Below, piece by piece: positions 1 through 64,000 of a stretch of 64,000 bases of DNA. The position numbers and the translations under genes are program-made. The notes under the pieces were generated by a model. It was not told where the DNA came from. It saw only the letters and a list, made by a program, of their open reading frames with translations, and did not search any database. The number at the start of each line of letters is the position of its first letter. The stretch's first letter is position 1. This DNA comes from Phycisphaerae bacterium (lineage in GTDB: Bacteria; Planctomycetota; Phycisphaerae; Sedimentisphaerales; Anaerobacaceae), in the NCBI GenBank assembly GCA_012744475.1, contig JAAYBV010000041.1, positions 1-64,000 of the forward strand. Reading direction: 5' to 3'.

Positions 1-170
1 AACGGAGCTTTGGGGATGGCGAATGGGAGTGGCGCATCCGTACGGAAAGGCCTCTGCGAGGCGATCCATCCCCAAGTCCTGCGGATCCGTTCGGCTTCGC
101 TCAGGACAAGCTTTGAGGCTGCCACCCTTGGCGGTCTGCGCCGGCAAGGGAATGCTGCCCTGAAATCCTG

Positions 171-320
171 ACAGACACGCCGAGCGAGTGTCTGTGAAAA
201 TATCCTGGCAGCCGTGTGGCAGCGGCAAGCGCAGGCTTGCCGATGGTGATACGCATGCCGTCGAAGCCATCGGCAGACTCCGCCTTGCTCTCCCGATGGC
301 CATCGGGACCGCTGCCACAC
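171..320. repeat. Nested inverted-repeat element (multi-branched fold)
   Basis: Seen directly: an 8-bp hairpin at 171-178/188-195 (ACAGACAC/GTGTCTGT); an outer perfect 12-bp inverted repeat GTGTGGCAGCGG at 214-225 with its complement at 309-320; inside it a GCAAGC/GCTTGC hairpin (225-240), an 8-bp stem GCCGATGG/CCATCGGC (239-246/267-274) and a perfect 16-bp palindrome CCCGATGGCCATCGGG (292-307). The arms could form a multi-way junction. It could be a structured RNA, a protein-binding cruciform or a decayed mobile repeat; nothing here decides between them. Confidence 0.6.
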
Positions 321-390
321 AGGGCGCTCCGTGGTGGAAAACGGGCCTTGCCGCGAAATCCGCACAGACACCCTTGTTTGGACACGTCTC

Positions 391-419
391 TTGAGAAACG
401 CGGCTGTTTGCGGTATGTT
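391..419 (+). promoter_or_regulatory. Sigma70-like promoter for the sulfatase-like gene
   Basis: TTGAGA at 391-396, a 17-bp spacer and TATGTT at 414-419 would start transcription near 426, about 55 nt before the ATG at 481, which has a GGAGGAGG Shine-Dalgarno of its own. Confidence 0.4.
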
Positions 420-480
420 GACAGCATCGGGAGATCGGCCTGTGCTGCTCGGCATGCCGATGCTCCGGAGGAGGACACGG

Positions 481-1872
481 ATGAAACGCCGGGCTTTTCT
501 GAGACGGGTGGTCACGTTGCTGGCAGGTTGGGCCTCGCCTGCTCCGGACGCGCTCACGTTCTGCCCCGCGTCGGAGATCAAAAGGCCCGACACCTCCGGC
601 ATGAACCTGCTGTTCATTCACGTCAGCGGGCTGACGGCCGCTGCCGTCGGCTGCTACGGGAACCAGGTAGTCAAAACTCCGAACCTGGACCGCTTTGCCA
701 CCGGGGCGACTCGTTTCACCCGATGCTATTGTCAGTCGCCGATGCCCTGCCTGTCGCGCGCGTCCCTTCTCACCGGCCTTCGTCCCGACGCGACCGGCGT
801 GCTGACCACTGGCCATGCACTTGGGCGCACCCTGCCCGCAGAGACGGGGCGGCTGCCCGATCTGCTGCGTCAGTATGGCTTTCGCACCGTCAACCTTCAC
901 GGCGCTGATGATGCCGCATCCTGCGCGGAGGTGGCATCGCACTACGAAGCACCCGAAATCCACCCATGTGAAGACTCCGAATGCGCGGACGAACGCGAGC
1001 TGGATGAACGACGAGCCGAACTGGCCGCTGAACTTCTGACAGACGCGGCCCGCAAAGGCGTGCCCTTCTTCGTGTCACTCGGGCTTTCCGAGCCTGGCGC
1101 GGGGCGACGATGCCCCAACGCCTGCCTTGATCTGTATGATGCCGACAGCATCGGTGCGGCTCGTGCACCCGCCTGTCAGGATCGCGATATTCCTGCCGTT
1201 GCCACGCGATTCGGCCGCAACGACGATGTTCTTCGTGACAGCCCCGGGGGCTTGCCCCCCGACGAGGTGGACCGGGAAACGATCCGAGCCTACTACGCCT
1301 GTGCTTCCCTTCTCGATGCCCAGGTTGGCGTCGTGCTCGACGCGCTCGACCGGGTCGGGCTCAGCAATGAGACCATCGTCATGGTGTTCGGCGAGTGCGG
1401 CTTCCACCTGGGAGAACATGGGCTCTGGGGTCCGGGCACGCTCTTCGAACAGGTGACACGCGTCCCCCTGCTGGTCCGTGTGCCCGGACTTGCCGTCCGG
1501 CAGGCCGTGTGCGAGGAGATTGTCGAGTTAGTCGATCTGCTACCTACTATCTGTGATCTCCTGACGATCCCAACGCCGGGCCGCCTGGAGGGCAAGAGCT
1601 TCGTGCCGCTGCTCTGCGATCCCGTGCAACCGTGGAAGAGAGCGGCCTTCACGCTCTGCGAAATGCCCGGGCATGTCGGGCGATCCGTGCGGACCAAACG
1701 ATGGCGCTACACAGACTGGCAATCCTCCACGACGTTGCAGCGGCAGTTCGAACTCTACGACCTGGACAGCGATCCCTGGGAGCAGGTCAATCTGGCGTTG
1801 CATCCCGACTATCGCAACGAGCGCACGATCCTGGCCAACCTCCTCCAGCGGGGCTGGCAGGCAGCCCAGTAG
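481..1872 (+). CDS. Sulfatase-fold protein with degenerate active site (probable pseudoenzyme)
   Basis: 463 residues starting at the ATG that follows GGAGGAGGACACGG; an upstream in-frame start at 331 lacks a ribosome site. The N-terminus KRRAFLR plus a short hydrophobic run looks like a Tat signal. The overall pattern is that of iduronate-2-sulfatase-like sulfatases: VVKTPNLDRFATG, RASLLTGLRPDATGV, HLGEHGLWG, RVPLLVRVPG, VRTKRWRYTDW. The catalytic signatures are altered. The metal-binding Asp-Asp after the first strand reads SG (residues 49-50). The C-x-P-S-R formylglycine motif reads P-C90-L-S-R, with the Cys shifted by one. The KPH motif reads EPG. The GDHG metal site reads GECG (304-307). 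The WGKH motif reads WGPG. The fold is confident; sulfatase activity is doubtful. It may be a substrate-binding relative. Confidence 0.85.
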   Translation: MKRRAFLRRVVTLLAGWASPAPDALTFCPASEIKRPDTSGMNLLFIHVSGLTAAAVGCYGNQVVKTPNLDRFATGATRFTRCYCQSPMPCLSRASLLTGLRPDATGVLTTGHALGRTLPAETGRLPDLLRQYGFRTVNLHGADDAASCAEVASHYEAPEIHPCEDSECADERELDERRAELAAELLTDAARKGVPFFVSLGLSEPGAGRRCPNACLDLYDADSIGAARAPACQDRDIPAVATRFGRNDDVLRDSPGGLPPDEVDRETIRAYYACASLLDAQVGVVLDALDRVGLSNETIVMVFGECGFHLGEHGLWGPGTLFEQVTRVPLLVRVPGLAVRQAVCEEIVELVDLLPTICDLLTIPTPGRLEGKSFVPLLCDPVQPWKRAAFTLCEMPGHVGRSVRTKRWRYTDWQSSTTLQRQFELYDLDSDPWEQVNLALHPDYRNERTILANLLQRGWQAAQ

Positions 1873-2050
1873 CAATTTGGAGGTCCGGACCGATACGAGT
1901 GCCCGCAGAAACAAGCGACCCAAGTCCCCAGTGCAAACTTCGCAGACGCGAAAAACCTGGCGCAAGGTCCCTGAAAAACGCTTCTGGGACGGCCCAGGCC
2001 CCGTTCTCTCCGGATTCCTGGATTCCAAGCCAAAATTATCGTACCCGCCA

Positions 2051-2079
2051 TTGATTTGGACGCCTTCGTCTGGTATAAT
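2051..2079 (+). promoter_or_regulatory. Near-consensus sigma70 promoter
   Basis: TTGATT (2051-2056), a 17-bp spacer and a perfect TATAAT (2074-2079). It is the best match to the sigma70 consensus that I see in the window. The first start codon downstream is the 21-codon ORF at 2117, about 30 nt after the expected transcription start. Confidence 0.6.
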
Positions 2080-2116
2080 GCCGTCATAACTCGTAACCAA
2101 TGGGGTGGTGTAAGCT

Positions 2117-2182
2117 ATGAACGAGATCTTCCTGACGATGTTTGTGATGCTTCTGTTCCTGGTGGGCGTCACAACACAGTAA
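2117..2182 (+). CDS. Candidate 21-residue hydrophobic membrane peptide
   Basis: The ORF encodes MNEIFLTMFVMLLFLVGVTT plus a final Gln: a short polar start followed by about 16 uninterrupted hydrophobic residues, the profile of a single-span membrane microprotein or a type-I-toxin-like peptide. Support is positional: a near-consensus promoter lies about 30 nt upstream of the ATG, and a weak purine-rich GGGGTGGTG sits seven bases before it. A small hairpin follows at 2217-2241. I do not recognise a family and such a short ORF could arise by chance. The promoter could equally make a small RNA. Confidence 0.35.
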   Translation: MNEIFLTMFVMLLFLVGVTTQ

Positions 2183-2440
2183 ACCCAGTCGAGGGACCGG
2201 CCATTTCCTGGATTTGCGCTCCGCAGACCGTATCCGGAGCGGGCCGGGCCAGGTAAGCATGCGGATAGCGAGACTGTTTCCGCACGATCGTTTGGCGGCG
2301 CGTTGCAGGCCTTCGCTATCCTTACAGATGCCCCTTACCCGGAAATCTCCCGCCTGATTCTTATCTGCTATACCACCACTTCCGCACCCCATGCGATAGC
2401 TCCACGTTTACGGTGCGCGTATCTACGTCCGAGAATTGTG

Positions 2441-2469
2441 TTGTGTTGCGCGGGCCGATCTGGCATAAT
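2441..2469 (+). promoter_or_regulatory. Promoter of the first LamG gene
   Basis: TTGTGT (2441-2446), a 17-bp spacer and CATAAT (2464-2469), giving a leader of about 340 nt before the ATG at 2811. The downstream word TTTGGTCGAAAG loosely resembles the sequence after the -10 boxes of the two other LamG genes. Confidence 0.4.
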
Positions 2470-2586
2470 CCAGTTTGGTCGAAAGTGCAATTTCTAACGT
2501 GAGCAGACATGGTACGACCGACTTGCCGGAAAGACCCCCTGCCTCACTCGGGGGACGTAAGGTGACCGGCACTCTATCCGTTCACC

Positions 2587-2736
2587 ATGTCTCGAGGCGT
2601 TCTCGGATCGCTCAGGGGAAGGAGGTGACTGTCTGTGTCCCATCGCCCTCGCCTTCAGGCGGGCATGTGGAATACCGCGCGCTGTGTCGTCTCGAAATGC
2701 CCCACCCGTCGGACAGCAGATCGAGAGACGGCATAG
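2587..2736 (+). promoter_or_regulatory. LamG leader with small ORFs around a strong SD core
   Basis: A 13-codon ORF (2587-2628) ends exactly on the SD-like core GGAAGGAGGTGA. That core sits seven bases before a GTG opening a 33-codon ORF (2635-2736, arginine- and cysteine-rich). Neither peptide is recognisable. Similar strong SD cores lie in the leaders of the LamG genes at 20013 and 23523, so this looks like a leader feature of the family, possibly attenuation or translational coupling. The LamG gene has its own GGAGGA site at 2799-2804. Confidence 0.35.
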
Positions 2737-2810
2737 ACCGAAGAACGTCACGTGGACGTCCCTCTGGACGCGGCGGCAAAAGTACCCTTATTTGGTGATG
2801 GAGGAATCTC

Positions 2811-5741
2811 ATGTTCAGGACAACGCTTTGCCTGGTCTGTTTGACCGTGGGAGTTGGACCGATGTTGGCAAGTCCAGCCGCGGCCGACCTTGTCGCGTGG
2901 TGGACATTCAACGAGGGCGCCGGCGAGACGGCCGTCGACGTCTCCAAGAACGGCCACGACGGCACCCTCAACGGGGACACCGCCTGGACGACCGGCCAGT
3001 TCGGCGGCGCCTTGGAGTTCGACGGCACCGGCGACTACGTGATGTGCGATCTCGTGGACATCGACACCGCCGTGACAGGCGGCTTGACGGTGACCGCATG
3101 GGTCAACAAGCCGGCCGGCGGAGACCGCAAGATGTGCAGCAACCGCCAGGTCTCCAATGCCGCCGGCGGCGGCTTCTCGTGCACCATCTACAACGACCGA
3201 ATGGAGATGGATGTTTGCAGCGCTTCGGTGCGCAATCTCAACCGGGACAGCGACGGTCCCATCGTCCCGGGGGACACGTGGATTCACCTGGCCTGGGTCC
3301 TCGACGACGTCGGGAACACCTTCAATGAGTACCACAACGGGGAGTTAGTCGATTCCTCGACGGAAGACGTCTCCGTGGGCCTATCGACGCAGAACTTCCG
3401 GATCGGCGCCGACTCTCCGAATCTCGGTCTTTACTTCAGCGGGATGATCGACGATCTGCGGATTTACGACCATGCGCTGACGGAGGCCGAACTGGCCGAC
3501 GTCATGACGGGCAGGGCCCCTGGCGCGGAGAAGGCGGTGGACCCGAGTCCCGCGATCGATGCGACCGATGTGCCCCGCGATGCCATCCTGAGCTGGACGG
3601 CCGGCGCATTCGCGGCGACACATGACGTCTACTTCGGTACAGCGTTCGATGACGTCAACGCCGCCAGTCGGGCCAACCCGATGGGCGTTCTGGTCAGCCC
3701 GGGCCAGAGCGGCACGACCTACGATCCGGCCGGAGCCATCCAGTTCGCTCTGACCTACTACTGGCGCGTCGATGAGGTCAACGCGGCGCCCGACAGCACG
3801 ATCTTCAAAGGCGACATCTGGAGCTTTACGGCCGAACCGCTGGCCTATCCGATCGAAGGTGTCATTGCGACGAGCAACGGCTCCTCCGGCGTGGCCGCCG
3901 ACCCGGCGAATGCGGTCAATGGCTCCGGTCTCAACGCCGACGATCAGCATTCAGTATCCGCAGAACACATGTGGTTGGCCGGCGCGCCCGCGGACGAAGC
4001 GCTCTGGATTCAGTTCGAGTTCGACGCCGTCCGCAAGCTCCACCAGATGTTCATCTGGAACTACAACGTGCAGTTCGAGCCGGTTCTCGGCTTCGGGCTC
4101 AAAGACGTCACGGTGCAATACTCCACCGACGGCGTCGAATGGGCGGCGTTCGGCGATGTCGAACTGGCTCGGGCCACGGCCTCAGCGACGTACACCTACA
4201 ACAGCGTCATTGATCTGGCCGGCGTGGCCGCCAGATACGTCCGACTCGTCGTCAACAACGGCTGGGGCATCATGGGCCAGTATGGGCTCAGCGAGGTTCG
4301 CTTCACGTATCTTCCGGTCCTGGCTCGCGAGCCGCAGCCGGCGTCCGGTGCGGTCGAAGTCTCGATCGACAGCATTCTGGACTGGCGAGGAGGCCGCGAG
4401 GCCGCTTCGCATGAGGTCTTCCTCGGAACCGATCCGGAAGCGCTCGCCCTGGCCGCCGCCGTGGACCAGTCGCAGTATGACCCCGGCGTGCTCGATCTCG
4501 GCACCACTTACTACTGGCGGATCGACGAGGTCAACGAAAACGCCAGCCCAAGTGCCTGGACCGGTGATACCTGGAGTTTCTCCACACAGGACTACCTCGT
4601 GGTGGATGACTTCGAAAGCTACACCGATGACATCGATGGCGGCGGGACGATCTTCCAGACGTGGATCGACGGATACGACGATGACACGAACGGTTCGCAG
4701 GTCGGGTACATCAGTGCGCCCTTCGCCGAGCAGACCATCGTCCACGGCGGCAAGCAGTCCATGCCCCTGTATTTCGACAATACCGCTGCGTCGACGTCCG
4801 TAGCCGACCTCGAACTGGACGGGCAGGACTGGACCCGTGCAGGCATTCAGACGCTGGTGCTGTACTTCCGCGGCGGTTCCGGCAACACGGGCGGTCAGTT
4901 CTACGCAGAGGTCAACGGCAAGAAAGTCCTCTACCCCGGTGCGGCCGATGTACTGACGAAGACGGCGTGGAAGCAGTGGAACATCGATCTGGCCTCGCTC
5001 GGCGTCAATCTGCAAAACGTCACCACGCTGAGCGTCGGCGTTGACGGCGGCGGTTCCGGTCTCGTGTACGTCGATGACATCCTGCTGTACCGGTCCGCCC
5101 CGGAGATCGCGGCGCCGGTCGATCCCGGAACCGACGGACTGGTGCTCCAGTATCTCTTCGACAGCGACGCAACGGACAGCTCGGGCAACGGCTATCACGG
5201 CACGCTGCTGGGCGATGCCCTTACGATGGACGGTGTGCTCGGTCTGGACGGCGCCGATGACGCGGTGGCCGTCCCGCGGATCGGCGGCGCGACCGCCACG
5301 TTCAGCGCATTCAGCTACACAATGTGGATCAACCCCGCGTCGGGCCTGGCCGCATTGCAGTTTGCCGGTGGGATGAACACGGACGGCTGGGTGGCTGGAG
5401 CCGTGCACTTCAAGCTCTCTTACGGCGCGGTCAATGCCGGCATCAACGGTCTTGACGGCGGCGACCTCCAAGGCGCCACCGTGGTCGGTGCGGGCGAATG
5501 GAGCCATATGGCTCTGGCCGTCTCCGAAACCCGAGCGGCCATCTATCTGAACGGCCAGGTGGAAGATTCCCGCGATCTGGCAGCCCCCCTGACGAATCTC
5601 ATCGTGGGCGGCGCGTCTCTGGGCGCCTGGAACAACAACGGCAGCATCGAGCGCGAAATGAGCGGCCAGATGGACGATGTCCGCATCTACGACCGCGCGC
5701 TGTCGGAGGGCGAGGTGCTCTTTCTGGCCGATCACCGGTAG
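2811..5741 (+). CDS. Secreted LamG / F5-8C / Fn3-like multidomain protein
   Basis: 976 residues with a Sec signal peptide cleaved near ASPAAADL. Domains in order: LamG (about 26-240, opening AWWTFNEGAG), a Fn3-like Ig fold (242-343, LSWTAGAFAATHDVYFGT), a discoidin/F5-8 type C-like module (344-502, ending RYVRLVVNNGWGI..GLSEVRF), a second Fn3-like module (503-592), a jelly-roll CBM-like module (593-763, VVDDFESYTDD to GLVYVDDI) and a second LamG (about 770-976). These are extracellular carbohydrate- or protein-binding folds, so a surface adhesin or substrate-binding role is inferred; no catalytic domain is visible. The start is set by GGAGGAATCTC before the ATG. It is paralogous to the proteins at 20013 and 23523, from which it differs by the C-terminal LamG. 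Confidence 0.85.
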   Translation: MFRTTLCLVCLTVGVGPMLASPAAADLVAWWTFNEGAGETAVDVSKNGHDGTLNGDTAWTTGQFGGALEFDGTGDYVMCDLVDIDTAVTGGLTVTAWVNKPAGGDRKMCSNRQVSNAAGGGFSCTIYNDRMEMDVCSASVRNLNRDSDGPIVPGDTWIHLAWVLDDVGNTFNEYHNGELVDSSTEDVSVGLSTQNFRIGADSPNLGLYFSGMIDDLRIYDHALTEAELADVMTGRAPGAEKAVDPSPAIDATDVPRDAILSWTAGAFAATHDVYFGTAFDDVNAASRANPMGVLVSPGQSGTTYDPAGAIQFALTYYWRVDEVNAAPDSTIFKGDIWSFTAEPLAYPIEGVIATSNGSSGVAADPANAVNGSGLNADDQHSVSAEHMWLAGAPADEALWIQFEFDAVRKLHQMFIWNYNVQFEPVLGFGLKDVTVQYSTDGVEWAAFGDVELARATASATYTYNSVIDLAGVAARYVRLVVNNGWGIMGQYGLSEVRFTYLPVLAREPQPASGAVEVSIDSILDWRGGREAASHEVFLGTDPEALALAAAVDQSQYDPGVLDLGTTYYWRIDEVNENASPSAWTGDTWSFSTQDYLVVDDFESYTDDIDGGGTIFQTWIDGYDDDTNGSQVGYISAPFAEQTIVHGGKQSMPLYFDNTAASTSVADLELDGQDWTRAGIQTLVLYFRGGSGNTGGQFYAEVNGKKVLYPGAADVLTKTAWKQWNIDLASLGVNLQNVTTLSVGVDGGGSGLVYVDDILLYRSAPEIAAPVDPGTDGLVLQYLFDSDATDSSGNGYHGTLLGDALTMDGVLGLDGADDAVAVPRIGGATATFSAFSYTMWINPASGLAALQFAGGMNTDGWVAGAVHFKLSYGAVNAGINGLDGGDLQGATVVGAGEWSHMALAVSETRAAIYLNGQVEDSRDLAAPLTNLIVGGASLGAWNNNGSIEREMSGQMDDVRIYDRALSEGEVLFLADHR

Positions 5742-5792
5742 AACGCCTTCTGCTGCATCGAGGGTTGCGGACACTGGCACCATGGACTATCA

Positions 5793-5831
5793 CGGGGCCT
5801 GTTTCGACGAACGTCGGGACGGGCCCCGTTT
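5793..5831 (+). terminator. Probable terminator after the LamG gene
   Basis: CGGGGCC (5793-5799) pairs with GGCCCCG (5822-5828) around an inner CGAC/GTCG stem, followed by a short T run. It lies 50 nt past the stop codon. Confidence 0.5.
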
Positions 5832-5890
5832 GCATTGGCGAACACCGGCCTCTGCTCAGCGTCGGTGGCCGGTGGCGGCTATGTAGTTGA

Positions 5891-5918
5891 TTGACGCACC
5901 ACCCTGTGCGGATATGAT
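5891..5918 (+). promoter_or_regulatory. Sigma70-like promoter for the oxidoreductase
   Basis: TTGACG (5891-5896), a 16-bp spacer and TATGAT (5913-5918). The predicted start of transcription is about 60 nt before the ATG at 5987. Confidence 0.5.
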
Positions 5919-5986
5919 ACGTGTGCAGAATCGGGTCAACCGGATGCAGCTTTCATCAGGACCGATGGTGGAAAGGACGGGACACG

Positions 5987-7282
5987 ATGGCGAAGATGAA
6001 TCGGCGGGATTTCCTCGGGGCGGCACTTGGCAGCAGTCTGGCCATGAGTGGTCTGGCTCGGCAGGTCGGTGGCGATCAAGCGAGTGAACCCAGAATCGGA
6101 TTGGGCGTCATCGGCTGCGGGAATTACGGCATGGCCGACATCCGTGCCGCGTTCAGCGTCGGCGGCGTCGAGGTCCTCGCGCTATGCGACGTGGACAGCC
6201 GGCATCTCAAAGACAGCGCCGACAAGGTCGAGCAACTGCAGGGCTCCAGGCCTAGGACCTTCAAGCACTATGGCGAATTGTTGGAGACCCCCGGTCTGGA
6301 TGCCATCATTATCGCTACACCTCCGCAATGGCATGCGCTGCCCTTCATCGCCGCGGTCGAGAAGGGGCTGGACGTCTACTGTGAGAAGCCGCTCGCCTAT
6401 GATGTCCGCGAGAGCCGCGCGATGGTCGAAGCGGCGCAAAAGGAAAAGGATGTCATCGTTCAGATCGGCTTCCAGCGCCGACAGAGTCCGGCCATTCAAC
6501 AGGCGCGCGAGTACATCCGCCAGGGCAATCTCGGACGTGTCGTTCAGGCGGATGCGCAGATTCACTACACGGCGGGCATCCTCGACACGACCCCACAGGA
6601 CCCGCCGGCGTCGCTGGATTGGGACCTCTGGTCGGGCCCGGCGCCGAAGCTGCCGTACTGCCCGCAGATCGGCCACTTCGCCTGGCGGCTGGAGAAGACC
6701 ACGGGCCACGGCCACCTGGTGGACTGGGGCATCCATCTGATCGATGCGACGCGATGGATTCTCGGCGAGACCACACCGAAAAGCGTTCAGGCTTCCGGCG
6801 GCATCTACCACTTCAAAGACAAGATCACCACGCCCGATGTTCTCTCGGTGCAGTTCGACTTCGAGACCTGTCCGGTGTTCTGGAAGCACCGCATCTACGG
6901 CGCCGCAGAGTATACGCCGGAAGTGTCCAATGGCATCTTCTTCTATGGCGAGAAAGGCACCATCTTCGTCACGGACCAGCGCTGGGTCATCATCCCCAGG
7001 GGCAGAGATGCCGAACGCATCGAGCACAATGTCAAGGCGGACATGGGGGCCGCTCACATGGCCGAATTCCTCGGCGCCGTTCGGGCCAGAAAGCAGCCTG
7101 GCTGCACCATCGAGGAGGGATTCCGCTCCACAGCCACGGTCAAGCTGGCCATGATCGCCTACGAGGTTGGCGCCAAGATCGCCTGGGATGACCGGACCGA
7201 GCAGATCACCAACCACGCCCAGGCCAATGCTCTGCTCAAACGGGAGTACCGCGCGCCGTGGAAACACCCATACCAGGATTGA
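5987..7282 (+). CDS. Gfo/Idh/MocA family oxidoreductase with Tat signal
   Basis: 431 residues. The N-terminus carries NRRDFLGAALG, a twin-arginine signal, so the enzyme is predicted to be exported folded with its nicotinamide cofactor. A Rossmann motif GVIGCGNYG lies at 40-48, the family EKP motif (EKPLAYD) near 134, and the substrate-side motif DWGIHLID near 246. Members oxidise or reduce sugars and sugar derivatives; the exact substrate cannot be read. The start was chosen at the ATG after GGAAAGGACGG; the ATG three codons later is also possible. It precedes the DUF5060 glycoside hydrolase by about 110 nt in the same direction, which fits joint action on a sugar substrate. Confidence 0.88.
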   Translation: MAKMNRRDFLGAALGSSLAMSGLARQVGGDQASEPRIGLGVIGCGNYGMADIRAAFSVGGVEVLALCDVDSRHLKDSADKVEQLQGSRPRTFKHYGELLETPGLDAIIIATPPQWHALPFIAAVEKGLDVYCEKPLAYDVRESRAMVEAAQKEKDVIVQIGFQRRQSPAIQQAREYIRQGNLGRVVQADAQIHYTAGILDTTPQDPPASLDWDLWSGPAPKLPYCPQIGHFAWRLEKTTGHGHLVDWGIHLIDATRWILGETTPKSVQASGGIYHFKDKITTPDVLSVQFDFETCPVFWKHRIYGAAEYTPEVSNGIFFYGEKGTIFVTDQRWVIIPRGRDAERIEHNVKADMGAAHMAEFLGAVRARKQPGCTIEEGFRSTATVKLAMIAYEVGAKIAWDDRTEQITNHAQANALLKREYRAPWKHPYQD

Positions 7283-7391
7283 CGGCTCCGACGAGAAGAA
7301 CTTCATGGCCGCCGACGGCAGCAGAACCCGGCAGATGCACGTTCGCTTCGAGCATGTGCCGACCCGCAACCAGTTGCTTTCTTGGGAGAGT

Positions 7392-9125
7392 ATGATGTTG
7401 AAATATGGGTTGCCGATATGGATCATCGTTTGCCTGGCCGCAACAGCAGCGACTCCGAAAGCGCCGGTTGTCAGTTCCGCATGGCCGAGTACGCCTGGGA
7501 CAATCGGTCTGTATGAGAAGTTCGAGTTGCGGATCGATCTGGAGGCGACGTATTCGAATCCGTTCGATCCGGACCAGATTGATCTATGGACGGAGTTCAC
7601 GGCGCCATCCGGCAAGACACAAACCATCTGGGGTTTTTACAATCCGTCGAGTTGGGCGTCTTTGTGGATGGTGCGGTTTGCGCCGACCGAGATCGGACAA
7701 TGGAAGTACGTTGTCAAAGTCAAGGACAAGGAGGGAACCGCCGAGGGCCGTCCGGGCACGTTCAATGTCACGACATCCGATCATCACGGCTTCGTCCGGA
7801 TCGCGCCAAACCAACGCTATCTCAAGCACGACGATGGGACGGCGTTCTACGGCGTGGGCCTGTGGTATAACGACAGCTACGAACAGTTCAACGCGGGCCA
7901 GATCACTGAGGAAGGCCTCGACGGACTGAAGCGCCTGGGCGGCAACTTCATCAGCTTCTTTCACACGCCTCTGGAGACGATGGGCACCGGCCTGGGCCGC
8001 TACGACCAGAACCGCTGCGGCCGGCTCGACCAACTCTTCGAATGGTGCGAGCGGCGCGACATTCACATCAGTTGGAACATCTGGTTTCACTCGTATATCT
8101 CGCAGGCCGTCTGGGGCGGAGGCAACGCGCGGTATCGCAACAATCCCTATCGACTGGTCACCGACGCGAAAGGCTTCTTCGCCAGCGAGCAAGCCTGGCA
8201 GTACCAGGAAAAGCTCAACCGCTACATCATCGCCCGCTGGGGCTACAGCCGGGCCTTGTTCCTGTGGTTCATCATAGACGAGATCAACGGCACCGAAGGC
8301 TGGCAGGATGGCGACAGAGCGGCAGCGGAACAGTGGTGCCGAAAGATGGACGCGTTCTTCAACGAGCACGACCCATACAGCCGCCCGACCACCGGGACCC
8401 AGAGCGGGGGCATCGGCCAGTGGTGGCCTGAGGGCTATCGCATCTTCGACGTCGCGGCCCGTGAGATCTATGAGGCGCAGGGGCACCCGATGCCCCGAAG
8501 CGGCAAGATCGGCCCTGACGACGAGAGCCCTCTGCGGGCGAGCTACCTGACCTATGCCAAGCAGAGTCAGGACCTCTGGACAGGCTTCGACAAGCCCGCC
8601 ATCGTCGGCGAGTGCGGCTATGACCACACCTACTACGAGCCGGGGATGCCGGGTTACCTGGCCATGTACCACAACGCGCTGTGGGTAGGCCTGGCCAATG
8701 GGTTGTGCTGCACGCCTTTCTGGTGGGCCTACTCCGACTGGATCAACGACGCGGTGGTGACGAACCAGATGCAGTCCTTCGCGCGGTTTGTGTCCGACAT
8801 CGACTTCACCAATCTCGATTGGCGGCCCGTATCAATCCACAGCGACCGTTGCGATGCGTGGGCTATGGGCAGTGACTCGCTGATCTTCGGGTGGGTGGTC
8901 AATCCACGGTCGGGCGTGGCCCGTGAATCCTTCACGATAGGGGGGCTGGCCGACGGCTCGTACGAGGTCCGTCTCTACCGCACGTGGCGAGGCCGCTACC
9001 ACGACGCCCAGACCGTGGAATGTCGCGACGGGACGCTGACAGTCGCGATTCCCGAGCTGATGACGACGGGTGGCCATGCCTCGCACATCGGTGACGACGT
9101 GGCGTTCAAGATCAAGCCACGGTAG
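7392..9125 (+). CDS. DUF5060-containing glycoside hydrolase, secreted
   Basis: 577 residues from ATGATG with GGGAG upstream and a clear signal peptide (MMLKYGLPIWIIVCLAATAA). Residues of about 30-135 form a DUF5060-like beta-sandwich (W.EFTAPSGKT, FAPTEIGQWKY). Residues 140-480 form a TIM barrel (FYGVGLWYND, LKRLGGNFISFFHTP). Likely catalytic carboxylates are E297 in IIDEINGTE (acid/base) and E407 in VGECGYD (nucleophile), the spacing expected for a clan GH-A retaining enzyme. The C-terminal 85 residues are a beta-rich module like the putative collagen-binding domain often found behind such barrels. Substrate unknown; a plant or algal polysaccharide is plausible. Confidence 0.8.
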   Translation: MMLKYGLPIWIIVCLAATAATPKAPVVSSAWPSTPGTIGLYEKFELRIDLEATYSNPFDPDQIDLWTEFTAPSGKTQTIWGFYNPSSWASLWMVRFAPTEIGQWKYVVKVKDKEGTAEGRPGTFNVTTSDHHGFVRIAPNQRYLKHDDGTAFYGVGLWYNDSYEQFNAGQITEEGLDGLKRLGGNFISFFHTPLETMGTGLGRYDQNRCGRLDQLFEWCERRDIHISWNIWFHSYISQAVWGGGNARYRNNPYRLVTDAKGFFASEQAWQYQEKLNRYIIARWGYSRALFLWFIIDEINGTEGWQDGDRAAAEQWCRKMDAFFNEHDPYSRPTTGTQSGGIGQWWPEGYRIFDVAAREIYEAQGHPMPRSGKIGPDDESPLRASYLTYAKQSQDLWTGFDKPAIVGECGYDHTYYEPGMPGYLAMYHNALWVGLANGLCCTPFWWAYSDWINDAVVTNQMQSFARFVSDIDFTNLDWRPVSIHSDRCDAWAMGSDSLIFGWVVNPRSGVARESFTIGGLADGSYEVRLYRTWRGRYHDAQTVECRDGTLTVAIPELMTTGGHASHIGDDVAFKIKPR

Positions 9126-9141
9126 GCTCTCCGGGTGCCGC

Positions 9142-9909
9142 TCACCAGGAGTAGAGCACGCCGGCGACGAAGGAAACGTCCTGCGACTTGTCGACGATCG
9201 GACTGTCTTTGATCTCGCTGTCGAACCACTCATATTGGAGGGCGCCAAGCAGGCTCCACTTGCCGGCCAGCTTGCGGCGCACCGCCAATCTGACAAATGG
9301 GTCCGTTGCGTCGTCCGCCTCGTAGGCGGGCCGCCCGGCCCGGGCCTCGTCGGTCTTCACGCCATAGTAGTAGTCCACGAGCTTGTCGGTCTTGTATCGC
9401 AGGCCCACCGACGGGACGAAATCGAAGCCGAAACGGGAGAGCACGGCGGTGTAACTGAGCTCCACTTCCTGCCCATCGTGTTTGCCGAACAGGTCGGTGA
9501 TCCAGGAGACGCCGATCAGGCCCCAGTCGCTCAACCAGGTCAGGCCGACTCCTCCGTCCAGCGTAAGGTCGCGGTCGTCCATGCCTGCCAGCTCGTGGCT
9601 GTCATCCTCTTCGTAGCCGTCGAAGCGGGGCTGGAGGACCGGTCCAAGCGACCAGCCACCCTTGTGAAACAGCCGATAGCCGCCTCCGACGCCGCGCAGG
9701 TAGAGCCTCTCGCCTTCGTAGCCGAACATCGGAATCGGATAGATCTTCGGATCCACCCCCTCGTAGGGTTTCGAACTGACCAGCATCCCGGCGCCAACGA
9801 ACACCTCGCGCTTCCGGGGCTCGGCCGGCGCCTCCGTCTCGTCCCCATATGCCGTGATCGTGGTTGCCGCACAGATGAGCAGCGCACTGCTGACGACTGC
9901 GATCTTCAT
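9142..9909 (-). CDS. MipA/OmpV-like outer membrane protein
   Basis: 255 residues beginning with a signal peptide (MKIAVVSSALLICAATT). The mature part is a run of amphipathic beta strands with aromatic girdles: VFVGAGMLVSSKPYEG, GERLYLRGVGGGYRLF, LDGGVGLTWLSDWG, GLRYKTDKLVDYYYGV. It ends in a C-terminal strand closing with W, as expected of an outer membrane beta-barrel. The layout resembles the MltA-interacting MipA/OmpV family. A start 12 nt upstream (9921) is possible. It converges with the glycoside hydrolase, leaving only 16 nt between the two stop codons. Confidence 0.75.
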   Translation of the reverse strand: MKIAVVSSALLICAATTITAYGDETEAPAEPRKREVFVGAGMLVSSKPYEGVDPKIYPIPMFGYEGERLYLRGVGGGYRLFHKGGWSLGPVLQPRFDGYEEDDSHELAGMDDRDLTLDGGVGLTWLSDWGLIGVSWITDLFGKHDGQEVELSYTAVLSRFGFDFVPSVGLRYKTDKLVDYYYGVKTDEARAGRPAYEADDATDPFVRLAVRRKLAGKWSLLGALQYEWFDSEIKDSPIVDKSQDVSFVAGVLYSW

Positions 9910-9999
9910 TCTTCGTTCCATCCCTGCAACAGACAGACCATTCCTTTCCCGGACGGTATGCATGGCAAACCGCCCGACGTGGCCAGACCATAGCACGCC

Positions 10000-10342
10000 C
10001 GCCCTGTTTTGTCAGCAAAATACCAGAACGTCTCTTCCGGGGTGACGAAGCCGGCGGCGGCAGAGTGAGGTACGGGCGGATCAGACGCCCCTATAGTGCC
10101 CCAGGAACGCCGTCAGCCCTTCGCGGGCGAACCAATGCGGGTCCCAGGCGTCGTTGTCAGTCCCGTACGCTGAGGCTTCGTGCCTTCCGCCGGTGTCTGC
10201 GGAGCACAGAAAGAACGTGCGTGCCCGCAGAGTCCTGGTATCCTGTCTCGTGTCGCACAGCGCTCCCTCGGGACCTGCTGATGTGCCTGTGGAATCCCCA
10301 CGGCCGAATCCGGTTCTGGCATCCTGACATGAGAGGTCGAAC
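10000..10342. other. Intergenic region, possible decayed gene end
   Basis: No complete gene. On the minus strand about 10081-10182 reads as a protein-like C-terminus (YGTDNDAWDPHWFAREGL.. then GHYRGV and stop) with no plausible beginning. It may be the remnant of a deleted gene or chance. Confidence 0.25.
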
Positions 10343-11611
10343 ATGAAAACGACAATCGCAGCAGTAGGCCTGTTGTTGATCACAGCATGGTACGCCAGTG
10401 GCGTGGCTCAGGCGGAGAACTGGCCGTGTTTTCGAGGGCCGACCCGGCAGGGCATCTCCCACGAGACGATGGTCCCGACACGATGGAGCCCTACAGAGGG
10501 AATCGTCTGGAGGCAATCGATCCCGGGCGACGGAGTCTCATCGCCTATTGTTTTTGGCAGTCGGGTCTTCCTCACGGCCGCGACCGACGGAGGGGCGTCG
10601 CTTCGCCTGCTCGTCCTCGACCGTTCCGATGGGCACGTCCTCTGGGACAAGGAGATCCTCCGCCAGAGGCCTGGACACAAGTCCAGGCAGAACTCCTACG
10701 CGACGAGCACGCCGGCCACGGACGGCGAACGAGTCTACGTCGCTGCCTGCGACGGCCGAATCGTCGCCGTGGCGATGACCGGCGAGGTCGCCTGGGTCAA
10801 CGACGATCTCGAGTACTACAGCGAGCACGGGCTGGCGGTCTCGCCCGTTCTCTATGACGATCTGGTTATCATGCCGTTCGACGCAAGCAGTCCCGGACCC
10901 GACAAGAAAGTGGGGTGGCAGATTCCGTGGGACAAGGCTGTCATCCTGGCGGTCGACAAGAACACAGGACAGACGCGATGGCAAGGCAGGCGCGGCAGTT
11001 CACGGATCGCTCACGTCGTGCCGATCGTGGTCACGATCGACGGGTGTGATCAGCTTGTCAGCGGCGCCGGCGACGTCGTCCAGGGCTTCGATCTGAAGAC
11101 AGGCGATCGACTGTGGACCGTGTCGAGCCCGGGCGAAGGCGTCGTTCCCTCGATCGTCGGCGACGAGAGTCTGATCTTCGCGGCGTCAGGGTTCGGCGAA
11201 TCCGCCATCCGTGCGGTCCGCCCCGACGGACAAGGTGACGTCACCAAGACCCACACTGCATGGCAGTCCGGCGACGACGTCCCGAAGGTTCCGTCCATGC
11301 TCTACGTCGAACCCCATCTCTACCTGATCACGGAGAGCGGCATCGTCAAATGTCTTCAAGGCACGACCGGCCAGGTCATCTGGAAGGATCGGCTCGGAGG
11401 CAAATTCTCCGCTTCTCCCATATGGGCCGACGGGAAGATCTATTTCCTTTCGGAAAAAGGCACGACCACCATCATTCAGGATGGGCCCGAATTCAGAGTC
11501 CTCGCGGAGAACGACCTCAGCGAGGCTTGCTACGCCAGTCCCGCCATTTCCGAAGGCCTTCTGTTCATCCGTTCGGAACGAAGCCTCTTCTGCATCGGCC
11601 AAGCCCGATAG
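10343..11611 (+). CDS. Secreted PQQ-binding-like beta-propeller protein
   Basis: 422 residues with a signal peptide ending near VAQAEN and then NWPCFRGPTRQGIS, the signature opening of planctomycete PQQ-propeller proteins. Repeated blades carry W-containing PQQ/BamB-type motifs: GSRVFLTAA..LLVLDRSDGHVLWD, AVDKNTGQTRWQGRRG, FDLKTGDRLWTVSSPGEG, LQGTTGQVIWKDRLGG. The fold is an eight-bladed WD40-like propeller in the periplasm. Whether it binds a quinone cofactor or acts as a scaffold cannot be told. The start has GAGAGG eight bases upstream. Confidence 0.85.
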   Translation: MKTTIAAVGLLLITAWYASGVAQAENWPCFRGPTRQGISHETMVPTRWSPTEGIVWRQSIPGDGVSSPIVFGSRVFLTAATDGGASLRLLVLDRSDGHVLWDKEILRQRPGHKSRQNSYATSTPATDGERVYVAACDGRIVAVAMTGEVAWVNDDLEYYSEHGLAVSPVLYDDLVIMPFDASSPGPDKKVGWQIPWDKAVILAVDKNTGQTRWQGRRGSSRIAHVVPIVVTIDGCDQLVSGAGDVVQGFDLKTGDRLWTVSSPGEGVVPSIVGDESLIFAASGFGESAIRAVRPDGQGDVTKTHTAWQSGDDVPKVPSMLYVEPHLYLITESGIVKCLQGTTGQVIWKDRLGGKFSASPIWADGKIYFLSEKGTTTIIQDGPEFRVLAENDLSEACYASPAISEGLLFIRSERSLFCIGQAR

Positions 11612-11635
11612 GCTCTTGGGCCTGTGGATTCGCGG

Positions 11636-14600
11636 TTACCGCAATGCCTCCAGTTGGGCCTTGGCCCAGACGTGGCTGACGTTGAGCCGGGCGGCTTGGC
11701 CGAACTCGTTGCGGGCGTCGTCCGATCGTCCGGCGCCCAGACAGCCCAGCCCCAGCAGGTAATGGGCGGAGGCCAGCCGCACCTGCCGAGCCTGCTGTTC
11801 GCCGAACTTCGCGAAGAAATCGGCCTGCTCGTCCCGCTCGATTCGCTCGGTTCCTGTTCGAACCAGCTCATCGAAGATTTCTTTCGCCTGCTCCTCCTGA
11901 CCGAGTTGCCGCATGGACATCGCACGGTAGAACCGCGATTCGGGAGCCCAGCGCGCGCCTTCCTGGGAAGCGGCTTTCTCATCGAAGCTCTTCGCCTTCT
12001 CTGCATCGTCGAGAGCCTCATGGGCCCGGGCGGTGTAGTAGGCCACCTGGGCGGCACGAGGATCGTTCTGAGGTCGGCCCACCGAGAGGTTCTCAGGATA
12101 CTCTGCCGCCGCGAGGAAGTCCTCCAGAGCCTTCTGAGGCTGGTTGTCTCTGAGCCGCGCAATCCCGCGAAGCAGGTGCGCGTCCACGAAGACGTCGTGG
12201 ATCTCACCGCCCCCTTCCCGGACGTGGAAATGGTGGTTCTCCAGGTTCCCGATGGCCTCATCGTAGTGCCCTGTCAGGACCATCGCCGTGATCTCACAGA
12301 CAAAGCTGTCGTTGCGTTTGACAACCGTGGCGTGGTGCTTCTGAAGGATTTCCAACCGCCTAGCAGGGTCCACGTTGCCCATCTCGTACAACTGATCCAG
12401 CTCGGCGAACAGACGCGCATCCTCGCCGCTGCACGCAATAGCCTTCTCATAGCTGGCGATTGCTTTGGAGACGTCGTTCTGTGTCCTGTAGTAAGCCCAT
12501 CCGAGATTGCGATGAGCCAGCGCAAAGCCTGGATCGAGGACGGCGGCACGTTCCCAGTGAGCGATGGCCTGCTCAGGCTGGACATCATATAGGGCATTCC
12601 CAAGGTAATACAGCGCGCGAGCGTCATTCGGATTGTTCTCAAGGGCAGCGTTCAGAGCGGCAATCGACTCATGCCGGAACGGGAAGCAGTAGTCCGGCGG
12701 CATCGTCGGCGCCAGCGCGAAGAGTTGCCGGGACGCCTCGACGTCGCCCTGCTGCCGGTGGATGTAGCCGAGATAGTAGTACACCAGCGGATACAGGCCG
12801 GCGGCGTCCGTCTTGTCACGCACCGCGCGCGTGAGCACCTCGACCGCCTCGTCCCAGAGACCCCAGCCCATGTAATCCGTCGCCAGTTCAAGGTAGGCCT
12901 GGACGTTACGCTGCATCGCCTGCTCCAGCTTCGCGAGCGTGGCGGCGGCACGGCGTTTCTGTCCGAGGGCCGTCTGGATCAGGCACAGCTCGTTCATCGC
13001 GACGAAGTCCAGCGGATCGTCGGCGAGCACTTGCTGCACGACCGTCCGGGCCTGCTTGCGGTCGCCCTGGTGTCGCAGTACGGCAGTCTTGAGACTCAGC
13101 AACTTCGTGTTCTCTGTGTTCGTGGCCAATGACTCATCGATCTGTTCGAGCGCGGCAGCCCAGTCCCCCCTGCCGCACGACAGCTCGGCAAGCTGGTGGT
13201 GGCCGGCGGAATGGAAGGCATAGTCCCATGTAGACCGGTAGAAGACATCGTATGCCTCGTCGATCTTGCCCTGGGCGCGCAGCGCCACCCCCAGGTGGAA
13301 CAGGGCCTCCGTGTCGACCGGACGCGTGTAATCCGTCGACAGTCTCGTCACCGCGCGACGCAGGTGCTCTTCGGCCTTGGCATACATCGCCCGTTTGTTG
13401 TAGTTGATTCCCACGATCGTGTTGGTCCGCGTGTCATTCGGGTCACGCCGCAGGGCCTCTTCGTAATAGTCGAACGGATTGACCCTTGGGTTGTGAATCT
13501 GCTCGACGCGCAGCCCTGTCAGATACAGTTCGTCGATCGTTTCGATGTTCTGTGGCGATGGTGGGTTCTTCACGACTTCGGGAAGGTTCGGATCGTATTC
13601 ACGATGGGCAGGCTGAAAGGCAATCAGTTCCTGCCCCGACTCGGAGACAAGAGCAGCCCGGAGATCAGTGGCCTTGACGGCCTCAGGGACCGCTACCTCG
13701 GCCACGAACGGCCGGTCGGGACCGATGGCAACGGTCTGGTCCAGGACCGTCACGCCGGAGGCCGTCAGCAGCGCCCTGGCCTTCTTGTGCGGCGCCGTCG
13801 CATTGAAGCCTACCTTGGCCTTGCCATCGGCCAGTTCGAGATTGACTGCGGCGTCGAGATTGGCGTTCTTGAAGCCTCCGATCTCGCGGATCGGATACCA
13901 GCACTGCCGGAACGTCTTGACCTCATACGGCTTGATCCAACTGTAGTCGGGCTGATTGTCCGAGAAGGCGCCGACCATCAGCTCGGCGTACGGCCCGTCC
14001 GTATCGGTCAGGACCTTGTCCCACATGCGGCCATTGGGCCCGGGACTCCACTCCCACAGCTTGGCCCCGCAGACGACGTGATGGTTGCCCACGTGAACGA
14101 CGCCCGCCTTCTGGCCGTGGTCGTAGCCCCCCATGAAATCCTCCTGGAGGTCCCAGGCGAAGAACGAGATAGGCTCGGGGTGATTCTTCCACCAGCTCAG
14201 GTCCACGCCGCGATAGTCGGTGCCGCGATAGGTCTCATTGGCGATCGGCCAGTGGGCAAAGTCGTTCTTGGAGTGGTACGTCGCGGCGGTGACGCTCGGT
14301 GGGAAGATCACCTGGTAATCGTCGTTGACGTGAACCGCGACGTTGGCCCAGTACAGGATCGAGTGCGGCTGGGCCGTCCGGTTGAACAGCTTGACCGTCG
14401 TGTCGATATTCGAGCGGCCCGGATGGAGCGTCACGCCGATCAGCCATTTCATGCGATGACGCCGTTCCGTCTCGCCGAACCAGATCGTCTTGCTGCCGTC
14501 GGCGTTCTCCGCCAGCGTGTAATCGACAGGCATGTAGGTCGTGTTGCGATGATGGTGGAAGACGCACCATTCGATGCCGCCGGAGATCCACGCGCCGAGC

Positions 14601-14980
14601 ATGCCGATCAGCGCCGGTTTGACTACGCTCTGCCGGTAGAAGATCTCGTAATTGTTGGTCTTGTCGGTCGCGTAGAACAGCCGCCCGCCGATCTCCGGCA
14701 GGATGCACAGCTTGATGTACTCATTCTCCAGGTACAACGCCGTGTAGGTCTGCTCCTCCCGGACGTTCGTCACGCCGTCCTGCATCGCGTACGGATAGAT
14801 CCGCTTCTGTGCGCCCTGATACGATTCATTGGTGTAGAAACGCGGGTTGGTGTCGGGCGCATCCAGCCTGTAGGTGGGGATCGTCAGCGGCTCCTGCCAG
14901 ACCTTGACCGCCCCCTGGACCGGCGCGAAGAAGAAAAGCACGAGAAGAAACGACAGACGAGCGCATCGTTGCGGTGACAT
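11636..14980 (-). CDS. DUF5107 and TPR-repeat secreted protein
   Basis: 1114 residues. The start was set at the ATG preceded by GGAAAGGAG, followed by a signal peptide (SFLLVLFFFAPVQGAV). About residues 25-430 match the DUF5107 type seen in Bacteroidetes and Planctomycetes carbohydrate loci: LENEYIKLCILPEIGGRLF, GAWISGGIEWCVFHHHRN, WEWSPGPNGRMWDKVLTD. The rest is a long array of TPR repeats (YEEALRRDPNDTRTNTIVGI, ALYYLGNALYDVQPEQAIAHW, ALAHRNLGWAYYRTQNDVSKA). DUF5107 has a galactose-mutarotase-like character, so carbohydrate binding is likely. A strong hairpin (15001-15074) sits directly upstream of its Shine-Dalgarno. Confidence 0.85.
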   Translation of the reverse strand: MSPQRCARLSFLLVLFFFAPVQGAVKVWQEPLTIPTYRLDAPDTNPRFYTNESYQGAQKRIYPYAMQDGVTNVREEQTYTALYLENEYIKLCILPEIGGRLFYATDKTNNYEIFYRQSVVKPALIGMLGAWISGGIEWCVFHHHRNTTYMPVDYTLAENADGSKTIWFGETERRHRMKWLIGVTLHPGRSNIDTTVKLFNRTAQPHSILYWANVAVHVNDDYQVIFPPSVTAATYHSKNDFAHWPIANETYRGTDYRGVDLSWWKNHPEPISFFAWDLQEDFMGGYDHGQKAGVVHVGNHHVVCGAKLWEWSPGPNGRMWDKVLTDTDGPYAELMVGAFSDNQPDYSWIKPYEVKTFRQCWYPIREIGGFKNANLDAAVNLELADGKAKVGFNATAPHKKARALLTASGVTVLDQTVAIGPDRPFVAEVAVPEAVKATDLRAALVSESGQELIAFQPAHREYDPNLPEVVKNPPSPQNIETIDELYLTGLRVEQIHNPRVNPFDYYEEALRRDPNDTRTNTIVGINYNKRAMYAKAEEHLRRAVTRLSTDYTRPVDTEALFHLGVALRAQGKIDEAYDVFYRSTWDYAFHSAGHHQLAELSCGRGDWAAALEQIDESLATNTENTKLLSLKTAVLRHQGDRKQARTVVQQVLADDPLDFVAMNELCLIQTALGQKRRAAATLAKLEQAMQRNVQAYLELATDYMGWGLWDEAVEVLTRAVRDKTDAAGLYPLVYYYLGYIHRQQGDVEASRQLFALAPTMPPDYCFPFRHESIAALNAALENNPNDARALYYLGNALYDVQPEQAIAHWERAAVLDPGFALAHRNLGWAYYRTQNDVSKAIASYEKAIACSGEDARLFAELDQLYEMGNVDPARRLEILQKHHATVVKRNDSFVCEITAMVLTGHYDEAIGNLENHHFHVREGGGEIHDVFVDAHLLRGIARLRDNQPQKALEDFLAAAEYPENLSVGRPQNDPRAAQVAYYTARAHEALDDAEKAKSFDEKAASQEGARWAPESRFYRAMSMRQLGQEEQAKEIFDELVRTGTERIERDEQADFFAKFGEQQARQVRLASAHYLLGLGCLGAGRSDDARNEFGQAARLNVSHVWAKAQLEALR

Positions 14981-15000
14981 GAGCCAGGCACTCCTTTCCA

Positions 15001-15074
15001 TGGTAGTCCATTGCGGCCCCCGGCCCGGCCCAGCACACGCCCCGGCCGGCCTGGGGGCTCACGCCATGCTACCA
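15001..15074 (-). promoter_or_regulatory. Long GC hairpin between LamG-TSP3 and TPR genes
   Basis: Outer arms TGGTAG (15001-15006) and CTACCA (15069-15074) enclose a 15-bp GC-rich stem (15016-15030/15044-15058) with one wobble and one mismatch. On the minus strand it ends right at the AAAGGAG of the TPR gene. It may terminate the upstream LamG-TSP3 transcript or control access to the ribosome site. Confidence 0.45.
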
Positions 15075-15098
15075 GAACAAGCGCCCACCCACAACCAC

Positions 15099-18000
15099 CT
15101 AAGGACGCCGACCGACTGGCTCATACGTCTCGTCGCAATCCAAGATGCCGTCACCGTCGGTATCGCGATCATTGGGGTTGGTCCTGGTCTGTGAGAACTC
15201 CTCGTAATCGGTCAGGCCGTCGCCGTCGCTGTCGGGGTGCTCGCAGAGTTTGGGCGTCGGCGGGATGTATGGCAAGCCGCCGATCCGAGCCACTCCCGTT
15301 CCGATTTGGTGGGCCAGCCACGGAGAGATCATCTCGTTGAACACGATGACGTTGTCCACATAGCCATAATAAGCACCTTTGCTGCCATAGTCGGTGAAAG
15401 TCAGGTCGTTCCGCCAGTTTTCGGTATCCGGTCTGAACCAATCGGGCAGCGTTGCCGTTTGCACGTGTTCTCCGTTCAAGTGAACCGCAATCCGTTTCTC
15501 CACGAAATCGGCACTGAGGATGAGGTTGTTCCAGCGACAATCCTCCGGCTCCATCAGACGCAGCACGAGTTGGTCTGACTCCTCGTCTTTGAGATCCAGA
15601 CGCCAGAAGTTCGACGATTCTGAACTCCCGGTGCCCGGATCCCATACTTTGAACCAGGGCCGCAAGTCCAGGATAGTTTTACTATCCCAGTCGTCAGAGG
15701 GCAGTCTGTAGAAGTCAAGGCAGATGGTGAACGAATCGACGTGGAAGTCATCGAGTCGGGCCCGGGCCCTGTAACCCCAACCGCTCTGGCCTTCATATTC
15801 ATAGGTCCCGTTCAGATACAGTGAACCATCTCGATGGTAGGTGTTCTTCAACTCGAAGTCGGGGCTATGGCCCATCGAATCTGCGGCCGAGCTTTCGAAC
15901 TGATAGTAGGCGATGGGCAACGGTCCGGTTGTCGTCACTGGATCACTTCCAGCGCTGACCTCATCTCCATCCGAGATGCCGTCGTCATCGGAATCCGGAT
16001 CGTGAAGGTCCGTGCCGTAGCGCTGCTCATCGCCATCGGCGATGCCGTCGTCGTCGGAATCCGGATCGTTAGGGTCCGTGCCATAGCGCTGCTCATCCTG
16101 ATCGGAGAACCCATCGGAGTCCGTATCGACCGCGGCGTCGTTCGCTTGCAGGGGATCATAGCCGAGCGCCACCTCATAGGAGTCTGTCGTACCGTCACCG
16201 TCGGTATCGGGGTCGTTGGGGTTGGTCCTGGTCTGTGAGAATTCTTCATAGTCGGCCAGGCCGTCGCCGTCGCTGTCGGGATGATCGCAGAGCTTCGGGG
16301 TGGGCGGGATGTATGGCAAGCCGCCGATCCGAGCCACTCCCGTTCCGATCTGGTGGGCCAGCCACGGAGAGATCGTCTCGTTGAACACGATGAAGTTGTC
16401 GATATACCCATAGTGGGCGGATCCCCTGCCATAGTCGGTGAAAGACAGGTCGTTCCACCAGTTTTCGGTATCCGGTCTGAACCAATCGGGCAGCGTTGCC
16501 GTTTGCACGTGCTCTCCGTTGAAGTAGACCGCAATCCGTTTCTCCACGAAATCGGCACTGTGGATGAGGTTGTTCCAGCGACAATCCTCCGGGTTCATCA
16601 GGCGCAGCACGAGTTGGTCCGACTCCTCATTTTCGAGATCCAGGCGCCAGAAGTTTGAGAATTTGGGGCTCAGGATGCCCGAATCCCATACCTTGAACCA
16701 GGGTCTCAGGTCCAGTATGGTATCATTACGCGAGTCGTTGGAGGGCAGTCTGTAGAAGTCAAAGCAGATGGTGAACGAATCGACGTGGAAGTCATCGAGT
16801 CGGGCTCGGGCCCTGTAGCCCCAACGGTCGGCCCCCGTATACTCATAGGTCCCGTTCAGATACAGTGAACCGTCTCGATAATAGGTGTTCTTCAACTCGA
16901 AGTCGGGGCTATGGCCCATCGAATCTGCGGCTGAGCTTTCGAACTGATAGTAGGCGATGGGCAACGACGCGGCCGTAGTCGTTGGATCGGTTCCGGCTCC
17001 GTCCTCGTCGCCGTCGGAAAGGCCATCGCCGTCGGAATCCGGATCGTGAGGGTCCGTCCTATAGCGCTGCTCATCGAGATCGGAAAGCCCATCCGAGTCC
17101 GTATCGACCGTGGCGTCGTTCGCTTGCAGGGGATCATAGCCGTACGCCGCCTCAAAGCCGTCCCATAAGGCATCCTCGTCAGAATCGGCCCATCTGGGAT
17201 GGGTGCCAAGGAGGATCTCGTCGGAATCCAGCAGGCCATCGCCATCGCTATCCGCCCAGAGCGGGTCTGTAGTCTGTTCCGGCGTTTCGTCTGCGTCGCT
17301 GAGACCGTCGCTGTCCGTGTCGGCAACGAAGGGGTGTGTGCCGGCCTTGTCTTCCTCGCGGTCGGTCAGGCCGTCGCCGTCGCTGTCGGGGTCCACACAG
17401 GGCTGCGGCTCCGGTGCAATGTACGGAATGGCCGTCGAGAATGTCATGGTTTCCATCAGGTCTGCCACCTCGTCCTCGGACAGCGCACGTCCGTACACCA
17501 CCAGGTTGTCCACATAGCCATAGAATGCATAGAGACCGGTAAAGGTGAAATCGGCCGGGCCGGTAGGGTCCGTGTTCCAGCGGAAATCATCGGCCAGATC
17601 GATGGTCTCGACAGACTGTCCATTGATCACAATCCGTATCTTGCGCGAGGGCACATCCACCACAAGAACCAGAGTGCGCCATTGACACGTGTCGATCGCC
17701 ACGCCGGAGCAGAAATAGGTCACCCTGTTGTTGTTCAAAGCCAGCCTCAGTGTTCCCTTGGAAAGAGAGGATAGACTGATCCAGCGGGACCCTCCAATAG
17801 TGATGATGATGCGGCCTTCGCGGTCGTCCAGCGGACAAAACTGCATGACCAGCGTGAAGCTGTTCTTGTTCAGTTCCGGAATACGCCACCTCGTGCCATA
17901 ACCACCGATGTTCCCGTACTGGTAGATTCCGGTGAGATACAGCGCGTTGTTGACGATCGGCGCTTTCACCAAGGTCATGGGCCCTGTCTGACCGGTGCTG

Positions 18001-18179
18001 TCGCAGGCGTCTGCCTGGAACTGAAGATACCCGAGGATGTCGGCATCCAGGCCCGACGGCGGATCGTCACCACCGCCTCCAGACGCTATCGGTCCCCCGC
18101 TTATATCGCCGCAGAGGACCATCAGTGCTGCGACGGCAACCTGTAGGAAGATGCGATTGAGTCTGTCCCGTCCGTACAT
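15099..18179 (-). CDS. Giant secreted LamG and thrombospondin type 3 repeat protein
   Basis: 1026 residues, with AAAGGAG seven bases before the ATG and a signal peptide. Three LamG-like domains (residues of about 45-245, 405-645 and 750-985) alternate with calcium-binding thrombospondin type 3 arrays whose units read DSDGDGL(T/S)D. The longest array is at about 255-400, with shorter ones at about 650-745 and at the C-terminus. The second and third LamG-TSP3 blocks are a near-identical internal duplication. No sorting signal is visible at the end (DETYEPVGRRP). The expected role is calcium-stiffened adhesion to polysaccharide or surface; no catalytic domain is seen. Confidence 0.87.
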   Translation of the reverse strand: MYGRDRLNRIFLQVAVAALMVLCGDISGGPIASGGGGDDPPSGLDADILGYLQFQADACDSTGQTGPMTLVKAPIVNNALYLTGIYQYGNIGGYGTRWRIPELNKNSFTLVMQFCPLDDREGRIIITIGGSRWISLSSLSKGTLRLALNNNRVTYFCSGVAIDTCQWRTLVLVVDVPSRKIRIVINGQSVETIDLADDFRWNTDPTGPADFTFTGLYAFYGYVDNLVVYGRALSEDEVADLMETMTFSTAIPYIAPEPQPCVDPDSDGDGLTDREEDKAGTHPFVADTDSDGLSDADETPEQTTDPLWADSDGDGLLDSDEILLGTHPRWADSDEDALWDGFEAAYGYDPLQANDATVDTDSDGLSDLDEQRYRTDPHDPDSDGDGLSDGDEDGAGTDPTTTAASLPIAYYQFESSAADSMGHSPDFELKNTYYRDGSLYLNGTYEYTGADRWGYRARARLDDFHVDSFTICFDFYRLPSNDSRNDTILDLRPWFKVWDSGILSPKFSNFWRLDLENEESDQLVLRLMNPEDCRWNNLIHSADFVEKRIAVYFNGEHVQTATLPDWFRPDTENWWNDLSFTDYGRGSAHYGYIDNFIVFNETISPWLAHQIGTGVARIGGLPYIPPTPKLCDHPDSDGDGLADYEEFSQTRTNPNDPDTDGDGTTDSYEVALGYDPLQANDAAVDTDSDGFSDQDEQRYGTDPNDPDSDDDGIADGDEQRYGTDLHDPDSDDDGISDGDEVSAGSDPVTTTGPLPIAYYQFESSAADSMGHSPDFELKNTYHRDGSLYLNGTYEYEGQSGWGYRARARLDDFHVDSFTICLDFYRLPSDDWDSKTILDLRPWFKVWDPGTGSSESSNFWRLDLKDEESDQLVLRLMEPEDCRWNNLILSADFVEKRIAVHLNGEHVQTATLPDWFRPDTENWRNDLTFTDYGSKGAYYGYVDNVIVFNEMISPWLAHQIGTGVARIGGLPYIPPTPKLCEHPDSDGDGLTDYEEFSQTRTNPNDRDTDGDGILDCDETYEPVGRRP
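15165..15922. repeat. Internal gene duplication, copy 2 (LamG-TSP3 block)
   Basis: About 760 bp nearly identical to 16207-16967, offset about 1043 bp. Both encode PIAYYQFESSAADSMGHSPD through the TSP3 unit ending SQTRTNPND. The high nucleotide identity suggests recent duplication or gene conversion. Confidence 0.85.
16207..16967. repeat. Internal gene duplication, copy 1 (LamG-TSP3 block)
   Basis: Partner of 15165-15922. Differences cluster in a few loop-encoding stretches, for example around 16660-16740 and 16820-16850, while the rest is almost unchanged. Confidence 0.85.
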
Positions 18180-18527
18180 GGTTTCGCTCCTTTCTCTCTG
18201 GCTGCGTTTGCCGCAGGCGGCGGCACAGGTGCCATTCCATGCGCGTTCATCGACACCTCTCGAGTAGCGGGGGCATGGGCCGTCCCTCCGCGCGGCGGCC
18301 CATTGCCCACCTCACCCGTCCGCTTCTCGCAGTTCAGTCCAGGTCGCCGGCAGTTCGTTACGCGGATTCGCAGAAAAATGTGACTTCAGTACCGAGGGGG
18401 TTGAACGAGGGCCGATTTTGCAGTCGTCCGGGCCGGACGGGGCCCGATATACTCCCAGGAAGAGAAAATCCCGGAAAGGAGTGTAACGAAGCCCAAGAAC
18501 CGGGACTATACCCAGCGAGCAACGCCT

Positions 18528-19373
18528 ATGTGTACGGAGATCGATATCGTCGAGCTGGTCCGGCAGGCACAACGGGGGGACCAGCAGGCCATGGACCACC
18601 TGGCCCAGGTGGTGACGGGCAGACTCTACGCCTACATCAACCGGCTGACACTCAACCACGACCTGACCCAGGACCTCTTGCAGGAGACGTTGTTGAAGAT
18701 GATCGAGAGCATCAAGGATATCGAGCACCCGGACCGATTCTGGCCCTGGCTGTTCCGGACCGCGCTGGGCCAGGTCCAGCACTACTACCGGGAACGGGCC
18801 CGCGCCCAGCAGGTCGAATTCTCGTCAATGAGCCGCCGACGCCTGCTGGACTACCTTGCCCGCGACCACGACGACGGGCTGGACCGGCTGATGCGCCGGG
18901 AGCTGGCCGAGGCGGTGGTCGACGCGATGGCCCAACTGAAGCTGACCTATCGCAGCGTCCTGACGCTGCGCTGTTATGAGCAGTTGTCTTTCGCCGAGAT
19001 CGCCGAGATGATGGACTGCAAGGAGCTGCGGGCCCGCGTGCTGTTCTTTCGGGCCCGGCACTCGCTCAACCGCCGCCTGACCAAGCGAGGGTTCGGCAAG
19101 GGCCTTCTGCTGACCGCCCTGGGGCTGTTCGGCCTGCTGACGGCCCCGGCCGACAGCGCCTCGGCGGCGACCACCGTCACGGCTGCGTCCATCCAGGTCG
19201 GCGCGGCCGCCACCATCGCCGGCATTGCGGGCACGCCGTCGGGATTCGCGGTCATCCTGACCGCCGCCGGCATGACATTCACATTGAGCCTGTCTTACCA
19301 GCACGTGATCTACGCGTTCCTGGTGGGCGGCCTGCTGGTAATCAGCTACCTCATTGCCCTCTTCTTCGAGTGA
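18528..19373 (+). CDS. ECF-type sigma factor with C-terminal membrane extension
   Basis: 281 residues. Sigma region 2 spans about 10-80 (DLTQDLLQETLLKMIES, RFWPWLFRTALGQVQHYYRE) and region 4 about 125-180 (LKLTYRSVLTLRCYEQLSFA, EIAEMMDC). After residue 188 comes an extension of about 90 residues with three hydrophobic segments (about 191-205, 222-250 and 259-280), so the sigma domains may be tethered to the membrane. Extended ECF sigmas are known in Planctomycetes. No anti-sigma gene is adjacent, so the tail may do the regulating. It lies between the divergent LamG-TSP3 gene and the LamG tandem pair; control of surface-protein genes is inference. The Shine-Dalgarno is weak. Confidence 0.8.
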   Translation: MCTEIDIVELVRQAQRGDQQAMDHLAQVVTGRLYAYINRLTLNHDLTQDLLQETLLKMIESIKDIEHPDRFWPWLFRTALGQVQHYYRERARAQQVEFSSMSRRRLLDYLARDHDDGLDRLMRRELAEAVVDAMAQLKLTYRSVLTLRCYEQLSFAEIAEMMDCKELRARVLFFRARHSLNRRLTKRGFGKGLLLTALGLFGLLTAPADSASAATTVTAASIQVGAAATIAGIAGTPSGFAVILTAAGMTFTLSLSYQHVIYAFLVGGLLVISYLIALFFE

Positions 19374-19629
19374 CAAGGCGCCGTCCCGGGGGCGATTCTC
19401 GTCGGCCCCAAGTACCCTGTTGTCGCCCAGAGCGGGTCACCCACACCAATTCCCGTCCCCAAATCCCACGTCGACGAACTTGGGTTCGGCCAACCCGTGG
19501 CTCAATAGCGGAATCTGTCAAACCGCAACCGACGCCAATGGGGCGTCTCGCCCGGCGTCGGTCACCAGGAAAGGACTCATCGGGCCTGTGTCTGGTCGAA
19601 GATACCGGCACGCGGCAGCCCAAATTCTG

Positions 19630-19658
19630 TTGAATGGCGGGTCTGGATCTGCTATAAG
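19630..19658 (+). promoter_or_regulatory. Promoter of LamG gene B
   Basis: TTGAAT, a 17-bp spacer and TATAAG. The same arrangement (TTGAAC, 17 bp, TATAAG) with shared flanks ATCTGCTATAAGTGAA recurs at 23096-23124, so the element is conserved between the two paralogues. Confidence 0.6.
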
Positions 19659-19769
19659 TGAAAGTGGTCGGGCCATGGGCTGCGCAGACGGTCGATGGGG
19701 AAGCGACATCGACGTGCCGACGCCGGGCAATGGCGAGGAATTGGGTTTGTATCCATTCGGAGGACCTGA

Positions 19770-19901
19770 GTGATGGATGCAACTGGAAGAGGCGGCACAG
19801 GCGGAGGTGCGCAGGCAATTCGCACGTGCCAATCGGATGGGTCCTGTCCGAATCGCCCTGCGCCGGAATCGCGGAAAGGAGGTGTACACACCCGTTCTTG
19901 A
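19770..19901 (+). CDS. Small leader ORF upstream of LamG gene B
   Basis: A GTG six bases after CGGAGG opens a 43-codon frame (an ATG follows in frame). It ends in SRKGGVHTRS; its AAA-GGA-GGT codons form the embedded SD-like core. The paralogous leader at 23225-23368 has the same SD, spacer, GTG and K-G-G codons, although the peptides otherwise diverge. That points to a regulatory leader ORF rather than a functional protein. Confidence 0.35.
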   Translation: MMDATGRGGTGGGAQAIRTCQSDGSCPNRPAPESRKGGVHTRS

Positions 19902-20012
19902 TTGGCGCAGGTGAAGCACGGCACCGCAGGCGAACTCTCTGGGGCGATCTCGTCGATGGGTCTCGCGCCAGATTCAGAATCTCCATCGCTGAACCTTCTG
20001 GAGGACATTGAA

Positions 20013-22934
20013 ATGACACGCTTGACCACAATCTGTATCGCGTCCTTTTGCATCGGCCTGGTGCTGGCCGGACACAGCTACGGGGCGATTGACCCTGACA
20101 CCATTCTCGGGGTATGGCTCCTCGACGAGGGAAACGGTGATTTCACCGAGGACGCCTCCGGCAACGGCAACGACGGCACCCTTATGAGCTCGCCGGGCTG
20201 GATCAACGGTCGATCCGGCAGCGCCTTGCGGTTCAACGGATCCTCGACGTATGTCAACTGCGGCAACGCCGAGACGCTGAATGTCGCCCTCTTTTCTGTT
20301 TCATTTTGGTGCAATATCCCCGCCACACAGGGATGGAACCACATGATCTCGCGGGGTCAGCATCAAGCGAGTGGCACCCCCGGGTCGGTCAACTGGGGTG
20401 TTATGATGTATGAGAACCAGGCGACCATCCTGTATGAGACGTTCAACAGCACCGCCTGGGTGGGGATCAACACCCCTACGACTCTCAACGAATGGCATCA
20501 TATCGTCGCCACCTTTGACGGGACCGCGATGCAGCTCTATCACGACGGCCAGCTGGCGGCCAGCAACGCAAACGCGGGTATTCTGCTCGATGCGAGTCGA
20601 AACTTCCTGATCGGCGCCCGATCGGACGCTGGTGCTGCGGGGGGCTTTTTCAACGGCAGCATCGACGAAGTAGGCTACTTCAACGCGGTCGTTGCCGAGG
20701 AGGACGTGCAGACGATCATGACCAAGGGTCTGGCGGAAGTCCTGGGCGGTTCGGTGGTGGCAATCGACCCGCGGCCGGCGAACGGCCAGACCGATGTGTC
20801 GCGAGATCCGGTGCTGAGCTGGACGCCGGGCGATTTTGCCGCCACACACAAGGTCTACCTCAGTGACAACGTCAGCGACGTCAGTGGCGGAGCCCCCGGC
20901 GCCTTGATCGCCGATGGCATTACGGAGCCTAAGGTTGCCCCCGGGCGCCTGGCGTACGAAACGACCTATTACTGGCGTGTGGATGAGGTCAACTCGGCGC
21001 CCGACTACACCGTCTTCGAAGGCGTTCTCTGGAGTTTTACAGTCGAACCGTTTGCGTATCCGATTACCGGCGTAATCGCCACGAGCAACGCGGTCTCCGA
21101 TCCCACAGCGGGTCCACAGAACACCGTCAACGGTTCCGGCCTGAACGCCAATGATCAGCATTCCATCGAGGCCGCCGACATGTGGCTGACGGCCCCCGGC
21201 CAGGAATCCGTGTACATCCAGTACGAATTCGACCAGGTTTACAAGCTCTATGAGATGCTCGTCTGGAACTACAACGTCCAGTTCGAGCTGATCCTCGGCT
21301 TCGGACTCAAGGATGTGACCGTCGAGTACTCCGAGAACGGAACGGACTGGGTGGTTCTGGGCGATGTCGAATTCGCCAAGGCCACCGCGACCGCAACCTA
21401 CAGGGCCAATACGACTGTGGACCTCGGCGGCGTCGCGGCCAAGTACGTCCGTCTGAACGTCAAGAGCGGCTACGGGGTTCTGGGCCAGTTCGGGCTCAGT
21501 GAGGTGCGCTTCCACTACCTGCCCGTGAACCCGCGCGAGCCTCAGCCGGCCGACGGCGCCACCAATGTCGATCCGGCGACGGCGACCCTGAATTGGCGAG
21601 CGGGCCGGGAGGCGGCGTCTCACGAAATTCACTTGGGAACCGATCCGGACAACCTGCCGACGGTCGGCTCGGTCAGCGAGGCAAGCTTTGCCCCCGCTGA
21701 GGTGGGGTTCGGGCGCACCTACTACTGGCAGATTGTCGAAGTCAACGAAGCGGAGGCCGTCCCCGCCTGGACCGGCGAGGTGTGGAGTTTCTCGACGCAG
21801 GAATTCGAGCTGATCGAAGGCTTCGAGACGTATGACGATGACATCGATGCCGGCACGACGATTTTCGGCACCTGGCTCGATGGCTGGGTCAACGAAACCG
21901 GCTCCACCGTCGGCTACCTCGATGCGCCGTTTGCCGAGCAGAACATCGTTCGCACCGGCCGCCAGTCGATGCCGCTGACGTACGACAACGCGGCCTCGCC
22001 GTTCTACTCCGAGGCCGAACGGACGTTCGACTCCGCGCAAAACTGGAGCGTCGACGGTGCCGACACGCTGCTAGTGTGCTTCCAGGGTGTCCCCAGGCCG
22101 TTTGCCGAGTTGGCTTCCGGCAAGATCGTGATGGGTGCGGCCGGCACAGACATCTGGAACGCCGCCGACGAGTTCCGTTTCGCGTACAAGCCGCTCAGCG
22201 GCGACGGCTCGATCGTGGCGCTCGTCGAGAGCGTATCGCGTGCGAACGAATGGACCAAGGGCGGCGTGATGATCCGCGAGACGCTGGAGGCCGGTTCGCC
22301 GTTCGCAGCGGTGTACGCAACGCCGGATTACGGGTGCCGCTATCAGGCGCGTCTTACCGCCGACGTTGCGGCGGTCAGCGACAGCAGCGTGGTCACCACG
22401 GAGCAGACGGCTCTGGTCGCTCCGTACTGGGTCAAGATCGAGCGCGTGGGCAGCACGTTCAACGGCTACTACTCGACCGACGGAGAGAACTGGACGGCGA
22501 TGGCGTGGAATCCGCAGACGATCGCGATGGGCACGAACGTCTACATCGGTCTGGCGGTCACCAGCCACGCGACCGGCGTTCTGGCCAGTGCCGAATTCTC
22601 AAGCGTGACCACCACCGGGAACGTGACCGGCCAATGGGCGGTCGAGACCATCGGCGTTGAGCAGCCCGAGGGCAACGACGCCGGCCCGCTCTACGTCACG
22701 CTGGAAGACGCGGCGGGCAAGGCGGCGACGGTGAGCCATCCGGCCGGCGACAGCGCGGTCCTGCTGGCCGGCTGGAACGAGTGGCTGATCCCAATGAGCC
22801 AGTTCAACGGTGTGAACCTCGGCCGGATCGAGGTGTTCCGGATCGGCGTCGGCAACAGCACGAATCCGACCGCGGGCGGCACCGGCATCGTTTACATCGA
22901 CGACATCAGCTACGGCCACCCCGCCGCGCAGTAG
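20013..22934 (+). CDS. Secreted LamG / F5-8C protein with inserted DUF1349-like domain
   Basis: 973 residues. The start is at the ATG after TTCTGGAGGACATTGAA, followed by a signal peptide (MTRLTTICIASFCIGLVLAG). Order: LamG (about 25-240), Fn3-like (250-345), F5-8C-like (348-508), Fn3-like (509-598), then a CBM-like module (599-973). The CBM-like module is interrupted at about 690-870 by a segment resembling DUF1349/laminin-like beta-sandwiches (NEWTKGGVMIRETLEAGSPF, YYSTDGENWTAMAW). It ends VYIDDISYGHPAAQ. It lacks the second LamG of the protein at 2811. Surface binding is inferred. A strong terminator follows at 23007. Confidence 0.85.
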   Translation: MTRLTTICIASFCIGLVLAGHSYGAIDPDTILGVWLLDEGNGDFTEDASGNGNDGTLMSSPGWINGRSGSALRFNGSSTYVNCGNAETLNVALFSVSFWCNIPATQGWNHMISRGQHQASGTPGSVNWGVMMYENQATILYETFNSTAWVGINTPTTLNEWHHIVATFDGTAMQLYHDGQLAASNANAGILLDASRNFLIGARSDAGAAGGFFNGSIDEVGYFNAVVAEEDVQTIMTKGLAEVLGGSVVAIDPRPANGQTDVSRDPVLSWTPGDFAATHKVYLSDNVSDVSGGAPGALIADGITEPKVAPGRLAYETTYYWRVDEVNSAPDYTVFEGVLWSFTVEPFAYPITGVIATSNAVSDPTAGPQNTVNGSGLNANDQHSIEAADMWLTAPGQESVYIQYEFDQVYKLYEMLVWNYNVQFELILGFGLKDVTVEYSENGTDWVVLGDVEFAKATATATYRANTTVDLGGVAAKYVRLNVKSGYGVLGQFGLSEVRFHYLPVNPREPQPADGATNVDPATATLNWRAGREAASHEIHLGTDPDNLPTVGSVSEASFAPAEVGFGRTYYWQIVEVNEAEAVPAWTGEVWSFSTQEFELIEGFETYDDDIDAGTTIFGTWLDGWVNETGSTVGYLDAPFAEQNIVRTGRQSMPLTYDNAASPFYSEAERTFDSAQNWSVDGADTLLVCFQGVPRPFAELASGKIVMGAAGTDIWNAADEFRFAYKPLSGDGSIVALVESVSRANEWTKGGVMIRETLEAGSPFAAVYATPDYGCRYQARLTADVAAVSDSSVVTTEQTALVAPYWVKIERVGSTFNGYYSTDGENWTAMAWNPQTIAMGTNVYIGLAVTSHATGVLASAEFSSVTTTGNVTGQWAVETIGVEQPEGNDAGPLYVTLEDAAGKAATVSHPAGDSAVLLAGWNEWLIPMSQFNGVNLGRIEVFRIGVGNSTNPTAGGTGIVYIDDISYGHPAAQ

Positions 22935-23006
22935 CGGGACCAGTCAAAGCACAACGGATGCCGACGGGGTGCCCCCATCGACATCGGTTGCGGAAAATGG
23001 ATGTGT

Positions 23007-23047
23007 CGGGGTTCCTGTCTGGCCGCAGACAGGGGCCCCGCTTTCTT
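23007..23047 (+). terminator. Strong intrinsic terminator after LamG gene B
   Basis: A 15-bp stem with G-T wobbles (23007-23021/23026-23040), loop GCCG, then CTTTCTT. It lies about 70 nt beyond the stop codon. Confidence 0.75.
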
Positions 23048-23095
23048 CCAGGCCTCGTGCCTCCCGGATTTCGGCTGGCGGTGGTCGGAATCCTG

Positions 23096-23124
23096 TTGAA
23101 CGGGCGGCTCGAATCTGCTATAAG
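23096..23124 (+). promoter_or_regulatory. Promoter of LamG gene C
   Basis: TTGAAC (23096-23101), a 17-bp spacer and TATAAG (23119-23124). It is the counterpart of the promoter at 19630 and lies about 50 nt after the terminator of gene B. Confidence 0.6.
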
Positions 23125-23224
23125 TGAACGTGGTCTGGGGCGTTGGTTCTGGGACGCTGCGGTCGACGCGCCAACGCCGGAGCTTATTGAGGATTCAGGG
23201 TTCAGATCCACCCGGAGGCCCTGA

Positions 23225-23368
23225 GTGAGGAGTGTCTTTTCGAGCATGCGGTCCAAGGGGGCAGGTGGGCTGTCTGCGCTCACGCCGCCCATTCTTCAGC
23301 TCCGCAGCAACGAGCATCCCGCATCCAAGAAGAAAGGAGGTGCCACAGAAGCCCTACATTTGCTCTGA
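23225..23368 (+). CDS. Small leader ORF upstream of LamG gene C
   Basis: GTG after CGGAGGCCCTGA opens a 47-codon frame ending KKKGGATEALHLL. It matches the leader ORF at 19770 in SD, spacing, start codon and the K-G-G codons that make AAAGGAGGT. A further 40-codon ORF (23389-23511) lies between it and the main gene. The role is unknown; translational attenuation or coupling is possible. Confidence 0.35.
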   Translation: MRSVFSSMRSKGAGGLSALTPPILQLRSNEHPASKKKGGATEALHLL

Positions 23369-23522
23369 ACAGGTGAGAAGATTGAGTCATGGCGTTTCAC
23401 ATCTTCATAACGCCGGCGCGGAAGGAAGAACGCGTACTGCGGCGAAAGAAGGCGGGCAGGGTTTGTGGCCCTGAAAACGATTGTGTCATCGGTCTGCATC
23501 ACGTCTGAGAAGGAGGACAATT

Positions 23523-25886
23523 ATGGGTAGGAACAAACTGGTTGTATTGGCGTTCTGTGCCTTCGTGGCGGGCCTGATGGCCGGGCCGGTGGCGCAGGCA
23601 GGCGATCCGGCGCTCATCGCCTGGTGAAAGTTGGATGACGGGACGGGCACCGTCGTTCTGGACTCATCCGACTACGGGAATCACGGCACGGTCATGAATC
23701 CCAATGCGGGTCTGGGAGCCGGCGGCTCGGTCTGGGTCAATGACGCCGAACGTGGCATGGTCATCAGCTTCAATGGGGCCGACGGCAGCGGCGCGTACGT
23801 TACGACCCCAGTGACTACTCCTGCGATGACGATGACCAGCGGTTTTACGTGGGCCTTCTGGGCCAAGCAGCCCGCCGCCCAAGCGACGAACAACGACACC
23901 ATCCTGGGCAACCGCTACGGCGGAACGGCATCCCCCCTTCAGTTCATCAAATTCACACCCACGCGGTTCGAGAACTACAACGACGACGGCTCCTACGTCA
24001 ACGGAATCAACTACACCTCTATTCCCGCCGACGTCTGGATCCACCATGCTGTGGTCAAGGATGGGGCAGCTCTGACCTACTATCGCGACGGCGAGGTGAT
24101 GCTCACCAACACGATGACGAAGACCCTCGATGAGAACCCATTCTACATGGGCGCTGACGGCTACAGCGGCGCACAGGAAAACTGGCAAGGTTACTTGAGC
24201 GACGTGCGGCTCTACACACGCGCGCTGAGCGCCAAGGAGGTCCTGGACGTCATGGCGGGCAAAGGGCCGACCTCGGAAACCGCCACGGACCCGGTTCCCG
24301 CGCACGAAGCGGTCGACATCCCGCGCGATGTTGTCCTGAGCTGGACGCCGGGCGAGTATGCGCAGACCCACGACATCTACTTCGGAACGGTCGCCGACGA
24401 CGTGGCCAACGCCAGTCGAGCTGACTCCATGGGTGTGCTGGTCAGCCAGAATCAGGCCGCGGCCACCTTTGACCCCGACGGGCTGCTCGAATTCGGTCAG
24501 ACCTACTACTGGCGGGTGGACGAAGTCAACGCCCCGCCGGACAGCACCATCTACAAGGGCGAGGTCTGGAGCTTCACCGCCGAGCCGTTTGCCTATTCCG
24601 TTGCTGGCGTCATCGCCACCAGCAACGGAAGCTCCGAAGACGCAGCCGGACCGGAGAACACCGTCAACGGCTCCGGCCTCAACGCCGCCGATGAGCACTC
24701 TGTAGAGACGGTGGACATGTGGCTTGCAACCCCGGGAGCGGAACCCTTATGGATACAGTATGAATTCGACGGCGTTTATAAGCTCCATCAGATGCTCGTC
24801 TGGAACTACAACTCGATGTTCGAGTTGATCCTTGGCTTTGGACTCAAGGGGGTCACCGTCGAGTACTCTGAAAACGGAACGGATTGGACGGTCCTGGGCG
24901 ACATGGAACTTGCCCAGGCCACCGCCACGGAGACATATACCGCCAACACGACCGTGGACTTCGGCGGCGCGCCGGTCAAGTCTGTCCGGCTGAACGTCAA
25001 CAGCGGCTGGGGCATGATGGGCCAGTTCGGGCTCAGTGAAGTCCGCTTCCTGCACATTCCCGCTCAGGCGCGCGAGCCTCAACCAGCCGATGGGGCTGTC
25101 GACGTCGAACCGGCAGCAGCTCTGAGCTGGCGTTCCGGCCGAGAAGCGGCCTCTCACGAAGTCTATCTCGGAACCGATCCGGCCGCCCTGGCTCTCGCGG
25201 GTACGGCGGCTTCTGCCAGCTTTGCGCCGGCCCTGGAGTTTGGGAACACCTACTACTGGCAGATCGTCGAGGTCAACGAAGCGGATGCCGTCCCGGCATG
25301 GGCCGGCGGCGTCTGGAGCTTCTCGACCAAGGAGTATGAACTGATCGACGGCATGGAAACCTATAACGACGACGTCGACGCCGCGACCACGATCTTCGAC
25401 ACCTGGCTTGACGGCTGGGTCAACAATACCGGCTCGACGGTCGGGTACTTGAATGCACCTTTTGCCGAGCGGGCCATCGTCCGCAGCGGCGCGCAGTCGA
25501 TGCCGCTCGAGTACGACAACAGCGTCGCGCCGTTCTATTCCGAGGCAGAGCGCCAGTTCGAGACCGCCCAGGACTGGATGCGCAACGGCGCCGATACACT
25601 CGTGCTGTACGTGCAGGGCGACGCATCCAACTCGGCCGAGGCGATGTACGTTCGGATCGAGGACAGCAGCGGAAAGAGCGCGTCGGCCGTGAACGGCGAC
25701 GGGGTCATTACGCAGAGTCTGACGTGGCAGGAATGGGTGATTCCGTACAGTGATCTGTCCGGCGTGAATCTCAGCCGGGTCGAGAAGATGGTCATCGGCG
25801 TCGGCAGCGCGACCGCTCCGACGGCCGGCGGCACCGGCATCGTTTACGTCGACGACATCGGCTACGGTCGTCCGGCCGCACAGTAA
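23523..25886 (+). pseudogene. LamG / F5-8C protein gene C interrupted by in-frame TGA
   Basis: The ATG at 23523 has an ideal GGAGGA site and encodes a clean signal peptide (MGRNKLVVLAFCAFVAGLMA). Codon 35, where the family has the second Trp of AWW, is TGA (23625-23627). The frame then continues open to 25886 with an intact LamG (to about residue 235), Fn3-like, F5-8C-like, Fn3-like and CBM-like modules, ending VYVDDIGYGRPAAQ. One G-to-A change of TGG explains the break. A TTG at 23631 could restart but would lose the signal peptide. Alternatives are a recent nonsense mutation, phase-like on/off variation, readthrough or an assembly error. The rest shows no decay, so the lesion is recent or artefactual. 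Confidence 0.85.
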
Positions 25887-25959
25887 TGCGGTCTGCCGTA
25901 CCGTGATCGACGCGGGCCGCTCAAGGCCCGAAGGGTCGATTGCCATAGATGCACCGCTT

Positions 25960-25992
25960 GGGGTCTGCGCCTCTCCATGGGGCGCAGACCCC
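25960..25992 (+). terminator. Probable terminator after LamG gene C
   Basis: A perfect 12-bp stem, GGGGTCTGCGCC (25960-25971) with GGCGCAGACCCC (25981-25992), and a 9-nt loop. The T tail is poor (TGCTGCTTTC), so strength is uncertain. Confidence 0.5.
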
Positions 25993-26090
25993 TGCTGCTT
26001 TCAATCAGGACACGGCCATCTCGTGGCTCAGAAATGCCGGTGCCCTAAAACCTGCACACACACGCTATATCGAACCATCCAGAAGTCTGC

Positions 26091-26119
26091 TTGCAGAACA
26101 CCATCTTTTGCTGTATCGT
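26091..26119 (+). promoter_or_regulatory. Promoter of the TsaC-YwlE fusion gene
   Basis: TTGCAG (26091-26096), 17 bp and TATCGT (26114-26119). Only 8 nt separate the -10 box from the ATG at 26128 and no Shine-Dalgarno is present, so the transcript may be leaderless. Confidence 0.4.
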
Positions 26120-26127
26120 CGGAAACC

Positions 26128-27249
26128 ATGACAGCGAAAGTGATTAGAATCGATGGCGCCGATGCCTGCAGGGATGGACTCAGAACCGCAGCCGAAGTGG
26201 TGGAAGCCGGCGGTTTGGTCGCCTTCCCTACTGAAACCGTGTACGGAATCGCCTGCCGCGCCAGCCGGGCCGCCATCGCCCGGCTGGACGAAGTCAAGGG
26301 ACGAGACACGAAGAAGCACTACACCTTGCACATCGGCCGCAATGACGACTACCGGGCGTACGTTCCGAAGGTCGATCCTCGCGTGGGGAATCTCGTCCGT
26401 CGCGCATGGCCAGGGCCTCTGACGCTGGTCTTCGAACTCCATCCGGTCGAACTGAGTCGTCAGAAAGGCCAGATAGGCGACGAAACCTTCGAAGTCCTGT
26501 ACAAGAATGGCTCCATCGGCATTCGCTGTCCGGACCATCCTGCGGCCACCACGCTGCTGCAACTGGTGCGTGGCCCGGTTGTTGCGCCCAGCGCGAACCC
26601 GCCCGGCTGCGATCCGGCTACCGACGCGGACCAGGTGATCGCTCAGCTTGGAGAGCGACTGGACATCATTCTGGACGGCGGCCCATGCAAGTATCGCAAG
26701 AACAGCACCGTGGCCCGCGTCGGCCGTCAAGGCGTGGAGGTGCTTCGAGAAGGGGTTTACTCACAAATGGATTTGCAGCCTATGGCAACGATGACGTTCC
26801 TGTTTGTCTGTACCGGGAACACCTGCCGCAGTGCGATGGCCGAAGGGCTCTTCCGGGCCCACCTGGCGAAAAAAATCGGCTGTAGCGTTGACGAGCTTGC
26901 ACGGAAGGGATATAAGGTTCACTCGGCGGGCACAATGGATATGGTTGGCGTTCCGGCCAGCGACGGGGCTATCACGGCCTGCCGCCTGAAAGGAGTCGAC
27001 ATCACAGGCCATAGAAGCCGGCCATTGACTCGTTCCCTGATCGAGGCAAGCGATGTCGTTTTCTGCATGGCGTGGGCTCATTATGAGCAGGTTCGTTTTC
27101 TTTCTCCTGACGGTCAGGCCAAGTGCTCCCTGTTGGCTCACGACGTCGAGATTCCCGACCCCGTCGGGCAGCCGCAGGAGTGTTTCAACAAGTGTGCTGA
27201 TATGATCCAGGCTGCCGTTGCGGCACGAATAGGTGAACTCGACATATGA
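26128..27249 (+). CDS. tsaC: TsaC/Sua5-type threonylcarbamoyl-AMP synthase fused to YwlE-like phosphatase
   Basis: 373 residues. Residues 1-210 are a YrdC/TsaC domain (GGLVAFPTETVYGIACRA, KGRDTKKHYTLHIGR, WPGPLTLVF, VVAPSANPPG) that makes threonylcarbamoyl-AMP for tRNA t6A. Residues 219-373 are a low-molecular-weight phosphatase with the CX5R loop VCTGNTCRS and the general-acid DP motif (IPDPVGQ). The Thr in CTGNTCR is the residue that marks protein-arginine phosphatases (YwlE) rather than tyrosine phosphatases. An internal ATG (26767) could give a separate phosphatase. It overlaps rpiB by 4 nt (ATGA). The order Sua5-YwlE-RpiB is that of Bacillus ywlC-ywlE-ywlF, here with two of the genes fused. 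Confidence 0.88.
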   Translation: MTAKVIRIDGADACRDGLRTAAEVVEAGGLVAFPTETVYGIACRASRAAIARLDEVKGRDTKKHYTLHIGRNDDYRAYVPKVDPRVGNLVRRAWPGPLTLVFELHPVELSRQKGQIGDETFEVLYKNGSIGIRCPDHPAATTLLQLVRGPVVAPSANPPGCDPATDADQVIAQLGERLDIILDGGPCKYRKNSTVARVGRQGVEVLREGVYSQMDLQPMATMTFLFVCTGNTCRSAMAEGLFRAHLAKKIGCSVDELARKGYKVHSAGTMDMVGVPASDGAITACRLKGVDITGHRSRPLTRSLIEASDVVFCMAWAHYEQVRFLSPDGQAKCSLLAHDVEIPDPVGQPQECFNKCADMIQAAVAARIGELDI

Positions 27250-27713
27250 AGGTAGCTGTCGGAAGCGACCATCGGGGCTTTGACGCCAAGCAACAGACGA
27301 AGGCCATCGTCAGCCAAATGGGACATGAGTGCATCGATTTCGGGACGGACAGCACGCACCCGGTGGACTATCCCGATCTGGCCTATATCGTTGCCAAGGC
27401 CGTTTCGGAAGGGCAGGCCGACCGCGCGATCCTGATCTGTGCCACGGGCCTTGGGATGAGCATCGCGGCCAATAAGGTCAAGGGAATCCGGGCGGCTCTG
27501 TGCCATGACGAGCTTAGCGCTCAGATCTCGCGCGACCACAACGACACAAACGTCCTGTGCCTTTCCGGCGACCAGATCGGGGAGGTCCTGTTGCGCAAGA
27601 TCGTGGAAGCCTGGCTCAACACCGAGTTCAGCGGCGGACGGCACCAGCGCCGTGTGAGGAAGATCCGCGCCATCGAGGAAGGACGCGATCCACGGGAACT
27701 GAACAACGGCTGA
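27246..27713 (+). CDS. rpiB: Ribose-5-phosphate isomerase B
   Basis: 155 residues of the RpiB/LacAB family: VGSDHRGFDAKQ at the N-terminus, catalytic Cys65 in LICATGLGMSIAANK, and the SRDHNDTNVLCLSG strand. It interconverts ribose 5-phosphate and ribulose 5-phosphate in the non-oxidative pentose phosphate pathway. Its start overlaps the stop of the TsaC-YwlE gene, so the two are translationally coupled. It converges with the acyltransferase gene, with 12 nt between stops. Confidence 0.93.
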   Translation: MKVAVGSDHRGFDAKQQTKAIVSQMGHECIDFGTDSTHPVDYPDLAYIVAKAVSEGQADRAILICATGLGMSIAANKVKGIRAALCHDELSAQISRDHNDTNVLCLSGDQIGEVLLRKIVEAWLNTEFSGGRHQRRVRKIRAIEEGRDPRELNNG

Positions 27714-27725
27714 CCGGACCGGCCG

Positions 27726-28463
27726 TCACACAACGCGCTGCGGCGGCACCGCGGGATGCGGTTCTGTGGAGGCGGCCTCGCCTATCGATCCGGGTGTTGT
27801 CACCCTGCCATTGGCCAGTTCTCTTGCACAGATTTCGTCCAGTGCCTGGAGTGTCTGTTCGAGCTTGGCTCGATATTGGCCGCGCTCATACCGCGTAATG
27901 TCTGTGGGCACCTCGATCGGCTCCCCAAATGCTACGTGCACGCGACCGAACGGCCATACGATGAGGAACCTGTCCCAACTCTTGAGCAGGCGCTTGTGTG
28001 TGGCATCGTAGCTGACCGGAATGATCCTGGCGCCGGTGATCTGCGCCAGTTTCACGATGCCCTCGTTGACATGGAACGCCGGTCCTCTCGGCCCATCGGG
28101 AGTGATGGCAATGTTGCGACCCTCGGCGATCTTGGCCGCAAGTCGACGAACCGCTTTCTGGCCCCCCCGGCTGGTCGATCCCCGGACGGCGTCCTGCCGA
28201 AGCTTGCGAACCAGAGCGGCGCCGTAATCCCCATCGCGGCTGAGGCTGACGAGCATCGCGACTTTGCATCGGCGCGCATGCTTGACATAGAAGTAGACCA
28301 GATAGAAGAGGCGACTGTGCCAGAAGGCGAAGATGTTGCCCCCCTGCTCCACGTAGTCACGGAAGATGTGTTCGTCGGTCACAGTCAGGCGGTTGGAGCC
28401 ACAGACACATCGCAGCAGAACGTTGAACAAGGACGCGAAGACTACGGTCAGAAATTTGTGCAT
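27726..28463 (-). CDS. DUF374 lysophospholipid acyltransferase-like protein
   Basis: 245 residues. An N-terminal hydrophobic anchor (FLTVVFASLFNVLLRCV) precedes the acyltransferase core: FAFWHSRLFYLVYF, SLSRDGDYGAALVRK, STSRGGQKAVRRL, ITPDGPRGPAF, ARIIPVSYDATHKRL. DUF374 proteins are LPLAT-superfamily members thought to acylate lipid A-like or other membrane lipids; the actual substrate is unknown here. A GTG start four codons upstream (28475) is possible. It acts at the cytoplasmic membrane. Confidence 0.85.
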   Translation of the reverse strand: MHKFLTVVFASLFNVLLRCVCGSNRLTVTDEHIFRDYVEQGGNIFAFWHSRLFYLVYFYVKHARRCKVAMLVSLSRDGDYGAALVRKLRQDAVRGSTSRGGQKAVRRLAAKIAEGRNIAITPDGPRGPAFHVNEGIVKLAQITGARIIPVSYDATHKRLLKSWDRFLIVWPFGRVHVAFGEPIEVPTDITRYERGQYRAKLEQTLQALDEICARELANGRVTTPGSIGEAASTEPHPAVPPQRVV

Positions 28464-28633
28464 GGTTCGATCCACAGGCTACCCGCTCACATGCACGGCT
28501 CGCATGGCCCGGCGCAGCGATCACATGAGGCATACGCTGCCGTCTGCGCGACCTCCCGGCCGCAACCTGCCACACCTGTCCGCGTCCTGATCGGCGCCGT
28601 CCCAGGTTCACGGCAGCCCCGAACTGACCGTCG

Positions 28634-29284
28634 CTACTGAAGCTTCTGCTGCAACTGCTCGAGCACGGAACGAATGGAGACGATCTGACTCTGGAGTTCC
28701 GTCATCTGCTGCGTTTGCGTTTTCAACTTGGTGCCCAACTGTTCGATCTTCACCTGAGCCTCCCTGGCGTCCAGCACGGCGGCGTCACGAGACTGGCTCA
28801 AGGAAGCCACCTGCTTCTCCAAAAGCCCTCGCGTGTCCACCAGGTTCTCCACCATCACCTGAAGCTCGTCACGCGATTTCACCAGATCGCCGACGCGCTG
28901 CTGGAGCTGGCCCTTGTCCTGGCCCAGCTCGTCGATCTTCTTCTGCAACTCGATTCGAGCGGCGACCAGCTCATCGACCCTTGTGTTGAGCTGATCGCGG
29001 GAAACCGTCAGATCCCGCACTTGGCCCTGAAGCCTGTCGCGGGCTTCCACAGTGCCTGCCAGACCGGATTCGGCCTCCCCAAGCGACCGCTCGAGTTTCT
29101 CGACGTCCTGCTTGAGCGCGTCCCTTTGGGCCGTGGTCTCCTTCAAGCTGGCCTCGAGCTGCTCGACCTGCCCCTTCAGTTCCGTATTCTCCGTGCTTGT
29201 GCCGTTGCAGCCACATACACAGCCACACAGTGCCAACAGCCCTGCCAGTGTGCCAAACCAAGCCAATACGTGTCTGCTTTTCAT
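28634..29284 (-). CDS. Coiled-coil lipoprotein
   Basis: 216 residues from an ATG with GGAGGAGG upstream. A lipoprotein-type signal (FGTLAGLLALCGC) is followed by Cys-rich CVCGCNG, so the mature N-terminus is probably lipidated. Everything after residue 30 is a continuous heptad coiled coil (ELKGQVEQLEASLKETTAQR through EQLQQKLQ). No enzymatic domain is present. It could be a periplasmic spacer or structural protein, comparable in design to Lpp-like or SMC-like coiled coils. A promoter lies about 130 nt upstream. Confidence 0.75.
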   Translation of the reverse strand: MKSRHVLAWFGTLAGLLALCGCVCGCNGTSTENTELKGQVEQLEASLKETTAQRDALKQDVEKLERSLGEAESGLAGTVEARDRLQGQVRDLTVSRDQLNTRVDELVAARIELQKKIDELGQDKGQLQQRVGDLVKSRDELQVMVENLVDTRGLLEKQVASLSQSRDAAVLDAREAQVKIEQLGTKLKTQTQQMTELQSQIVSIRSVLEQLQQKLQ

Positions 29285-29619
29285 CGTTCCGGTCCTCCTC
29301 CTGCACTCGGCCTCTGCCGAGGCATACACGGGCCAAGCCTTCCAGCCGTAGCAGGCCAAGCTCAGTTGCCCAGACTCACCCTCGGGTCTGTATTCAGTCG
29401 AATAACAAGATTGAGGATATCTTATTGATCGGCCACGGTCAAGCGCTTTCTGACCGCACCGGCGGATTCGGCGCAGACAGTGAGCGGCAGGCAACTCAAG
29501 CGGGAATCTCTCTGCAAACGGCCCTCGGGACGGGACGAAGAGTTACCCTACAGCCCCATGTGAGCGTGCAGATCAAGGAAGGTCTCGCCGGAACACGCTT
29601 CTGGCCGCTTGCGACGCGG
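29285..29619. other. Intergenic region with promoter for the coiled-coil gene
   Basis: The 335 nt between accA and the coiled-coil lipoprotein gene contain a minus-strand promoter at 29414-29442 and no supported gene. Confidence 0.5.
29414..29442 (-). promoter_or_regulatory. Sigma70-like promoter for the coiled-coil lipoprotein
   Basis: On the minus strand: TTGACC (29442-29437), 17 bp and TATCCT (29419-29414). It leaves a leader of about 120 nt. Confidence 0.5.
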
Positions 29620-30693
29620 CTATACCCTGGCGGTCGAGGTGTCTCTCTTGGCGGCCGCCGGGCGGCTCGTCGTCGCGATCCGGGACGCGCGCTCCACGGC
29701 CAGAGGACCCTGGAGTGTGGCCTTACTGCCCAGAGAACGCCATTTCTGATAGCGGCTCTCGACCAACTCGTCTATCGGGACGTGCTGCAACTGGGCGAGG
29801 GTCTTGGCCACGTAGGTCTCGACGTTATAGACAGTGTCGTGTACGTTGCGATGGGCCCCACCCACAGGTTCGGGGATGATGGCATCGACCAGACCGAGCC
29901 GGTATAGGTCGCGGCTGGTCAGCTTGAGGGCCTCGGCCGCGTCCGGCGCCCGCGATCCGTCGCGCCACAGGATGGCGGCGCATCCCTCCGGAGAGATCAC
30001 CGAGTAGTAGGAGAATTCCAGCATCGCCAGCCGGTCCCCGACCGCAATGCCCAGCGCCCCCCCGGAACCACCCTCGCCGATGCAGATGGAAATGACGGGA
30101 ACCCTCAGACGCGACATTTCGCTCAGGTTCACTGCGATCGCCTGCGCCTGGCCGCGCTCTTCCGCCCCCACCCCAGGATAAGCCCCCGGCGTATCAATCA
30201 GCGTCACGACGGGCAGCCCGTATTTCTCGGCAAACCGCATCTTCGCCAGAGCTTTACGGTATCCTTCCGGGTTCGGACAACCAAAATTGCAGACGATCTT
30301 CTCCTTGGTGGTCTTGCCCTTGTCCTGGCCGACGATCAGCACCTTGTTCCGTGCGATCTGTCCGATCCCGGTGATGATGGCGCGGTCGTCGCCGAACAGC
30401 CTGTCCCCATGCAACTCCCGGAAGTCCTTGACCATGAGGTTCAGATAGTCACGCAGGAGCGGTCTCTGAGGGTGCCGGGCGACCTGCACCGTTTGCCAGG
30501 CGGTGAGATTCGAGTAGACTCGCTTCAACTCGATAATCCGGTCTTTCTCGATACGCCGGATCTCGACGGAATAATCGATCCCCTTCTTGGCACTGAGCTT
30601 GCGCAACTCCTCCACCTGTCGCTCGAAGTCGGCCACCTTCTGCTCGAAGTCCAGGTAGCCACCGTTCGTCGGTCGATTGTTCTCACGCGCCAT
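29620..30693 (-). CDS. accA: Acetyl-CoA carboxylase carboxyltransferase subunit alpha
   Basis: 357 residues. An N-terminal helical region (LDFEQKVADFERQVEELRKL) precedes the crotonase-fold carboxyltransferase core: ARHPQRPLLRDYL, LHGDRLFGDDRAI, FGCPNPEGYRKALAKMRFAE, LIDTPGAYPGVGAEERGQ, IGEGGSGGALGIAVGDRL, YYSVISPEGCAAILW. It transfers the carboxyl group from carboxybiotin to acetyl-CoA with AccD, which is not in this window. The start is weakly marked; MARENN was chosen over an upstream non-ATG start. The C-terminal tail of about 30 residues is Ala/Arg/Ser-rich. Confidence 0.93.
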   Translation of the reverse strand: MARENNRPTNGGYLDFEQKVADFERQVEELRKLSAKKGIDYSVEIRRIEKDRIIELKRVYSNLTAWQTVQVARHPQRPLLRDYLNLMVKDFRELHGDRLFGDDRAIITGIGQIARNKVLIVGQDKGKTTKEKIVCNFGCPNPEGYRKALAKMRFAEKYGLPVVTLIDTPGAYPGVGAEERGQAQAIAVNLSEMSRLRVPVISICIGEGGSGGALGIAVGDRLAMLEFSYYSVISPEGCAAILWRDGSRAPDAAEALKLTSRDLYRLGLVDAIIPEPVGGAHRNVHDTVYNVETYVAKTLAQLQHVPIDELVESRYQKWRSLGSKATLQGPLAVERASRIATTSRPAAAKRDTSTARV

Positions 30694-30871
30694 ATTGTCG
30701 CTCAGCTCATCTGTTGTTTCCACCGTCCAACACATCCGTCAGACGGCAGTGAGACTACCAAAAAAACAGCCCACGCCTGTGGCGGGGACTCATCTTTCGT
30801 TTGCCAGATCCGTCGGCCCGGTTTCAAGCCGTGAATCTTATCATTTTGCCCGGCCCCGGCAAAGAAAAAAA

Positions 30872-30898
30872 TTGACAGGCCGGCGCGCCGGCTATACC
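30872..30898 (+). promoter_or_regulatory. tyrA-purL-purQ promoter with palindromic spacer
   Basis: A perfect TTGACA (30872-30877), 15 bp and TATACC (30893-30898). The spacer is almost entirely the perfect 14-bp palindrome GCCGGCGCGCCGGC (30879-30892), which could be an operator for a dimeric repressor. The leader would be about 40 nt before the GTG at 30945. Confidence 0.5.
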
Positions 30899-30944
30899 TT
30901 TGGTCGTCGGCTGGGTTCTATCCATCGGTTATAAGGTCTTTTTG

Positions 30945-31817
30945 GTGAGAGACTTACGTCGCATCTGTGTCATTGGCCTCGGACTCCTGGGTGGTTCGAT
31001 ATCTTCGGCGGTTCGCCATCGACTGCCGGCCGTGTCCGTCGTTGGCTACAGCCATCGGGCTGCCACGCGGGCGAAGGCCCGACGTTTGGCGATTGCCACG
31101 GAGGTGGCGGAGCAGCTTTCCGAAGCCGTATGCGACGTCGATCTGGTCATCCTGGCGACACCCATCTTCACGTTCGCGGAGTACTTCGCCCACCTCAACA
31201 AGTTGGTCCGACGCGGCTGCATCATCACGGACGTTGGATCGACCAAGGTGCTTCCACATCGTTGGGCCCAACAGCAGTTGACCGATGGGGCCATTTACAT
31301 CGGTTCGCATCCGATTGCCGGCTCCGAGCAGAGAGGAATCGAGTTCGCAAGGGACGATCTGTTCGTCGATGCCCGCTGCATTCTGACAACCGCAAGGGGC
31401 GTCAATCGAGGTACGCTGGGCGCTTTGAGGCAGTTCTGGTCGGACCTCGGCTGCTCGGTCGAGACCATGACTGCGGCCGAACATGACCGGATTCTCGCCA
31501 ACGTCAGTCACCTGCCGCACATCATCGCAACCGGACTGGTCAATGCGAGCGATCCGCAAGACATGAGATCGGCGGGAAAGGGGTTCCTCGACAGCACAAG
31601 AATCGCTTCCGGCCCGGCCGATATCTGGACCGACGTGCTGCTGGCCAATGCCGACAACATCGTCGCAGGAATCGACCGCGTCCTCGCGGAGCTGACGGCT
31701 GTCAGGCACGCCCTGAAGGCCGAAGACCGGCAGACCATCCAAACCCTTCTGGAAGAGGCCCGCCGCAAGCGCGCCGCACTCGTCAAGTACAAGATCAGAA
31801 AGAAGGAGCTATTGTGA
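30945..31817 (+). CDS. tyrA: Prephenate dehydrogenase
   Basis: 290 residues from a GTG start. An NAD-binding Rossmann fold opens with ICVIGLGLLGGSIS, followed by DLVILATPIFTFAEYF, ITDVGSTKVLPH, the prephenate-site motif GSHPIAGSEQRGIEFA and the helical dimerisation half (VSHLPHIIATGLV, GFLDSTRIASGPADIWTDVL). It oxidatively decarboxylates prephenate to 4-hydroxyphenylpyruvate in tyrosine synthesis. No ACT domain is present, so tyrosine feedback may be absent. It overlaps purL (GTGA) and probably shares the promoter at 30872. Confidence 0.9.
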   Translation: MRDLRRICVIGLGLLGGSISSAVRHRLPAVSVVGYSHRAATRAKARRLAIATEVAEQLSEAVCDVDLVILATPIFTFAEYFAHLNKLVRRGCIITDVGSTKVLPHRWAQQQLTDGAIYIGSHPIAGSEQRGIEFARDDLFVDARCILTTARGVNRGTLGALRQFWSDLGCSVETMTAAEHDRILANVSHLPHIIATGLVNASDPQDMRSAGKGFLDSTRIASGPADIWTDVLLANADNIVAGIDRVLAELTAVRHALKAEDRQTIQTLLEEARRKRAALVKYKIRKKELL

Positions 31818-34696
31818 AGCAATGGCGTTTCGAGGTGTTCAACCGGGCCGGCTTTTCGGATGTGCATGGCAACGGCGTGCTGGAGGACATCCGTGAACTT
31901 GGAATCACCACGATCGAGGCCGTGCAGTCGGCCAAGGTGTTTCTCATCGAAGCGGATTTCGACCAAGCCTTCGCCCATCGCCTCGCCAAAGAGCTGTTGA
32001 GCGACCCGGTCTGCGAGGAGTACTACATCGGGCGCAGCGCCGCCCCCGCCGGTCTGGCGCGTGCGACGCTGATCGAGGTCCATCTCAAGAGCGGCGTCAC
32101 CGATCCGGTGGCCGAATCCGTTACCGCAGCCATTTCCGACATGGGCGTCGCGGGAGCACACGTCCGGACCGCCCGCAAGTACGTTTTGCTGGGCGAGATC
32201 CGTCCCGCCCAGATCGAGACCATTGCCAAGCGGGTCCTGGCTAACGACTGCATTGAGGACGTGGTCGTGGGCGACGAGGCCGAGCCGCCCAGCCCTCACC
32301 TGAAACCCTACGAGCTGCGCATCACGCATTGGCCCATTCGCGATCTCGACGACGGCGGCCTGGAGGCGCTCAGCAAGCAGCGTGACCTGTTCCTGAACCT
32401 GACCGAGATGAAGGCGATTCAGGCTTACTTTCGCCGGCTCGAACGCGAGCCGACCGACGTGGAGTTGGAAAGCTTGGCCCAGACCTGGAGCGAGCATTGC
32501 GTCCACAAGACGCTTCGCAGCGCCGTCGAGATGACCATCGATGGGCAGGCGAAGCGCTTCGACAATCTGCTCAAGGAGACCGTTTTCAAGGCGACAAAGG
32601 ACCTCGACAAGGACTGGTGCATCTCGGTGTTCGCCGACAACGCGGGGGTGGTGGAGTTCGACGAGGAGTCGGCGGTTTGTTTCAAGGTCGAGACGCACAA
32701 CCACCCGTCGGCCCTCGATCCTTACGGCGGGGCCGCAACGGGCATCGGCGGCGTCATCCGCGACCCGATGGGCACCGGCATGGGCGCCCGCCCGATCGCG
32801 AACACCGACATCTTCTGCTTCGGCGAGCCCGACAAGAGCCTCGATCAGATCCCCAAGGGCGTGTTGCACCCTCGGCGGATCATGAAAGGCGTAGTCGCGG
32901 GCGTCCGCGACTACGGCAACCGTATGGGCATTCCCACGGTCAACGGAGCGATCTACTTCGACGACCGCTACCTCGGCAATCCGCTGGTCTACTGTGGCAA
33001 CATCGGCCTGATGGATAAGGACAAGGCCTTCAAGCACCCCCAGAGCGGCAACCTCATCGTGGTCGTCGGAGGGCGGACCGGACGCGACGGGATTCACGGG
33101 GCGACCTTCTCCAGCGGCCAGATGACGCACGAGCACGAGACGGTGTTCTCCCACGCCGTCCAGATCGGCAACGCGATCACCGAGAAGAAGATGCTCGACG
33201 TACTCGTCCAGGCCAACGAAGCCGGCCTCTATGAGGCGATCACCGATTGCGGCGCGGGCGGGCTGAGCAGTGCCGTCGGCGAGATGGGCGCGGAGCTTGG
33301 CGCCGAGGTGGACCTTGACACCGTTCCGCTCAAGTACACGGGCCTGAGCTATACGGAAATCTGGATCAGCGAGGCGCAGGAGCGGATGGTCCTGGCGGTC
33401 AAGCCCGAGAACCGTGAGGCGATCCTGAGAATCTTTGAAAGCGAGAACGTCGAGGCGACGGTCATCGGTCGCTTTACCAACGACCGGAAGCTGCGCCTGC
33501 GCTACCACGGCCAACAGGTAGCGGAGCTGGACATGGACTTCCTCCACAATGGCGTGCCGAAATACAGCCGCCAGGCGATCTGGACCACGCCGGCTCTGAG
33601 CGAGCCGGTCACCGCCGATAAAGACCACTATAACGACGAGCTACTGGGCATCCTCTCGTCGTACAACGTCGCCAGCAAGGAATGGGTCATCCGTCAGTAC
33701 GACCACGAGGTGCAAGGCGGCTCGGTCGTCAAACCCCTCGTCGGCGTGGTGAACGACGGCCCCGGCGATGCGGCGGTGATCCAGCCGAAGCTGACCAGCT
33801 CCCGCGGCCTGGCGATCAGTTGCGGCATGAATCCTCTCTACGGAGACATCGATCCGTACTGGATGGCGCTGGCGGGAATCGACGAGGCCGTGCGGAATCT
33901 GATCTGTGTCGGCGGACGGTTCGACCGCATCGCCCTGCTGGACAACTTCTGCTGGGGCAACTGCACGAACCCGCGAACGCTTGGCACCCTCGTGCGGGCC
34001 GCCCAGGCCTGCTACGACGGCGCGATGGCCTACGGCGCCCCGTTCATCTCCGGGAAGGACTCGCTCAACAACGAGTTCGCCTGCGAGGACGGCACGACCA
34101 TCTGCATTCCGGCGACCCTGCTGATCAGCGCCATGTCGATCGTGGACGACGTCGAAAAATGCGTGACGATGGACGCCAAGAAGCCGGGCAACCTGCTGTT
34201 CGTCGTCGGGCGGACCAGCAACGAACTGGGCGGATCGCACTGCTACAAGCTCCGTAGTCAGCTCGGCGCTAACGTGCCCAGGCTGGACCTCGAACTGGCG
34301 CCGCAGATCGCGCGTAAGATCGCGCAGGCCATCGCCGACGGGCTGGTGGCGAGCTGCCATGATTGCTCCGAAGGCGGGCTGGCGGTCGCCTTGGCGGAGA
34401 TGGCTTTCGCCGGCGGGCTGGGCATCGAAGCGGACCTGCACGGACTGCCGACGTCGAAGGACTGCACCCGGCTCGACGGGCAATTGTTCAGCGAGTCGAA
34501 CAGTCGCTATGTGATCGAGGTCGAGCCGCGTCACTACGACGCCTTCGCCAGGCTGATGTTGAATCTGCCGTTTGGGCAGATCGGCAAGGTCACAGCCGGC
34601 TCGAGACTCGTGATTCGTTCGCGCGAGGGCAGGAACGTGGTCGACGCGGAGATCGACATCTTGAAGCAGGCATGGCAGAAGACACTGGACTGGTAA
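31814..34696 (+). CDS. purL: Phosphoribosylformylglycinamidine synthase PurL with N-terminal PurS-like modules
   Basis: 960 residues from a GTG overlapping the tyrA stop, with AAGGAG upstream. Two PurS-like alpha/beta modules appear at about 1-80 (ELGITTIEAVQSAKVFLIEA) and 82-160 (IEVHLKSGVTDPVAESVTAA). Then comes the PurL catalytic body: LAQTWSEHCVHKTLR, ETHNHPSALDPYGGAATGIG, GNPLVYCGNIGLMD, DCGAGGLSSAVGEMG, PFISGKDSLNNEF, SCHDCSEGGLAVALAEMAF. It converts FGAR to FGAM in purine synthesis using ammonia supplied by PurQ, encoded next. Standalone PurS usually bridges PurL and PurQ; fusion would fix the stoichiometry. Confidence 0.92.
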   Translation: MKQWRFEVFNRAGFSDVHGNGVLEDIRELGITTIEAVQSAKVFLIEADFDQAFAHRLAKELLSDPVCEEYYIGRSAAPAGLARATLIEVHLKSGVTDPVAESVTAAISDMGVAGAHVRTARKYVLLGEIRPAQIETIAKRVLANDCIEDVVVGDEAEPPSPHLKPYELRITHWPIRDLDDGGLEALSKQRDLFLNLTEMKAIQAYFRRLEREPTDVELESLAQTWSEHCVHKTLRSAVEMTIDGQAKRFDNLLKETVFKATKDLDKDWCISVFADNAGVVEFDEESAVCFKVETHNHPSALDPYGGAATGIGGVIRDPMGTGMGARPIANTDIFCFGEPDKSLDQIPKGVLHPRRIMKGVVAGVRDYGNRMGIPTVNGAIYFDDRYLGNPLVYCGNIGLMDKDKAFKHPQSGNLIVVVGGRTGRDGIHGATFSSGQMTHEHETVFSHAVQIGNAITEKKMLDVLVQANEAGLYEAITDCGAGGLSSAVGEMGAELGAEVDLDTVPLKYTGLSYTEIWISEAQERMVLAVKPENREAILRIFESENVEATVIGRFTNDRKLRLRYHGQQVAELDMDFLHNGVPKYSRQAIWTTPALSEPVTADKDHYNDELLGILSSYNVASKEWVIRQYDHEVQGGSVVKPLVGVVNDGPGDAAVIQPKLTSSRGLAISCGMNPLYGDIDPYWMALAGIDEAVRNLICVGGRFDRIALLDNFCWGNCTNPRTLGTLVRAAQACYDGAMAYGAPFISGKDSLNNEFACEDGTTICIPATLLISAMSIVDDVEKCVTMDAKKPGNLLFVVGRTSNELGGSHCYKLRSQLGANVPRLDLELAPQIARKIAQAIADGLVASCHDCSEGGLAVALAEMAFAGGLGIEADLHGLPTSKDCTRLDGQLFSESNSRYVIEVEPRHYDAFARLMLNLPFGQIGKVTAGSRLVIRSREGRNVVDAEIDILKQAWQKTLDW

Positions 34697-34725
34697 CGGA
34701 ATTGGCTGGAGCACGAGGACAGGAA

Positions 34726-35526
34726 ATGGCAGAGGTTCGAGCATTGGTGTTGCGGGCGGCCGGAGTCAATTGCGACATGGAAACGCAGCACGCGCTGGAG
34801 TTGGCCGGGGCCGAGGCCGACCGCATCCACGTCAACCGATTGATCGAAGACAAGAGTCTGCTGGATCGGTATCACATCCTGGTTTTCCCGGGTGGTTTCA
34901 GCTATGGCGACGACGTCGCCGCCGGGCGGATTCTTGCCAACCAGATCGTGCATCACCTGGCCGACCCGATCCAGCGTTTTATCGACGACGGCAAGCTCGT
35001 GTTGGGCATCTGCAACGGCTTCCAGGTCCTCGTTAAGATGGGCGTCCTGCCGGGCAACGGCGCGTTCAAGCAGGAGCAGGTCACGATCACGTACAACGAC
35101 AGCGGCAAGTTCGAGGACCGCTGGGTTCACCTGCTGCCGCAGACCGACCGCTGCGTTTTCATCGAGCCTCAGCGGCAGATCTACCTGCCCGTCGCGCACG
35201 GTGAGGGCAAGGTCGTCACCGCCGACGCCGCAACGCTGGAGAGACTGAAATCTGAGGGTTATGTCGCCTATAAATACGTTGGCCCGGACGGCGAGGAAGG
35301 CCCCTATCCGATCAATCCGAACGGATCGGTCGAATCCATCGCCGGCCTGACGGACAGCACCGGCCGCGTCCTGGGCCTGATGCCGCACCCCGAGCGGTTC
35401 GTCCGCCGCACGCAGCACCCCCACTGGACCCGGCTCGGCGAAGACCTCGATCCCGACGGCATCAAGATCTTCCGCAACGCCGTGCGCTACGCCCAGGAGA
35501 ACCTGCTCCAGTCCTGCTCGGCGTAG
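34726..35526 (+). CDS. purQ: Phosphoribosylformylglycinamidine synthase glutaminase subunit PurQ
   Basis: 266 residues from an ATG preceded by AGGACAGGAA, 29 nt after purL. It is a class I glutamine amidotransferase: LVFPGGFSYGDDVAAGRILA, nucleophile Cys in VLGICNGFQVLVKMGVLPG, and the His-x-Glu pair in GLMPHPERF. It hydrolyses glutamine and passes ammonia to PurL. PurQ alone is commonly about 225-265 residues, so the length is normal. Confidence 0.93.
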   Translation: MAEVRALVLRAAGVNCDMETQHALELAGAEADRIHVNRLIEDKSLLDRYHILVFPGGFSYGDDVAAGRILANQIVHHLADPIQRFIDDGKLVLGICNGFQVLVKMGVLPGNGAFKQEQVTITYNDSGKFEDRWVHLLPQTDRCVFIEPQRQIYLPVAHGEGKVVTADAATLERLKSEGYVAYKYVGPDGEEGPYPINPNGSVESIAGLTDSTGRVLGLMPHPERFVRRTQHPHWTRLGEDLDPDGIKIFRNAVRYAQENLLQSCSA

Positions 35527-35550
35527 CCAAGAAGGGAGGTCGCGGCGCGC

Positions 35551-37194
35551 TCAATCGTGGCGGTACAGCGTCACGCGAAGGATACGCGGTCGATCGGGAC
35601 CGGCGAACCGGTCGTGGTCGTTCGGCGGTAGCTTCGCCACCCAATGGGCGGCGGTTTCGTCGCCGTTGAGGCATCGCCCCGGAATCCATTCCTCGCCCTC
35701 GTAGACGCCTTCCCAGACCTGGAGAATGCCCGCGTGACGCGGGCCGGGCGTGGCGGGCGAGAAGTTCACCTGGAACCCGTTGCCCGCGACGAGGTACTCA
35801 TCGGGACCGGTGTTGATGATCAGGCCGTACGACATGTCCGCTTGGCCCTTCGCCTGCCTGTTGTAGCGAACGTTCGCGCGGTATTCGCCGATGTCCATCG
35901 TCGCCCCTTCTTCCTCCGCGCTCTGCTGGAGGATCCCCGCCATCTTCGCAGTCCCCTGGTACTTCGTGATCAGCGGCATCAGTTGGCGCAGCAGGTCGTA
36001 GCTCTCGACCAGCGGGTGGTCGGCGTCGATGTCCTCGATGCCGAACGGCGCAAAGCACATCGCATCGTGTTCCGCAATTGCCCAGAAGGCGTTGCGCGCC
36101 GCCTCGGGCCCCTGCCGGGCCTCGGGGATCATCAACGGGTTGCCTGAGCGAACGTAGCTGGCGCAAACCGCTTTGAAATCGGGAAGATAGATGTCAGGTG
36201 CGAGAAAGTCGATCGCGGGGGCGGCCGCACGCCAGATGTCCATCACGCGCGAAACGGGGCCACCGCTCGGGTAGTCGCCCGGCTTCTGCTTGTCATTCTG
36301 CACCAGCCAGGCATTGGCGTACATGGGCAGTGCGTACTCGGCCTTGCCCGCCTCGGCGATTCTGCCGATGTAGCGCGCCATGTGCCAGGCCATGAACACC
36401 TCGTCCGTCCAGACGCTGTCGCCGAAAACCTCCGTCCACGTTCCCGTGTCTTTATGACCCGTCGAGGCCCACAGTTCGTTGACCTCGGCAAGCAGGCTGT
36501 CCTTGTGTTCTGTGAGATAGTCGATCAGCTCGCGAGGCACCGGCGAACGAAAGGCCGCCTCCGCAGCGGCACTGTGATCCCGCGATTCCGGCATCAACCC
36601 GACCTCGTTCTCCACCTGGGTCATGACAACCGTGTGCTCATCCGAATCGACCTCGCGAAGGTACCGCATCAGAGCGGCAAAGGCATTCGCGTCCGCCTGG
36701 CAGGACGCCTCGTGGAAGGGAGAAAGCACGAGCTCGTTGTCGCCGTTCCTGCTCTGGGCGCGCGGGAAGCGCAAGAGGTCTTTCTTCACCCAGGTCGGGA
36801 TGTAGCTCGAAACCCCGTTCTTCCAACTGCCGAACCAGAGCACCACCAGCTTGAGGTCGTGCTCGCGGGCGCCTTCGAGCAGGCCATCGACCAGGGAGAA
36901 GTCGAACTGTCCTTCCGCCGGCTCGACCAGCTCCCACGTGACTGTCGCCAGCACCGTGTTGAGATTCAGGGCGACGAGCTTGTCCCACATCGGCTCCATG
37001 TACTCCAGGCTGGACGCGCTGGAGTTGTGCAATTCACCGGCCAGCATTACGAAGGGTTCGCCGTCGACGATGAGCTGGGTCGCCGTGCCCTGTCGGGCCA
37101 GATGGGGAATGTCTTCGGCGCGGATGGTCAGCGTCTCGGACATCGCGAGAAGCAGAACCACTGAGGCTCGTTTCAAGAAGGCTCTCTGGTGCAT
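35551..37194 (-). CDS. GH42/GH35-type beta-galactosidase-like hydrolase (DUF5597)
   Basis: 547 residues, with AGGGAG seven bases before the ATG and a signal peptide (MHQRAFLKRASVVLLLAMSE). A TIM barrel follows: FVMLAGELHNSSASSLEYME, LNTVLATVTWELVEPAEGQF, VMTQVENEVGLM (likely acid/base E197), APDIYLPDF, LMIPEARQG (likely nucleophile E358). The C-terminal 100 residues are a beta-sandwich of the DUF5597 type. Retaining exo-glycosidase activity on beta-galactosides is inferred from the fold; the specificity is open. It converges with purQ. Confidence 0.82.
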   Translation of the reverse strand: MHQRAFLKRASVVLLLAMSETLTIRAEDIPHLARQGTATQLIVDGEPFVMLAGELHNSSASSLEYMEPMWDKLVALNLNTVLATVTWELVEPAEGQFDFSLVDGLLEGAREHDLKLVVLWFGSWKNGVSSYIPTWVKKDLLRFPRAQSRNGDNELVLSPFHEASCQADANAFAALMRYLREVDSDEHTVVMTQVENEVGLMPESRDHSAAAEAAFRSPVPRELIDYLTEHKDSLLAEVNELWASTGHKDTGTWTEVFGDSVWTDEVFMAWHMARYIGRIAEAGKAEYALPMYANAWLVQNDKQKPGDYPSGGPVSRVMDIWRAAAPAIDFLAPDIYLPDFKAVCASYVRSGNPLMIPEARQGPEAARNAFWAIAEHDAMCFAPFGIEDIDADHPLVESYDLLRQLMPLITKYQGTAKMAGILQQSAEEEGATMDIGEYRANVRYNRQAKGQADMSYGLIINTGPDEYLVAGNGFQVNFSPATPGPRHAGILQVWEGVYEGEEWIPGRCLNGDETAAHWVAKLPPNDHDRFAGPDRPRILRVTLYRHD

Positions 37195-37249
37195 TGCTTC
37201 ACTCCCTGAATCATGTTGCAGACTTTTGCCCTCGCTGACTCGGAGGTCG

Positions 37250-37786
37250 TCAGGTCAGCATTTGTCTCAGTCGACTTGTAAGCTCATTCAAAGGTTCGCC
37301 CGGCGGCACATCCGGCCTGTCTGGCAGCACTCTCTGCATCCGGCGCTGCAAACCAGGCTCAATGTCGCCTGCGCCGTCCAACAATTCGTACACAGGGACG
37401 CAGACAAAAGGACGCGCCAGGTCCGGGTGTGGCAGACAAACCGTCCCGTCGTCCCGGGCGAGATCGCCGCAGAGCACCAGATCGAGATCGATCGTACGCG
37501 GCGCGAACTTGTCGGCGCCGCGCCGGCGGCCCAATTCCTCCTCGATCGGCCTGAGTAACTCGTCCCGAATCTGCGTGGGACTCAGGGCCGTGTCGATCCG
37601 CCAAACCCCATTGATGAATTCGGGCTGGTCCGGCCGGCCGACAGGCTCGGTCCGGTAGAAGGTGGAGGAACCGGTCACACGTACCCGGCTTCGCAGAAAC
37701 TCCAGGGCCGCCACGATATTCGACTCGGGCTGAATGTTCGAACCGACGCTGATAAAGGCAACGGACAGTCCCTGGGTATCATACAT
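37250..37786 (-). CDS. folK: 2-amino-4-hydroxy-6-hydroxymethyldihydropteridine pyrophosphokinase
   Basis: 178 residues. FolK motifs are FISVGSNIQPESNIVAALEF, SSTFYRTEPVGRPDQPEFIN, LRPIEEELGRRRGADKFAPR, TIDLDLVLCGD and LPHPDLARPFVCVPVYEL. It pyrophosphorylates 6-hydroxymethyl-dihydropterin in folate synthesis. The start overlaps the folB stop by 8 nt (ATGTATGA), implying coupled translation in a folM-folB-folK operon. Confidence 0.92.
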   Translation of the reverse strand: MYDTQGLSVAFISVGSNIQPESNIVAALEFLRSRVRVTGSSTFYRTEPVGRPDQPEFINGVWRIDTALSPTQIRDELLRPIEEELGRRRGADKFAPRTIDLDLVLCGDLARDDGTVCLPHPDLARPFVCVPVYELLDGAGDIEPGLQRRMQRVLPDRPDVPPGEPLNELTSRLRQMLT

Positions 37787-38171
37787 CACAGGTTCGCCTG
37801 TCTCTGACGATGCGTACGCTGACGGTTCGAGCGAAACGTAGCGCGCCCGGCTTTTCCACGGTGACCGCGACGCGCTCGACCCGGTCGCGGCGCACGCAGA
37901 TGTCCGCGATACTCTGCGCGAGGGCCTCGATGAGCCGGAATTGCGACCGCTCGACCGCCTCCAGGATGTCTTTCTTGAGGGCCTTGTAGTCCACCGTGTC
38001 TTCGATGGCGTCGCTACTCCCGGCGGCGCGGAGGTCCGCAAACAGCACGATCTGTGCGATGATGTCCTGCTTCTCGCGTCGCTCATCCTCTCCGACGCCG
38101 ACGATGCAGCGGAATCGCAGATCGTCGATCGCAATCTGGTCGAGGGGTAGCGGCTCGGGTCCGTCAGTCAT
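37779..38171 (-). CDS. folB: Dihydroneopterin aldolase
   Basis: 130 residues with the T-fold pattern of FolB: IAIDDLRFRCIVGVGEDERR, VDYKALKKDILEAVERSQFR, LIEALAQSIADICVRRDRVE, VTVEKPGALRFARTVSV. It cleaves dihydroneopterin to 6-hydroxymethyl-dihydropterin and glycolaldehyde, the substrate for FolK. Its start overlaps the upstream SDR gene by 8 nt (ATGACTGA). Confidence 0.9.
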   Translation of the reverse strand: MTDGPEPLPLDQIAIDDLRFRCIVGVGEDERREKQDIIAQIVLFADLRAAGSSDAIEDTVDYKALKKDILEAVERSQFRLIEALAQSIADICVRRDRVERVAVTVEKPGALRFARTVSVRIVRDRRTCDV

Positions 38172-38919
38172 ACATGTGTCCCTTCATGTGGTACCCGCCG
38201 TCGACGTAGATCACCTGCCCGGTGATGAAGCGGCTGCGAAGCAGGAAGAGCACCGCGTCCGTCACCTGGGCGGGATCGCCGTAGCGGTTGAGCGGATTGC
38301 AGTGGGCCAGTTTCTGGAGGTAGCTTTCATCCTCTCCGGCTGGCGGCAGAATCAGTCCGGGGGCCACCGCATTGACCGCGATCCCTGGCGCCAACTCCAG
38401 GGCCAGCATCCGCGTCAGCGTCAGCAACACGCGCTTGCTGATGTGGTATGCCGCGTGCTGGCGGTCGTACACCGTGACACGGGTGTCGAGCATGTTGACG
38501 ATCGAGCCGCCTCGGTTCTGTCGGGCCAGGGTGCGAGCCAGGATCAGGGGGGCTGTCGCGTGGAGACGCAGGTTCGCTTCGAGCGACTGCGCGGAGGCCT
38601 CCCAAAGGGTCTCCTTCTCGAACGTCGAGGCGCTGTTGATGAGGATGTCGATCGGCCCGGCGTCCTGCGTGGCGCGGTCGAAGAGGCTCTCGGTCTGTCC
38701 TGCGTCCGAAAGGTCGCCCGGAACGGACCAGGCAGAGACTCCGAGGCCACGAATCTCCTCACACAGTGAGGCCGCGTCTTCTGCGGAGCGGTTGTAGTGG
38801 ACGACGACGTTGGCGCCCTGCTGCGCCAGCGCCAGCGCGATAACCCTGCCGAGCCGCCTGGCCGCACCGGTGACCAGGGCTGTTTTGCCTGCCAGAGATG
38901 TGCTGGAATCGTCCATCAT
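38164..38919 (-). CDS. folM: Short-chain dehydrogenase, FolM/pteridine reductase-like
   Basis: 251 residues. The NADPH motif TGAARRLGR has the extra Arg typical of pteridine reductases and FolM. The other SDR motifs are NSAS, the catalytic YHISK (Tyr-x3-Lys) and VNAVAPGLILPP. It likely reduces dihydropteridines to the tetrahydro form (dihydromonapterin or folate reduction). Position at the head of folB-folK supports a pterin substrate. The start at 38919 was chosen because the ATG at 38949 would overlap the putative -10 box. Confidence 0.82.
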   Translation of the reverse strand: MMDDSSTSLAGKTALVTGAARRLGRVIALALAQQGANVVVHYNRSAEDAASLCEEIRGLGVSAWSVPGDLSDAGQTESLFDRATQDAGPIDILINSASTFEKETLWEASAQSLEANLRLHATAPLILARTLARQNRGGSIVNMLDTRVTVYDRQHAAYHISKRVLLTLTRMLALELAPGIAVNAVAPGLILPPAGEDESYLQKLAHCNPLNRYGDPAQVTDAVLFLLRSRFITGQVIYVDGGYHMKGHMYD

Positions 38920-38947
38920 TGTCCAATCATCCAGACGCAATGCGGTC

Positions 38948-38976
38948 ATTCTACCAGAAGCCCTTCCGACTGAAAA
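38948..38976 (-). promoter_or_regulatory. Promoter of the folM-folB-folK operon
   Basis: On the minus strand: TTTTCA (38976-38971), 17 bp and TAGAAT (38953-38948), divergent from the truB promoter 30 bp away. Confidence 0.35.
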
Positions 38977-39006
38977 GGATCGATCGGATCGGCAAAACCG
39001 TCGAGG

Positions 39007-39035
39007 TTGACCCTGCCGGGTGGTCCGCCTACAAT
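39007..39035 (+). promoter_or_regulatory. truB promoter, probably giving a leaderless transcript
   Basis: TTGACC (39007-39012), 17 bp and TACAAT (39030-39035). Only 8 nt separate it from the ATG at 39044 and there is no Shine-Dalgarno, so transcription should begin at or next to the start codon. Confidence 0.55.
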
Positions 39036-39043
39036 AGTCCGCC

Positions 39044-39727
39044 ATGCCGACAGACATTCCGACCGAAGGGATCTTTGCCGTTTACAAAGAACGCGGAATG
39101 ACGTCACACGACGTTGTCGACGCAGTACGCCGAGCCACCGGCGAGAGGCGCGTCGGCCACGCCGGCACGCTCGATCCGCTGGCCAAAGGCGTGCTGGTCG
39201 TCGGCGTCGGACGCGCCGCGACTCGCCTGCTCGGCCGGCTCACGGAAAAAGACAAGGAATACGTTACGCGGATCCACCTGGGCGTCCGCAGCACGACCGA
39301 TGACGGGGAAGGCAAAAAAGAGGAAGTCCCGGTGGACGAGATTCCCAGCGAAGACGACGTCCGCGCATCGCTGCACAGGTTCAGCGGAGTGATCTCGCAG
39401 CGACCTTGCGCCTTCTCGGCGCTTAAGCTCCAGGGCCGACCCGCTTATCGTCTGGCTCGCAAGAACCACGACCTTGAATTGGCCCCCCGACAGGTTGAGG
39501 TCAAGGAAATCGAGTTGCTGGCGTACAAATGGCCCTGGGTGGACGTGCGAATGGTGACGGGGCCGGGCGTCTATGTCCGCGCCATTGCGCGCGATCTGGG
39601 TGAGACCCTCGGCACCGGCGGGTACGTGGAAGAGCTGGAGCGGACTCGCGTGGGCCCGTACACGGCCGATCAGGCCGTGCGCGTGTGCGACCTGCGTAGG
39701 GGCGGCCCGTTGACGCAGTCGCCGTGA
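39044..39727 (+). CDS. truB: tRNA pseudouridine-55 synthase
   Basis: 227 residues with the TruB catalytic signature GHAGTLDPLAKGVLVVGVG (nucleophile D44), DKEYVTRIHLGVRSTTDDGE, QRPCAFSALKLQGRPAYRLA and CGSGTYIRSLA-like GPGVYVRAIARDLGE. It isomerises U55 in the T-loop of tRNAs. It is shorter than enterobacterial TruB (about 314) because the C-terminal PUA-like part is missing, a common bacterial variant. It converges with the iorA operon. Confidence 0.92.
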   Translation: MPTDIPTEGIFAVYKERGMTSHDVVDAVRRATGERRVGHAGTLDPLAKGVLVVGVGRAATRLLGRLTEKDKEYVTRIHLGVRSTTDDGEGKKEEVPVDEIPSEDDVRASLHRFSGVISQRPCAFSALKLQGRPAYRLARKNHDLELAPRQVEVKEIELLAYKWPWVDVRMVTGPGVYVRAIARDLGETLGTGGYVEELERTRVGPYTADQAVRVCDLRRGGPLTQSP

Positions 39728-39759
39728 TCTGCGGGCGGCGTGCGGCGCCGACACGCACG

Positions 39760-40194
39760 TCAAAGGCTGTAGAGTTCCTCGTCCTGGAGGACGGTGAAAC
39801 CGGCAGCCGCAACGATTTCCTGGGCCTTCATCAACTGCGGCTGGTCGATCTCCATGCAGCAGACGCCCGTCTTGTGCGGCTGGAGCACGAAGCCATAGGC
39901 GTCGATGACGTTGATGTTGTGCTCGGCCAGAGCGGAGGTCAGCCGATGGAAGTTGCCCGGCTGGTCCGGCACGGAGATCGCAAGAATGTCCTTCAACGCA
40001 CACGCACAGCCCAGTTCCGCCAGCGCCAGATACGCGTCGTTGGGCCGGTCCACGATCAGCCGCAAGAGCCCGTAATCACCCCGGTCCTGGATGGTGAAGG
40101 CGCGGATGTCAATGTTGCTCCGGTGAAGGTTCTGCGTGATCGTCTTGAGCCGCCCGGCGCGGTTCTCCACGAAGATCGTCAGTTGCTTGGCCAT
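39760..40194 (-). CDS. Tandem ACT-domain protein (copy 1)
   Basis: 144 residues, with GAGGGA before the ATG. Two ACT domains: QLTIFVENRAGRLKTITQNL at 4-23 onward, and AISVPDQPGNFHRLTSALAE from about 72. ACT pairs bind amino acids and related effectors. It is the last gene of the iorA-iorB-paaK-ACT-paaK-ACT operon, 10 nt after paaK. It is paralogous to 41600-42031. A role as amino-acid sensor or regulator for the adjacent CoA ligase is inferred from this recurring pairing. Confidence 0.85.
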   Translation of the reverse strand: MAKQLTIFVENRAGRLKTITQNLHRSNIDIRAFTIQDRGDYGLLRLIVDRPNDAYLALAELGCACALKDILAISVPDQPGNFHRLTSALAEHNINVIDAYGFVLQPHKTGVCCMEIDQPQLMKAQEIVAAAGFTVLQDEELYSL

Positions 40195-40204
40195 AGTCGA
40201 TCCC

Positions 40205-41515
40205 TCAGTCTTTGGGTCGCTCGTCGACGACACGCTTGGCTTTGCCCTCCGAAACCGGCAGCGAGCCTGGCTCGTGCAGTTCCACGTTCGGGCTGATCAC
40301 GATGGATGAACGCAACTCCTCGCGGATGCGCGCCCGCAGCGCTTCGAGCTTGGCGACGTCGCCGAGAAACAGCTTGGGATAGATCTCCACCTTCACCGTC
40401 AGGCGATCGAGCGCCCCCTTCTTGTCGACGTGGATCTGGTAGTTGGTCGCCACTTCGGGGACCTTCATGATCTTCTCTTCGATCTGGGACGGGAAGACGT
40501 TGACTCCATTGATGATCAACATGTCGTCGGTGCGTCCGAGAATGCGCGAGAGCCGCCGATGGGTCCGGCCGCACTCGCATGGCTCGGGATGCAGAAAGGC
40601 CAGATCCCGCGTGCGATACCGCAGGATCGGCATGGCCCGGCGGATCAGGTTGGTCAGCACCACTTCGCCTTCCTGGCCGTCCTCTACGTTGCGGCCTGTG
40701 GTTGGGTCGATGATCTCGACGATATAGGCGTCTTCCCAGAGGTGCATGTCTTTGCGACAGACACACTCGAAGGCTACACCCGGACCGTTCAGCTCGCTCA
40801 GACCGTAGGAATTGAAGGCCTGAATGTGCAGCAGGTCGTCGATCTTCCGCCGCGTATTCTCCGAGTGCGGCTCGGCGCCGATGAACGCTCGCCTCAAGGC
40901 CAGATCGCCCGCCTTGACGCCTTCGGCCTCGAACTGCGAGTGGATGTGCAACAGATAGCTCGGGGTCACATGCAGGATGGTCGTCTGGAAGTCCTTCATC
41001 GTCTGTATCTGGCGCTTTGTGTTGCCGCCGCCGATGGGAATCACCGCCATGCCGACGCGTTCGGCCCCGTAGTGAAGCCCCAGCCCCCCGGTGAACAGGC
41101 CATAGCTCATCATGTTCTGAAAGATGTCCTGTGCCGAAGCCCCGGTGGCGACAATGCTCCTGGCCAGCAGATCGGTCCAACGGTCCACGTCGTCGCGGGT
41201 GTAATAGATGACCGTCGGTATGCCGGTGGTGCCGGAGGAAGAGTGGATTCGGACGACCTCGGTCATCTCCACAGCCAGCAGGCCCTTGGGAAAACTTCGC
41301 CTCAGGTCGTCTTTGGTCGTGAACGGGATGCGTTCGAGGTCCCGAAAGCCCCTGATGTCTTCGGGACTCCGGATGCCGACGGAAGAGAGCTTCTTGTTGT
41401 AGAAAGGTGTTTTGAGGGCCCACGAAACCATGTCCCGCAGGCGCTCCAACTGGATCGCTTGGAGCGAGGCGCGGTCCAGTGTCTCAATCTCTTTGCTCCA
41501 GAATGGTATGTCCAT
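40205..41515 (-). CDS. paaK: Phenylacetate-CoA ligase family protein (copy 1)
   Basis: 436 residues of the adenylate-forming PaaK family. The AMP loop is IHSSSGTTGIPTVIYYT. Other signatures are SYGLFTGGLGLHYGAERVGM, FNSYGLSELNGPGVAFEC, ILRYRTRDLAFLHPEPCECG, LGRTDDMLIINGVNVFPSQI and the C-terminal PaaK_C domain. It activates an aryl-acetate to its CoA thioester, or can run in reverse to make ATP when fed by the upstream ferredoxin oxidoreductase. It is about 50 percent similar to the copy at 42041 (visual estimate); the pair plus ACT genes look like a duplicated module. Confidence 0.88.
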   Translation of the reverse strand: MDIPFWSKEIETLDRASLQAIQLERLRDMVSWALKTPFYNKKLSSVGIRSPEDIRGFRDLERIPFTTKDDLRRSFPKGLLAVEMTEVVRIHSSSGTTGIPTVIYYTRDDVDRWTDLLARSIVATGASAQDIFQNMMSYGLFTGGLGLHYGAERVGMAVIPIGGGNTKRQIQTMKDFQTTILHVTPSYLLHIHSQFEAEGVKAGDLALRRAFIGAEPHSENTRRKIDDLLHIQAFNSYGLSELNGPGVAFECVCRKDMHLWEDAYIVEIIDPTTGRNVEDGQEGEVVLTNLIRRAMPILRYRTRDLAFLHPEPCECGRTHRRLSRILGRTDDMLIINGVNVFPSQIEEKIMKVPEVATNYQIHVDKKGALDRLTVKVEIYPKLFLGDVAKLEALRARIREELRSSIVISPNVELHEPGSLPVSEGKAKRVVDERPKD

Positions 41516-41599
41516 CTGCCGGCTCGGTCTCGAAAAGGTGCGGTTGCGGCCCGGACCGCAAATCGCGATGCCAACCTGGTGGTGACGGTCGTCCTGCGG

Positions 41600-42031
41600 C
41601 TACAGCCCCTCGATCTCCTGCTTGGTCACAATGGAGATGCTGTGCTTGGCGAGGACCTGCTGCGCAACGTCGGTGTCTTCAAAGCGAAAGACCAGAAGGG
41701 CTTTGTCGCTGTGCTTCTCGACGAATCCGTACATGTATTCGACGTTAACGTCGTTGTCCGCAAAAACCTTCAGGACGGCGGCCAGCCCCCCGGGGGTGTC
41801 CGGGACCTCGACGGCCACCACGTCGGTGAAGTTGGCCACGAAGCCATGCTCGCGCAGGAGCTTGACGGCCGCGTCGCACTTGTCCACGACCATCCGCAGG
41901 ACGCCGAAACTCTCCGTCTCCGCGATGGTCAGCGCGCGGATGTTCACGTGGTGGGCGCCCAGAAGGGAACACACGTCGTACAGCCTTCCCTTGCGGTTTT
42001 CGAGAAACACCGATATCTGCGTGATCTTCAT
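41600..42031 (-). CDS. Tandem ACT-domain protein (copy 2)
   Basis: 143 residues with two ACT domains: ITQISVFLENRKGRLYDVCS and, from about 72, VAVEVPDTPGGLAAVLKVFA. It starts nine nt after the phenylacetate-CoA ligase at 42041 and is its usual partner. It is related to the ACT protein at 39760 by similar length and motif order. It probably binds an aromatic amino acid or acid; no DNA-binding or catalytic domain is present. Confidence 0.85.
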   Translation of the reverse strand: MKITQISVFLENRKGRLYDVCSLLGAHHVNIRALTIAETESFGVLRMVVDKCDAAVKLLREHGFVANFTDVVAVEVPDTPGGLAAVLKVFADNDVNVEYMYGFVEKHSDKALLVFRFEDTDVAQQVLAKHSISIVTKQEIEGL

Positions 42032-42040
42032 GGTGAACCC

Positions 42041-43342
42041 CTATAACGTTCGCTTGTCCACGATTCTCTGCGACTTGCCCATGCTCCGTTCGATCGTCTT
42101 CGGCTCGACGAGCGTCACTTTGACGCCGATCGACAGGACGTTCTGGATCTCCTTGCGGATTCTCTCACGCAGCTCGCTGAGGTGCCGAATCTCATCGGAG
42201 AAGAACCTCTGTTCCACTTCCACAAGCACCTCGACTTCGTCGAGCTGTCGGGCCTTTCGGTCTACCACGATCTGGTAATGGGGCTGTGTGCCCTCGATGC
42301 CGACCAGGACGTGCTCGATCTGGGACGGGAAGACATTGATGCCGCGAACGACGATCATGTCGTCCGTGCGGCCCTTGATCTTGCTGATTCTCGGGCTGGT
42401 CCGGCCGCAGCGGCATTTGTCGTAGCGGATGCTCACGATGTCGCGCGTGCGGTAGCGGATCAGAGGAATCCCCTGCTTGGTCAGCGTGGTGATCGTCAGT
42501 TCGCCGTCCTGGCCTTCCGGCACCTCCTCGCCGGTGGCCGGATCGATGACCTCCGGGTAGAACACGTCGCTGAAGATGTGCAGCCCGTCCTTGTGCTGGC
42601 ACTCCTGGGCGACGCCGGGACCGATGATCTCGGACAGACCGTACACATCCGTCGCCAGCATGTTCCAGGCCGCTTCGATCTCCCGCCGCATCGATTCGCT
42701 CCAGGGCTCGGCGCCGAAGATGCCGATCTTCCAGTTGCCCTGGGTTGGGTCGATCCCCAGCTCTTTGGCCTCCTCGGCCATGTAGAGAGCGTAACTGGGC
42801 GTGCATCCGAGAATCCTGGGTTTGAAGTCCTGCATGATCTTGAGCTGGCGCGCCGTCTGGCCCGAGGAGGTCGGGATGATGCGCAGGCCCATTTCCAGGG
42901 CGCCGTAGTGGAACCCCAGTCCGCCGGTGAAGAGACCGTATCCGTAGGCGATCTGGATCGTGTCGCCCGGCTCGGCGCCCGCGCAGCACAGGACGCGGGC
43001 CATGACATCGCCCCACAGCTTCAGGTCGTCCTTCGTATAGCCGACGAGGGTGGGATTGCCCGTGGTGCCGCTGGAGACGTGGATCTCGTGGATCTGATCC
43101 TGCGACGCCGAGAACAGCCCGTACGGATAGTAGTCCCGCATGTCCTCCTTGGTCGTGAAGGGCAGCTTCTTGATGTCGTCGATGGATTGGATGGCGTCGG
43201 GGTTGACACCCGCGGCATCGATCTTCTGTTTGTAGACGGGACAGTTGCGGCAGATGTAGGGGATGAGCTTCTTGAGGTGGTGCGATTGCAGGGCCTTGAG
43301 CCCCGCCAAATCCAAACATTCGACGTCCTTTTTCCAGATCAT
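42041..43342 (-). CDS. paaK: Phenylacetate-CoA ligase family protein (copy 2)
   Basis: 433 residues. Adenylation motifs are IHVSSGTTGNPTLVGYT, AYGYGLFTGGLGFHYGALEM, VYGLSEIIGPGVAQECQ, LIRYRTRDIVSIRYDKCRCG and IKGRTDDMIVVRGINVFPSQ. The start overlaps the iorB stop (ATGA), so it is translationally tied to the oxidoreductase. Arylacetyl-CoA made by IorAB could be turned into free acid plus ATP here, or exogenous acids activated. Confidence 0.88.
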   Translation of the reverse strand: MIWKKDVECLDLAGLKALQSHHLKKLIPYICRNCPVYKQKIDAAGVNPDAIQSIDDIKKLPFTTKEDMRDYYPYGLFSASQDQIHEIHVSSGTTGNPTLVGYTKDDLKLWGDVMARVLCCAGAEPGDTIQIAYGYGLFTGGLGFHYGALEMGLRIIPTSSGQTARQLKIMQDFKPRILGCTPSYALYMAEEAKELGIDPTQGNWKIGIFGAEPWSESMRREIEAAWNMLATDVYGLSEIIGPGVAQECQHKDGLHIFSDVFYPEVIDPATGEEVPEGQDGELTITTLTKQGIPLIRYRTRDIVSIRYDKCRCGRTSPRISKIKGRTDDMIVVRGINVFPSQIEHVLVGIEGTQPHYQIVVDRKARQLDEVEVLVEVEQRFFSDEIRHLSELRERIRKEIQNVLSIGVKVTLVEPKTIERSMGKSQRIVDKRTL

Positions 43343-43824
43343 GGTCGACCGATCTCCCTTCCCGTCAGGAACACCTTCTTGTTCTCCGCCACGACGGCGG
43401 GTTTGAAGACGGTCTCAATCGCCTTCATCCAACACTCTTCCCGGATGGGCAGCTTCGGAGCGAGGACACCCACCAGGGCCGTATTGAGGCATCGCGGATT
43501 GTCGATCGCGGCCTGGGCCTTGTCGAGAAGGTCCGTCAGATCGACGCCGTCCTTCTTGAGAAAGGCCTTGAGTCTCGGCTGTTCGTCATGGTGGAAACAG
43601 ACCAGGAAATCGGCGCCCCCGGTGACGATCAGCGGCGAATAGACCTTTTTGCCGAAGCGCAGATGGGATTCGACCGAGCCACCCCGCTGGGCCATTCCGT
43701 GGACTTCCGATTTCTTGATGTGATAGCCGGCGTACAGGGCCGCCCACCCGCAAATCTCCGAGGCCTTCAAAACGCCCTGTCCGCCGATTCCGCCGAAGGT
43801 AATGCTGTATACTGTGTCTTTCAT
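43339..43824 (-). CDS. iorB: Indolepyruvate oxidoreductase subunit beta
   Basis: 161 residues of the gamma/beta pyruvate-ferredoxin oxidoreductase domain: ITFGGIGGQGVLKASEICGW, KKSEVHGMAQRGGSVESHLR, NTALVGVLAP. With IorA it oxidatively decarboxylates arylpyruvates (indole-, phenyl-, hydroxyphenylpyruvate) to aryl-acetyl-CoA. Standalone IorB is usually about 190-220 residues, so this is a short form. It lies 15 nt after iorA and overlaps paaK. Confidence 0.88.
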   Translation of the reverse strand: MKDTVYSITFGGIGGQGVLKASEICGWAALYAGYHIKKSEVHGMAQRGGSVESHLRFGKKVYSPLIVTGGADFLVCFHHDEQPRLKAFLKKDGVDLTDLLDKAQAAIDNPRCLNTALVGVLAPKLPIREECWMKAIETVFKPAVVAENKKVFLTGREIGRP

Positions 43825-43839
43825 GGGATCGCGGCAACC

Positions 43840-45390
43840 CTATCTCTTGAGCAACCGGCACGGATGCCGTGAGACGATCACGGACAGCGCGTCCTCGTTG
43901 ACTCGTTTCTCCAGAATCTCGGCAAACGCCTTCACGTCCATCGGGTCCACCACGTCGACGTTGTCGGCGCCACAGGCCCGGCAGAGGTCTTCGAGAATCA
44001 GCTTCCTGGTCGGTTCATTGCGAATCGTCAATCCCGTCGCCGGATGCTGCTGGCCGCCCGTCATGGCGGTCGTGGAGTTGTCGAGGACGAGAATCACGCC
44101 TTTGGCCTTGTTGTAGGCGGCGTTGATCAGTCCCGTAACGCCCGAGTGGACGAACGTCGAGTCGCCGACCACGCCGACGATCTTCTTGTTGTCCGGCGCG
44201 CCTCGGCGCCAGCCCTCATGCCAGGTGACGCCGGCGCCCATGCACAGACACGAATGCAGCGCCGAGGTCGGCGGCAGAGACGCCAGCGTGTAGCAGCCGA
44301 TATCGCCCGCGACATAGGCGTCCATCTTCTTCAGAGCAGCGAACGAGGCCCAGTGCGGACAGCCGGCGCACAGACGGGGCGGTCGCTTCGCCACCTTCTT
44401 TTCCCGCTTGGCCCGCCCTGCTACAATCTGGGGCATCGATTCGGGAGTCAGCTCCCCAATGCGGAAGGACGGGTCCTTGGCGGTGAACTTGACGCCCAGC
44501 GTCCTGACGTGCTCTTCGAGGAAGGGGTCCAGCTCTTCGACAACAAAGAGCTTCTTGACCGTCTTGGCGAACGCCTTGATCTTGTCGTCGCAGAACGGAT
44601 AGCTCATGCCGAGCTTCAGGTAGGACGCGTCGGGATAAACGTCTTTGAGGTACTGGTAGGCGACACCCGAAGTGATGAACCCGAGCTTGCCGTTGCCCCG
44701 TTCGACGCGGTTGAACCGGCTCCGTTCGGCCAGTGCTTTGAGCTTGACCAGCCGTTTCTCGACCAGGACATGTCGCTGATAGGCGTGCCCCGGCACCATC
44801 ACGTATTTCGGGGCGTTCCGCTCGAAGGCCGGCTTCGGCGGCACCCGGCGTTCGCCCAGGGCCACGTCTTCCTTCGTGTGGGAGACCCGCGTGGTCATCC
44901 GCACCATCACGGGCGTGTCGAACCGCTCGCTGAGGTTAAACGCCTCCTGAATGAACTGCTTGGCCTCCGCGGGACTGGACGGCTCCAGCATCGGCATCTT
45001 CGAGTAGATCGCCACCCAGCGGGTGTCCTGCTCGTTCTGGGAGGAGTGCATGCCGGGATCGTCGGCGACTACGATGACGAATCCGGCGTTGACGCCGGTG
45101 TAGGAGGACGTCATCAACGGGTCCATCGCGACGTTAAGCCCCACGTGCTTGCAGGCGAACAGGCTGCGGACCCCGGCCACCGCGGCGCCAAGGGCCACCT
45201 CATAGGCCACCTTCTCGTTCACCGACCACTGCGCGTCGACGTCTTTGAACCCCGCCAGGGTTTCCAGGATTTCGGTGGAAGGGGTCCCCGGATAGGCACA
45301 GGCAACCCCCAGACCCGCCTCATAGGCTCCGTACGCCAGCGCTTCATTGCCGGAGAGCAACGCTTTCTGTGATACTGTCTTCTTTGCCAT
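43840..45390 (-). CDS. iorA: Indolepyruvate oxidoreductase subunit alpha lacking the ferredoxin domain
   Basis: 516 residues. The N-terminal pyrimidine-type domain is ALLSGNEALAYGAYEAGLGV, AYPGTPSTEILETL. The TPP-binding half shows LCAGCPHWASFAALK, VVGDSTFVHSGVTGLINAAY and NKAKGVILVLDN. It ends at VSRHPCRLLKR, where typical IorA (about 600-650 residues) continues into a C-terminal 2x[4Fe-4S] ferredoxin domain; no CxxCxxCxxxC motif exists here and only 15 nt separate the stop from iorB. The electron route must therefore differ, via an external ferredoxin or a separate subunit. The start has no Shine-Dalgarno, and TATAAT lies 8 nt before the ATG. Confidence 0.9.
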   Translation of the reverse strand: MAKKTVSQKALLSGNEALAYGAYEAGLGVACAYPGTPSTEILETLAGFKDVDAQWSVNEKVAYEVALGAAVAGVRSLFACKHVGLNVAMDPLMTSSYTGVNAGFVIVVADDPGMHSSQNEQDTRWVAIYSKMPMLEPSSPAEAKQFIQEAFNLSERFDTPVMVRMTTRVSHTKEDVALGERRVPPKPAFERNAPKYVMVPGHAYQRHVLVEKRLVKLKALAERSRFNRVERGNGKLGFITSGVAYQYLKDVYPDASYLKLGMSYPFCDDKIKAFAKTVKKLFVVEELDPFLEEHVRTLGVKFTAKDPSFRIGELTPESMPQIVAGRAKREKKVAKRPPRLCAGCPHWASFAALKKMDAYVAGDIGCYTLASLPPTSALHSCLCMGAGVTWHEGWRRGAPDNKKIVGVVGDSTFVHSGVTGLINAAYNKAKGVILVLDNSTTAMTGGQQHPATGLTIRNEPTRKLILEDLCRACGADNVDVVDPMDVKAFAEILEKRVNEDALSVIVSRHPCRLLKR

Positions 45391-45398
45391 ATGGCCTG

Positions 45399-45426
45399 AT
45401 TATAGCAGTCCACGCCCCCGACTCAA
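45399..45426 (-). promoter_or_regulatory. iorA operon promoter, probably leaderless
   Basis: On the minus strand: TTGAGT (45426-45421), 16 bp and a perfect TATAAT (45404-45399), then 8 nt to the ATG at 45390. The -35 box begins three bases after the T run of the preceding terminator. Confidence 0.6.
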
Positions 45427-45428
45427 CG

Positions 45429-45467
45429 AAAAAGGGGCCTCCCGGATGCCGGAGGCCCCCCTTTTTT
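45429..45467 (-). terminator. Intrinsic terminator after the AlgE-like gene (bidirectional form)
   Basis: GGGGCCTCC (45434-45442) pairs with GGAGGCCCC (45451-45459). It is flanked by A5 on one side and T6 on the other, so it can act in either direction. It ends the AlgE-like porin transcript on the minus strand. Confidence 0.8.
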
Positions 45468-45493
45468 CGGAGATCGTGACGCCGGTTGTCCCC

Positions 45494-46936
45494 TTAGAAC
45501 GTGTACTCCAGGTTGAACCGCAGCCAGAGGGCCTCGTCGTCGTTGGCACTGGCGTAGTAGTCGCCCGGGAAGAAGTACTCACCGAGCAGGTGGCCCTTCA
45601 ACTGCTTGCCAAACGTGTAGTTGGCCCAGCAGGTAATCAGGTGCCCACGGAAGTTGCTGTCGTCGTCCAGCGTCAGCCCAGGGCTCCAGGGGACGCCGGT
45701 CTCATCGGCCCACAGAGCGTGATAGTCGGTCGAGATCTGCCAGTTCTTGTGCGGGCGGAACTTGTGACCGACATTGAGGCGGATCAGATTCGTGCTGTCG
45801 GCGATCATCGTCTCCTGCGTGTAGGTGTAAATGAACAACTCGCTCCACCGCGGCCACTTGGCCCAGAGCAGATCGAACTGCTCGTTGTCATCCGTGTCGG
45901 GATCATCGCCCGAGGCGTACTCGCCGCCGATGTGCAGGCTGTTTTCCAGCTTGTCCTGGAAGGAATACTCCAGATTGGCCAAGGCTCCGTATGCCTCCAG
46001 GTCCTGCATCTCCCCAGCGGAGTAGTCGCTTGTGATGTCGGACTTCTCGCCCGTCTGGATGGCGCCTTCGACGCGGTACTTCCATCGCTCGGCCGGGGTC
46101 CCGGAGATCGCGCCGCCAAACGTGAGGATCTCCGCTTTCCGCGTCCAGAACGCCGGCATCTCCTCGACCGTGCTGTCGGGCGGATTGTCGTTCTTGTACA
46201 TGAAGAAGCCTTCGAGCTGGGTCTTCGCCAGCGATTTGTTCGTCAGGTACAGGATGAGCCCGCGCTCGTCCGCCGGCGTCAAGGCCCGGTTCTCGTCGCT
46301 GATGGGCTCCAGCCAGCGGTCCGACTCGACGCCATGATCGATGTAGACGAAGTCCACCTTGGTGTTCTTCTCGGTCCAGTCATAGGTGAAGCGGGCTGCG
46401 TCGAGGAAGAACGTCCGCGAGCCGTCCAGCGGCGTGCCGTCCATCACCAGCCACCCGACACCGTAGGCCATCAACATGTCCTGTCGCCCGATTCTCGCTG
46501 ACAGCGGCAGGCCAAACAGATTGTTCACGTTCACATAGAAGTTGTCGAACAGCGCTTCGTCGAAGTCGACGTCCTGGGGTTTCTTCGGCGGATCGTCCCA
46601 CGTGCGGAATTCCCAAGCCAGACGCGTGTGGAAGCTCACATCCTCATCGAGGATCCACTTCGTCCACCAACGCGTACGATATCGCTGGAAATCGTACCGA
46701 TTGTCAACGCTCTCCTTGTTGAGCGTATCGATGTTCTCCGCGTAGATCGTTCGGAAACGATGGTCCAGCCCCATTTCCAGGTACGGGTTGGGGTGATGGA
46801 AGGTGTTCCAGAACTCCGTCCAGGCGTTCGGCGGCGCCGCCGTCGGGCTCTCCGTTTCGGCGGCCTGAGCCCACAGGCCGAACGTCAGGACCACGACCCC
46901 CACCATGGTTGCCAATGTCACTGCTCTCTGTCTCAT
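45494..46936 (-). CDS. AlgE-like alginate-export family outer membrane porin
   Basis: 480 residues, with AAGGGAG seven bases before the ATG and a signal peptide (MRQRAVTLATMVGVVVLTFG). The mature protein is a long beta-barrel with alternating strands and short turns: YLEMGLDHRFRTIYAENID, FQRYRTRWWTKWILDEDVSF, ARIGRQDMLMAYGVGWLVMD, FTYDWTEKNTKVDFVYIDHG. It closes with a terminal Phe (LRFNLEYTF). The layout fits the alginate-export/AlgE family of anion-selective porins; a porin for acidic sugars is plausible in this locus. Confidence 0.8.
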   Translation of the reverse strand: MRQRAVTLATMVGVVVLTFGLWAQAAETESPTAAPPNAWTEFWNTFHHPNPYLEMGLDHRFRTIYAENIDTLNKESVDNRYDFQRYRTRWWTKWILDEDVSFHTRLAWEFRTWDDPPKKPQDVDFDEALFDNFYVNVNNLFGLPLSARIGRQDMLMAYGVGWLVMDGTPLDGSRTFFLDAARFTYDWTEKNTKVDFVYIDHGVESDRWLEPISDENRALTPADERGLILYLTNKSLAKTQLEGFFMYKNDNPPDSTVEEMPAFWTRKAEILTFGGAISGTPAERWKYRVEGAIQTGEKSDITSDYSAGEMQDLEAYGALANLEYSFQDKLENSLHIGGEYASGDDPDTDDNEQFDLLWAKWPRWSELFIYTYTQETMIADSTNLIRLNVGHKFRPHKNWQISTDYHALWADETGVPWSPGLTLDDDSNFRGHLITCWANYTFGKQLKGHLLGEYFFPGDYYASANDDEALWLRFNLEYTF

Positions 46937-47411
46937 CTACAGCTCCCTTCAGCCATCCCCATGTGCCATGTTCAATCCGCCGCCACACGGCGAGCCACCG
47001 CATCTATCGACCGAAGCCCAAATCGCGACGATCCTCTGCCGCCGGCTTGGCCACCAAGGTCACAGTCCTCGTGACCGGAAGAGAAAGATGGAATGACCGG
47101 ATTCTCCACAACTCCCAATAGTCTGCGCCCGTACGTCACGGCCTGCCCTGCCCAGGACATACCCAGCGCTCCCAAGAGCACGCCACGCACAGAGACCATT
47201 GCCCGCGTCTCGTGGGCGGAGCCAAGGCCGACGCATATACTATTCTAATCGGATAAGGATACCCGGAAACAGCACAAAAACAAGGGGTTTTTCCGGACAA
47301 CCTCATAAAATGTACCATATACCGGCTCGGAACCCCCTGCCGCCATGGAGGATTCCAGAGGATATCAGACGGCTCTCCACAGCGATGCCTGACCTCTGGA
47401 AGACCCGAATA
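46937..47411. other. Intergenic region upstream of the AlgE-like gene
   Basis: The 475-nt gap holds no supported gene. A hairpin CCGGAAA/TTTCCGG (47263-47269/47290-47296) is present, and on the minus strand TTGTTT, 16 bp and TATCCT overlap it and could be the porin promoter, some 300 nt from the start. Confidence 0.35.
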
Positions 47412-48227
47412 TCAATTCGATTTGACAGGCCTGCCCAACAGATTCGCCGCGTTGCGGCAGACGATCCGCGACAGTCTCTCCTGCGGAAGGCACAGGCCTT
47501 TCAGCCGCGAGAGCGTGGTCGCCTGGTCCGACCATGGCGAGTCGGTCCCGAACAGCAGGTACTCAGCCGGATGGCTCAGGAGCATCTCTCGGGAGGCAGC
47601 ATCTCCCAGATCCTCCATCGCCAGGGAAATCTCCATATGGATGGGCCGTCCCAGGAGATAGCGGCGCACCTCGTCCCACTGTTGCCAGGCCCCCAGGTGG
47701 GTTGCAACAAGCCTCAATTCGGGGAACCGTTCGCTCACTTGCCGTATGGTCTTCGGGTCGGCGCGTCGCTGTCGTGGAAAGGCGATGTCGAATCCGGTGT
47801 GGATCACGAGGAGAAGGTCCCGGCGGATCACCTGCTCGTAGTACTTCAGCATGGCATCCTGGCCGGCGTAGAAATCCTGGTAGAACGGGTGGAGCTTGAC
47901 ACCGAGGAAGCCTTCGGCGGCGATGCGATCAATGTGTTCGGCCATCTTCGGGTCGGCCGGATGGACCGATGGGAAGGGAATCAGACGGTCCGAACGAATC
48001 TGGCGACACCAGCCGAGGATGGGCTCAAATTGATCGATCTTCGTGGCGATGGAGCAAACGACGCTGGTCTCGATCCCGGCGGCGTCCATCGACGTGAGCA
48101 GCGCGCCGATGGTGCCGTCGGAGTAGGCCTGGATCCCCGGCGCCTCGCTCAGAAGCGTCTTCATGGCCCGCGGCGCCAGCGCATCCGGGAAGGCGTGGGC
48201 ATGGAAATCGATGATCTGTTCCGACAC
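47412..48227 (-). CDS. Amidohydrolase family protein (TIM-barrel metal hydrolase)
   Basis: 271 residues from a GTG start preceded by GGAGAG. It is an amidohydrolase_2-type barrel: the metal HxH in IIDFHAHAFPD, FPSVHPADPKMAEHI, EGFLGVKLHPFYQDF, LLVIHTGFD (metal His), LRLVATHLGAWQQWDEV, LLFGTDSPWSD (metal Asp). Relatives include decarboxylases and lactonases; the substrate is not readable. A longer frame begins at 48302 (ATG) or 48413, but the added residues show no conserved character. Confidence 0.82.
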   Translation of the reverse strand: MSEQIIDFHAHAFPDALAPRAMKTLLSEAPGIQAYSDGTIGALLTSMDAAGIETSVVCSIATKIDQFEPILGWCRQIRSDRLIPFPSVHPADPKMAEHIDRIAAEGFLGVKLHPFYQDFYAGQDAMLKYYEQVIRRDLLLVIHTGFDIAFPRQRRADPKTIRQVSERFPELRLVATHLGAWQQWDEVRRYLLGRPIHMEISLAMEDLGDAASREMLLSHPAEYLLFGTDSPWSDQATTLSRLKGLCLPQERLSRIVCRNAANLLGRPVKSN

Positions 48228-48450
48228 GATTCGGAGCTCTCCAACCGACACCGGGGCGTCTCCAGGCCGGGTACGCCGCGGCCCTGTCACGCCCACAGAC
48301 ATCTTATTCGTCCCCGTCGGCCGCTGCCAGGGAATTCCCGATTTGCCTCGGGCCCAGCCGCACAGTTGATGAGGCGACGCTCCTGCGATAGGATCGCTGG
48401 CAGACAGGCGCACGTTACACTGTCACCGCGTTCGATTTGGGAGGTTCGCC

Positions 48451-48858
48451 ATGCGCGCGATCAAGGAGTTCTTCAAGAACGACCGGTTTGCTGAGCACTG
48501 CGGCATTGAACTGGTGGAAGTCGGAGAGGGACGAGCCAAGACTCGGATGAAGATCGAGGATCGTCACTTCAACGGCGTCAACGTGGTCCACGGAGGCGCG
48601 ATCTTCTCACTGGCCGACCTGGCCTTCGCCGCGGCCTCCAACTCGCACGGCACGGTCGCTGTCGCCATCAACGCCAGTATCTGGTACGTCAAGGCTGGAC
48701 TTTCCGGGACCCTATTTGCCAACGCGCGCGAGGTCTCGCTGAACCCCAAACTCGCCACCTACTCGATCGAAGTGACCGACGACGCCGGTGAGATCATCGC
48801 CGTCTTTGAGGGAATGGTTTACCGCAAGAAGCAGACGATTTCTCCCGAGATCGTCTGA
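48451..48858 (+). CDS. PaaI-type hotdog-fold thioesterase
   Basis: 135 residues, with GGGAGG before the ATG. The hotdog pattern is HCGIELVEVGEGRAKTRMKI, FNGVNVVHGGAIFSLADLAF, AVAINASIWYVKAG. The VVHGGAIFSLAD segment carries the Asn/His-Gly-Gly and Asp expected of PaaI-like acyl-CoA thioesterases. It probably hydrolyses aryl- or acyl-CoA. Given the aryl-CoA operon 3 kb away, a housekeeping role releasing phenylacetyl-CoA-type thioesters is a reasonable inference. Confidence 0.87.
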   Translation: MRAIKEFFKNDRFAEHCGIELVEVGEGRAKTRMKIEDRHFNGVNVVHGGAIFSLADLAFAAASNSHGTVAVAINASIWYVKAGLSGTLFANAREVSLNPKLATYSIEVTDDAGEIIAVFEGMVYRKKQTISPEIV

Positions 48859-48900
48859 GCCGCGCACCGACCCGAGTTCACCTGCAAGATCGGCCCGACC

Positions 48901-50016
48901 GTGAAACGCAACGTGCAACCGAGCCAGGCAGCTCTTCGGAAAGTGGCCATCCGGCGGGCCCTGATGCGATGGTACCGCCAGAGGGCCCGCAACCTGCCTT
49001 GGCGGAGAACGCGCGATCCCTACGCCATCTGGGTCTCGGAGATCATGCTTCAGCAGACCCGCGTGCAGGCGGTGATCCCCTACTACGAGCGATTCCTGCA
49101 ACGCTTCCCGACCGTGCAGAGCCTGGCAAGGGTACGCATCGATTCGGTCCTGAAGCTGTGGGAGGGACTGGGCTACTACTCGCGTGCCCGGAACCTGCAC
49201 GAGGCGGCCAGGCAGATTGTCGTCCGATTTGGCGGTCGCCTGCCCGACACGCGGGAAGAGCTGTTGTCGCTGCCGGGAATCGGCGCCTATACCGCCGGCG
49301 CGGTGGCCAGCATCGCGTTCGACAGGCAGGAGCCTCTCGTCGACGGCAACGTGATTCGCGTGCTGTGCCGGGTCTTCCGCATCCGAAAGGACCCCAAGCA
49401 GGCCGAGACCCGCAAGCAGATCTGGTCCATCGCCCGCGACCTGCTGCCCGCCAGGACGCCCGGCGATTTCAATCAGGCCCTGATGGAACTGGGGTCGGAG
49501 GTTTGCCTGCCGAGGACGCCGCAATGTGAAGTGTGCCCGCTCCGGCGGGCCTGCCTGGCGAGGCGGCACGGAGAACAGGCCAGACTGCCTTTCCGCCGCC
49601 GGAAGAAGCCGATTCCACGCTATCTGGTCGTGGTCGGCGTAATCGAGCGTAGCGGCCGGATATTGATCGACAAACGCAGGCCCGAAGGCCTGCTGGGCGG
49701 CTTATGGGAGTTCCCAGGGGGCAAAAAGCGACCGGGCGAATCCCTTGAAGAGGCCCTTCGTCGCGAGGTGAAGGAGGAGATCGGCATCCGCATCCGGGTG
49801 GACGGCCTGATCGCAACCCTGGATCACGCCTACTCCCACTTTCGCATCCGTCTGCGTGCCTTCCGCTGCACCTATGTCTCGGGGAAGCCGCGATGCCTCG
49901 GCTGCGATGCTGTCAAATGGGTCCGGCCGGCCGACTTGGGCCGATATGCCTTTCCGGCCGCCAACAACAGGGTCATCCAGGCCCTGCGACAGCGGCGGGA
50001 GCCGGCCAAGCTCTGA
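48901..50016 (+). CDS. mutY: A/G-specific adenine DNA glycosylase
   Basis: 371 residues from a GTG start. Domains: the HhH-GPD glycosylase (RNLPWRRTRDPYAIWVSEIM, LQQTRVQAVIPYYERFLQRF, SLPGIGAYTAGAVASIAF with the catalytic Asp in VDGNVIRVLCR), the [4Fe-4S] loop (CLPRTPQCEVCPLRRAC), then a NUDIX-like C-terminal domain (GGLWEFPGGKKRPGESLEEA, LRREVKEEIGI) that reads 8-oxoG. It removes adenine mispaired with 8-oxoguanine. An ATG at 48964 is an alternative start but would trim the first helix. Confidence 0.93.
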   Translation: MKRNVQPSQAALRKVAIRRALMRWYRQRARNLPWRRTRDPYAIWVSEIMLQQTRVQAVIPYYERFLQRFPTVQSLARVRIDSVLKLWEGLGYYSRARNLHEAARQIVVRFGGRLPDTREELLSLPGIGAYTAGAVASIAFDRQEPLVDGNVIRVLCRVFRIRKDPKQAETRKQIWSIARDLLPARTPGDFNQALMELGSEVCLPRTPQCEVCPLRRACLARRHGEQARLPFRRRKKPIPRYLVVVGVIERSGRILIDKRRPEGLLGGLWEFPGGKKRPGESLEEALRREVKEEIGIRIRVDGLIATLDHAYSHFRIRLRAFRCTYVSGKPRCLGCDAVKWVRPADLGRYAFPAANNRVIQALRQRREPAKL

Positions 50017-50094
50017 CGACCGTTCGGGCCCTTGCCCGCAACGGCTGACATCCGTATCATCACGTTGATTGGCCAGGAGAAAGGAGAACGCATC

Positions 50095-50775
50095 ATGGGC
50101 AAGACCGATCCTGTCCGCTGCATGGCAGCCGCTATCATGCTGGTCCCGCTGGCCGGCTGCGGGCGGGAGCGACTCCGCGAGGCAGCGGGCCCGTTGCACC
50201 TGCCCAGAGTCCTGATCATCGGCGACTCTATCTCCGTCGGCTATTTCGAGCCAACGCGCCAATTGCTCCAGGGCCGGGCGGAAGTCCATCACAATCCGGG
50301 AAACGCCGCGCATACCGCCAACGGACTGGCGAAGCTCGACGAGTGGCTGGGCGACACCCGCTGGGATGTCATCCACTTCAACCACGGCCTGCACGACTTG
50401 AAGTACATGGACGAGAGCGGCGACCTGACGGAGACAGCCGCTGGCACCCAGCAGATTCCGATCGATGAGTATGCGCGGAACCTGGATGAGCTGACGAAAC
50501 GGCTCAAGAAAACCGGCTCAACGCTGATCTTCGCGACCACGACGCCCGTTCCCGAAGGCTCCCTCGGCCGAGTCCAGGCGGACGCGAAGCGATACAACGA
50601 GGCGGCTCTGAAGGTCATGGAGAAGCACCGCGTCCGAATCAACGACCTGTACGCCTTCGCGCTGCCCCGACTCGATTCGATCCAGCAGCCGCATAACGTT
50701 CATTTCACCGAAGAAGGCTCCCGCCTGCTGGCCGAGCAGGTGGCCGCGAGCATTCTTGACGCAATCGAGAAATGA
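50095..50775 (+). CDS. SGNH/GDSL-hydrolase lipoprotein
   Basis: 226 residues, with AAAGGAG before the ATG and a lipobox LAGC near residue 22. SGNH blocks: IIGDSISVGYFEPTR (catalytic Ser), the Gly in block II near NPGNAAHTANGLA, FNHGLHDLKYM in place of the usual GxND, and the C-terminal QPHNVHFTEEGSRLL (His with its Asp/Asn partner). Members deacetylate polysaccharides or cleave esters. It is followed by a sialidase-like gene in the same direction, suggesting joint glycan processing at the surface. Confidence 0.83.
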   Translation: MGKTDPVRCMAAAIMLVPLAGCGRERLREAAGPLHLPRVLIIGDSISVGYFEPTRQLLQGRAEVHHNPGNAAHTANGLAKLDEWLGDTRWDVIHFNHGLHDLKYMDESGDLTETAAGTQQIPIDEYARNLDELTKRLKKTGSTLIFATTTPVPEGSLGRVQADAKRYNEAALKVMEKHRVRINDLYAFALPRLDSIQQPHNVHFTEEGSRLLAEQVAASILDAIEK

Positions 50776-50814
50776 CGGCGCGCCGGCCGTCGATTGTCCG
50801 CAGAGGAGTGCGAT

Positions 50815-52044
50815 ATGGAGTTGCGAAAAGTAAAAGCAAGTAGATTCGTCGTCGTTTCCCTGCTGCTGGCCACCGTCGCCGCCGCAGAGGACGTGCCGGG
50901 AGTCGTCATCAACCACATTCCGGCGTCATCGCAGATCTACATCGGCTCGCCCGGTATCGCCGTTCTACCCAACGGCGACTACATCGCCAAGCACGATCAG
51001 TTCGGGCCTCGTTCCACTGAGCACGGCCACGCTGTCACGGAGGTCTTCGGGTCTTCCGACCGCGGGGCCTCATGGTCGCGCCGGGCGGTCGTGCAGGACA
51101 TGTATTGGGCCAGCGTGTTCGCCCACGAAGGCGCGTTGTATCTCATGGGCACCAGCAAGAACCATGGCGACGTGGTGATCCGACGCTCGACCGATGGAGG
51201 CCGCACCTGGACACAGGCCAGGGACAAGCTCTCCGGCGTCTTGATCGATGGAGGTGAGTATCACTGCGCCCCGGTGCCTGTGGTCCTCCACAAAGGCCGA
51301 CTCTGGAGGGCCATGGAGGACGCGATGGGCCCCGGTGGCTGGGGCCGGCACTTCAACGCCTTCATGATGTCGGCGCCGGCCGACGCCGACCTGTTGAACG
51401 CCGAGAATTGGGTTGTCAGCAACCGCATCGGTCGCGATCCTGCGTGGCTCGACAACACGTTTGGCGGCTGGCTCGAAGGCAACGCCGTCGTGACGCCCGA
51501 CGGGCGCATCGTCAACATCCTGCGCGTGGACACCAAGCCCGAAGGCGGAAAGGCCGCGATCATCCAGATGAGCGAGGACGGAAAGACCGCCACCTTCGAC
51601 CCCCAGACCGGATTCATCGACTTCCCCGGCGGGGCCAAGAAGTTCACGATTCGCTTCGACCCGCTCTCGAAGCTCTACTGGACGCTCTCGAACCCGATCC
51701 TGCCTCGGCACAAGGATCCCAACCCCGGACGCGTCCGCAACGCGCTGGCCCTGATGTGCAGCAAAGACCTGCGGAACTGGAGCATCCGCTGCATCCTGCT
51801 GTACCATCCCGACGTCGACAAGCACGGGTTCCAGTACGTCGACTGGCTGTTCGAAGGGGACGATATCATCGCGGCCTCGCGAACCGCCTATGGCCGGGGA
51901 GCCGAAGCGGCGCACAACCAGCACGACGCCAACTACCTCACCTTCCACCGGTTCGAGAACTTCCGCAAACTGACGATGACGGACTCCGCGCCAGGCGCGC
52001 GGCCGGGCGAAGCCGCCTGGCAGTCGCCCGATGCAAACGGTTAG
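50815..52044 (+). CDS. Sialidase-like beta-propeller (BNR/Asp-box) secreted protein
   Basis: 409 residues from an ATG with GAGGAG upstream, then a signal peptide (FVVVSLLLATVAAAED). Two Asp-boxes are visible (SSDRGASWS and RRSTDGGRTWTQ), as is the six-bladed layout of exo-sialidases (GSPGIAVLPNGDYIAKHDQF at the start, LYWTLSNPILPRHKD, DYLFEGDDIIAASRTAYG-like near the end). The Arg triad and catalytic Tyr/Glu cannot be assigned by eye, so activity on sialic acid is not certain; many bacterial members act on other sugars. Confidence 0.8.
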   Translation: MELRKVKASRFVVVSLLLATVAAAEDVPGVVINHIPASSQIYIGSPGIAVLPNGDYIAKHDQFGPRSTEHGHAVTEVFGSSDRGASWSRRAVVQDMYWASVFAHEGALYLMGTSKNHGDVVIRRSTDGGRTWTQARDKLSGVLIDGGEYHCAPVPVVLHKGRLWRAMEDAMGPGGWGRHFNAFMMSAPADADLLNAENWVVSNRIGRDPAWLDNTFGGWLEGNAVVTPDGRIVNILRVDTKPEGGKAAIIQMSEDGKTATFDPQTGFIDFPGGAKKFTIRFDPLSKLYWTLSNPILPRHKDPNPGRVRNALALMCSKDLRNWSIRCILLYHPDVDKHGFQYVDWLFEGDDIIAASRTAYGRGAEAAHNQHDANYLTFHRFENFRKLTMTDSAPGARPGEAAWQSPDANG

Positions 52045-52091
52045 GCGTCAGAGGTAACTCATTCGGGACCACAGATTCGACAGCCGATTCA

Positions 52092-53678
52092 CTACCGGGT
52101 CGAGGCGCTGGCCCGCAGCCGGACGTTGTCGATATAGAGCGTGTCTCGGTCGTCGCCTGGCTGGCCCGAGGTTTCTCCATCTCCGATGCCGATGGTCAGA
52201 GCGTCGATAGTCGCCAGATCGACACCCGCGAACTCACTGAGCGGGATCTCCCAGGTGCGCCACGGCTCGGATTGAACGGCGTACTCGAGCGGATGAGCCA
52301 CGGTCGCCTCATTGCCGGCGACGTCGCGGATTCGCACGTATATCGGTTGTTCCAGATTGTCCCTCTGGCCTCGGAAGCTCAGGACAAGGGCAGTCGGATT
52401 GGTGACGGTCCAATCCTGGGGCTGCTCGAAGCGGCGCGTCGCCTCGGTCAGGAACGGCTCGTATTGATTCTGGCACTCGAGGCGCATCGCTTTGGCACCC
52501 TGCTGGACCGTGCCGGTGTCGAGGAAGACGTAGCTGAAATCGGGCCCGATGTTGTGCACCCACGCGGCCGCAATGGCGTCGCTGCCGGTGTAGTCCTCGA
52601 AGTCTTCGACGGTGGCCGAATCGCCTGTTGTAAACCGCCAGGTATGACCGTTAACGGTGCCGCTGGGCCCCATCTGGTCGACCCGCCATTCATAGGTCTG
52701 CCCGGACTGGAGCTTTCCCGGGTCATGGGTGGCGCCGGTCGGGGCCGGGTCGACCGCCTGCATGGCGCCGGCCGGTCCAAACCACAGTTGCCGTCCGGTC
52801 GCGAAAGCGCCTTCGACCCAGCGAAGCTTGGCAAGCACAGAGACCTCGGTCGCTCCATCGGCCGGACTGATCGCTACTGCAGATGGGCCGTCGGAAACAG
52901 ACGAAACGTCGTCGAACGTGGTGTAGAACCCGGCCGGCTCGGAGTTTTCGTTCTGGGCAAAAATGCCGCTCATGCCGGTCTTGAAGACCTCGTCTCGCTC
53001 ATTCGCGTCTTCCCATGGATCGTTGCCATTGGTGTCGACCATCGTCCTGGTCTGGGCGACCAGGGGCCCGCCCTGGTATTCGTACAGGCGGCCCGTGACG
53101 TAGACCGGCCCGGCCCCGACGGCTTCCAGTTCGGCGTAGAAGCTCCGCGCGTTGTCCAGCGTCGGGACGACAACGTCGAAGTCGGTCTTCATGATGTTTT
53201 GAAGGTTCACGACCTTCTCGATGTCGAGGGCGAGATTGGCCGGGCCGTTTTCCCAGTTGATGTGCATGACATAGCCGCTGGCCACCAATCCCGGGGCCGG
53301 GGTGGCAGTGCCGTCACTGATGAAGTACGTCATCCGAACGCCGAGACCGTGGTGGTTGTGCGACGCGTCGCCGGCCACGTTCACCGTCGCCCCCATTCGT
53401 ACGTCGGCGAAGACTTCGTCCGAGCCGAGTCCGACGCCGAAGGCCGCCCCGCCTTTGCTGACCGAACTGGTCTCCCGCACGGCGAGGTAACCATTGCCGT
53501 CTGCCTCAGGCACAAGGGTCTGCGTGTACGTGCCGGCAAGTTGCGGATACGAGAGGAATTGCCATGTCGTCAGGTCGTAACCGCCGTCGCTGAACGTCTC
53601 GGACCAACTGCCAGAACCCGCTCCCGCAAACAACAAGACTACTGCGATTGCCTGAAGTGCTCTGCTTGGCGTGCTCAT
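52092..53678 (-). CDS. Secreted Fn3/CBM-like surface protein
   Basis: 528 residues, with GAGGAGGAAG before the ATG and a signal peptide. The N-terminal half (about 25-260) is a beta-sandwich of lectin/glucanase character (ETFSDGGYDLTTWQFLS). It is followed by a Fn3-like module (ISPADGATEVSVLAKLRWVE, QTYEWRVDQMGPSGTVNGH) and a CBM-like jelly roll (VEDFEDYTGSDAIAAAWVHN to DTLYIDNVRLRA). The last two modules are the same types as in the LamG proteins at 2811 and 20013. No catalytic signature is seen; carbohydrate binding is inferred. It converges with the sialidase-like gene. Confidence 0.78.
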   Translation of the reverse strand: MSTPSRALQAIAVVLLFAGAGSGSWSETFSDGGYDLTTWQFLSYPQLAGTYTQTLVPEADGNGYLAVRETSSVSKGGAAFGVGLGSDEVFADVRMGATVNVAGDASHNHHGLGVRMTYFISDGTATPAPGLVASGYVMHINWENGPANLALDIEKVVNLQNIMKTDFDVVVPTLDNARSFYAELEAVGAGPVYVTGRLYEYQGGPLVAQTRTMVDTNGNDPWEDANERDEVFKTGMSGIFAQNENSEPAGFYTTFDDVSSVSDGPSAVAISPADGATEVSVLAKLRWVEGAFATGRQLWFGPAGAMQAVDPAPTGATHDPGKLQSGQTYEWRVDQMGPSGTVNGHTWRFTTGDSATVEDFEDYTGSDAIAAAWVHNIGPDFSYVFLDTGTVQQGAKAMRLECQNQYEPFLTEATRRFEQPQDWTVTNPTALVLSFRGQRDNLEQPIYVRIRDVAGNEATVAHPLEYAVQSEPWRTWEIPLSEFAGVDLATIDALTIGIGDGETSGQPGDDRDTLYIDNVRLRASASTR

Positions 53679-53886
53679 CTACTTCCTCCTCTTCCAGAAT
53701 ACGTGCGCATGATACGATCCGCCTGCCCCCACCGGCATCGGACCGTCGATTGTCGGATTTGCCTGCCCGGTCCTCCGTGTCTGCTCGCAATCGGAACACA
53801 GGCAACTCTATTATATTCCGACACCCGCTGTGAGGCAAGCCGGCGTTGGAAACAGGCGTGAAATATGGCTCTTTCTAACAAGAGAA

Positions 53887-53925
53887 AGGGCTTTTCCCAC
53901 GGCCGGCAACCACGGGAAAAGCCCT
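53887..53925 (-). terminator. Terminator after the ECF sigma module
   Basis: A perfect 12-bp stem, AGGGCTTTTCCC (53887-53898) with GGGAAAAGCCCT (53914-53925). On the minus strand it is followed by TTTCTCTTGTT. It lies 28 nt past the last stop of the sigma operon. Confidence 0.75.
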
Positions 53926-53952
53926 GTACGTTGCGTTCGCGCGTCCGCGAAT

Positions 53953-54642
53953 TCACGGCAGGCTGTTGGATTCGGGAGGCGCCTCCAACGGCTTGGGCCC
54001 CTCGTCGATCCGGGGCGGCGGAGCATCGTTTGCGTCCGGCCTGGGCCTTCGCATCCAGGGTCTATCATTCGGATCGGCTCCTTCGGGCCTGGAGCCCGGT
54101 CCCCACGGCCTGCCTTCCTCGCCCGGGCCAAATCGTTCCGGCCTGCGCGGCCAGTCGCCGCGGCCTCCTCGGGGTCCGTCTCCCGGCCGTCCCGGCCCGC
54201 CGGGACCCCCCGGACCTCGACGCATGCCGCGACGAAACTCATTTTCAAGCCGGGCGGTGAGTTTCTGCCAGTCTGCCCGCTGTTGTTCGCTGAGTACGGC
54301 GCTGACCTGTGTCTTCATCTCACCGAGCAACTGCTCGATCTTGGGCCGGGCCTCCCGACGCAAGGCCTCCAACTGCTGAAAATGCTCCCGAAGGATCGTT
54401 CCGATCTTCTCGGCCTGCTCCGTGCTGAGATTCAGTTCGTCGCGGAACCTCGTCAGCGTCGCGACGACCGCATCGTCAGGATCGGGCGGACGCGGCCCGG
54501 CCGGCCTGACCACGAGCAGGGTCCCCGCCACGCCCAGGGTGATGCCGGCCGCCAGGATGACCAGGCCCGACAGCGCCATGCGCCAGCGGTGCATCCGTCT
54601 CAAAGCGACGGTCGGATTCACGTTCGGATCGAGCTGTTCCAT
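53953..54642 (-). CDS. Membrane-anchored Metal_resist/Spy-like periplasmic sensor protein
   Basis: 229 residues. A single N-terminal membrane segment (MALSGLVILAAGITLGVAGT) precedes a periplasmic helical hairpin like CnrX/Spy/Metal_resist proteins (LNLSTEQAEKIGTILREHFQ, QQLEALRREARPKIEQLL, LSEQQRADWQKLTARLENEF). A low-complexity Gly/Pro/Arg-rich tail fills the last 80 residues. It lacks the His cluster of CnrX, so metal sensing is uncertain. The start overlaps the preceding small gene as TGATG, implying coupled translation with the sigma factor operon. Confidence 0.72.
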   Translation of the reverse strand: MEQLDPNVNPTVALRRMHRWRMALSGLVILAAGITLGVAGTLLVVRPAGPRPPDPDDAVVATLTRFRDELNLSTEQAEKIGTILREHFQQLEALRREARPKIEQLLGEMKTQVSAVLSEQQRADWQKLTARLENEFRRGMRRGPGGPGGPGRPGDGPRGGRGDWPRRPERFGPGEEGRPWGPGSRPEGADPNDRPWMRRPRPDANDAPPPRIDEGPKPLEAPPESNSLP

Positions 54643-54905
54643 CACATTGCCCAAGAAATGCTGTTCACGATTTCCCGTAGAGGTCCCATGCTGGCGTTAT
54701 ACACGGAGATCGCGACAACCGCCGCCGGGACGGCGACTGCCGAAGCGCCCGCCGCCAGCCACATCCATAGGTTCTCCGCCACCGTCAGAGGCTCCGCCTG
54801 CCCGCTGCTCAGCAGCGTCAGCACCTCCGGCACCACGTTGACCTGGGGAACCTCTTCGGTTCGGGCACGAGCGGCCAACAACATGAATTTTTCTTCCCAG
54901 TTCAT
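54642..54905 (-). CDS. Small single-span membrane protein, putative anti-sigma factor
   Basis: 87 residues. An amphipathic cytosolic N-terminus (MNWEEKFMLLAARARTEEVP) is followed by one membrane span (LWMWLAAGASAVAVPAAVVA). Start and stop each share one base with their neighbours (TGATG on both sides), a tight arrangement for three co-expressed partners: sigma, this protein, sensor. By analogy to CnrY-CnrX-CnrH it could sequester the sigma factor at the membrane. No sequence family is recognised; size and position carry the argument. Confidence 0.65.
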   Translation of the reverse strand: MNWEEKFMLLAARARTEEVPQVNVVPEVLTLLSSGQAEPLTVAENLWMWLAAGASAVAVPAAVVAISVYNASMGPLREIVNSISWAM

Positions 54906-55579
54906 CAGATCAGCTCCATTCCGCTGCGTTCCACCAGCTTCTTCAGCTTGTCGCGAGCGCGCAACGATTGAACTTTTACCATGGTTCGGGTCCAGCCGGT
55001 CCGACGGGCCGTCTCGGCCACATCGCATCCCTCGATATACCGCAGCATCAGCACCAGCCTGTCTCGCGGCGGCAACTTCTCGAGCAGGCCGTGCAGGAGC
55101 CCTGCCGCCTGGTCGGCATCGATGCGCTCGATGGCCTCCTTTTCGTCGGCGATCTGGTCCCATTCGGCCAGACTGAATGGCTCGGCATCTTTCTGCCGGG
55201 CCTTCTCCTTCCAGCAGCGATACCCGACTCGAGTGGCGATGCGTGCCAGCCAGTGGCTGAAAGGGGCGTTGCCGCGAAAGGAATTCAGACTCAGATAGGC
55301 CTCCACGAAGACGTCCTGGACCAGCTCTTCGTGGATTGCCCGGTCGCGACTGAAGCGCCAGAGGATCTTGGCCACGTGGGCCTGGTGCCGCTCGATCAAG
55401 CGACGATAGGCGTCTGAATCCCCCTGCCGCGTCTGACGAATGTCTTCGCCATCCGCGGCCGCCGGCTCGGTGCGAGACGCGTCGGCGTCCAACGCGTCGG
55501 CGACGCCCCGGACCAGCGCGTTCGGGAGGACTCCCGACGTCGTCAGCAAGCCCCAGATGGACTGCATCAGACCGTTCAT
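54905..55579 (-). CDS. ECF-type RNA polymerase sigma factor
   Basis: 224 residues. An N-terminal linker of about 50 residues precedes sigma region 2 (YRRLIERHQAHVAKILWRFS, ELVQDVFVEAYLSLNSFRGN, PFSHWLARIATRVGYRCWKE) and region 4 (LEKLPPRDRLVLMLRYIEGC, DVAETARRTGWTRTMVKVQS). It is the first gene of the three-gene module with 54642 and 53953. The start has no Shine-Dalgarno but a -10-like TATTCT lies 7 nt upstream, so the message may be leaderless. Target promoters are unknown. Confidence 0.88.
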   Translation of the reverse strand: MNGLMQSIWGLLTTSGVLPNALVRGVADALDADASRTEPAAADGEDIRQTRQGDSDAYRRLIERHQAHVAKILWRFSRDRAIHEELVQDVFVEAYLSLNSFRGNAPFSHWLARIATRVGYRCWKEKARQKDAEPFSLAEWDQIADEKEAIERIDADQAAGLLHGLLEKLPPRDRLVLMLRYIEGCDVAETARRTGWTRTMVKVQSLRARDKLKKLVERSGMELI

Positions 55580-55586
55580 ATGTGAA

Positions 55587-55616
55587 AGAATACGAGAAAC
55601 CCTGAGGGAGCGGCAA
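55587..55616 (-). promoter_or_regulatory. Promoter of the ECF sigma module
   Basis: On the minus strand: TTGCCG (55616-55611), 18 bp and TATTCT (55592-55587), 7 nt before the ATG at 55579. Confidence 0.35.
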
Positions 55617-56014
55617 GGCAATTCCCGGCTCCGGCCGCCCCCTGTGTCGCAGGAGCCAGGGAGCCAGTCCGGCGAGAGCGAGACACAACTACATCCGCCG
55701 TGGCAACCGTCCATATCCCACACATTGCCTTCATTCTCTGCTTCGCCCGGTCCATCGGCCCTTTCGCACGACGGCCCTCGGAATGGCCTTCTGACGGGAC
55801 AGTGTGGGGTGACGCGAAATGGTTACACCCGCGACACGGATATTTCTGCAACCGTCTCCGCGTTGCAGCTCAGAGGGAACCTGCGTCCGCGCAGCGGGAG
55901 TAGCTTGCCAATGTCTCGATCGCATGCCGGGGGTCGATAGACCGATAGAAACGCCGTTTTCGCGGCGTCTGTTACGGCGGTCCTACGAGGCCACGGCGTC
56001 CAGGCGCCGGCATG
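55617..56014. other. Intergenic region between sigma module and response regulator
   Basis: About 400 nt without a supported gene. It contains the response regulator's terminator (55951-55968). Confidence 0.5.
55951..55968 (-). terminator. Terminator after the response regulator
   Basis: ACGCCG (55951-55956) pairs with CGGCGT (55963-55968) around a 6-nt loop. On the minus strand it is followed by TTCTATC. It lies 47 nt beyond the stop codon. Confidence 0.45.
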
Positions 56015-56644
56015 TCAGGCATCCGCTCTGCCCGGTGCAGACGCGCCATCCATATCGAACAACCCCATGATCGCGGCGCGGCGAAGCAGTTCCACGATGT
56101 TGGTGGCTCCCATCTTCCGCATCACGTGGCTGCGATGCACCTCCACGGTTCGGGGCGATCGATGCAGCGCCAAGGCAATCTCCCGATTGTTCTTGCCTTC
56201 CAGGATCAGATGGAGGATCCGCAGTTCCGTCTTGGTCAGGGCATGGTCGTGGCCGGACGCCGGCGGGTGGTTCTGGCCCAACAGGGACTGAACCGTCTTG
56301 AGAAACGCCTCCCGGTCAAGTGGTTTCTCAATGAAATCGGCGGCCCCGAGTTTCAGGGCCTTGACGGCCATGGGCACGTCGCCGAAACCGGTCACGACAA
56401 GTACAGGAAGCCAGGGGACTTTCGCTTTCACCGCCTCGAGCAGTTCGATCCCGTCTCTTCCCGGCATCTTCACATCGGTGATCAGCAAATCACAGGGGGT
56501 CGATTCCAGGCAGGCCAGACAGTCGTCGGCGCCGGCGAAGCAGGTGACGCTCACCCCGACGCGCTCCAACGTCTTGCGCACAACCAGCCGCACACTGGGC
56601 TCGTCATCGACAAAGAAGATCCGATCCAGCGTCTTGTTCTCCAT
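56015..56644 (-). CDS. Response regulator, FixJ/NarL type with LuxR-like HTH
   Basis: 209 residues, with GGGAGGA before the ATG. The receiver domain has acidic pocket VDDEP (12-16), phosphoacceptor D57 in LLITDVKMPG, the Thr of VVTGFGD and the Lys of IEKPLD. A LuxR-type HTH follows at about 137-185 (LTKTELRILHLILEGKNNRE, IALALHRSPRTVEVHRSHVM). It is a DNA-binding output regulator, encoded 23 nt downstream of the histidine kinase gene at 56668, its probable partner. Confidence 0.9.
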   Translation of the reverse strand: MENKTLDRIFFVDDEPSVRLVVRKTLERVGVSVTCFAGADDCLACLESTPCDLLITDVKMPGRDGIELLEAVKAKVPWLPVLVVTGFGDVPMAVKALKLGAADFIEKPLDREAFLKTVQSLLGQNHPPASGHDHALTKTELRILHLILEGKNNREIALALHRSPRTVEVHRSHVMRKMGATNIVELLRRAAIMGLFDMDGASAPGRADA

Positions 56645-56667
56645 CGGCGAATCCTCCCTTTGCAGCT

Positions 56668-58683
56668 TCATGCTCCCGAAATGGGCAGCGACACGCGGAA
56701 GGTAGTGCCACTGCCATGGTGGCTCTCGACCGACATCTGACCCCGTGCTTGGGCGACCACGCGCTCCGCGATGCACAGCCCCAACCCGGTCCCTTCTCCC
56801 GCGGGTTTTGTCGTGAAGAACGGTTCGAAAATATGGGGCAGGCATTGCGGGGCGATCCCCCCGCAATCGTCGGAACATTCCAGCGCAACAAGCTCTCCTT
56901 CCCGGCGGCCGAGGATCGTCAAACGGCGTGACCGCTGCCCGTCGGCTGCCTGAATGGCGTTCTGCGCCAGCGCGAAGAACAACTGCTCCAAATCCTTCTC
57001 GTGGATGCAAACAGCCGGCAGGGCGTCCAACCCCTGCATCTCCAGTGCCACCTTCGCTCGTCGCGCGCTCTCCTGAAGCAATCGCATCACTCGGGCGGCG
57101 GTCTCCGCGACGGAGGTTTCCCGGGTCGCCTTCTCCGACGACCGGCGGGCGAAACTGCGGAATCGCTCGGCGATGGCTGTCACGCTCGCCACTTCTGCCA
57201 GCCCATCCCTCAAGTCCTCCACGACTCTCGGCGGACAGGGCATCTTCTCCAGATCGTTCAGGGAGTTCTGAATCGACAGCCGGATGACGGTCAGCGGCTG
57301 GGTCAGCTCGTGAGACAGAGTCGCGCTCAGCGTGCCCAGAGACGCCAGTTGTTCAGCGCGGATCATGCGCTCGCTGTAGGCCGCCAGTTCATCCTGGGCC
57401 TTCTTGAACTCGTGAATGTCTCTCGCGATGATCAGGCCGGCCGTGACGTTCCCCTCACTGTCGCGCAGCGGCTGGATCGTCGTGTTGTACCAACGCATCT
57501 CGCCGCCGACGCACGACAGGCTCACCGTGTTGCGTCCCTCCCCTGTGCGAATCACCTGCTGGATGTCGGCCGCCTGGAAGTCGGCGACCGCCGGCGGGAA
57601 CAGGTCCCACATCGTCTTTCCGATGAAGTCTTCCGCCCGGCCGCCCAGCCTCTGGGCCGCGGTGTTGTTCATGAAGAGGAATCGGCCGTCCTCGTCCACC
57701 GTGGCGATGGTCTCGCCGGCGCTCTCGACCAGCGCACGATACCGCTCCTCGCTCGCTTTCAACTGGCGTTCCAGCCTTTTGCGTTTCGTGATGTCCCACG
57801 CGATGCAGCGTCCTCCTACGATGCGTCCATGTTCGGCCAGAGGTCCCGCACTGTATTCGACATAGACGCAGCGATTCTCGCGGTCCACCAGGACGGTTTC
57901 GGAACGAACGCTGTGGCCGCGCAGCACGTGCTCGACCTGGGACATGACGTCCTGCTGGTGCTCCGGCAGCACCAGCAGGGAGCCGGGTCGGCCGACCACC
58001 TGCTCCGCCTCGAACCCGAGCATCGTCTTGACGGCGTGGTTGACCGAACGCACCCGGCCGTCCACATCGAAAGTGACGATCAGGTCCCCCACCGTCTCGA
58101 CGATCTCCCGATACCTCCGTTCACTCTCGATCAGCGAGGATTCGGCCGCCTCCAGAGCGGTCGTGTCCCGGACCACCGCCACGATGTGCGACGGTCTGTC
58201 GGCTTCATCCCGCAGCAGGGTGAGATCGACCAGGACGGCGGACTGAGAACCATCCAAGTTCACCGCCAGAGCCTCCACCTCCTGAACCGTGCCTTCTGCC
58301 ATCAACAACGGCAACATACGCTGGTGGAGCCTGGTGAACCGTTCCGTGTCCACCAGATGCGTCTCGGGGAAGGTCTTTCCGATGACCTGCTCGGCATGCA
58401 GCCCTGAGTTCTTGAGGAACGCGCGATTGACGTAACAAATGCGACCCTCCAGGTCCGTCATGGAGATCGCCTCCGGCAGCGCGTCCAGAAGCCTCTCTGC
58501 GTACGAAGCGCGTGAGGTCACGGCTTCGGTCGGTGCGCTCTGTGTCGTATCAGATGGCAGCCGGTCACGTGGGCTCACAGGAGGCTCGGCGTCGGCCACG
58601 GTGCGACGCTGCTGCAACCAAGCCATCTGGGCCGAGGACTCGTCTGCCTTTTTCCGCTGATCCGTCACTTCCGTCTCCACCAT
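56668..58683 (-). CDS. PAS-domain sensor histidine kinase
   Basis: 671 residues, no membrane segment. Three PAS-like domains (about 61-180, 190-300, 315-430: ERLLDALPEAISMTDLEGRI, RYREIVETVGDLIVTFDVDG, RYRALVESAGETIATVDEDG) lead to a HisKA domain with the phosphoacceptor His in LSATLSHELTQPL (about 457). HATPase_c follows: LEQLFFALAQNAIQAADG, CSDDCGGI (G1, slightly atypical), TKPAGEGTGLGLCIAERVV (G2). A FixL/NtrB-like cytosolic sensor; the PAS ligand is unknown. The next gene encodes a FixJ-type regulator. Confidence 0.9.
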   Translation of the reverse strand: MVETEVTDQRKKADESSAQMAWLQQRRTVADAEPPVSPRDRLPSDTTQSAPTEAVTSRASYAERLLDALPEAISMTDLEGRICYVNRAFLKNSGLHAEQVIGKTFPETHLVDTERFTRLHQRMLPLLMAEGTVQEVEALAVNLDGSQSAVLVDLTLLRDEADRPSHIVAVVRDTTALEAAESSLIESERRYREIVETVGDLIVTFDVDGRVRSVNHAVKTMLGFEAEQVVGRPGSLLVLPEHQQDVMSQVEHVLRGHSVRSETVLVDRENRCVYVEYSAGPLAEHGRIVGGRCIAWDITKRKRLERQLKASEERYRALVESAGETIATVDEDGRFLFMNNTAAQRLGGRAEDFIGKTMWDLFPPAVADFQAADIQQVIRTGEGRNTVSLSCVGGEMRWYNTTIQPLRDSEGNVTAGLIIARDIHEFKKAQDELAAYSERMIRAEQLASLGTLSATLSHELTQPLTVIRLSIQNSLNDLEKMPCPPRVVEDLRDGLAEVASVTAIAERFRSFARRSSEKATRETSVAETAARVMRLLQESARRAKVALEMQGLDALPAVCIHEKDLEQLFFALAQNAIQAADGQRSRRLTILGRREGELVALECSDDCGGIAPQCLPHIFEPFFTTKPAGEGTGLGLCIAERVVAQARGQMSVESHHGSGTTFRVSLPISGA

Positions 58684-58930
58684 ATCCGTATGCCCAGCTC
58701 TTCTCTCGCGCCGGACGCGCCAGACAAGCCCCCCGTGACCAGATGACAGAGCCTCAATGAATCTATGCTATGCGGCTGCGATAGGGGAAGCAAGTGAAAG
58801 TTACAAAAGCTGAGAGGCTTTGTCCGCGTTAGGAAATGCCATCGGCTGGCCGAAGAAACACCACCATTCAGGTCGGATTTGGATTGTCGCACCGACCAGA
58901 CATGAACGCCGGGAAGCAAACGCTCTATGT

Positions 58931-61300
58931 TCAGGCCTCGTGCCCCCGTACGTTCTGCCGCAATGTAGCTTCCAGATGCTGGTCGGCTTGCGGGGTCAGA
59001 GGCGTCGCCATCGCGTGCGGCCGGATCGGCAGCGAAACCGTGAACGTCGCGCCCTTGTTCGGTTCGCTCTCAACGTCGATTCGGCCCCCGTGGGCAGCCA
59101 CGATCTTGGTGACGATGGCCAATCCGAGCCCCGTCCCCTTGATCTCCTTGCCAGGGCGGGGCACGCGATAGAATCGTTCGAATATGCGCGGCAACGCCTC
59201 TCGCGGAATGCCCATTCCCGTATCACTGATTTTGACCTGGAGGTGGTCGTCTCGGCGGCCGACGCAGACCCGGATGTCGCCTCCCTCGGGGGTGAACTTG
59301 ATCGCGTTGCTCAGCAGATTTGTGACAACCTGAACGATTCGGTCGCCGTCAAGCGGGATAAGCGGAAGATGGGGCTCGATCTCGGCGCTCAAGTGGACGC
59401 CCCGCTTGCTCGCAAACGGCAACATCGTATGGTAGGCCTCTTCGACCACCCGGTCGAGAGCGCCTTCCTGCATGTTGAACGTCATCTTTCCGGCGTCCAG
59501 TCTCTGAAAATCCAGAACATCGTTGATCAGTCGGCCCAGCCTCTCGATGTTCCGTCTCGCGACGTCCAGGAAATGCATCTGGTCCTTGTTGATCTTCCCG
59601 GCCTCTTCATTCAGCAGAATCGTCACCGCCTCGTTGATGGAAGTCAGAGGCGTCCGCAATTCGTGCGAGATGGTCGAGACGAATTGCGACTTCATCTCTA
59701 CGGCTTCGCGCAGTTCCTCTTCCGCGCGTCGACGGTCGGTGATGTCGTCGATGGCTACGACCACATGCTTGCCGGAATCGATACTGACCGGTTCGACGCT
59801 TGCCAGCAGCCAGGGCAGCACCGTCTCGCCATTGTCGTTCAGAGCCGGTCGGATTTCCAGGCCCCGAATGGGCTTCTCGGACTCCAAGGACGCCTGAATC
59901 ATCGTCCGCAACGAACACTCTTCCTCCTCCCTCGCGCCTCGGCGACAATCGGGGAGGTTGCCGCAGTACATGCAGCTCAGAGCTTCGCAGGGCTCCTTGC
60001 CGATGATCTCCCGATAGTCTTTTCCCGAGAGATGACGAATCGTCTCGTTGGCGCGCACCACGGTCATCTGCTCGTTCACCAGCAGCATGCCGACCGGCGC
60101 CGCGTCGAAGATGGCCTCCAGGTTCTTCTGCTTTCGATCGAGAATCTCGTGAATCCGCGTTCGCTCCGTCACGTCCGCATCGGCCCCTCGGTATCCGATC
60201 AGCCTGCCGTTCTCATCGAGAATCGGAACGCCGCTGCGCAGCAGAAACACGATGCGGCCGTCCTTGTGCAGGTTGCGCGTCTGGAATTCCGTGAACACGT
60301 CGTTCCGGCTGAAGATCTCAAAAGCCTGGGCTTTCAACAGCGCGGCGTCCTCCGGATGAAGGAAATCGTAGAAGTGCTTCTTGCCGAGGATCTCCTCCGG
60401 TTTGTACCCGAGAATCCTCTCGATGATCGGACTGGCATACGTGTACAGGCCCTGGGCGTCCACCTCCCAGATCCATTCCCGCGCGTTTTCGACAACCTGA
60501 CGGAACCGCTCTTCCGACTGGCGCAGCGCCTGCTCCATGCGCCGACGCTCGGTGATGTCCCGAACCACACCGATCGAACCGCTCGCCACGCCATCCGAGT
60601 CCTTCAGTACGCTCAGTGAGATGTCCACATCGATCAGATCGCCTCCCTGCCGATACATCCGCGTTTCCAGATGATGCTGCATGCCCTTCTGGCGGATGCT
60701 CAGGGTGCGAATCCGCTGCCATTCCGCGTCCGGGTAGATGCTGCGTACGGACCGCCCCAGCAAATCCGTCTCGGTCATTCCCAGCAGTTCCTCGGTGAAC
60801 TTGTTCCACGAGACGAGGCGTTCCTCCTTGTCCACCATCATGATGGCTACGGCGGAGTTGTCGAAGATCGTGCGATAGCGATGCTCGGCCGCCTGCAACT
60901 GACGCTCCGCCTTCTTGCGCTCCAGCGCGTAGCGGACCGACCGCATCAGCAGCGTGCTGTCCACCTGCCCCTTGATCAGGTAGTCCTGCACGCCCTTCTG
61001 CACGGCGGACGTCGCGGTCAGCTCGTCATCCAGGCCGCTCAGCACGATGATGGGCACGTGCGGGGCGCGGCTCTGGATGTTGATGACCGATTCGGTGCCA
61101 CGACTGTCGGGCAGTCCCAGATCCAGCAGGACGACGTCGAACGCCGACTCCTTCAGACAATCCAGGGCCGTCGACAGACGATCGGCATACCGGACCTCCG
61201 CGACCTCGAGAGACGACTTCGCCAGGAGTCTCTCCAACAGTTTGCGGTCGACCACATCGTCTTCTACGATGAGGATTCGCAATGCTCTGCCTGTAGTCAA
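58931..61300 (-). CDS. Receiver-PAS hybrid histidine kinase with Cys-rich PAS segment
   Basis: 789 residues from a TTG preceded by AAAGGAG (an upstream GTG at 61360 overlaps the previous gene and is the alternative). Order: an N-terminal receiver (IVEDDVVDRK, D60 in VVLLDLGLPDSRG), three PAS domains, and a segment at 437-465 with five cysteines (CEALSCMYCGNLPDCRRG, EEECSL). Then comes HisKA with His in VSTISHELRTPLTS (about 545) and HATPase_c (VTNLLSNAIKFTPEGGDIRV, SDTGMGIP, GTGLGLAIVTK). No membrane segment is visible. The Cys-rich segment could bind metal or sense redox. Confidence 0.9.
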   Translation of the reverse strand: MTTGRALRILIVEDDVVDRKLLERLLAKSSLEVAEVRYADRLSTALDCLKESAFDVVLLDLGLPDSRGTESVINIQSRAPHVPIIVLSGLDDELTATSAVQKGVQDYLIKGQVDSTLLMRSVRYALERKKAERQLQAAEHRYRTIFDNSAVAIMMVDKEERLVSWNKFTEELLGMTETDLLGRSVRSIYPDAEWQRIRTLSIRQKGMQHHLETRMYRQGGDLIDVDISLSVLKDSDGVASGSIGVVRDITERRRMEQALRQSEERFRQVVENAREWIWEVDAQGLYTYASPIIERILGYKPEEILGKKHFYDFLHPEDAALLKAQAFEIFSRNDVFTEFQTRNLHKDGRIVFLLRSGVPILDENGRLIGYRGADADVTERTRIHEILDRKQKNLEAIFDAAPVGMLLVNEQMTVVRANETIRHLSGKDYREIIGKEPCEALSCMYCGNLPDCRRGAREEEECSLRTMIQASLESEKPIRGLEIRPALNDNGETVLPWLLASVEPVSIDSGKHVVVAIDDITDRRRAEEELREAVEMKSQFVSTISHELRTPLTSINEAVTILLNEEAGKINKDQMHFLDVARRNIERLGRLINDVLDFQRLDAGKMTFNMQEGALDRVVEEAYHTMLPFASKRGVHLSAEIEPHLPLIPLDGDRIVQVVTNLLSNAIKFTPEGGDIRVCVGRRDDHLQVKISDTGMGIPREALPRIFERFYRVPRPGKEIKGTGLGLAIVTKIVAAHGGRIDVESEPNKGATFTVSLPIRPHAMATPLTPQADQHLEATLRQNVRGHEA

Positions 61301-61356
61301 TGGCGTTCTCCTTTGCTCCCGTCGGTGGAAACCACCCTCCGGTCCTGGGACGCCGG

Positions 61357-61770
61357 TCACTGGCTCCCGTGGCCCTTCAGAATGGCCTGGATCTTGGACA
61401 TGAGCTGCGCGAAATCAAACGGCTTGGTCACGTAGTCCGACACCCCATGTGCCGAGGCGGCCGCAATGTCCTGTGCCGCACACCGAGCCGTCAGCATGAT
61501 CACCGGAATGTGCTTCAGGGCGGGATCGGCCCGCAATTCCTCAAGCATCTCGTGCCCGTTCATCAGGGGCATGTTCGTATCGAGAAGGATCAGATCCGGC
61601 TTCTCTGCCGCGGCCCGCTCCAGACCTTCCCGCCCATTGGAGGCCGTGAACGTCTGAAAATCGGCGAATTTCAGGCGGTATTCGACCGTGCTGACCAGAT
61701 CGGGCTCATCATCCACGATCAGGATCTTCATCTGCGACGTCTGCTTCTTGGCTTTGAACAGTCCTAACAC
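61357..61770 (-). CDS. Single-domain response regulator
   Basis: 137 residues from a GTG eight bases after AAAGGAG. Receiver motifs are ILIVDDEPDLVSTVEYRL, D64 in LILLDTNMPLMNG, VIMLTARC and DYVTKPFDF. There is no output domain, so it acts as a phosphorelay or protein-protein regulator (CheY/Spo0F type). It is co-directional with the downstream hybrid kinase at 58931 and sits just after the pilus/secretion genes. Genes of this type often steer pilus motility, which is inference here. Confidence 0.9.
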   Translation of the reverse strand: MLGLFKAKKQTSQMKILIVDDEPDLVSTVEYRLKFADFQTFTASNGREGLERAAAEKPDLILLDTNMPLMNGHEMLEELRADPALKHIPVIMLTARCAAQDIAAASAHGVSDYVTKPFDFAQLMSKIQAILKGHGSQ

Positions 61771-61836
61771 GTTCGTGTCTCCTTTCATCAGGCGCGGCAG
61801 GAGGGTTTTGAGTCGCCCGTGCCACGTACGTTGTGT

Positions 61837-63156
61837 CTACTTGGTTCCTGTGTGGGTTTCAGTCTCCGATCCCGGACGCTCCGAGGTCGCACTCGACGAC
61901 GGTTCGGACACGTCGCTGCGCTCGGCCCGGCTCGGGTCGCCTTCCGACAGCAGAGACGCTCCGCGGAGGGCCTCATATCGTGCCGCGACAGAACTGGGCA
62001 ACGGCTCGCCATTGTGGATGTGCGGCGACAGCAGCACGACCAGCTCGGATCGGTTCGTGACCATTCTGCGACTCTTGAAGAAATAGCCGATCAACGGCAG
62101 ATCTCCGAGCAGCGGGACCTGGCTGACTTCCTCCGTCTTTTCCTGACGGCGGAGCCCGCCCATGACCACAATCTGCCCGTCGTCGAGCAACAACGAGGTG
62201 TTGGCTCTCCGCGTGTCCACCACGGGCACACCCTGATCGCTCGCGCCCGTGCGGACGTTCTGCTCGGCCGTTACCGTTACGAGAATACTGTTCCCATCGG
62301 TGACGGTTGCGGTCACCTGGAGCGTAACGCCCACATCCTTGAACTGCGTCGTGCTCAGCGCTTCCTGCCCGCCCGTGGCGGAATCGATCAGCTCCTTGTA
62401 CGGGATCTCCTCGACGGCCTGAATGGTCGCCGACTGTCCGCTGACCACCAGCGTGCTGGGGCTCGCCAGGATGTCCACATCCCTCTTCTGCTGAAGGACA
62501 TGGAGCACATGCCGGATCGTTCCGCTGATCACGCTGAAGTCCCCGCCAAGCCCGACGGTGTTGAAGGCTGTGGCGTTGCCGATCGTTTCAGCGTCTTCGA
62601 CCGTGGAGCGGAGCCGCGAGCTGCTGACGTTTTGCCGGTAGATCACATCATATCGGTTGTCGCTCAGGAGATCCCAGTTGATCCCGATTTCCGTATCGTT
62701 CTTGAGTTGGACGTCGAGGATCACCACCTCCACCATCACCTGCGGCGGAATACGATCCGCCTTCTTGACTTCCGCCAGAATCTTCGCCAGATTCTCGGGC
62801 GTGTCGCAGATGACCACGGAGTTGTTCTGTTTGTTGACCGCCACCATGCCAAACGATGTCACCATCTTGTCCAGCACGGTCTTGAGACTCGTGGCATCGA
62901 GGAACTTCAGCACGACGGTCTCCAGCAGAAGATCAGGGTTCTCCTCCGGCGCTTCCTGCGGTTCTGCTTCTGGCGGTTTGGCCTCCACAGAGACCGGTAC
63001 GGGGCGGACGGCCTCGATTGCAGAAAAGGGGTTCTCCCGCCCGATGGCATCGCCGCTGCCGTTCGACTGCGCGGCGCGGCTTTCCGGCGGTCCCAGGATC
63101 ACCCACGGAAGCAACAGACCTATCCCAAAACCAACGACCCATCTGGAGTTACTCAT
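61837..63156 (-). CDS. Secretin family protein (pilus / type II secretion channel)
   Basis: 439 residues with an N-terminal signal (GFGIGLLLPWVILGPPESRA). A short secretin N1 domain follows (VLKFLDATSLKTVLDKMVTS, NNSVVICDTPENLAKILAEV), then the secretin channel domain ending in VPLLGDLPLIGYFFKSR and ELVVLLSPHI, the PilQ/GspD signature. It has only one N-domain, so it is shorter than classical GspD/PilQ, and its C-terminal tail is Ser/Glu-rich. It overlaps the PilO-like gene by 8 nt, so it belongs to the same operon. Confidence 0.85.
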   Translation of the reverse strand: MSNSRWVVGFGIGLLLPWVILGPPESRAAQSNGSGDAIGRENPFSAIEAVRPVPVSVEAKPPEAEPQEAPEENPDLLLETVVLKFLDATSLKTVLDKMVTSFGMVAVNKQNNSVVICDTPENLAKILAEVKKADRIPPQVMVEVVILDVQLKNDTEIGINWDLLSDNRYDVIYRQNVSSSRLRSTVEDAETIGNATAFNTVGLGGDFSVISGTIRHVLHVLQQKRDVDILASPSTLVVSGQSATIQAVEEIPYKELIDSATGGQEALSTTQFKDVGVTLQVTATVTDGNSILVTVTAEQNVRTGASDQGVPVVDTRRANTSLLLDDGQIVVMGGLRRQEKTEEVSQVPLLGDLPLIGYFFKSRRMVTNRSELVVLLSPHIHNGEPLPSSVAARYEALRGASLLSEGDPSRAERSDVSEPSSSATSERPGSETETHTGTK

Positions 63157-63790
63157 CGTGTTCCATCTCTTTCGCAGTGGTCATGTAGATCGTGATCACA
63201 AGCTCACAGGCGACATTCTCCGTATCTGCCGCCAGCGAGGTCATCTGGCACCGGTCAATCCAGACCTTCTTTTTGCGGGACTGAAGGATTCCAATAAGCC
63301 GGACCACGCTTTGGTAGGGGCCATAGACCGTAATCAGCGCCCCCCTGGCGAGGAGCGACGTCACCGGCAACCGTGTCTCGGAATCTTCAGATTCCGCGCC
63401 CGACGGCACTTCGCGTGTCTTCAATCTCTCTGCCTGGAGGTAGCTCAGCGATATGAGACGGCAGCCCGCCTCGTTGCACGGCTCCTGCAAGTTGCGCAGG
63501 AAGTCCTCCGCGTCGCTCACATCGAACGTCACCTGCGACCACGCGGAACGCTGCGCCAGCAGTCGCTCCAATTCCTCGCGCTTCTGCCGGACCTTGTCAT
63601 TCACAACCGTACTGGTCTCGTTCCGCCGGCCGGCGGCCCGCTCATAACGTTGCGATGCGACCAGCAGGGTCACGTGAGGGTGAACGACCCAGTTATAGAT
63701 GCCGACGATGCCGATCAGGAGCAGGGCTCCGATGGCGGCTCGTTCATGCCTTCGTGTGAGCGTATTGAGGTTCACGATCTGCATCTTCAC
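63149..63790 (-). CDS. PilO/GspM-like inner membrane protein
   Basis: 213 residues. An N-terminal cytosolic tip, one membrane span (AAIGALLLIGIVGIYNWVVH), a coiled-coil stretch (VVNDKVRQKREELERLLAQR) and a periplasmic ferredoxin-like domain (RGALITVYGPYQSVVRLIGI), the layout of PilO/GspM. It sits between the PilN-like and secretin genes, the usual pilN-pilO-pilQ order. A GTG start overlaps the upstream stop (GTGA); an ATG two codons later is equally possible. Confidence 0.78.
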   Translation of the reverse strand: MKMQIVNLNTLTRRHERAAIGALLLIGIVGIYNWVVHPHVTLLVASQRYERAAGRRNETSTVVNDKVRQKREELERLLAQRSAWSQVTFDVSDAEDFLRNLQEPCNEAGCRLISLSYLQAERLKTREVPSGAESEDSETRLPVTSLLARGALITVYGPYQSVVRLIGILQSRKKKVWIDRCQMTSLAADTENVACELVITIYMTTAKEMEHDE

Positions 63791-64000
63791 CGTATCTCTC
63801 CCGGGGCCAGGGTACAGGTGATCGCGTACCGAATGGCTCCGTCTCTACCCTGGATGCGCCTGGCTTCGAGCAATTCTGCCCGCGCGATGCTGTCCGAACG
63901 GTTCAACATCGAAACCAGTGTGGCTACGTCCTCATTGGATTCGCACACCCCCTCCACCTGCAGGATGGATGTGCCGTCCACCGTCAACTCGGTCAACTGC
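63787..64000 (-). CDS. PilN-like protein, partial (continues past window end)
   Basis: Only the C-terminal 70 residues are in the window. The strand order LTVDGTSILQVEGVCESNED, VATLVSMLNRSD and RYAITCTLAPGEIR resembles the periplasmic end of PilN/GspL-type pilus assembly proteins. It overlaps the PilO-like gene as GTGA. Confidence 0.6.
   Translation of the reverse strand, partial: QLTELTVDGTSILQVEGVCESNEDVATLVSMLNRSDSIARAELLEARRIQGRDGAIRYAITCTLAPGEIR

Follow-up and report, generated by a model that had tools for sequence, protein, structure and literature searches.

The 64,000-nucleotide stretch of Phycisphaerae DNA analyzed here (the window), which coincides with the start of its contig, carries a gene for a 463-residue sulfatase-fold protein that is almost certainly catalytically dead as a sulfatase and, as a pseudoenzyme, very probably maintained under selection. 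The best explanation, which we hold with moderate confidence, is a selected S1 pseudoenzyme that acts as an extracytoplasmic binding or scaffold protein through its C-terminal subdomain. Pseudoenzymes themselves are known, and what is new here is a pseudoenzyme clade in the S1 family with an intact sister at hand; no description of an S1 pseudo-sulfatase clade was found in searches of an open-access literature library. The gene passes the Pfam model PF00884 and would be counted as a sulfatase though incapable of the known chemistry. Moreover, the clade and its living intact sisters form a step-by-step record of the death of a sulfatase and of the later whereabouts of selection, and given that record a binding role is directly testable.

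Catalytic columns and predicted fold of the window protein

The open reading frame had been given the correct coordinates and strand in a preliminary description of this DNA, and its features are listed in Table 1. A purine-rich site similar to the ribosome-binding site of the window gene lies at about the same place 5' of all six orthologs, and the twin-arginine start predicts that the pseudoenzyme is probably exported by the Tat route.

Table 1. Features of the pseudoenzyme gene and its neighbors in the window.
Feature	Position	Strand	Basis or occurrence
Ribosome-binding site (Shine-Dalgarno) GGAGGAGG	467..474	+	
Sulfatase-fold pseudoenzyme gene, 463 aa	481..1872	+	ORF with ATG at 481, stop at 1872
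Twin-arginine (Tat) motif K-R-R-A-F-L	484..501	+	K-R-R-x-F-L in 6/6 orthologs
Lost acidic metal pair, now S49-G50 (E-D in nearest intact sisters)	625..630	+	Alignment with intact homologs
Lost formylglycine motif, now P89-C90-L91-S92-R93	745..759	+	Alignment, motif scan
Lost K-P-H, now E204-P205-G206	1090..1098	+	Alignment with intact homologs
Lost D-H metal pair, now E305-C306	1393..1398	+	Alignment with intact homologs
Lost active-site Lys of W-x-K, now P318	1432..1434	+	Alignment with intact homologs
C-terminal subdomain, residues 326-463	1456..1869	+	Strongest constraint in clade
C-terminal helix, residues 442-462	1804..1866	+	8 clade-specific invariant residues
LamG / F5_8-type-C protein	2811..5741	+	Syntenic in G004, G005
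Gfo/Idh/MocA oxidoreductase, twin-arginine start	5987..7282	+	Syntenic in G004, G005, G002
MipA/OmpV-type protein (PF06629)	9142..9996	-	Near pseudoenzyme in 6/6 genomes
DUF5107-TPR protein	11636..15001	-	Ortholog adjoins intact sister sulfatase in G056

The window protein matches the Pfam Sulfatase model with 107 bits (cut-off 25) over residues 42-362 and SGSH_C with 62 bits over residues 311-455, the combination of sulfatase fold and SGSH-type C-terminal subdomain by which S1 family members are recognized. An AlphaFold2 model built on an alignment of nine rows (mean pLDDT 74.7, pTM 0.80; weak at residues 1-35, 142-169, 229-232, and 249-257) has as its best structural match the S1_7 ulvan sulfatase 6hhm (Z 45.1, rmsd 2.2 Å, 396 residues) and also resembles the iduronate-2-sulfatase 5fql (Z 37.6, 2.4 Å over 386 residues), in agreement with the sulfatase fold first assigned to the protein. 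Dimeric sulfatases of the same fold (SpAS1, SpAS2) are also among the structural matches. As modeled, the full-length S1 sulfatase fold is retained by the window protein.

The identity of the catalytic columns in S1 sulfatases is general knowledge. For the Cys, the Arg, and the G-K Lys it is backed by the SulfAtlas paper (PMC5066984). Every replacement that had been named for the window protein (SG for the acidic pair, P-C-L-S-R for the formylglycine motif, EPG for K-P-H, E-C for the second metal pair, and P318 for the Lys) proved to be in register with intact homologs. The column of the formylglycine Cys is occupied by P89, C90 being an unrelated Cys, and a scan of the whole protein found no [CS]-x-[PA]-x-R motif anywhere; no in-register Cys or metal ligand, which had been named as a finding that would overturn the assignment, was present in the window protein. 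Two further residues are lost, the G-K lysine K141 (now G) and the His that follows it, which has no counterpart; the motif Arg, R93, is retained. The whole fold, the PF00884 and SGSH_C matches, the N-terminal framework, and the C-terminal subdomain are thus like those of S1 sulfatases (nearest among solved structures: the S1_7 ulvan sulfatase FA22070, 6hhm; iduronate-2-sulfatase, 5fql and 6ioz), whereas the formylglycine precursor, the divalent metal ligands (D/E-D, D-H/N), and the catalytic Lys/His set are missing. The framework around the lost residues had been called well kept, which holds for residues ~41-135 and 266-463 but not for ~141-190, where the sequence has drifted beyond reliable alignment.

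Sulfatase maturation is probably available in the window's genome, which has five matches to PF03781 (the formylglycine-generating-enzyme family) and encodes a single radical-SAM sulfatase maturase that scores above the TIGR03942 cut-off. Of its 27 PF00884 genes, 25 keep [CS]-x-[PAS]-x-R, and the exceptions are the window gene and a membrane protein (L069, G000:C19:30142-30993) that is LtaS-like by eye; with the maturation genes, this indicates that the loss is specific to the window gene.

Orthologs, intact sisters, and purifying selection

We searched with profiles in 89 genomes of the family, 161 of the order, and 397 of the class (a sample of the class), scoring at most 18, 10, and 4 candidates per genome, respectively. 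An ortholog is present in all six genomes examined of the genus, and none has the formylglycine Cys; the column holds P in the window, G in G005, G002, and G003, and S in G001 and G004. Sequencing or assembly error, or chance, is an unlikely source of this absence because six genomes agree on it, the five further genomes of the genus likewise being without the Cys. Identity to the window protein, which varies with the alignment, is 57-62% for G005, G001, and G004, 50-52% for G002, and 40-48% for G003. Among the candidates scored per genome outside the genus, only two exceed 400 bits (424-432 bits), the next being G095 at 373, and both are intact sisters from two other genera (G056:C1, L111:8106-9740, and G063:C346, L112:776-2440) that carry C-N-P-S-R, E-D, K-P-H, D-H-G, and the Lys, and are 52% (over 306 residues) and 43% (over 383 residues) identical to the window protein, respectively. 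They share the twin-arginine start and have a middle region some 75 residues longer (201 codons vs. 125). In a tree the six dead proteins group together with the intact sister pair outside, and the catalytic residues are thus lost in the clade and retained in its sister.

The losses are concentrated at catalytic columns. Each of 91 columns reaches at least 90% identity across 21 intact homologs (a non-random set chosen from the best-scoring loci, of which L084 and L105 carried a flag for one internal stop in the match and were read as the longest open stretch). Nine of the 91 columns are catalytic, and five or more of the six pseudoenzymes keep only one of these nine (R93), as against 66 of the 82 others (Fisher p 6e-5); within residues 39-325 the counts are 1/9 and 35/49 (p 1e-3). 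A clade with the same substitutions had been anticipated, and it exists insofar as all six proteins lack the Cys, D305, K318, and the second His, but the residues that replace the catalytic ones vary between species. G002 alone still has D50, as D-D, and G001 alone has K141 and H206; H306 is found in four proteins and R93 in five. The varied replacements, the D-D pair of G002, and the Ser-type motif of G004 indicate stepwise loss and not the one coordinated swap proposed at first; the alignment is best read as an early common loss followed by independent drift, lineage by lineage.

The G004 ortholog (L040:7381-8751) has S-G-P-S-R, a Ser-type formylglycine motif, at the nucleophile position and has no metal site, its columns D50, K141, H206, D305, and K318 being G, Q, R, Y, and A. 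Since a sulfatase maturase above the TIGR03942 cut-off is encoded in all six genomes of the genus, the G004 copy, judged by its motif, could still be modified, and Ser may have been an intermediate between Cys and Gly or Pro. This motif and the maturases, together with S92 and S95 in all six pseudoenzymes and R93 in most, would fit a changed enzyme, in which a new or residual active site of the same fold carries out a different chemistry. The sulfatase superfamily requires metal. We regard a changed enzyme as very improbable, given that the metal columns are lost (D50 in one of six, D305 in none), that the replacements are species-specific, and that no catalytic column is newly fixed to another polar residue in the clade.

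The SulfAtlas paper describes nine S1 sequences from Planctomycetes/Lentisphaerae that were judged possibly inactive, being without the motif Arg (PMC5066984). The present clade differs from those nine as described there in that it mostly retains this Arg and has lost nearly everything else. In the alignment presented in that paper, the nucleophile is Cys or Ser in every sequence (PMC5066984), so that a clade without the Cys would presumably have stayed invisible there.

Selection on the reading frame was estimated in several ways. For G001 and G004, the least diverged pair (dS 0.44), omega is 0.245 (bootstrap 95% 0.18-0.33) overall, 0.32 in residues 39-325, and 0.062 (0.02-0.13) in residues 326-463. 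A custom-written branch-class codon likelihood, run on 8 of the 11 aligned sequences and on columns present in at least five of the eight, with one stem length at its bound, gave the pseudoenzyme branches omega 0.19 in residues 39-325 and 0.08 in residues 326-463, and rejected omega = 1 on them in both regions (2dlnL 339 and 364, respectively). On the intact branches, which represent one pair with saturated synonymous sites, omega was 0.037 and 0.196. Pairwise omega of the pseudoenzyme (0.20-0.31) is comparable to that of its neighbors (LamG 0.17-0.21, Gfo/Idh 0.13-0.19, MipA 0.16-0.34), and as a whole it thus resembles a fast but functional gene. The dN/dS below 1 that had been suggested as a check is therefore what we find.

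Under slow decay the gene would be a remnant on its way out, under weakened constraint since its function was lost and not yet disrupted. In its favor, omega in residues 39-325 is about five times that of the intact sister, protein identity to G004 and G005 is 57-60% vs. 77-84% for the neighboring LamG and Gfo/Idh proteins, and the G003 ortholog is without 77 of the 125 residues 141-265. Against it, omega lies far below 1 in both regions and resembles that of MipA overall, all six frames are free of stop codons and come with a ribosome-binding site and Tat motif, and neutral simulations with 1000 runs at each of two divergences, 0.22 and 0.5 substitutions per site, ended with only 3 and 0 open frames, respectively. 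Decay is accordingly judged quite improbable, and the earlier view of a selected pseudoenzyme stands on the low dN/dS, the absence of stops, and the concentration of loss at catalytic columns. The G003 ortholog (L043:4986-6215, in G003:C251) is the most diverged and also has no G-E-H-G-L-W segment; its missing 77 residues look like erosion in that lineage, and with residues 326-463 kept at 66-70% identity it is a natural truncation experiment.

Distribution of constraint and candidate roles

Measured against the intact sister, constraint in the clade is about five-fold weaker over residues 39-325 and at least as strong over residues 326-463. The C-terminal part is more alike than residues 39-325 in all 15 pairs of pseudoenzymes (mean ratio 1.57), and in the intact sister pair it is residues 39-325 that are more alike (0.78, vs. 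0.66 in 326-463). Across the wider set of intact homologs, 141 of 210 pairs are also more alike in the C-terminal part (mean ratio 1.08), but only 18 of 79 intact pairs of comparable closeness are (mean 0.94); these controls make the shift of constraint one of degree. Synonymous divergence is hardly lowered in the C-terminal part (dS between G001 and G004 0.38, vs. 0.44 overall), which places the constraint mainly on the protein and renders it unlikely that a DNA-level or RNA element accounts for the conservation toward the 3' end. No Rfam model matched at gathering thresholds in window positions 1-12000.

There are 28 residues that are invariant in the six pseudoenzymes and present in no more than 20% of intact homologs, and 18 of them lie in residues 326-463 (binomial p 2e-4). 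Those of the last helix (445, 448, 449, 450, 452, 453, 456, and 457) cluster, on a helical wheel drawn from the sequence, on one side opposite the leucines of the helix (permutation p 0.03). Some of the 28, for example C82, C211, and C393, occur in the intact sisters as well and are marks of the subfamily, not new. Docking of a partner through the C-terminal part, to which this pattern points, is about as probable as not. More tentatively, the target of selection may have moved to the C-terminal subdomain and away from the sulfate-binding cleft, with a new protein-docking helix as the result, turning a sulfatase into an extracytoplasmic adaptor while the intact form lives on within the family.

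In active sulfatases, residues 141-265 belong to the substrate side. In the pseudoenzymes this region varies more than any other (identity 0.21-0.47, the closest pair excepted), is mostly absent from G003, and does not contain an insert that the intact sisters have in the middle region. These features bear on the proposal of the preliminary description that the protein binds sulfated glycans, that is, that the dead cleft holds the old substrate, a sulfated glycan or sulfate ester, uncut in a lectin-like or substrate-capture role. The locus includes LamG/F5_8C and DUF5060 proteins, a GH28 gene lies near the intact sister, and the sulfatase fold is kept in the model, all of which agree with such a binder; however, K141, the following His, H206, and K318 are retained in 1, 0, 1, and 0 of six proteins, and the middle being the least constrained region is a pattern unexpected for a retained glycan-binding cleft. 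With constraint moved to the C-terminal subdomain, we consider a glycan binder rather unlikely; the regulatory role that had been named as an alternative to it may still apply.

The reading that we prefer, a selected pseudoenzyme with a binding or scaffold role, starts from an intact S1 sulfatase with a twin-arginine start, a form that persists in two related genera. Comparison shows that the Cys nucleophile, a metal-ligand Asp, an active-site Lys, and a His were lost on or near the stem of the genus, and further catalytic residues lineage by lineage, and that purifying selection has preserved the protein in all six genomes, mainly in its core and in the C-terminal subdomain with the newly fixed residues of the last helix. 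Its role would most likely be non-catalytic and outside the cytoplasm, with a partner docked via the C-terminal subdomain and helix. Candidates for this partner, chosen solely by synteny and fold, are the products of the conserved neighborhood, with MipA foremost, and an active sulfatase.

In the main alternative to MipA as partner, the pseudoenzyme would act in the manner of a prozyme, pairing in a mixed dimer with an active sulfatase of its own cell and stabilizing or activating that enzyme via the C-terminal subdomain. Possible partners exist among the 25 PF00884 genes of the genome that keep the motif, dimeric SpAS1 and SpAS2 are among the structural matches, and the constraint lies in the C-terminal subdomain. 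No close active paralog was found in the genus, though, the best (G003:C341) scoring 330 bits vs. 424-432 for the intact sisters among the at most 18 candidates scored per genome, and no second sulfatase was found in the flanks examined around the six genes. We rate the prozyme as unlikely.

A regulatory protein with a sulfatase-like periplasmic domain is known in YejM/PbgA/LapC, as described in three reports (PMC7240159, PMC7773988, PMC7576196). Its deadness is disputed, an intact metal site and phosphatase activity being reported in one of them (PMC7576196). It resides in the inner membrane and has more in common with LtaS/EptA than with S1 sulfatases. The window protein has a twin-arginine leader at its N terminus and no match to the LapC/YejM/PbgA model with its transmembrane domain; the NCBIfam LapC model reaches 18.9 bits (cut-off 825) over residues 265-358 only, which does not place it in that family.

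Gene neighborhood

Between the pseudoenzyme and MipA genes there are no genes in G001, only a micro-ORF in G003, and LamG, Gfo/Idh, and DUF5060 genes in the window; with intervening genes differing between genomes in this way, the synteny with MipA could be historical. A DUF5107-TPR gene 64% identical to its window ortholog is found ~0.12-0.14 kb from the intact sulfatase of G056, and an ortholog is also near the pseudoenzyme in G002. This gene, common to the intact G056 locus and to pseudoenzyme loci, supports descent of both from the same locus.

The micro-ORF encodes a hydrophobic peptide of 21 residues (window 2117-2182, +) behind a nearly invariant leader (2102-2116), and is present as a single copy in 7 of the 89 family genomes, namely the six of the genus and G062, which belongs to another genus. 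It lies directly 3' of the pseudoenzyme in five of the six; in G001 it is on another contig, adjoining LamG and DUF5107. Its variable sites fall 8, 3, and 14 times at codon positions 1, 2, and 3 among the seven copies, a pattern that suggests a translated small membrane peptide. The G062 locus (L122, G062:C87:31000-46000) is a related neighborhood with AsmA-like, micro-ORF, and MipA genes, in which neither a sulfatase gene nor a relic of one was detected, and the sulfatase thus seems to be an optional member of the locus.

The window holds three LamG / F5_8C-like proteins, at 2811-5741, ~20025-22088, and ~23523-25883 (all +). The latter two are ~46% identical to the first, and the three are a local family expansion.
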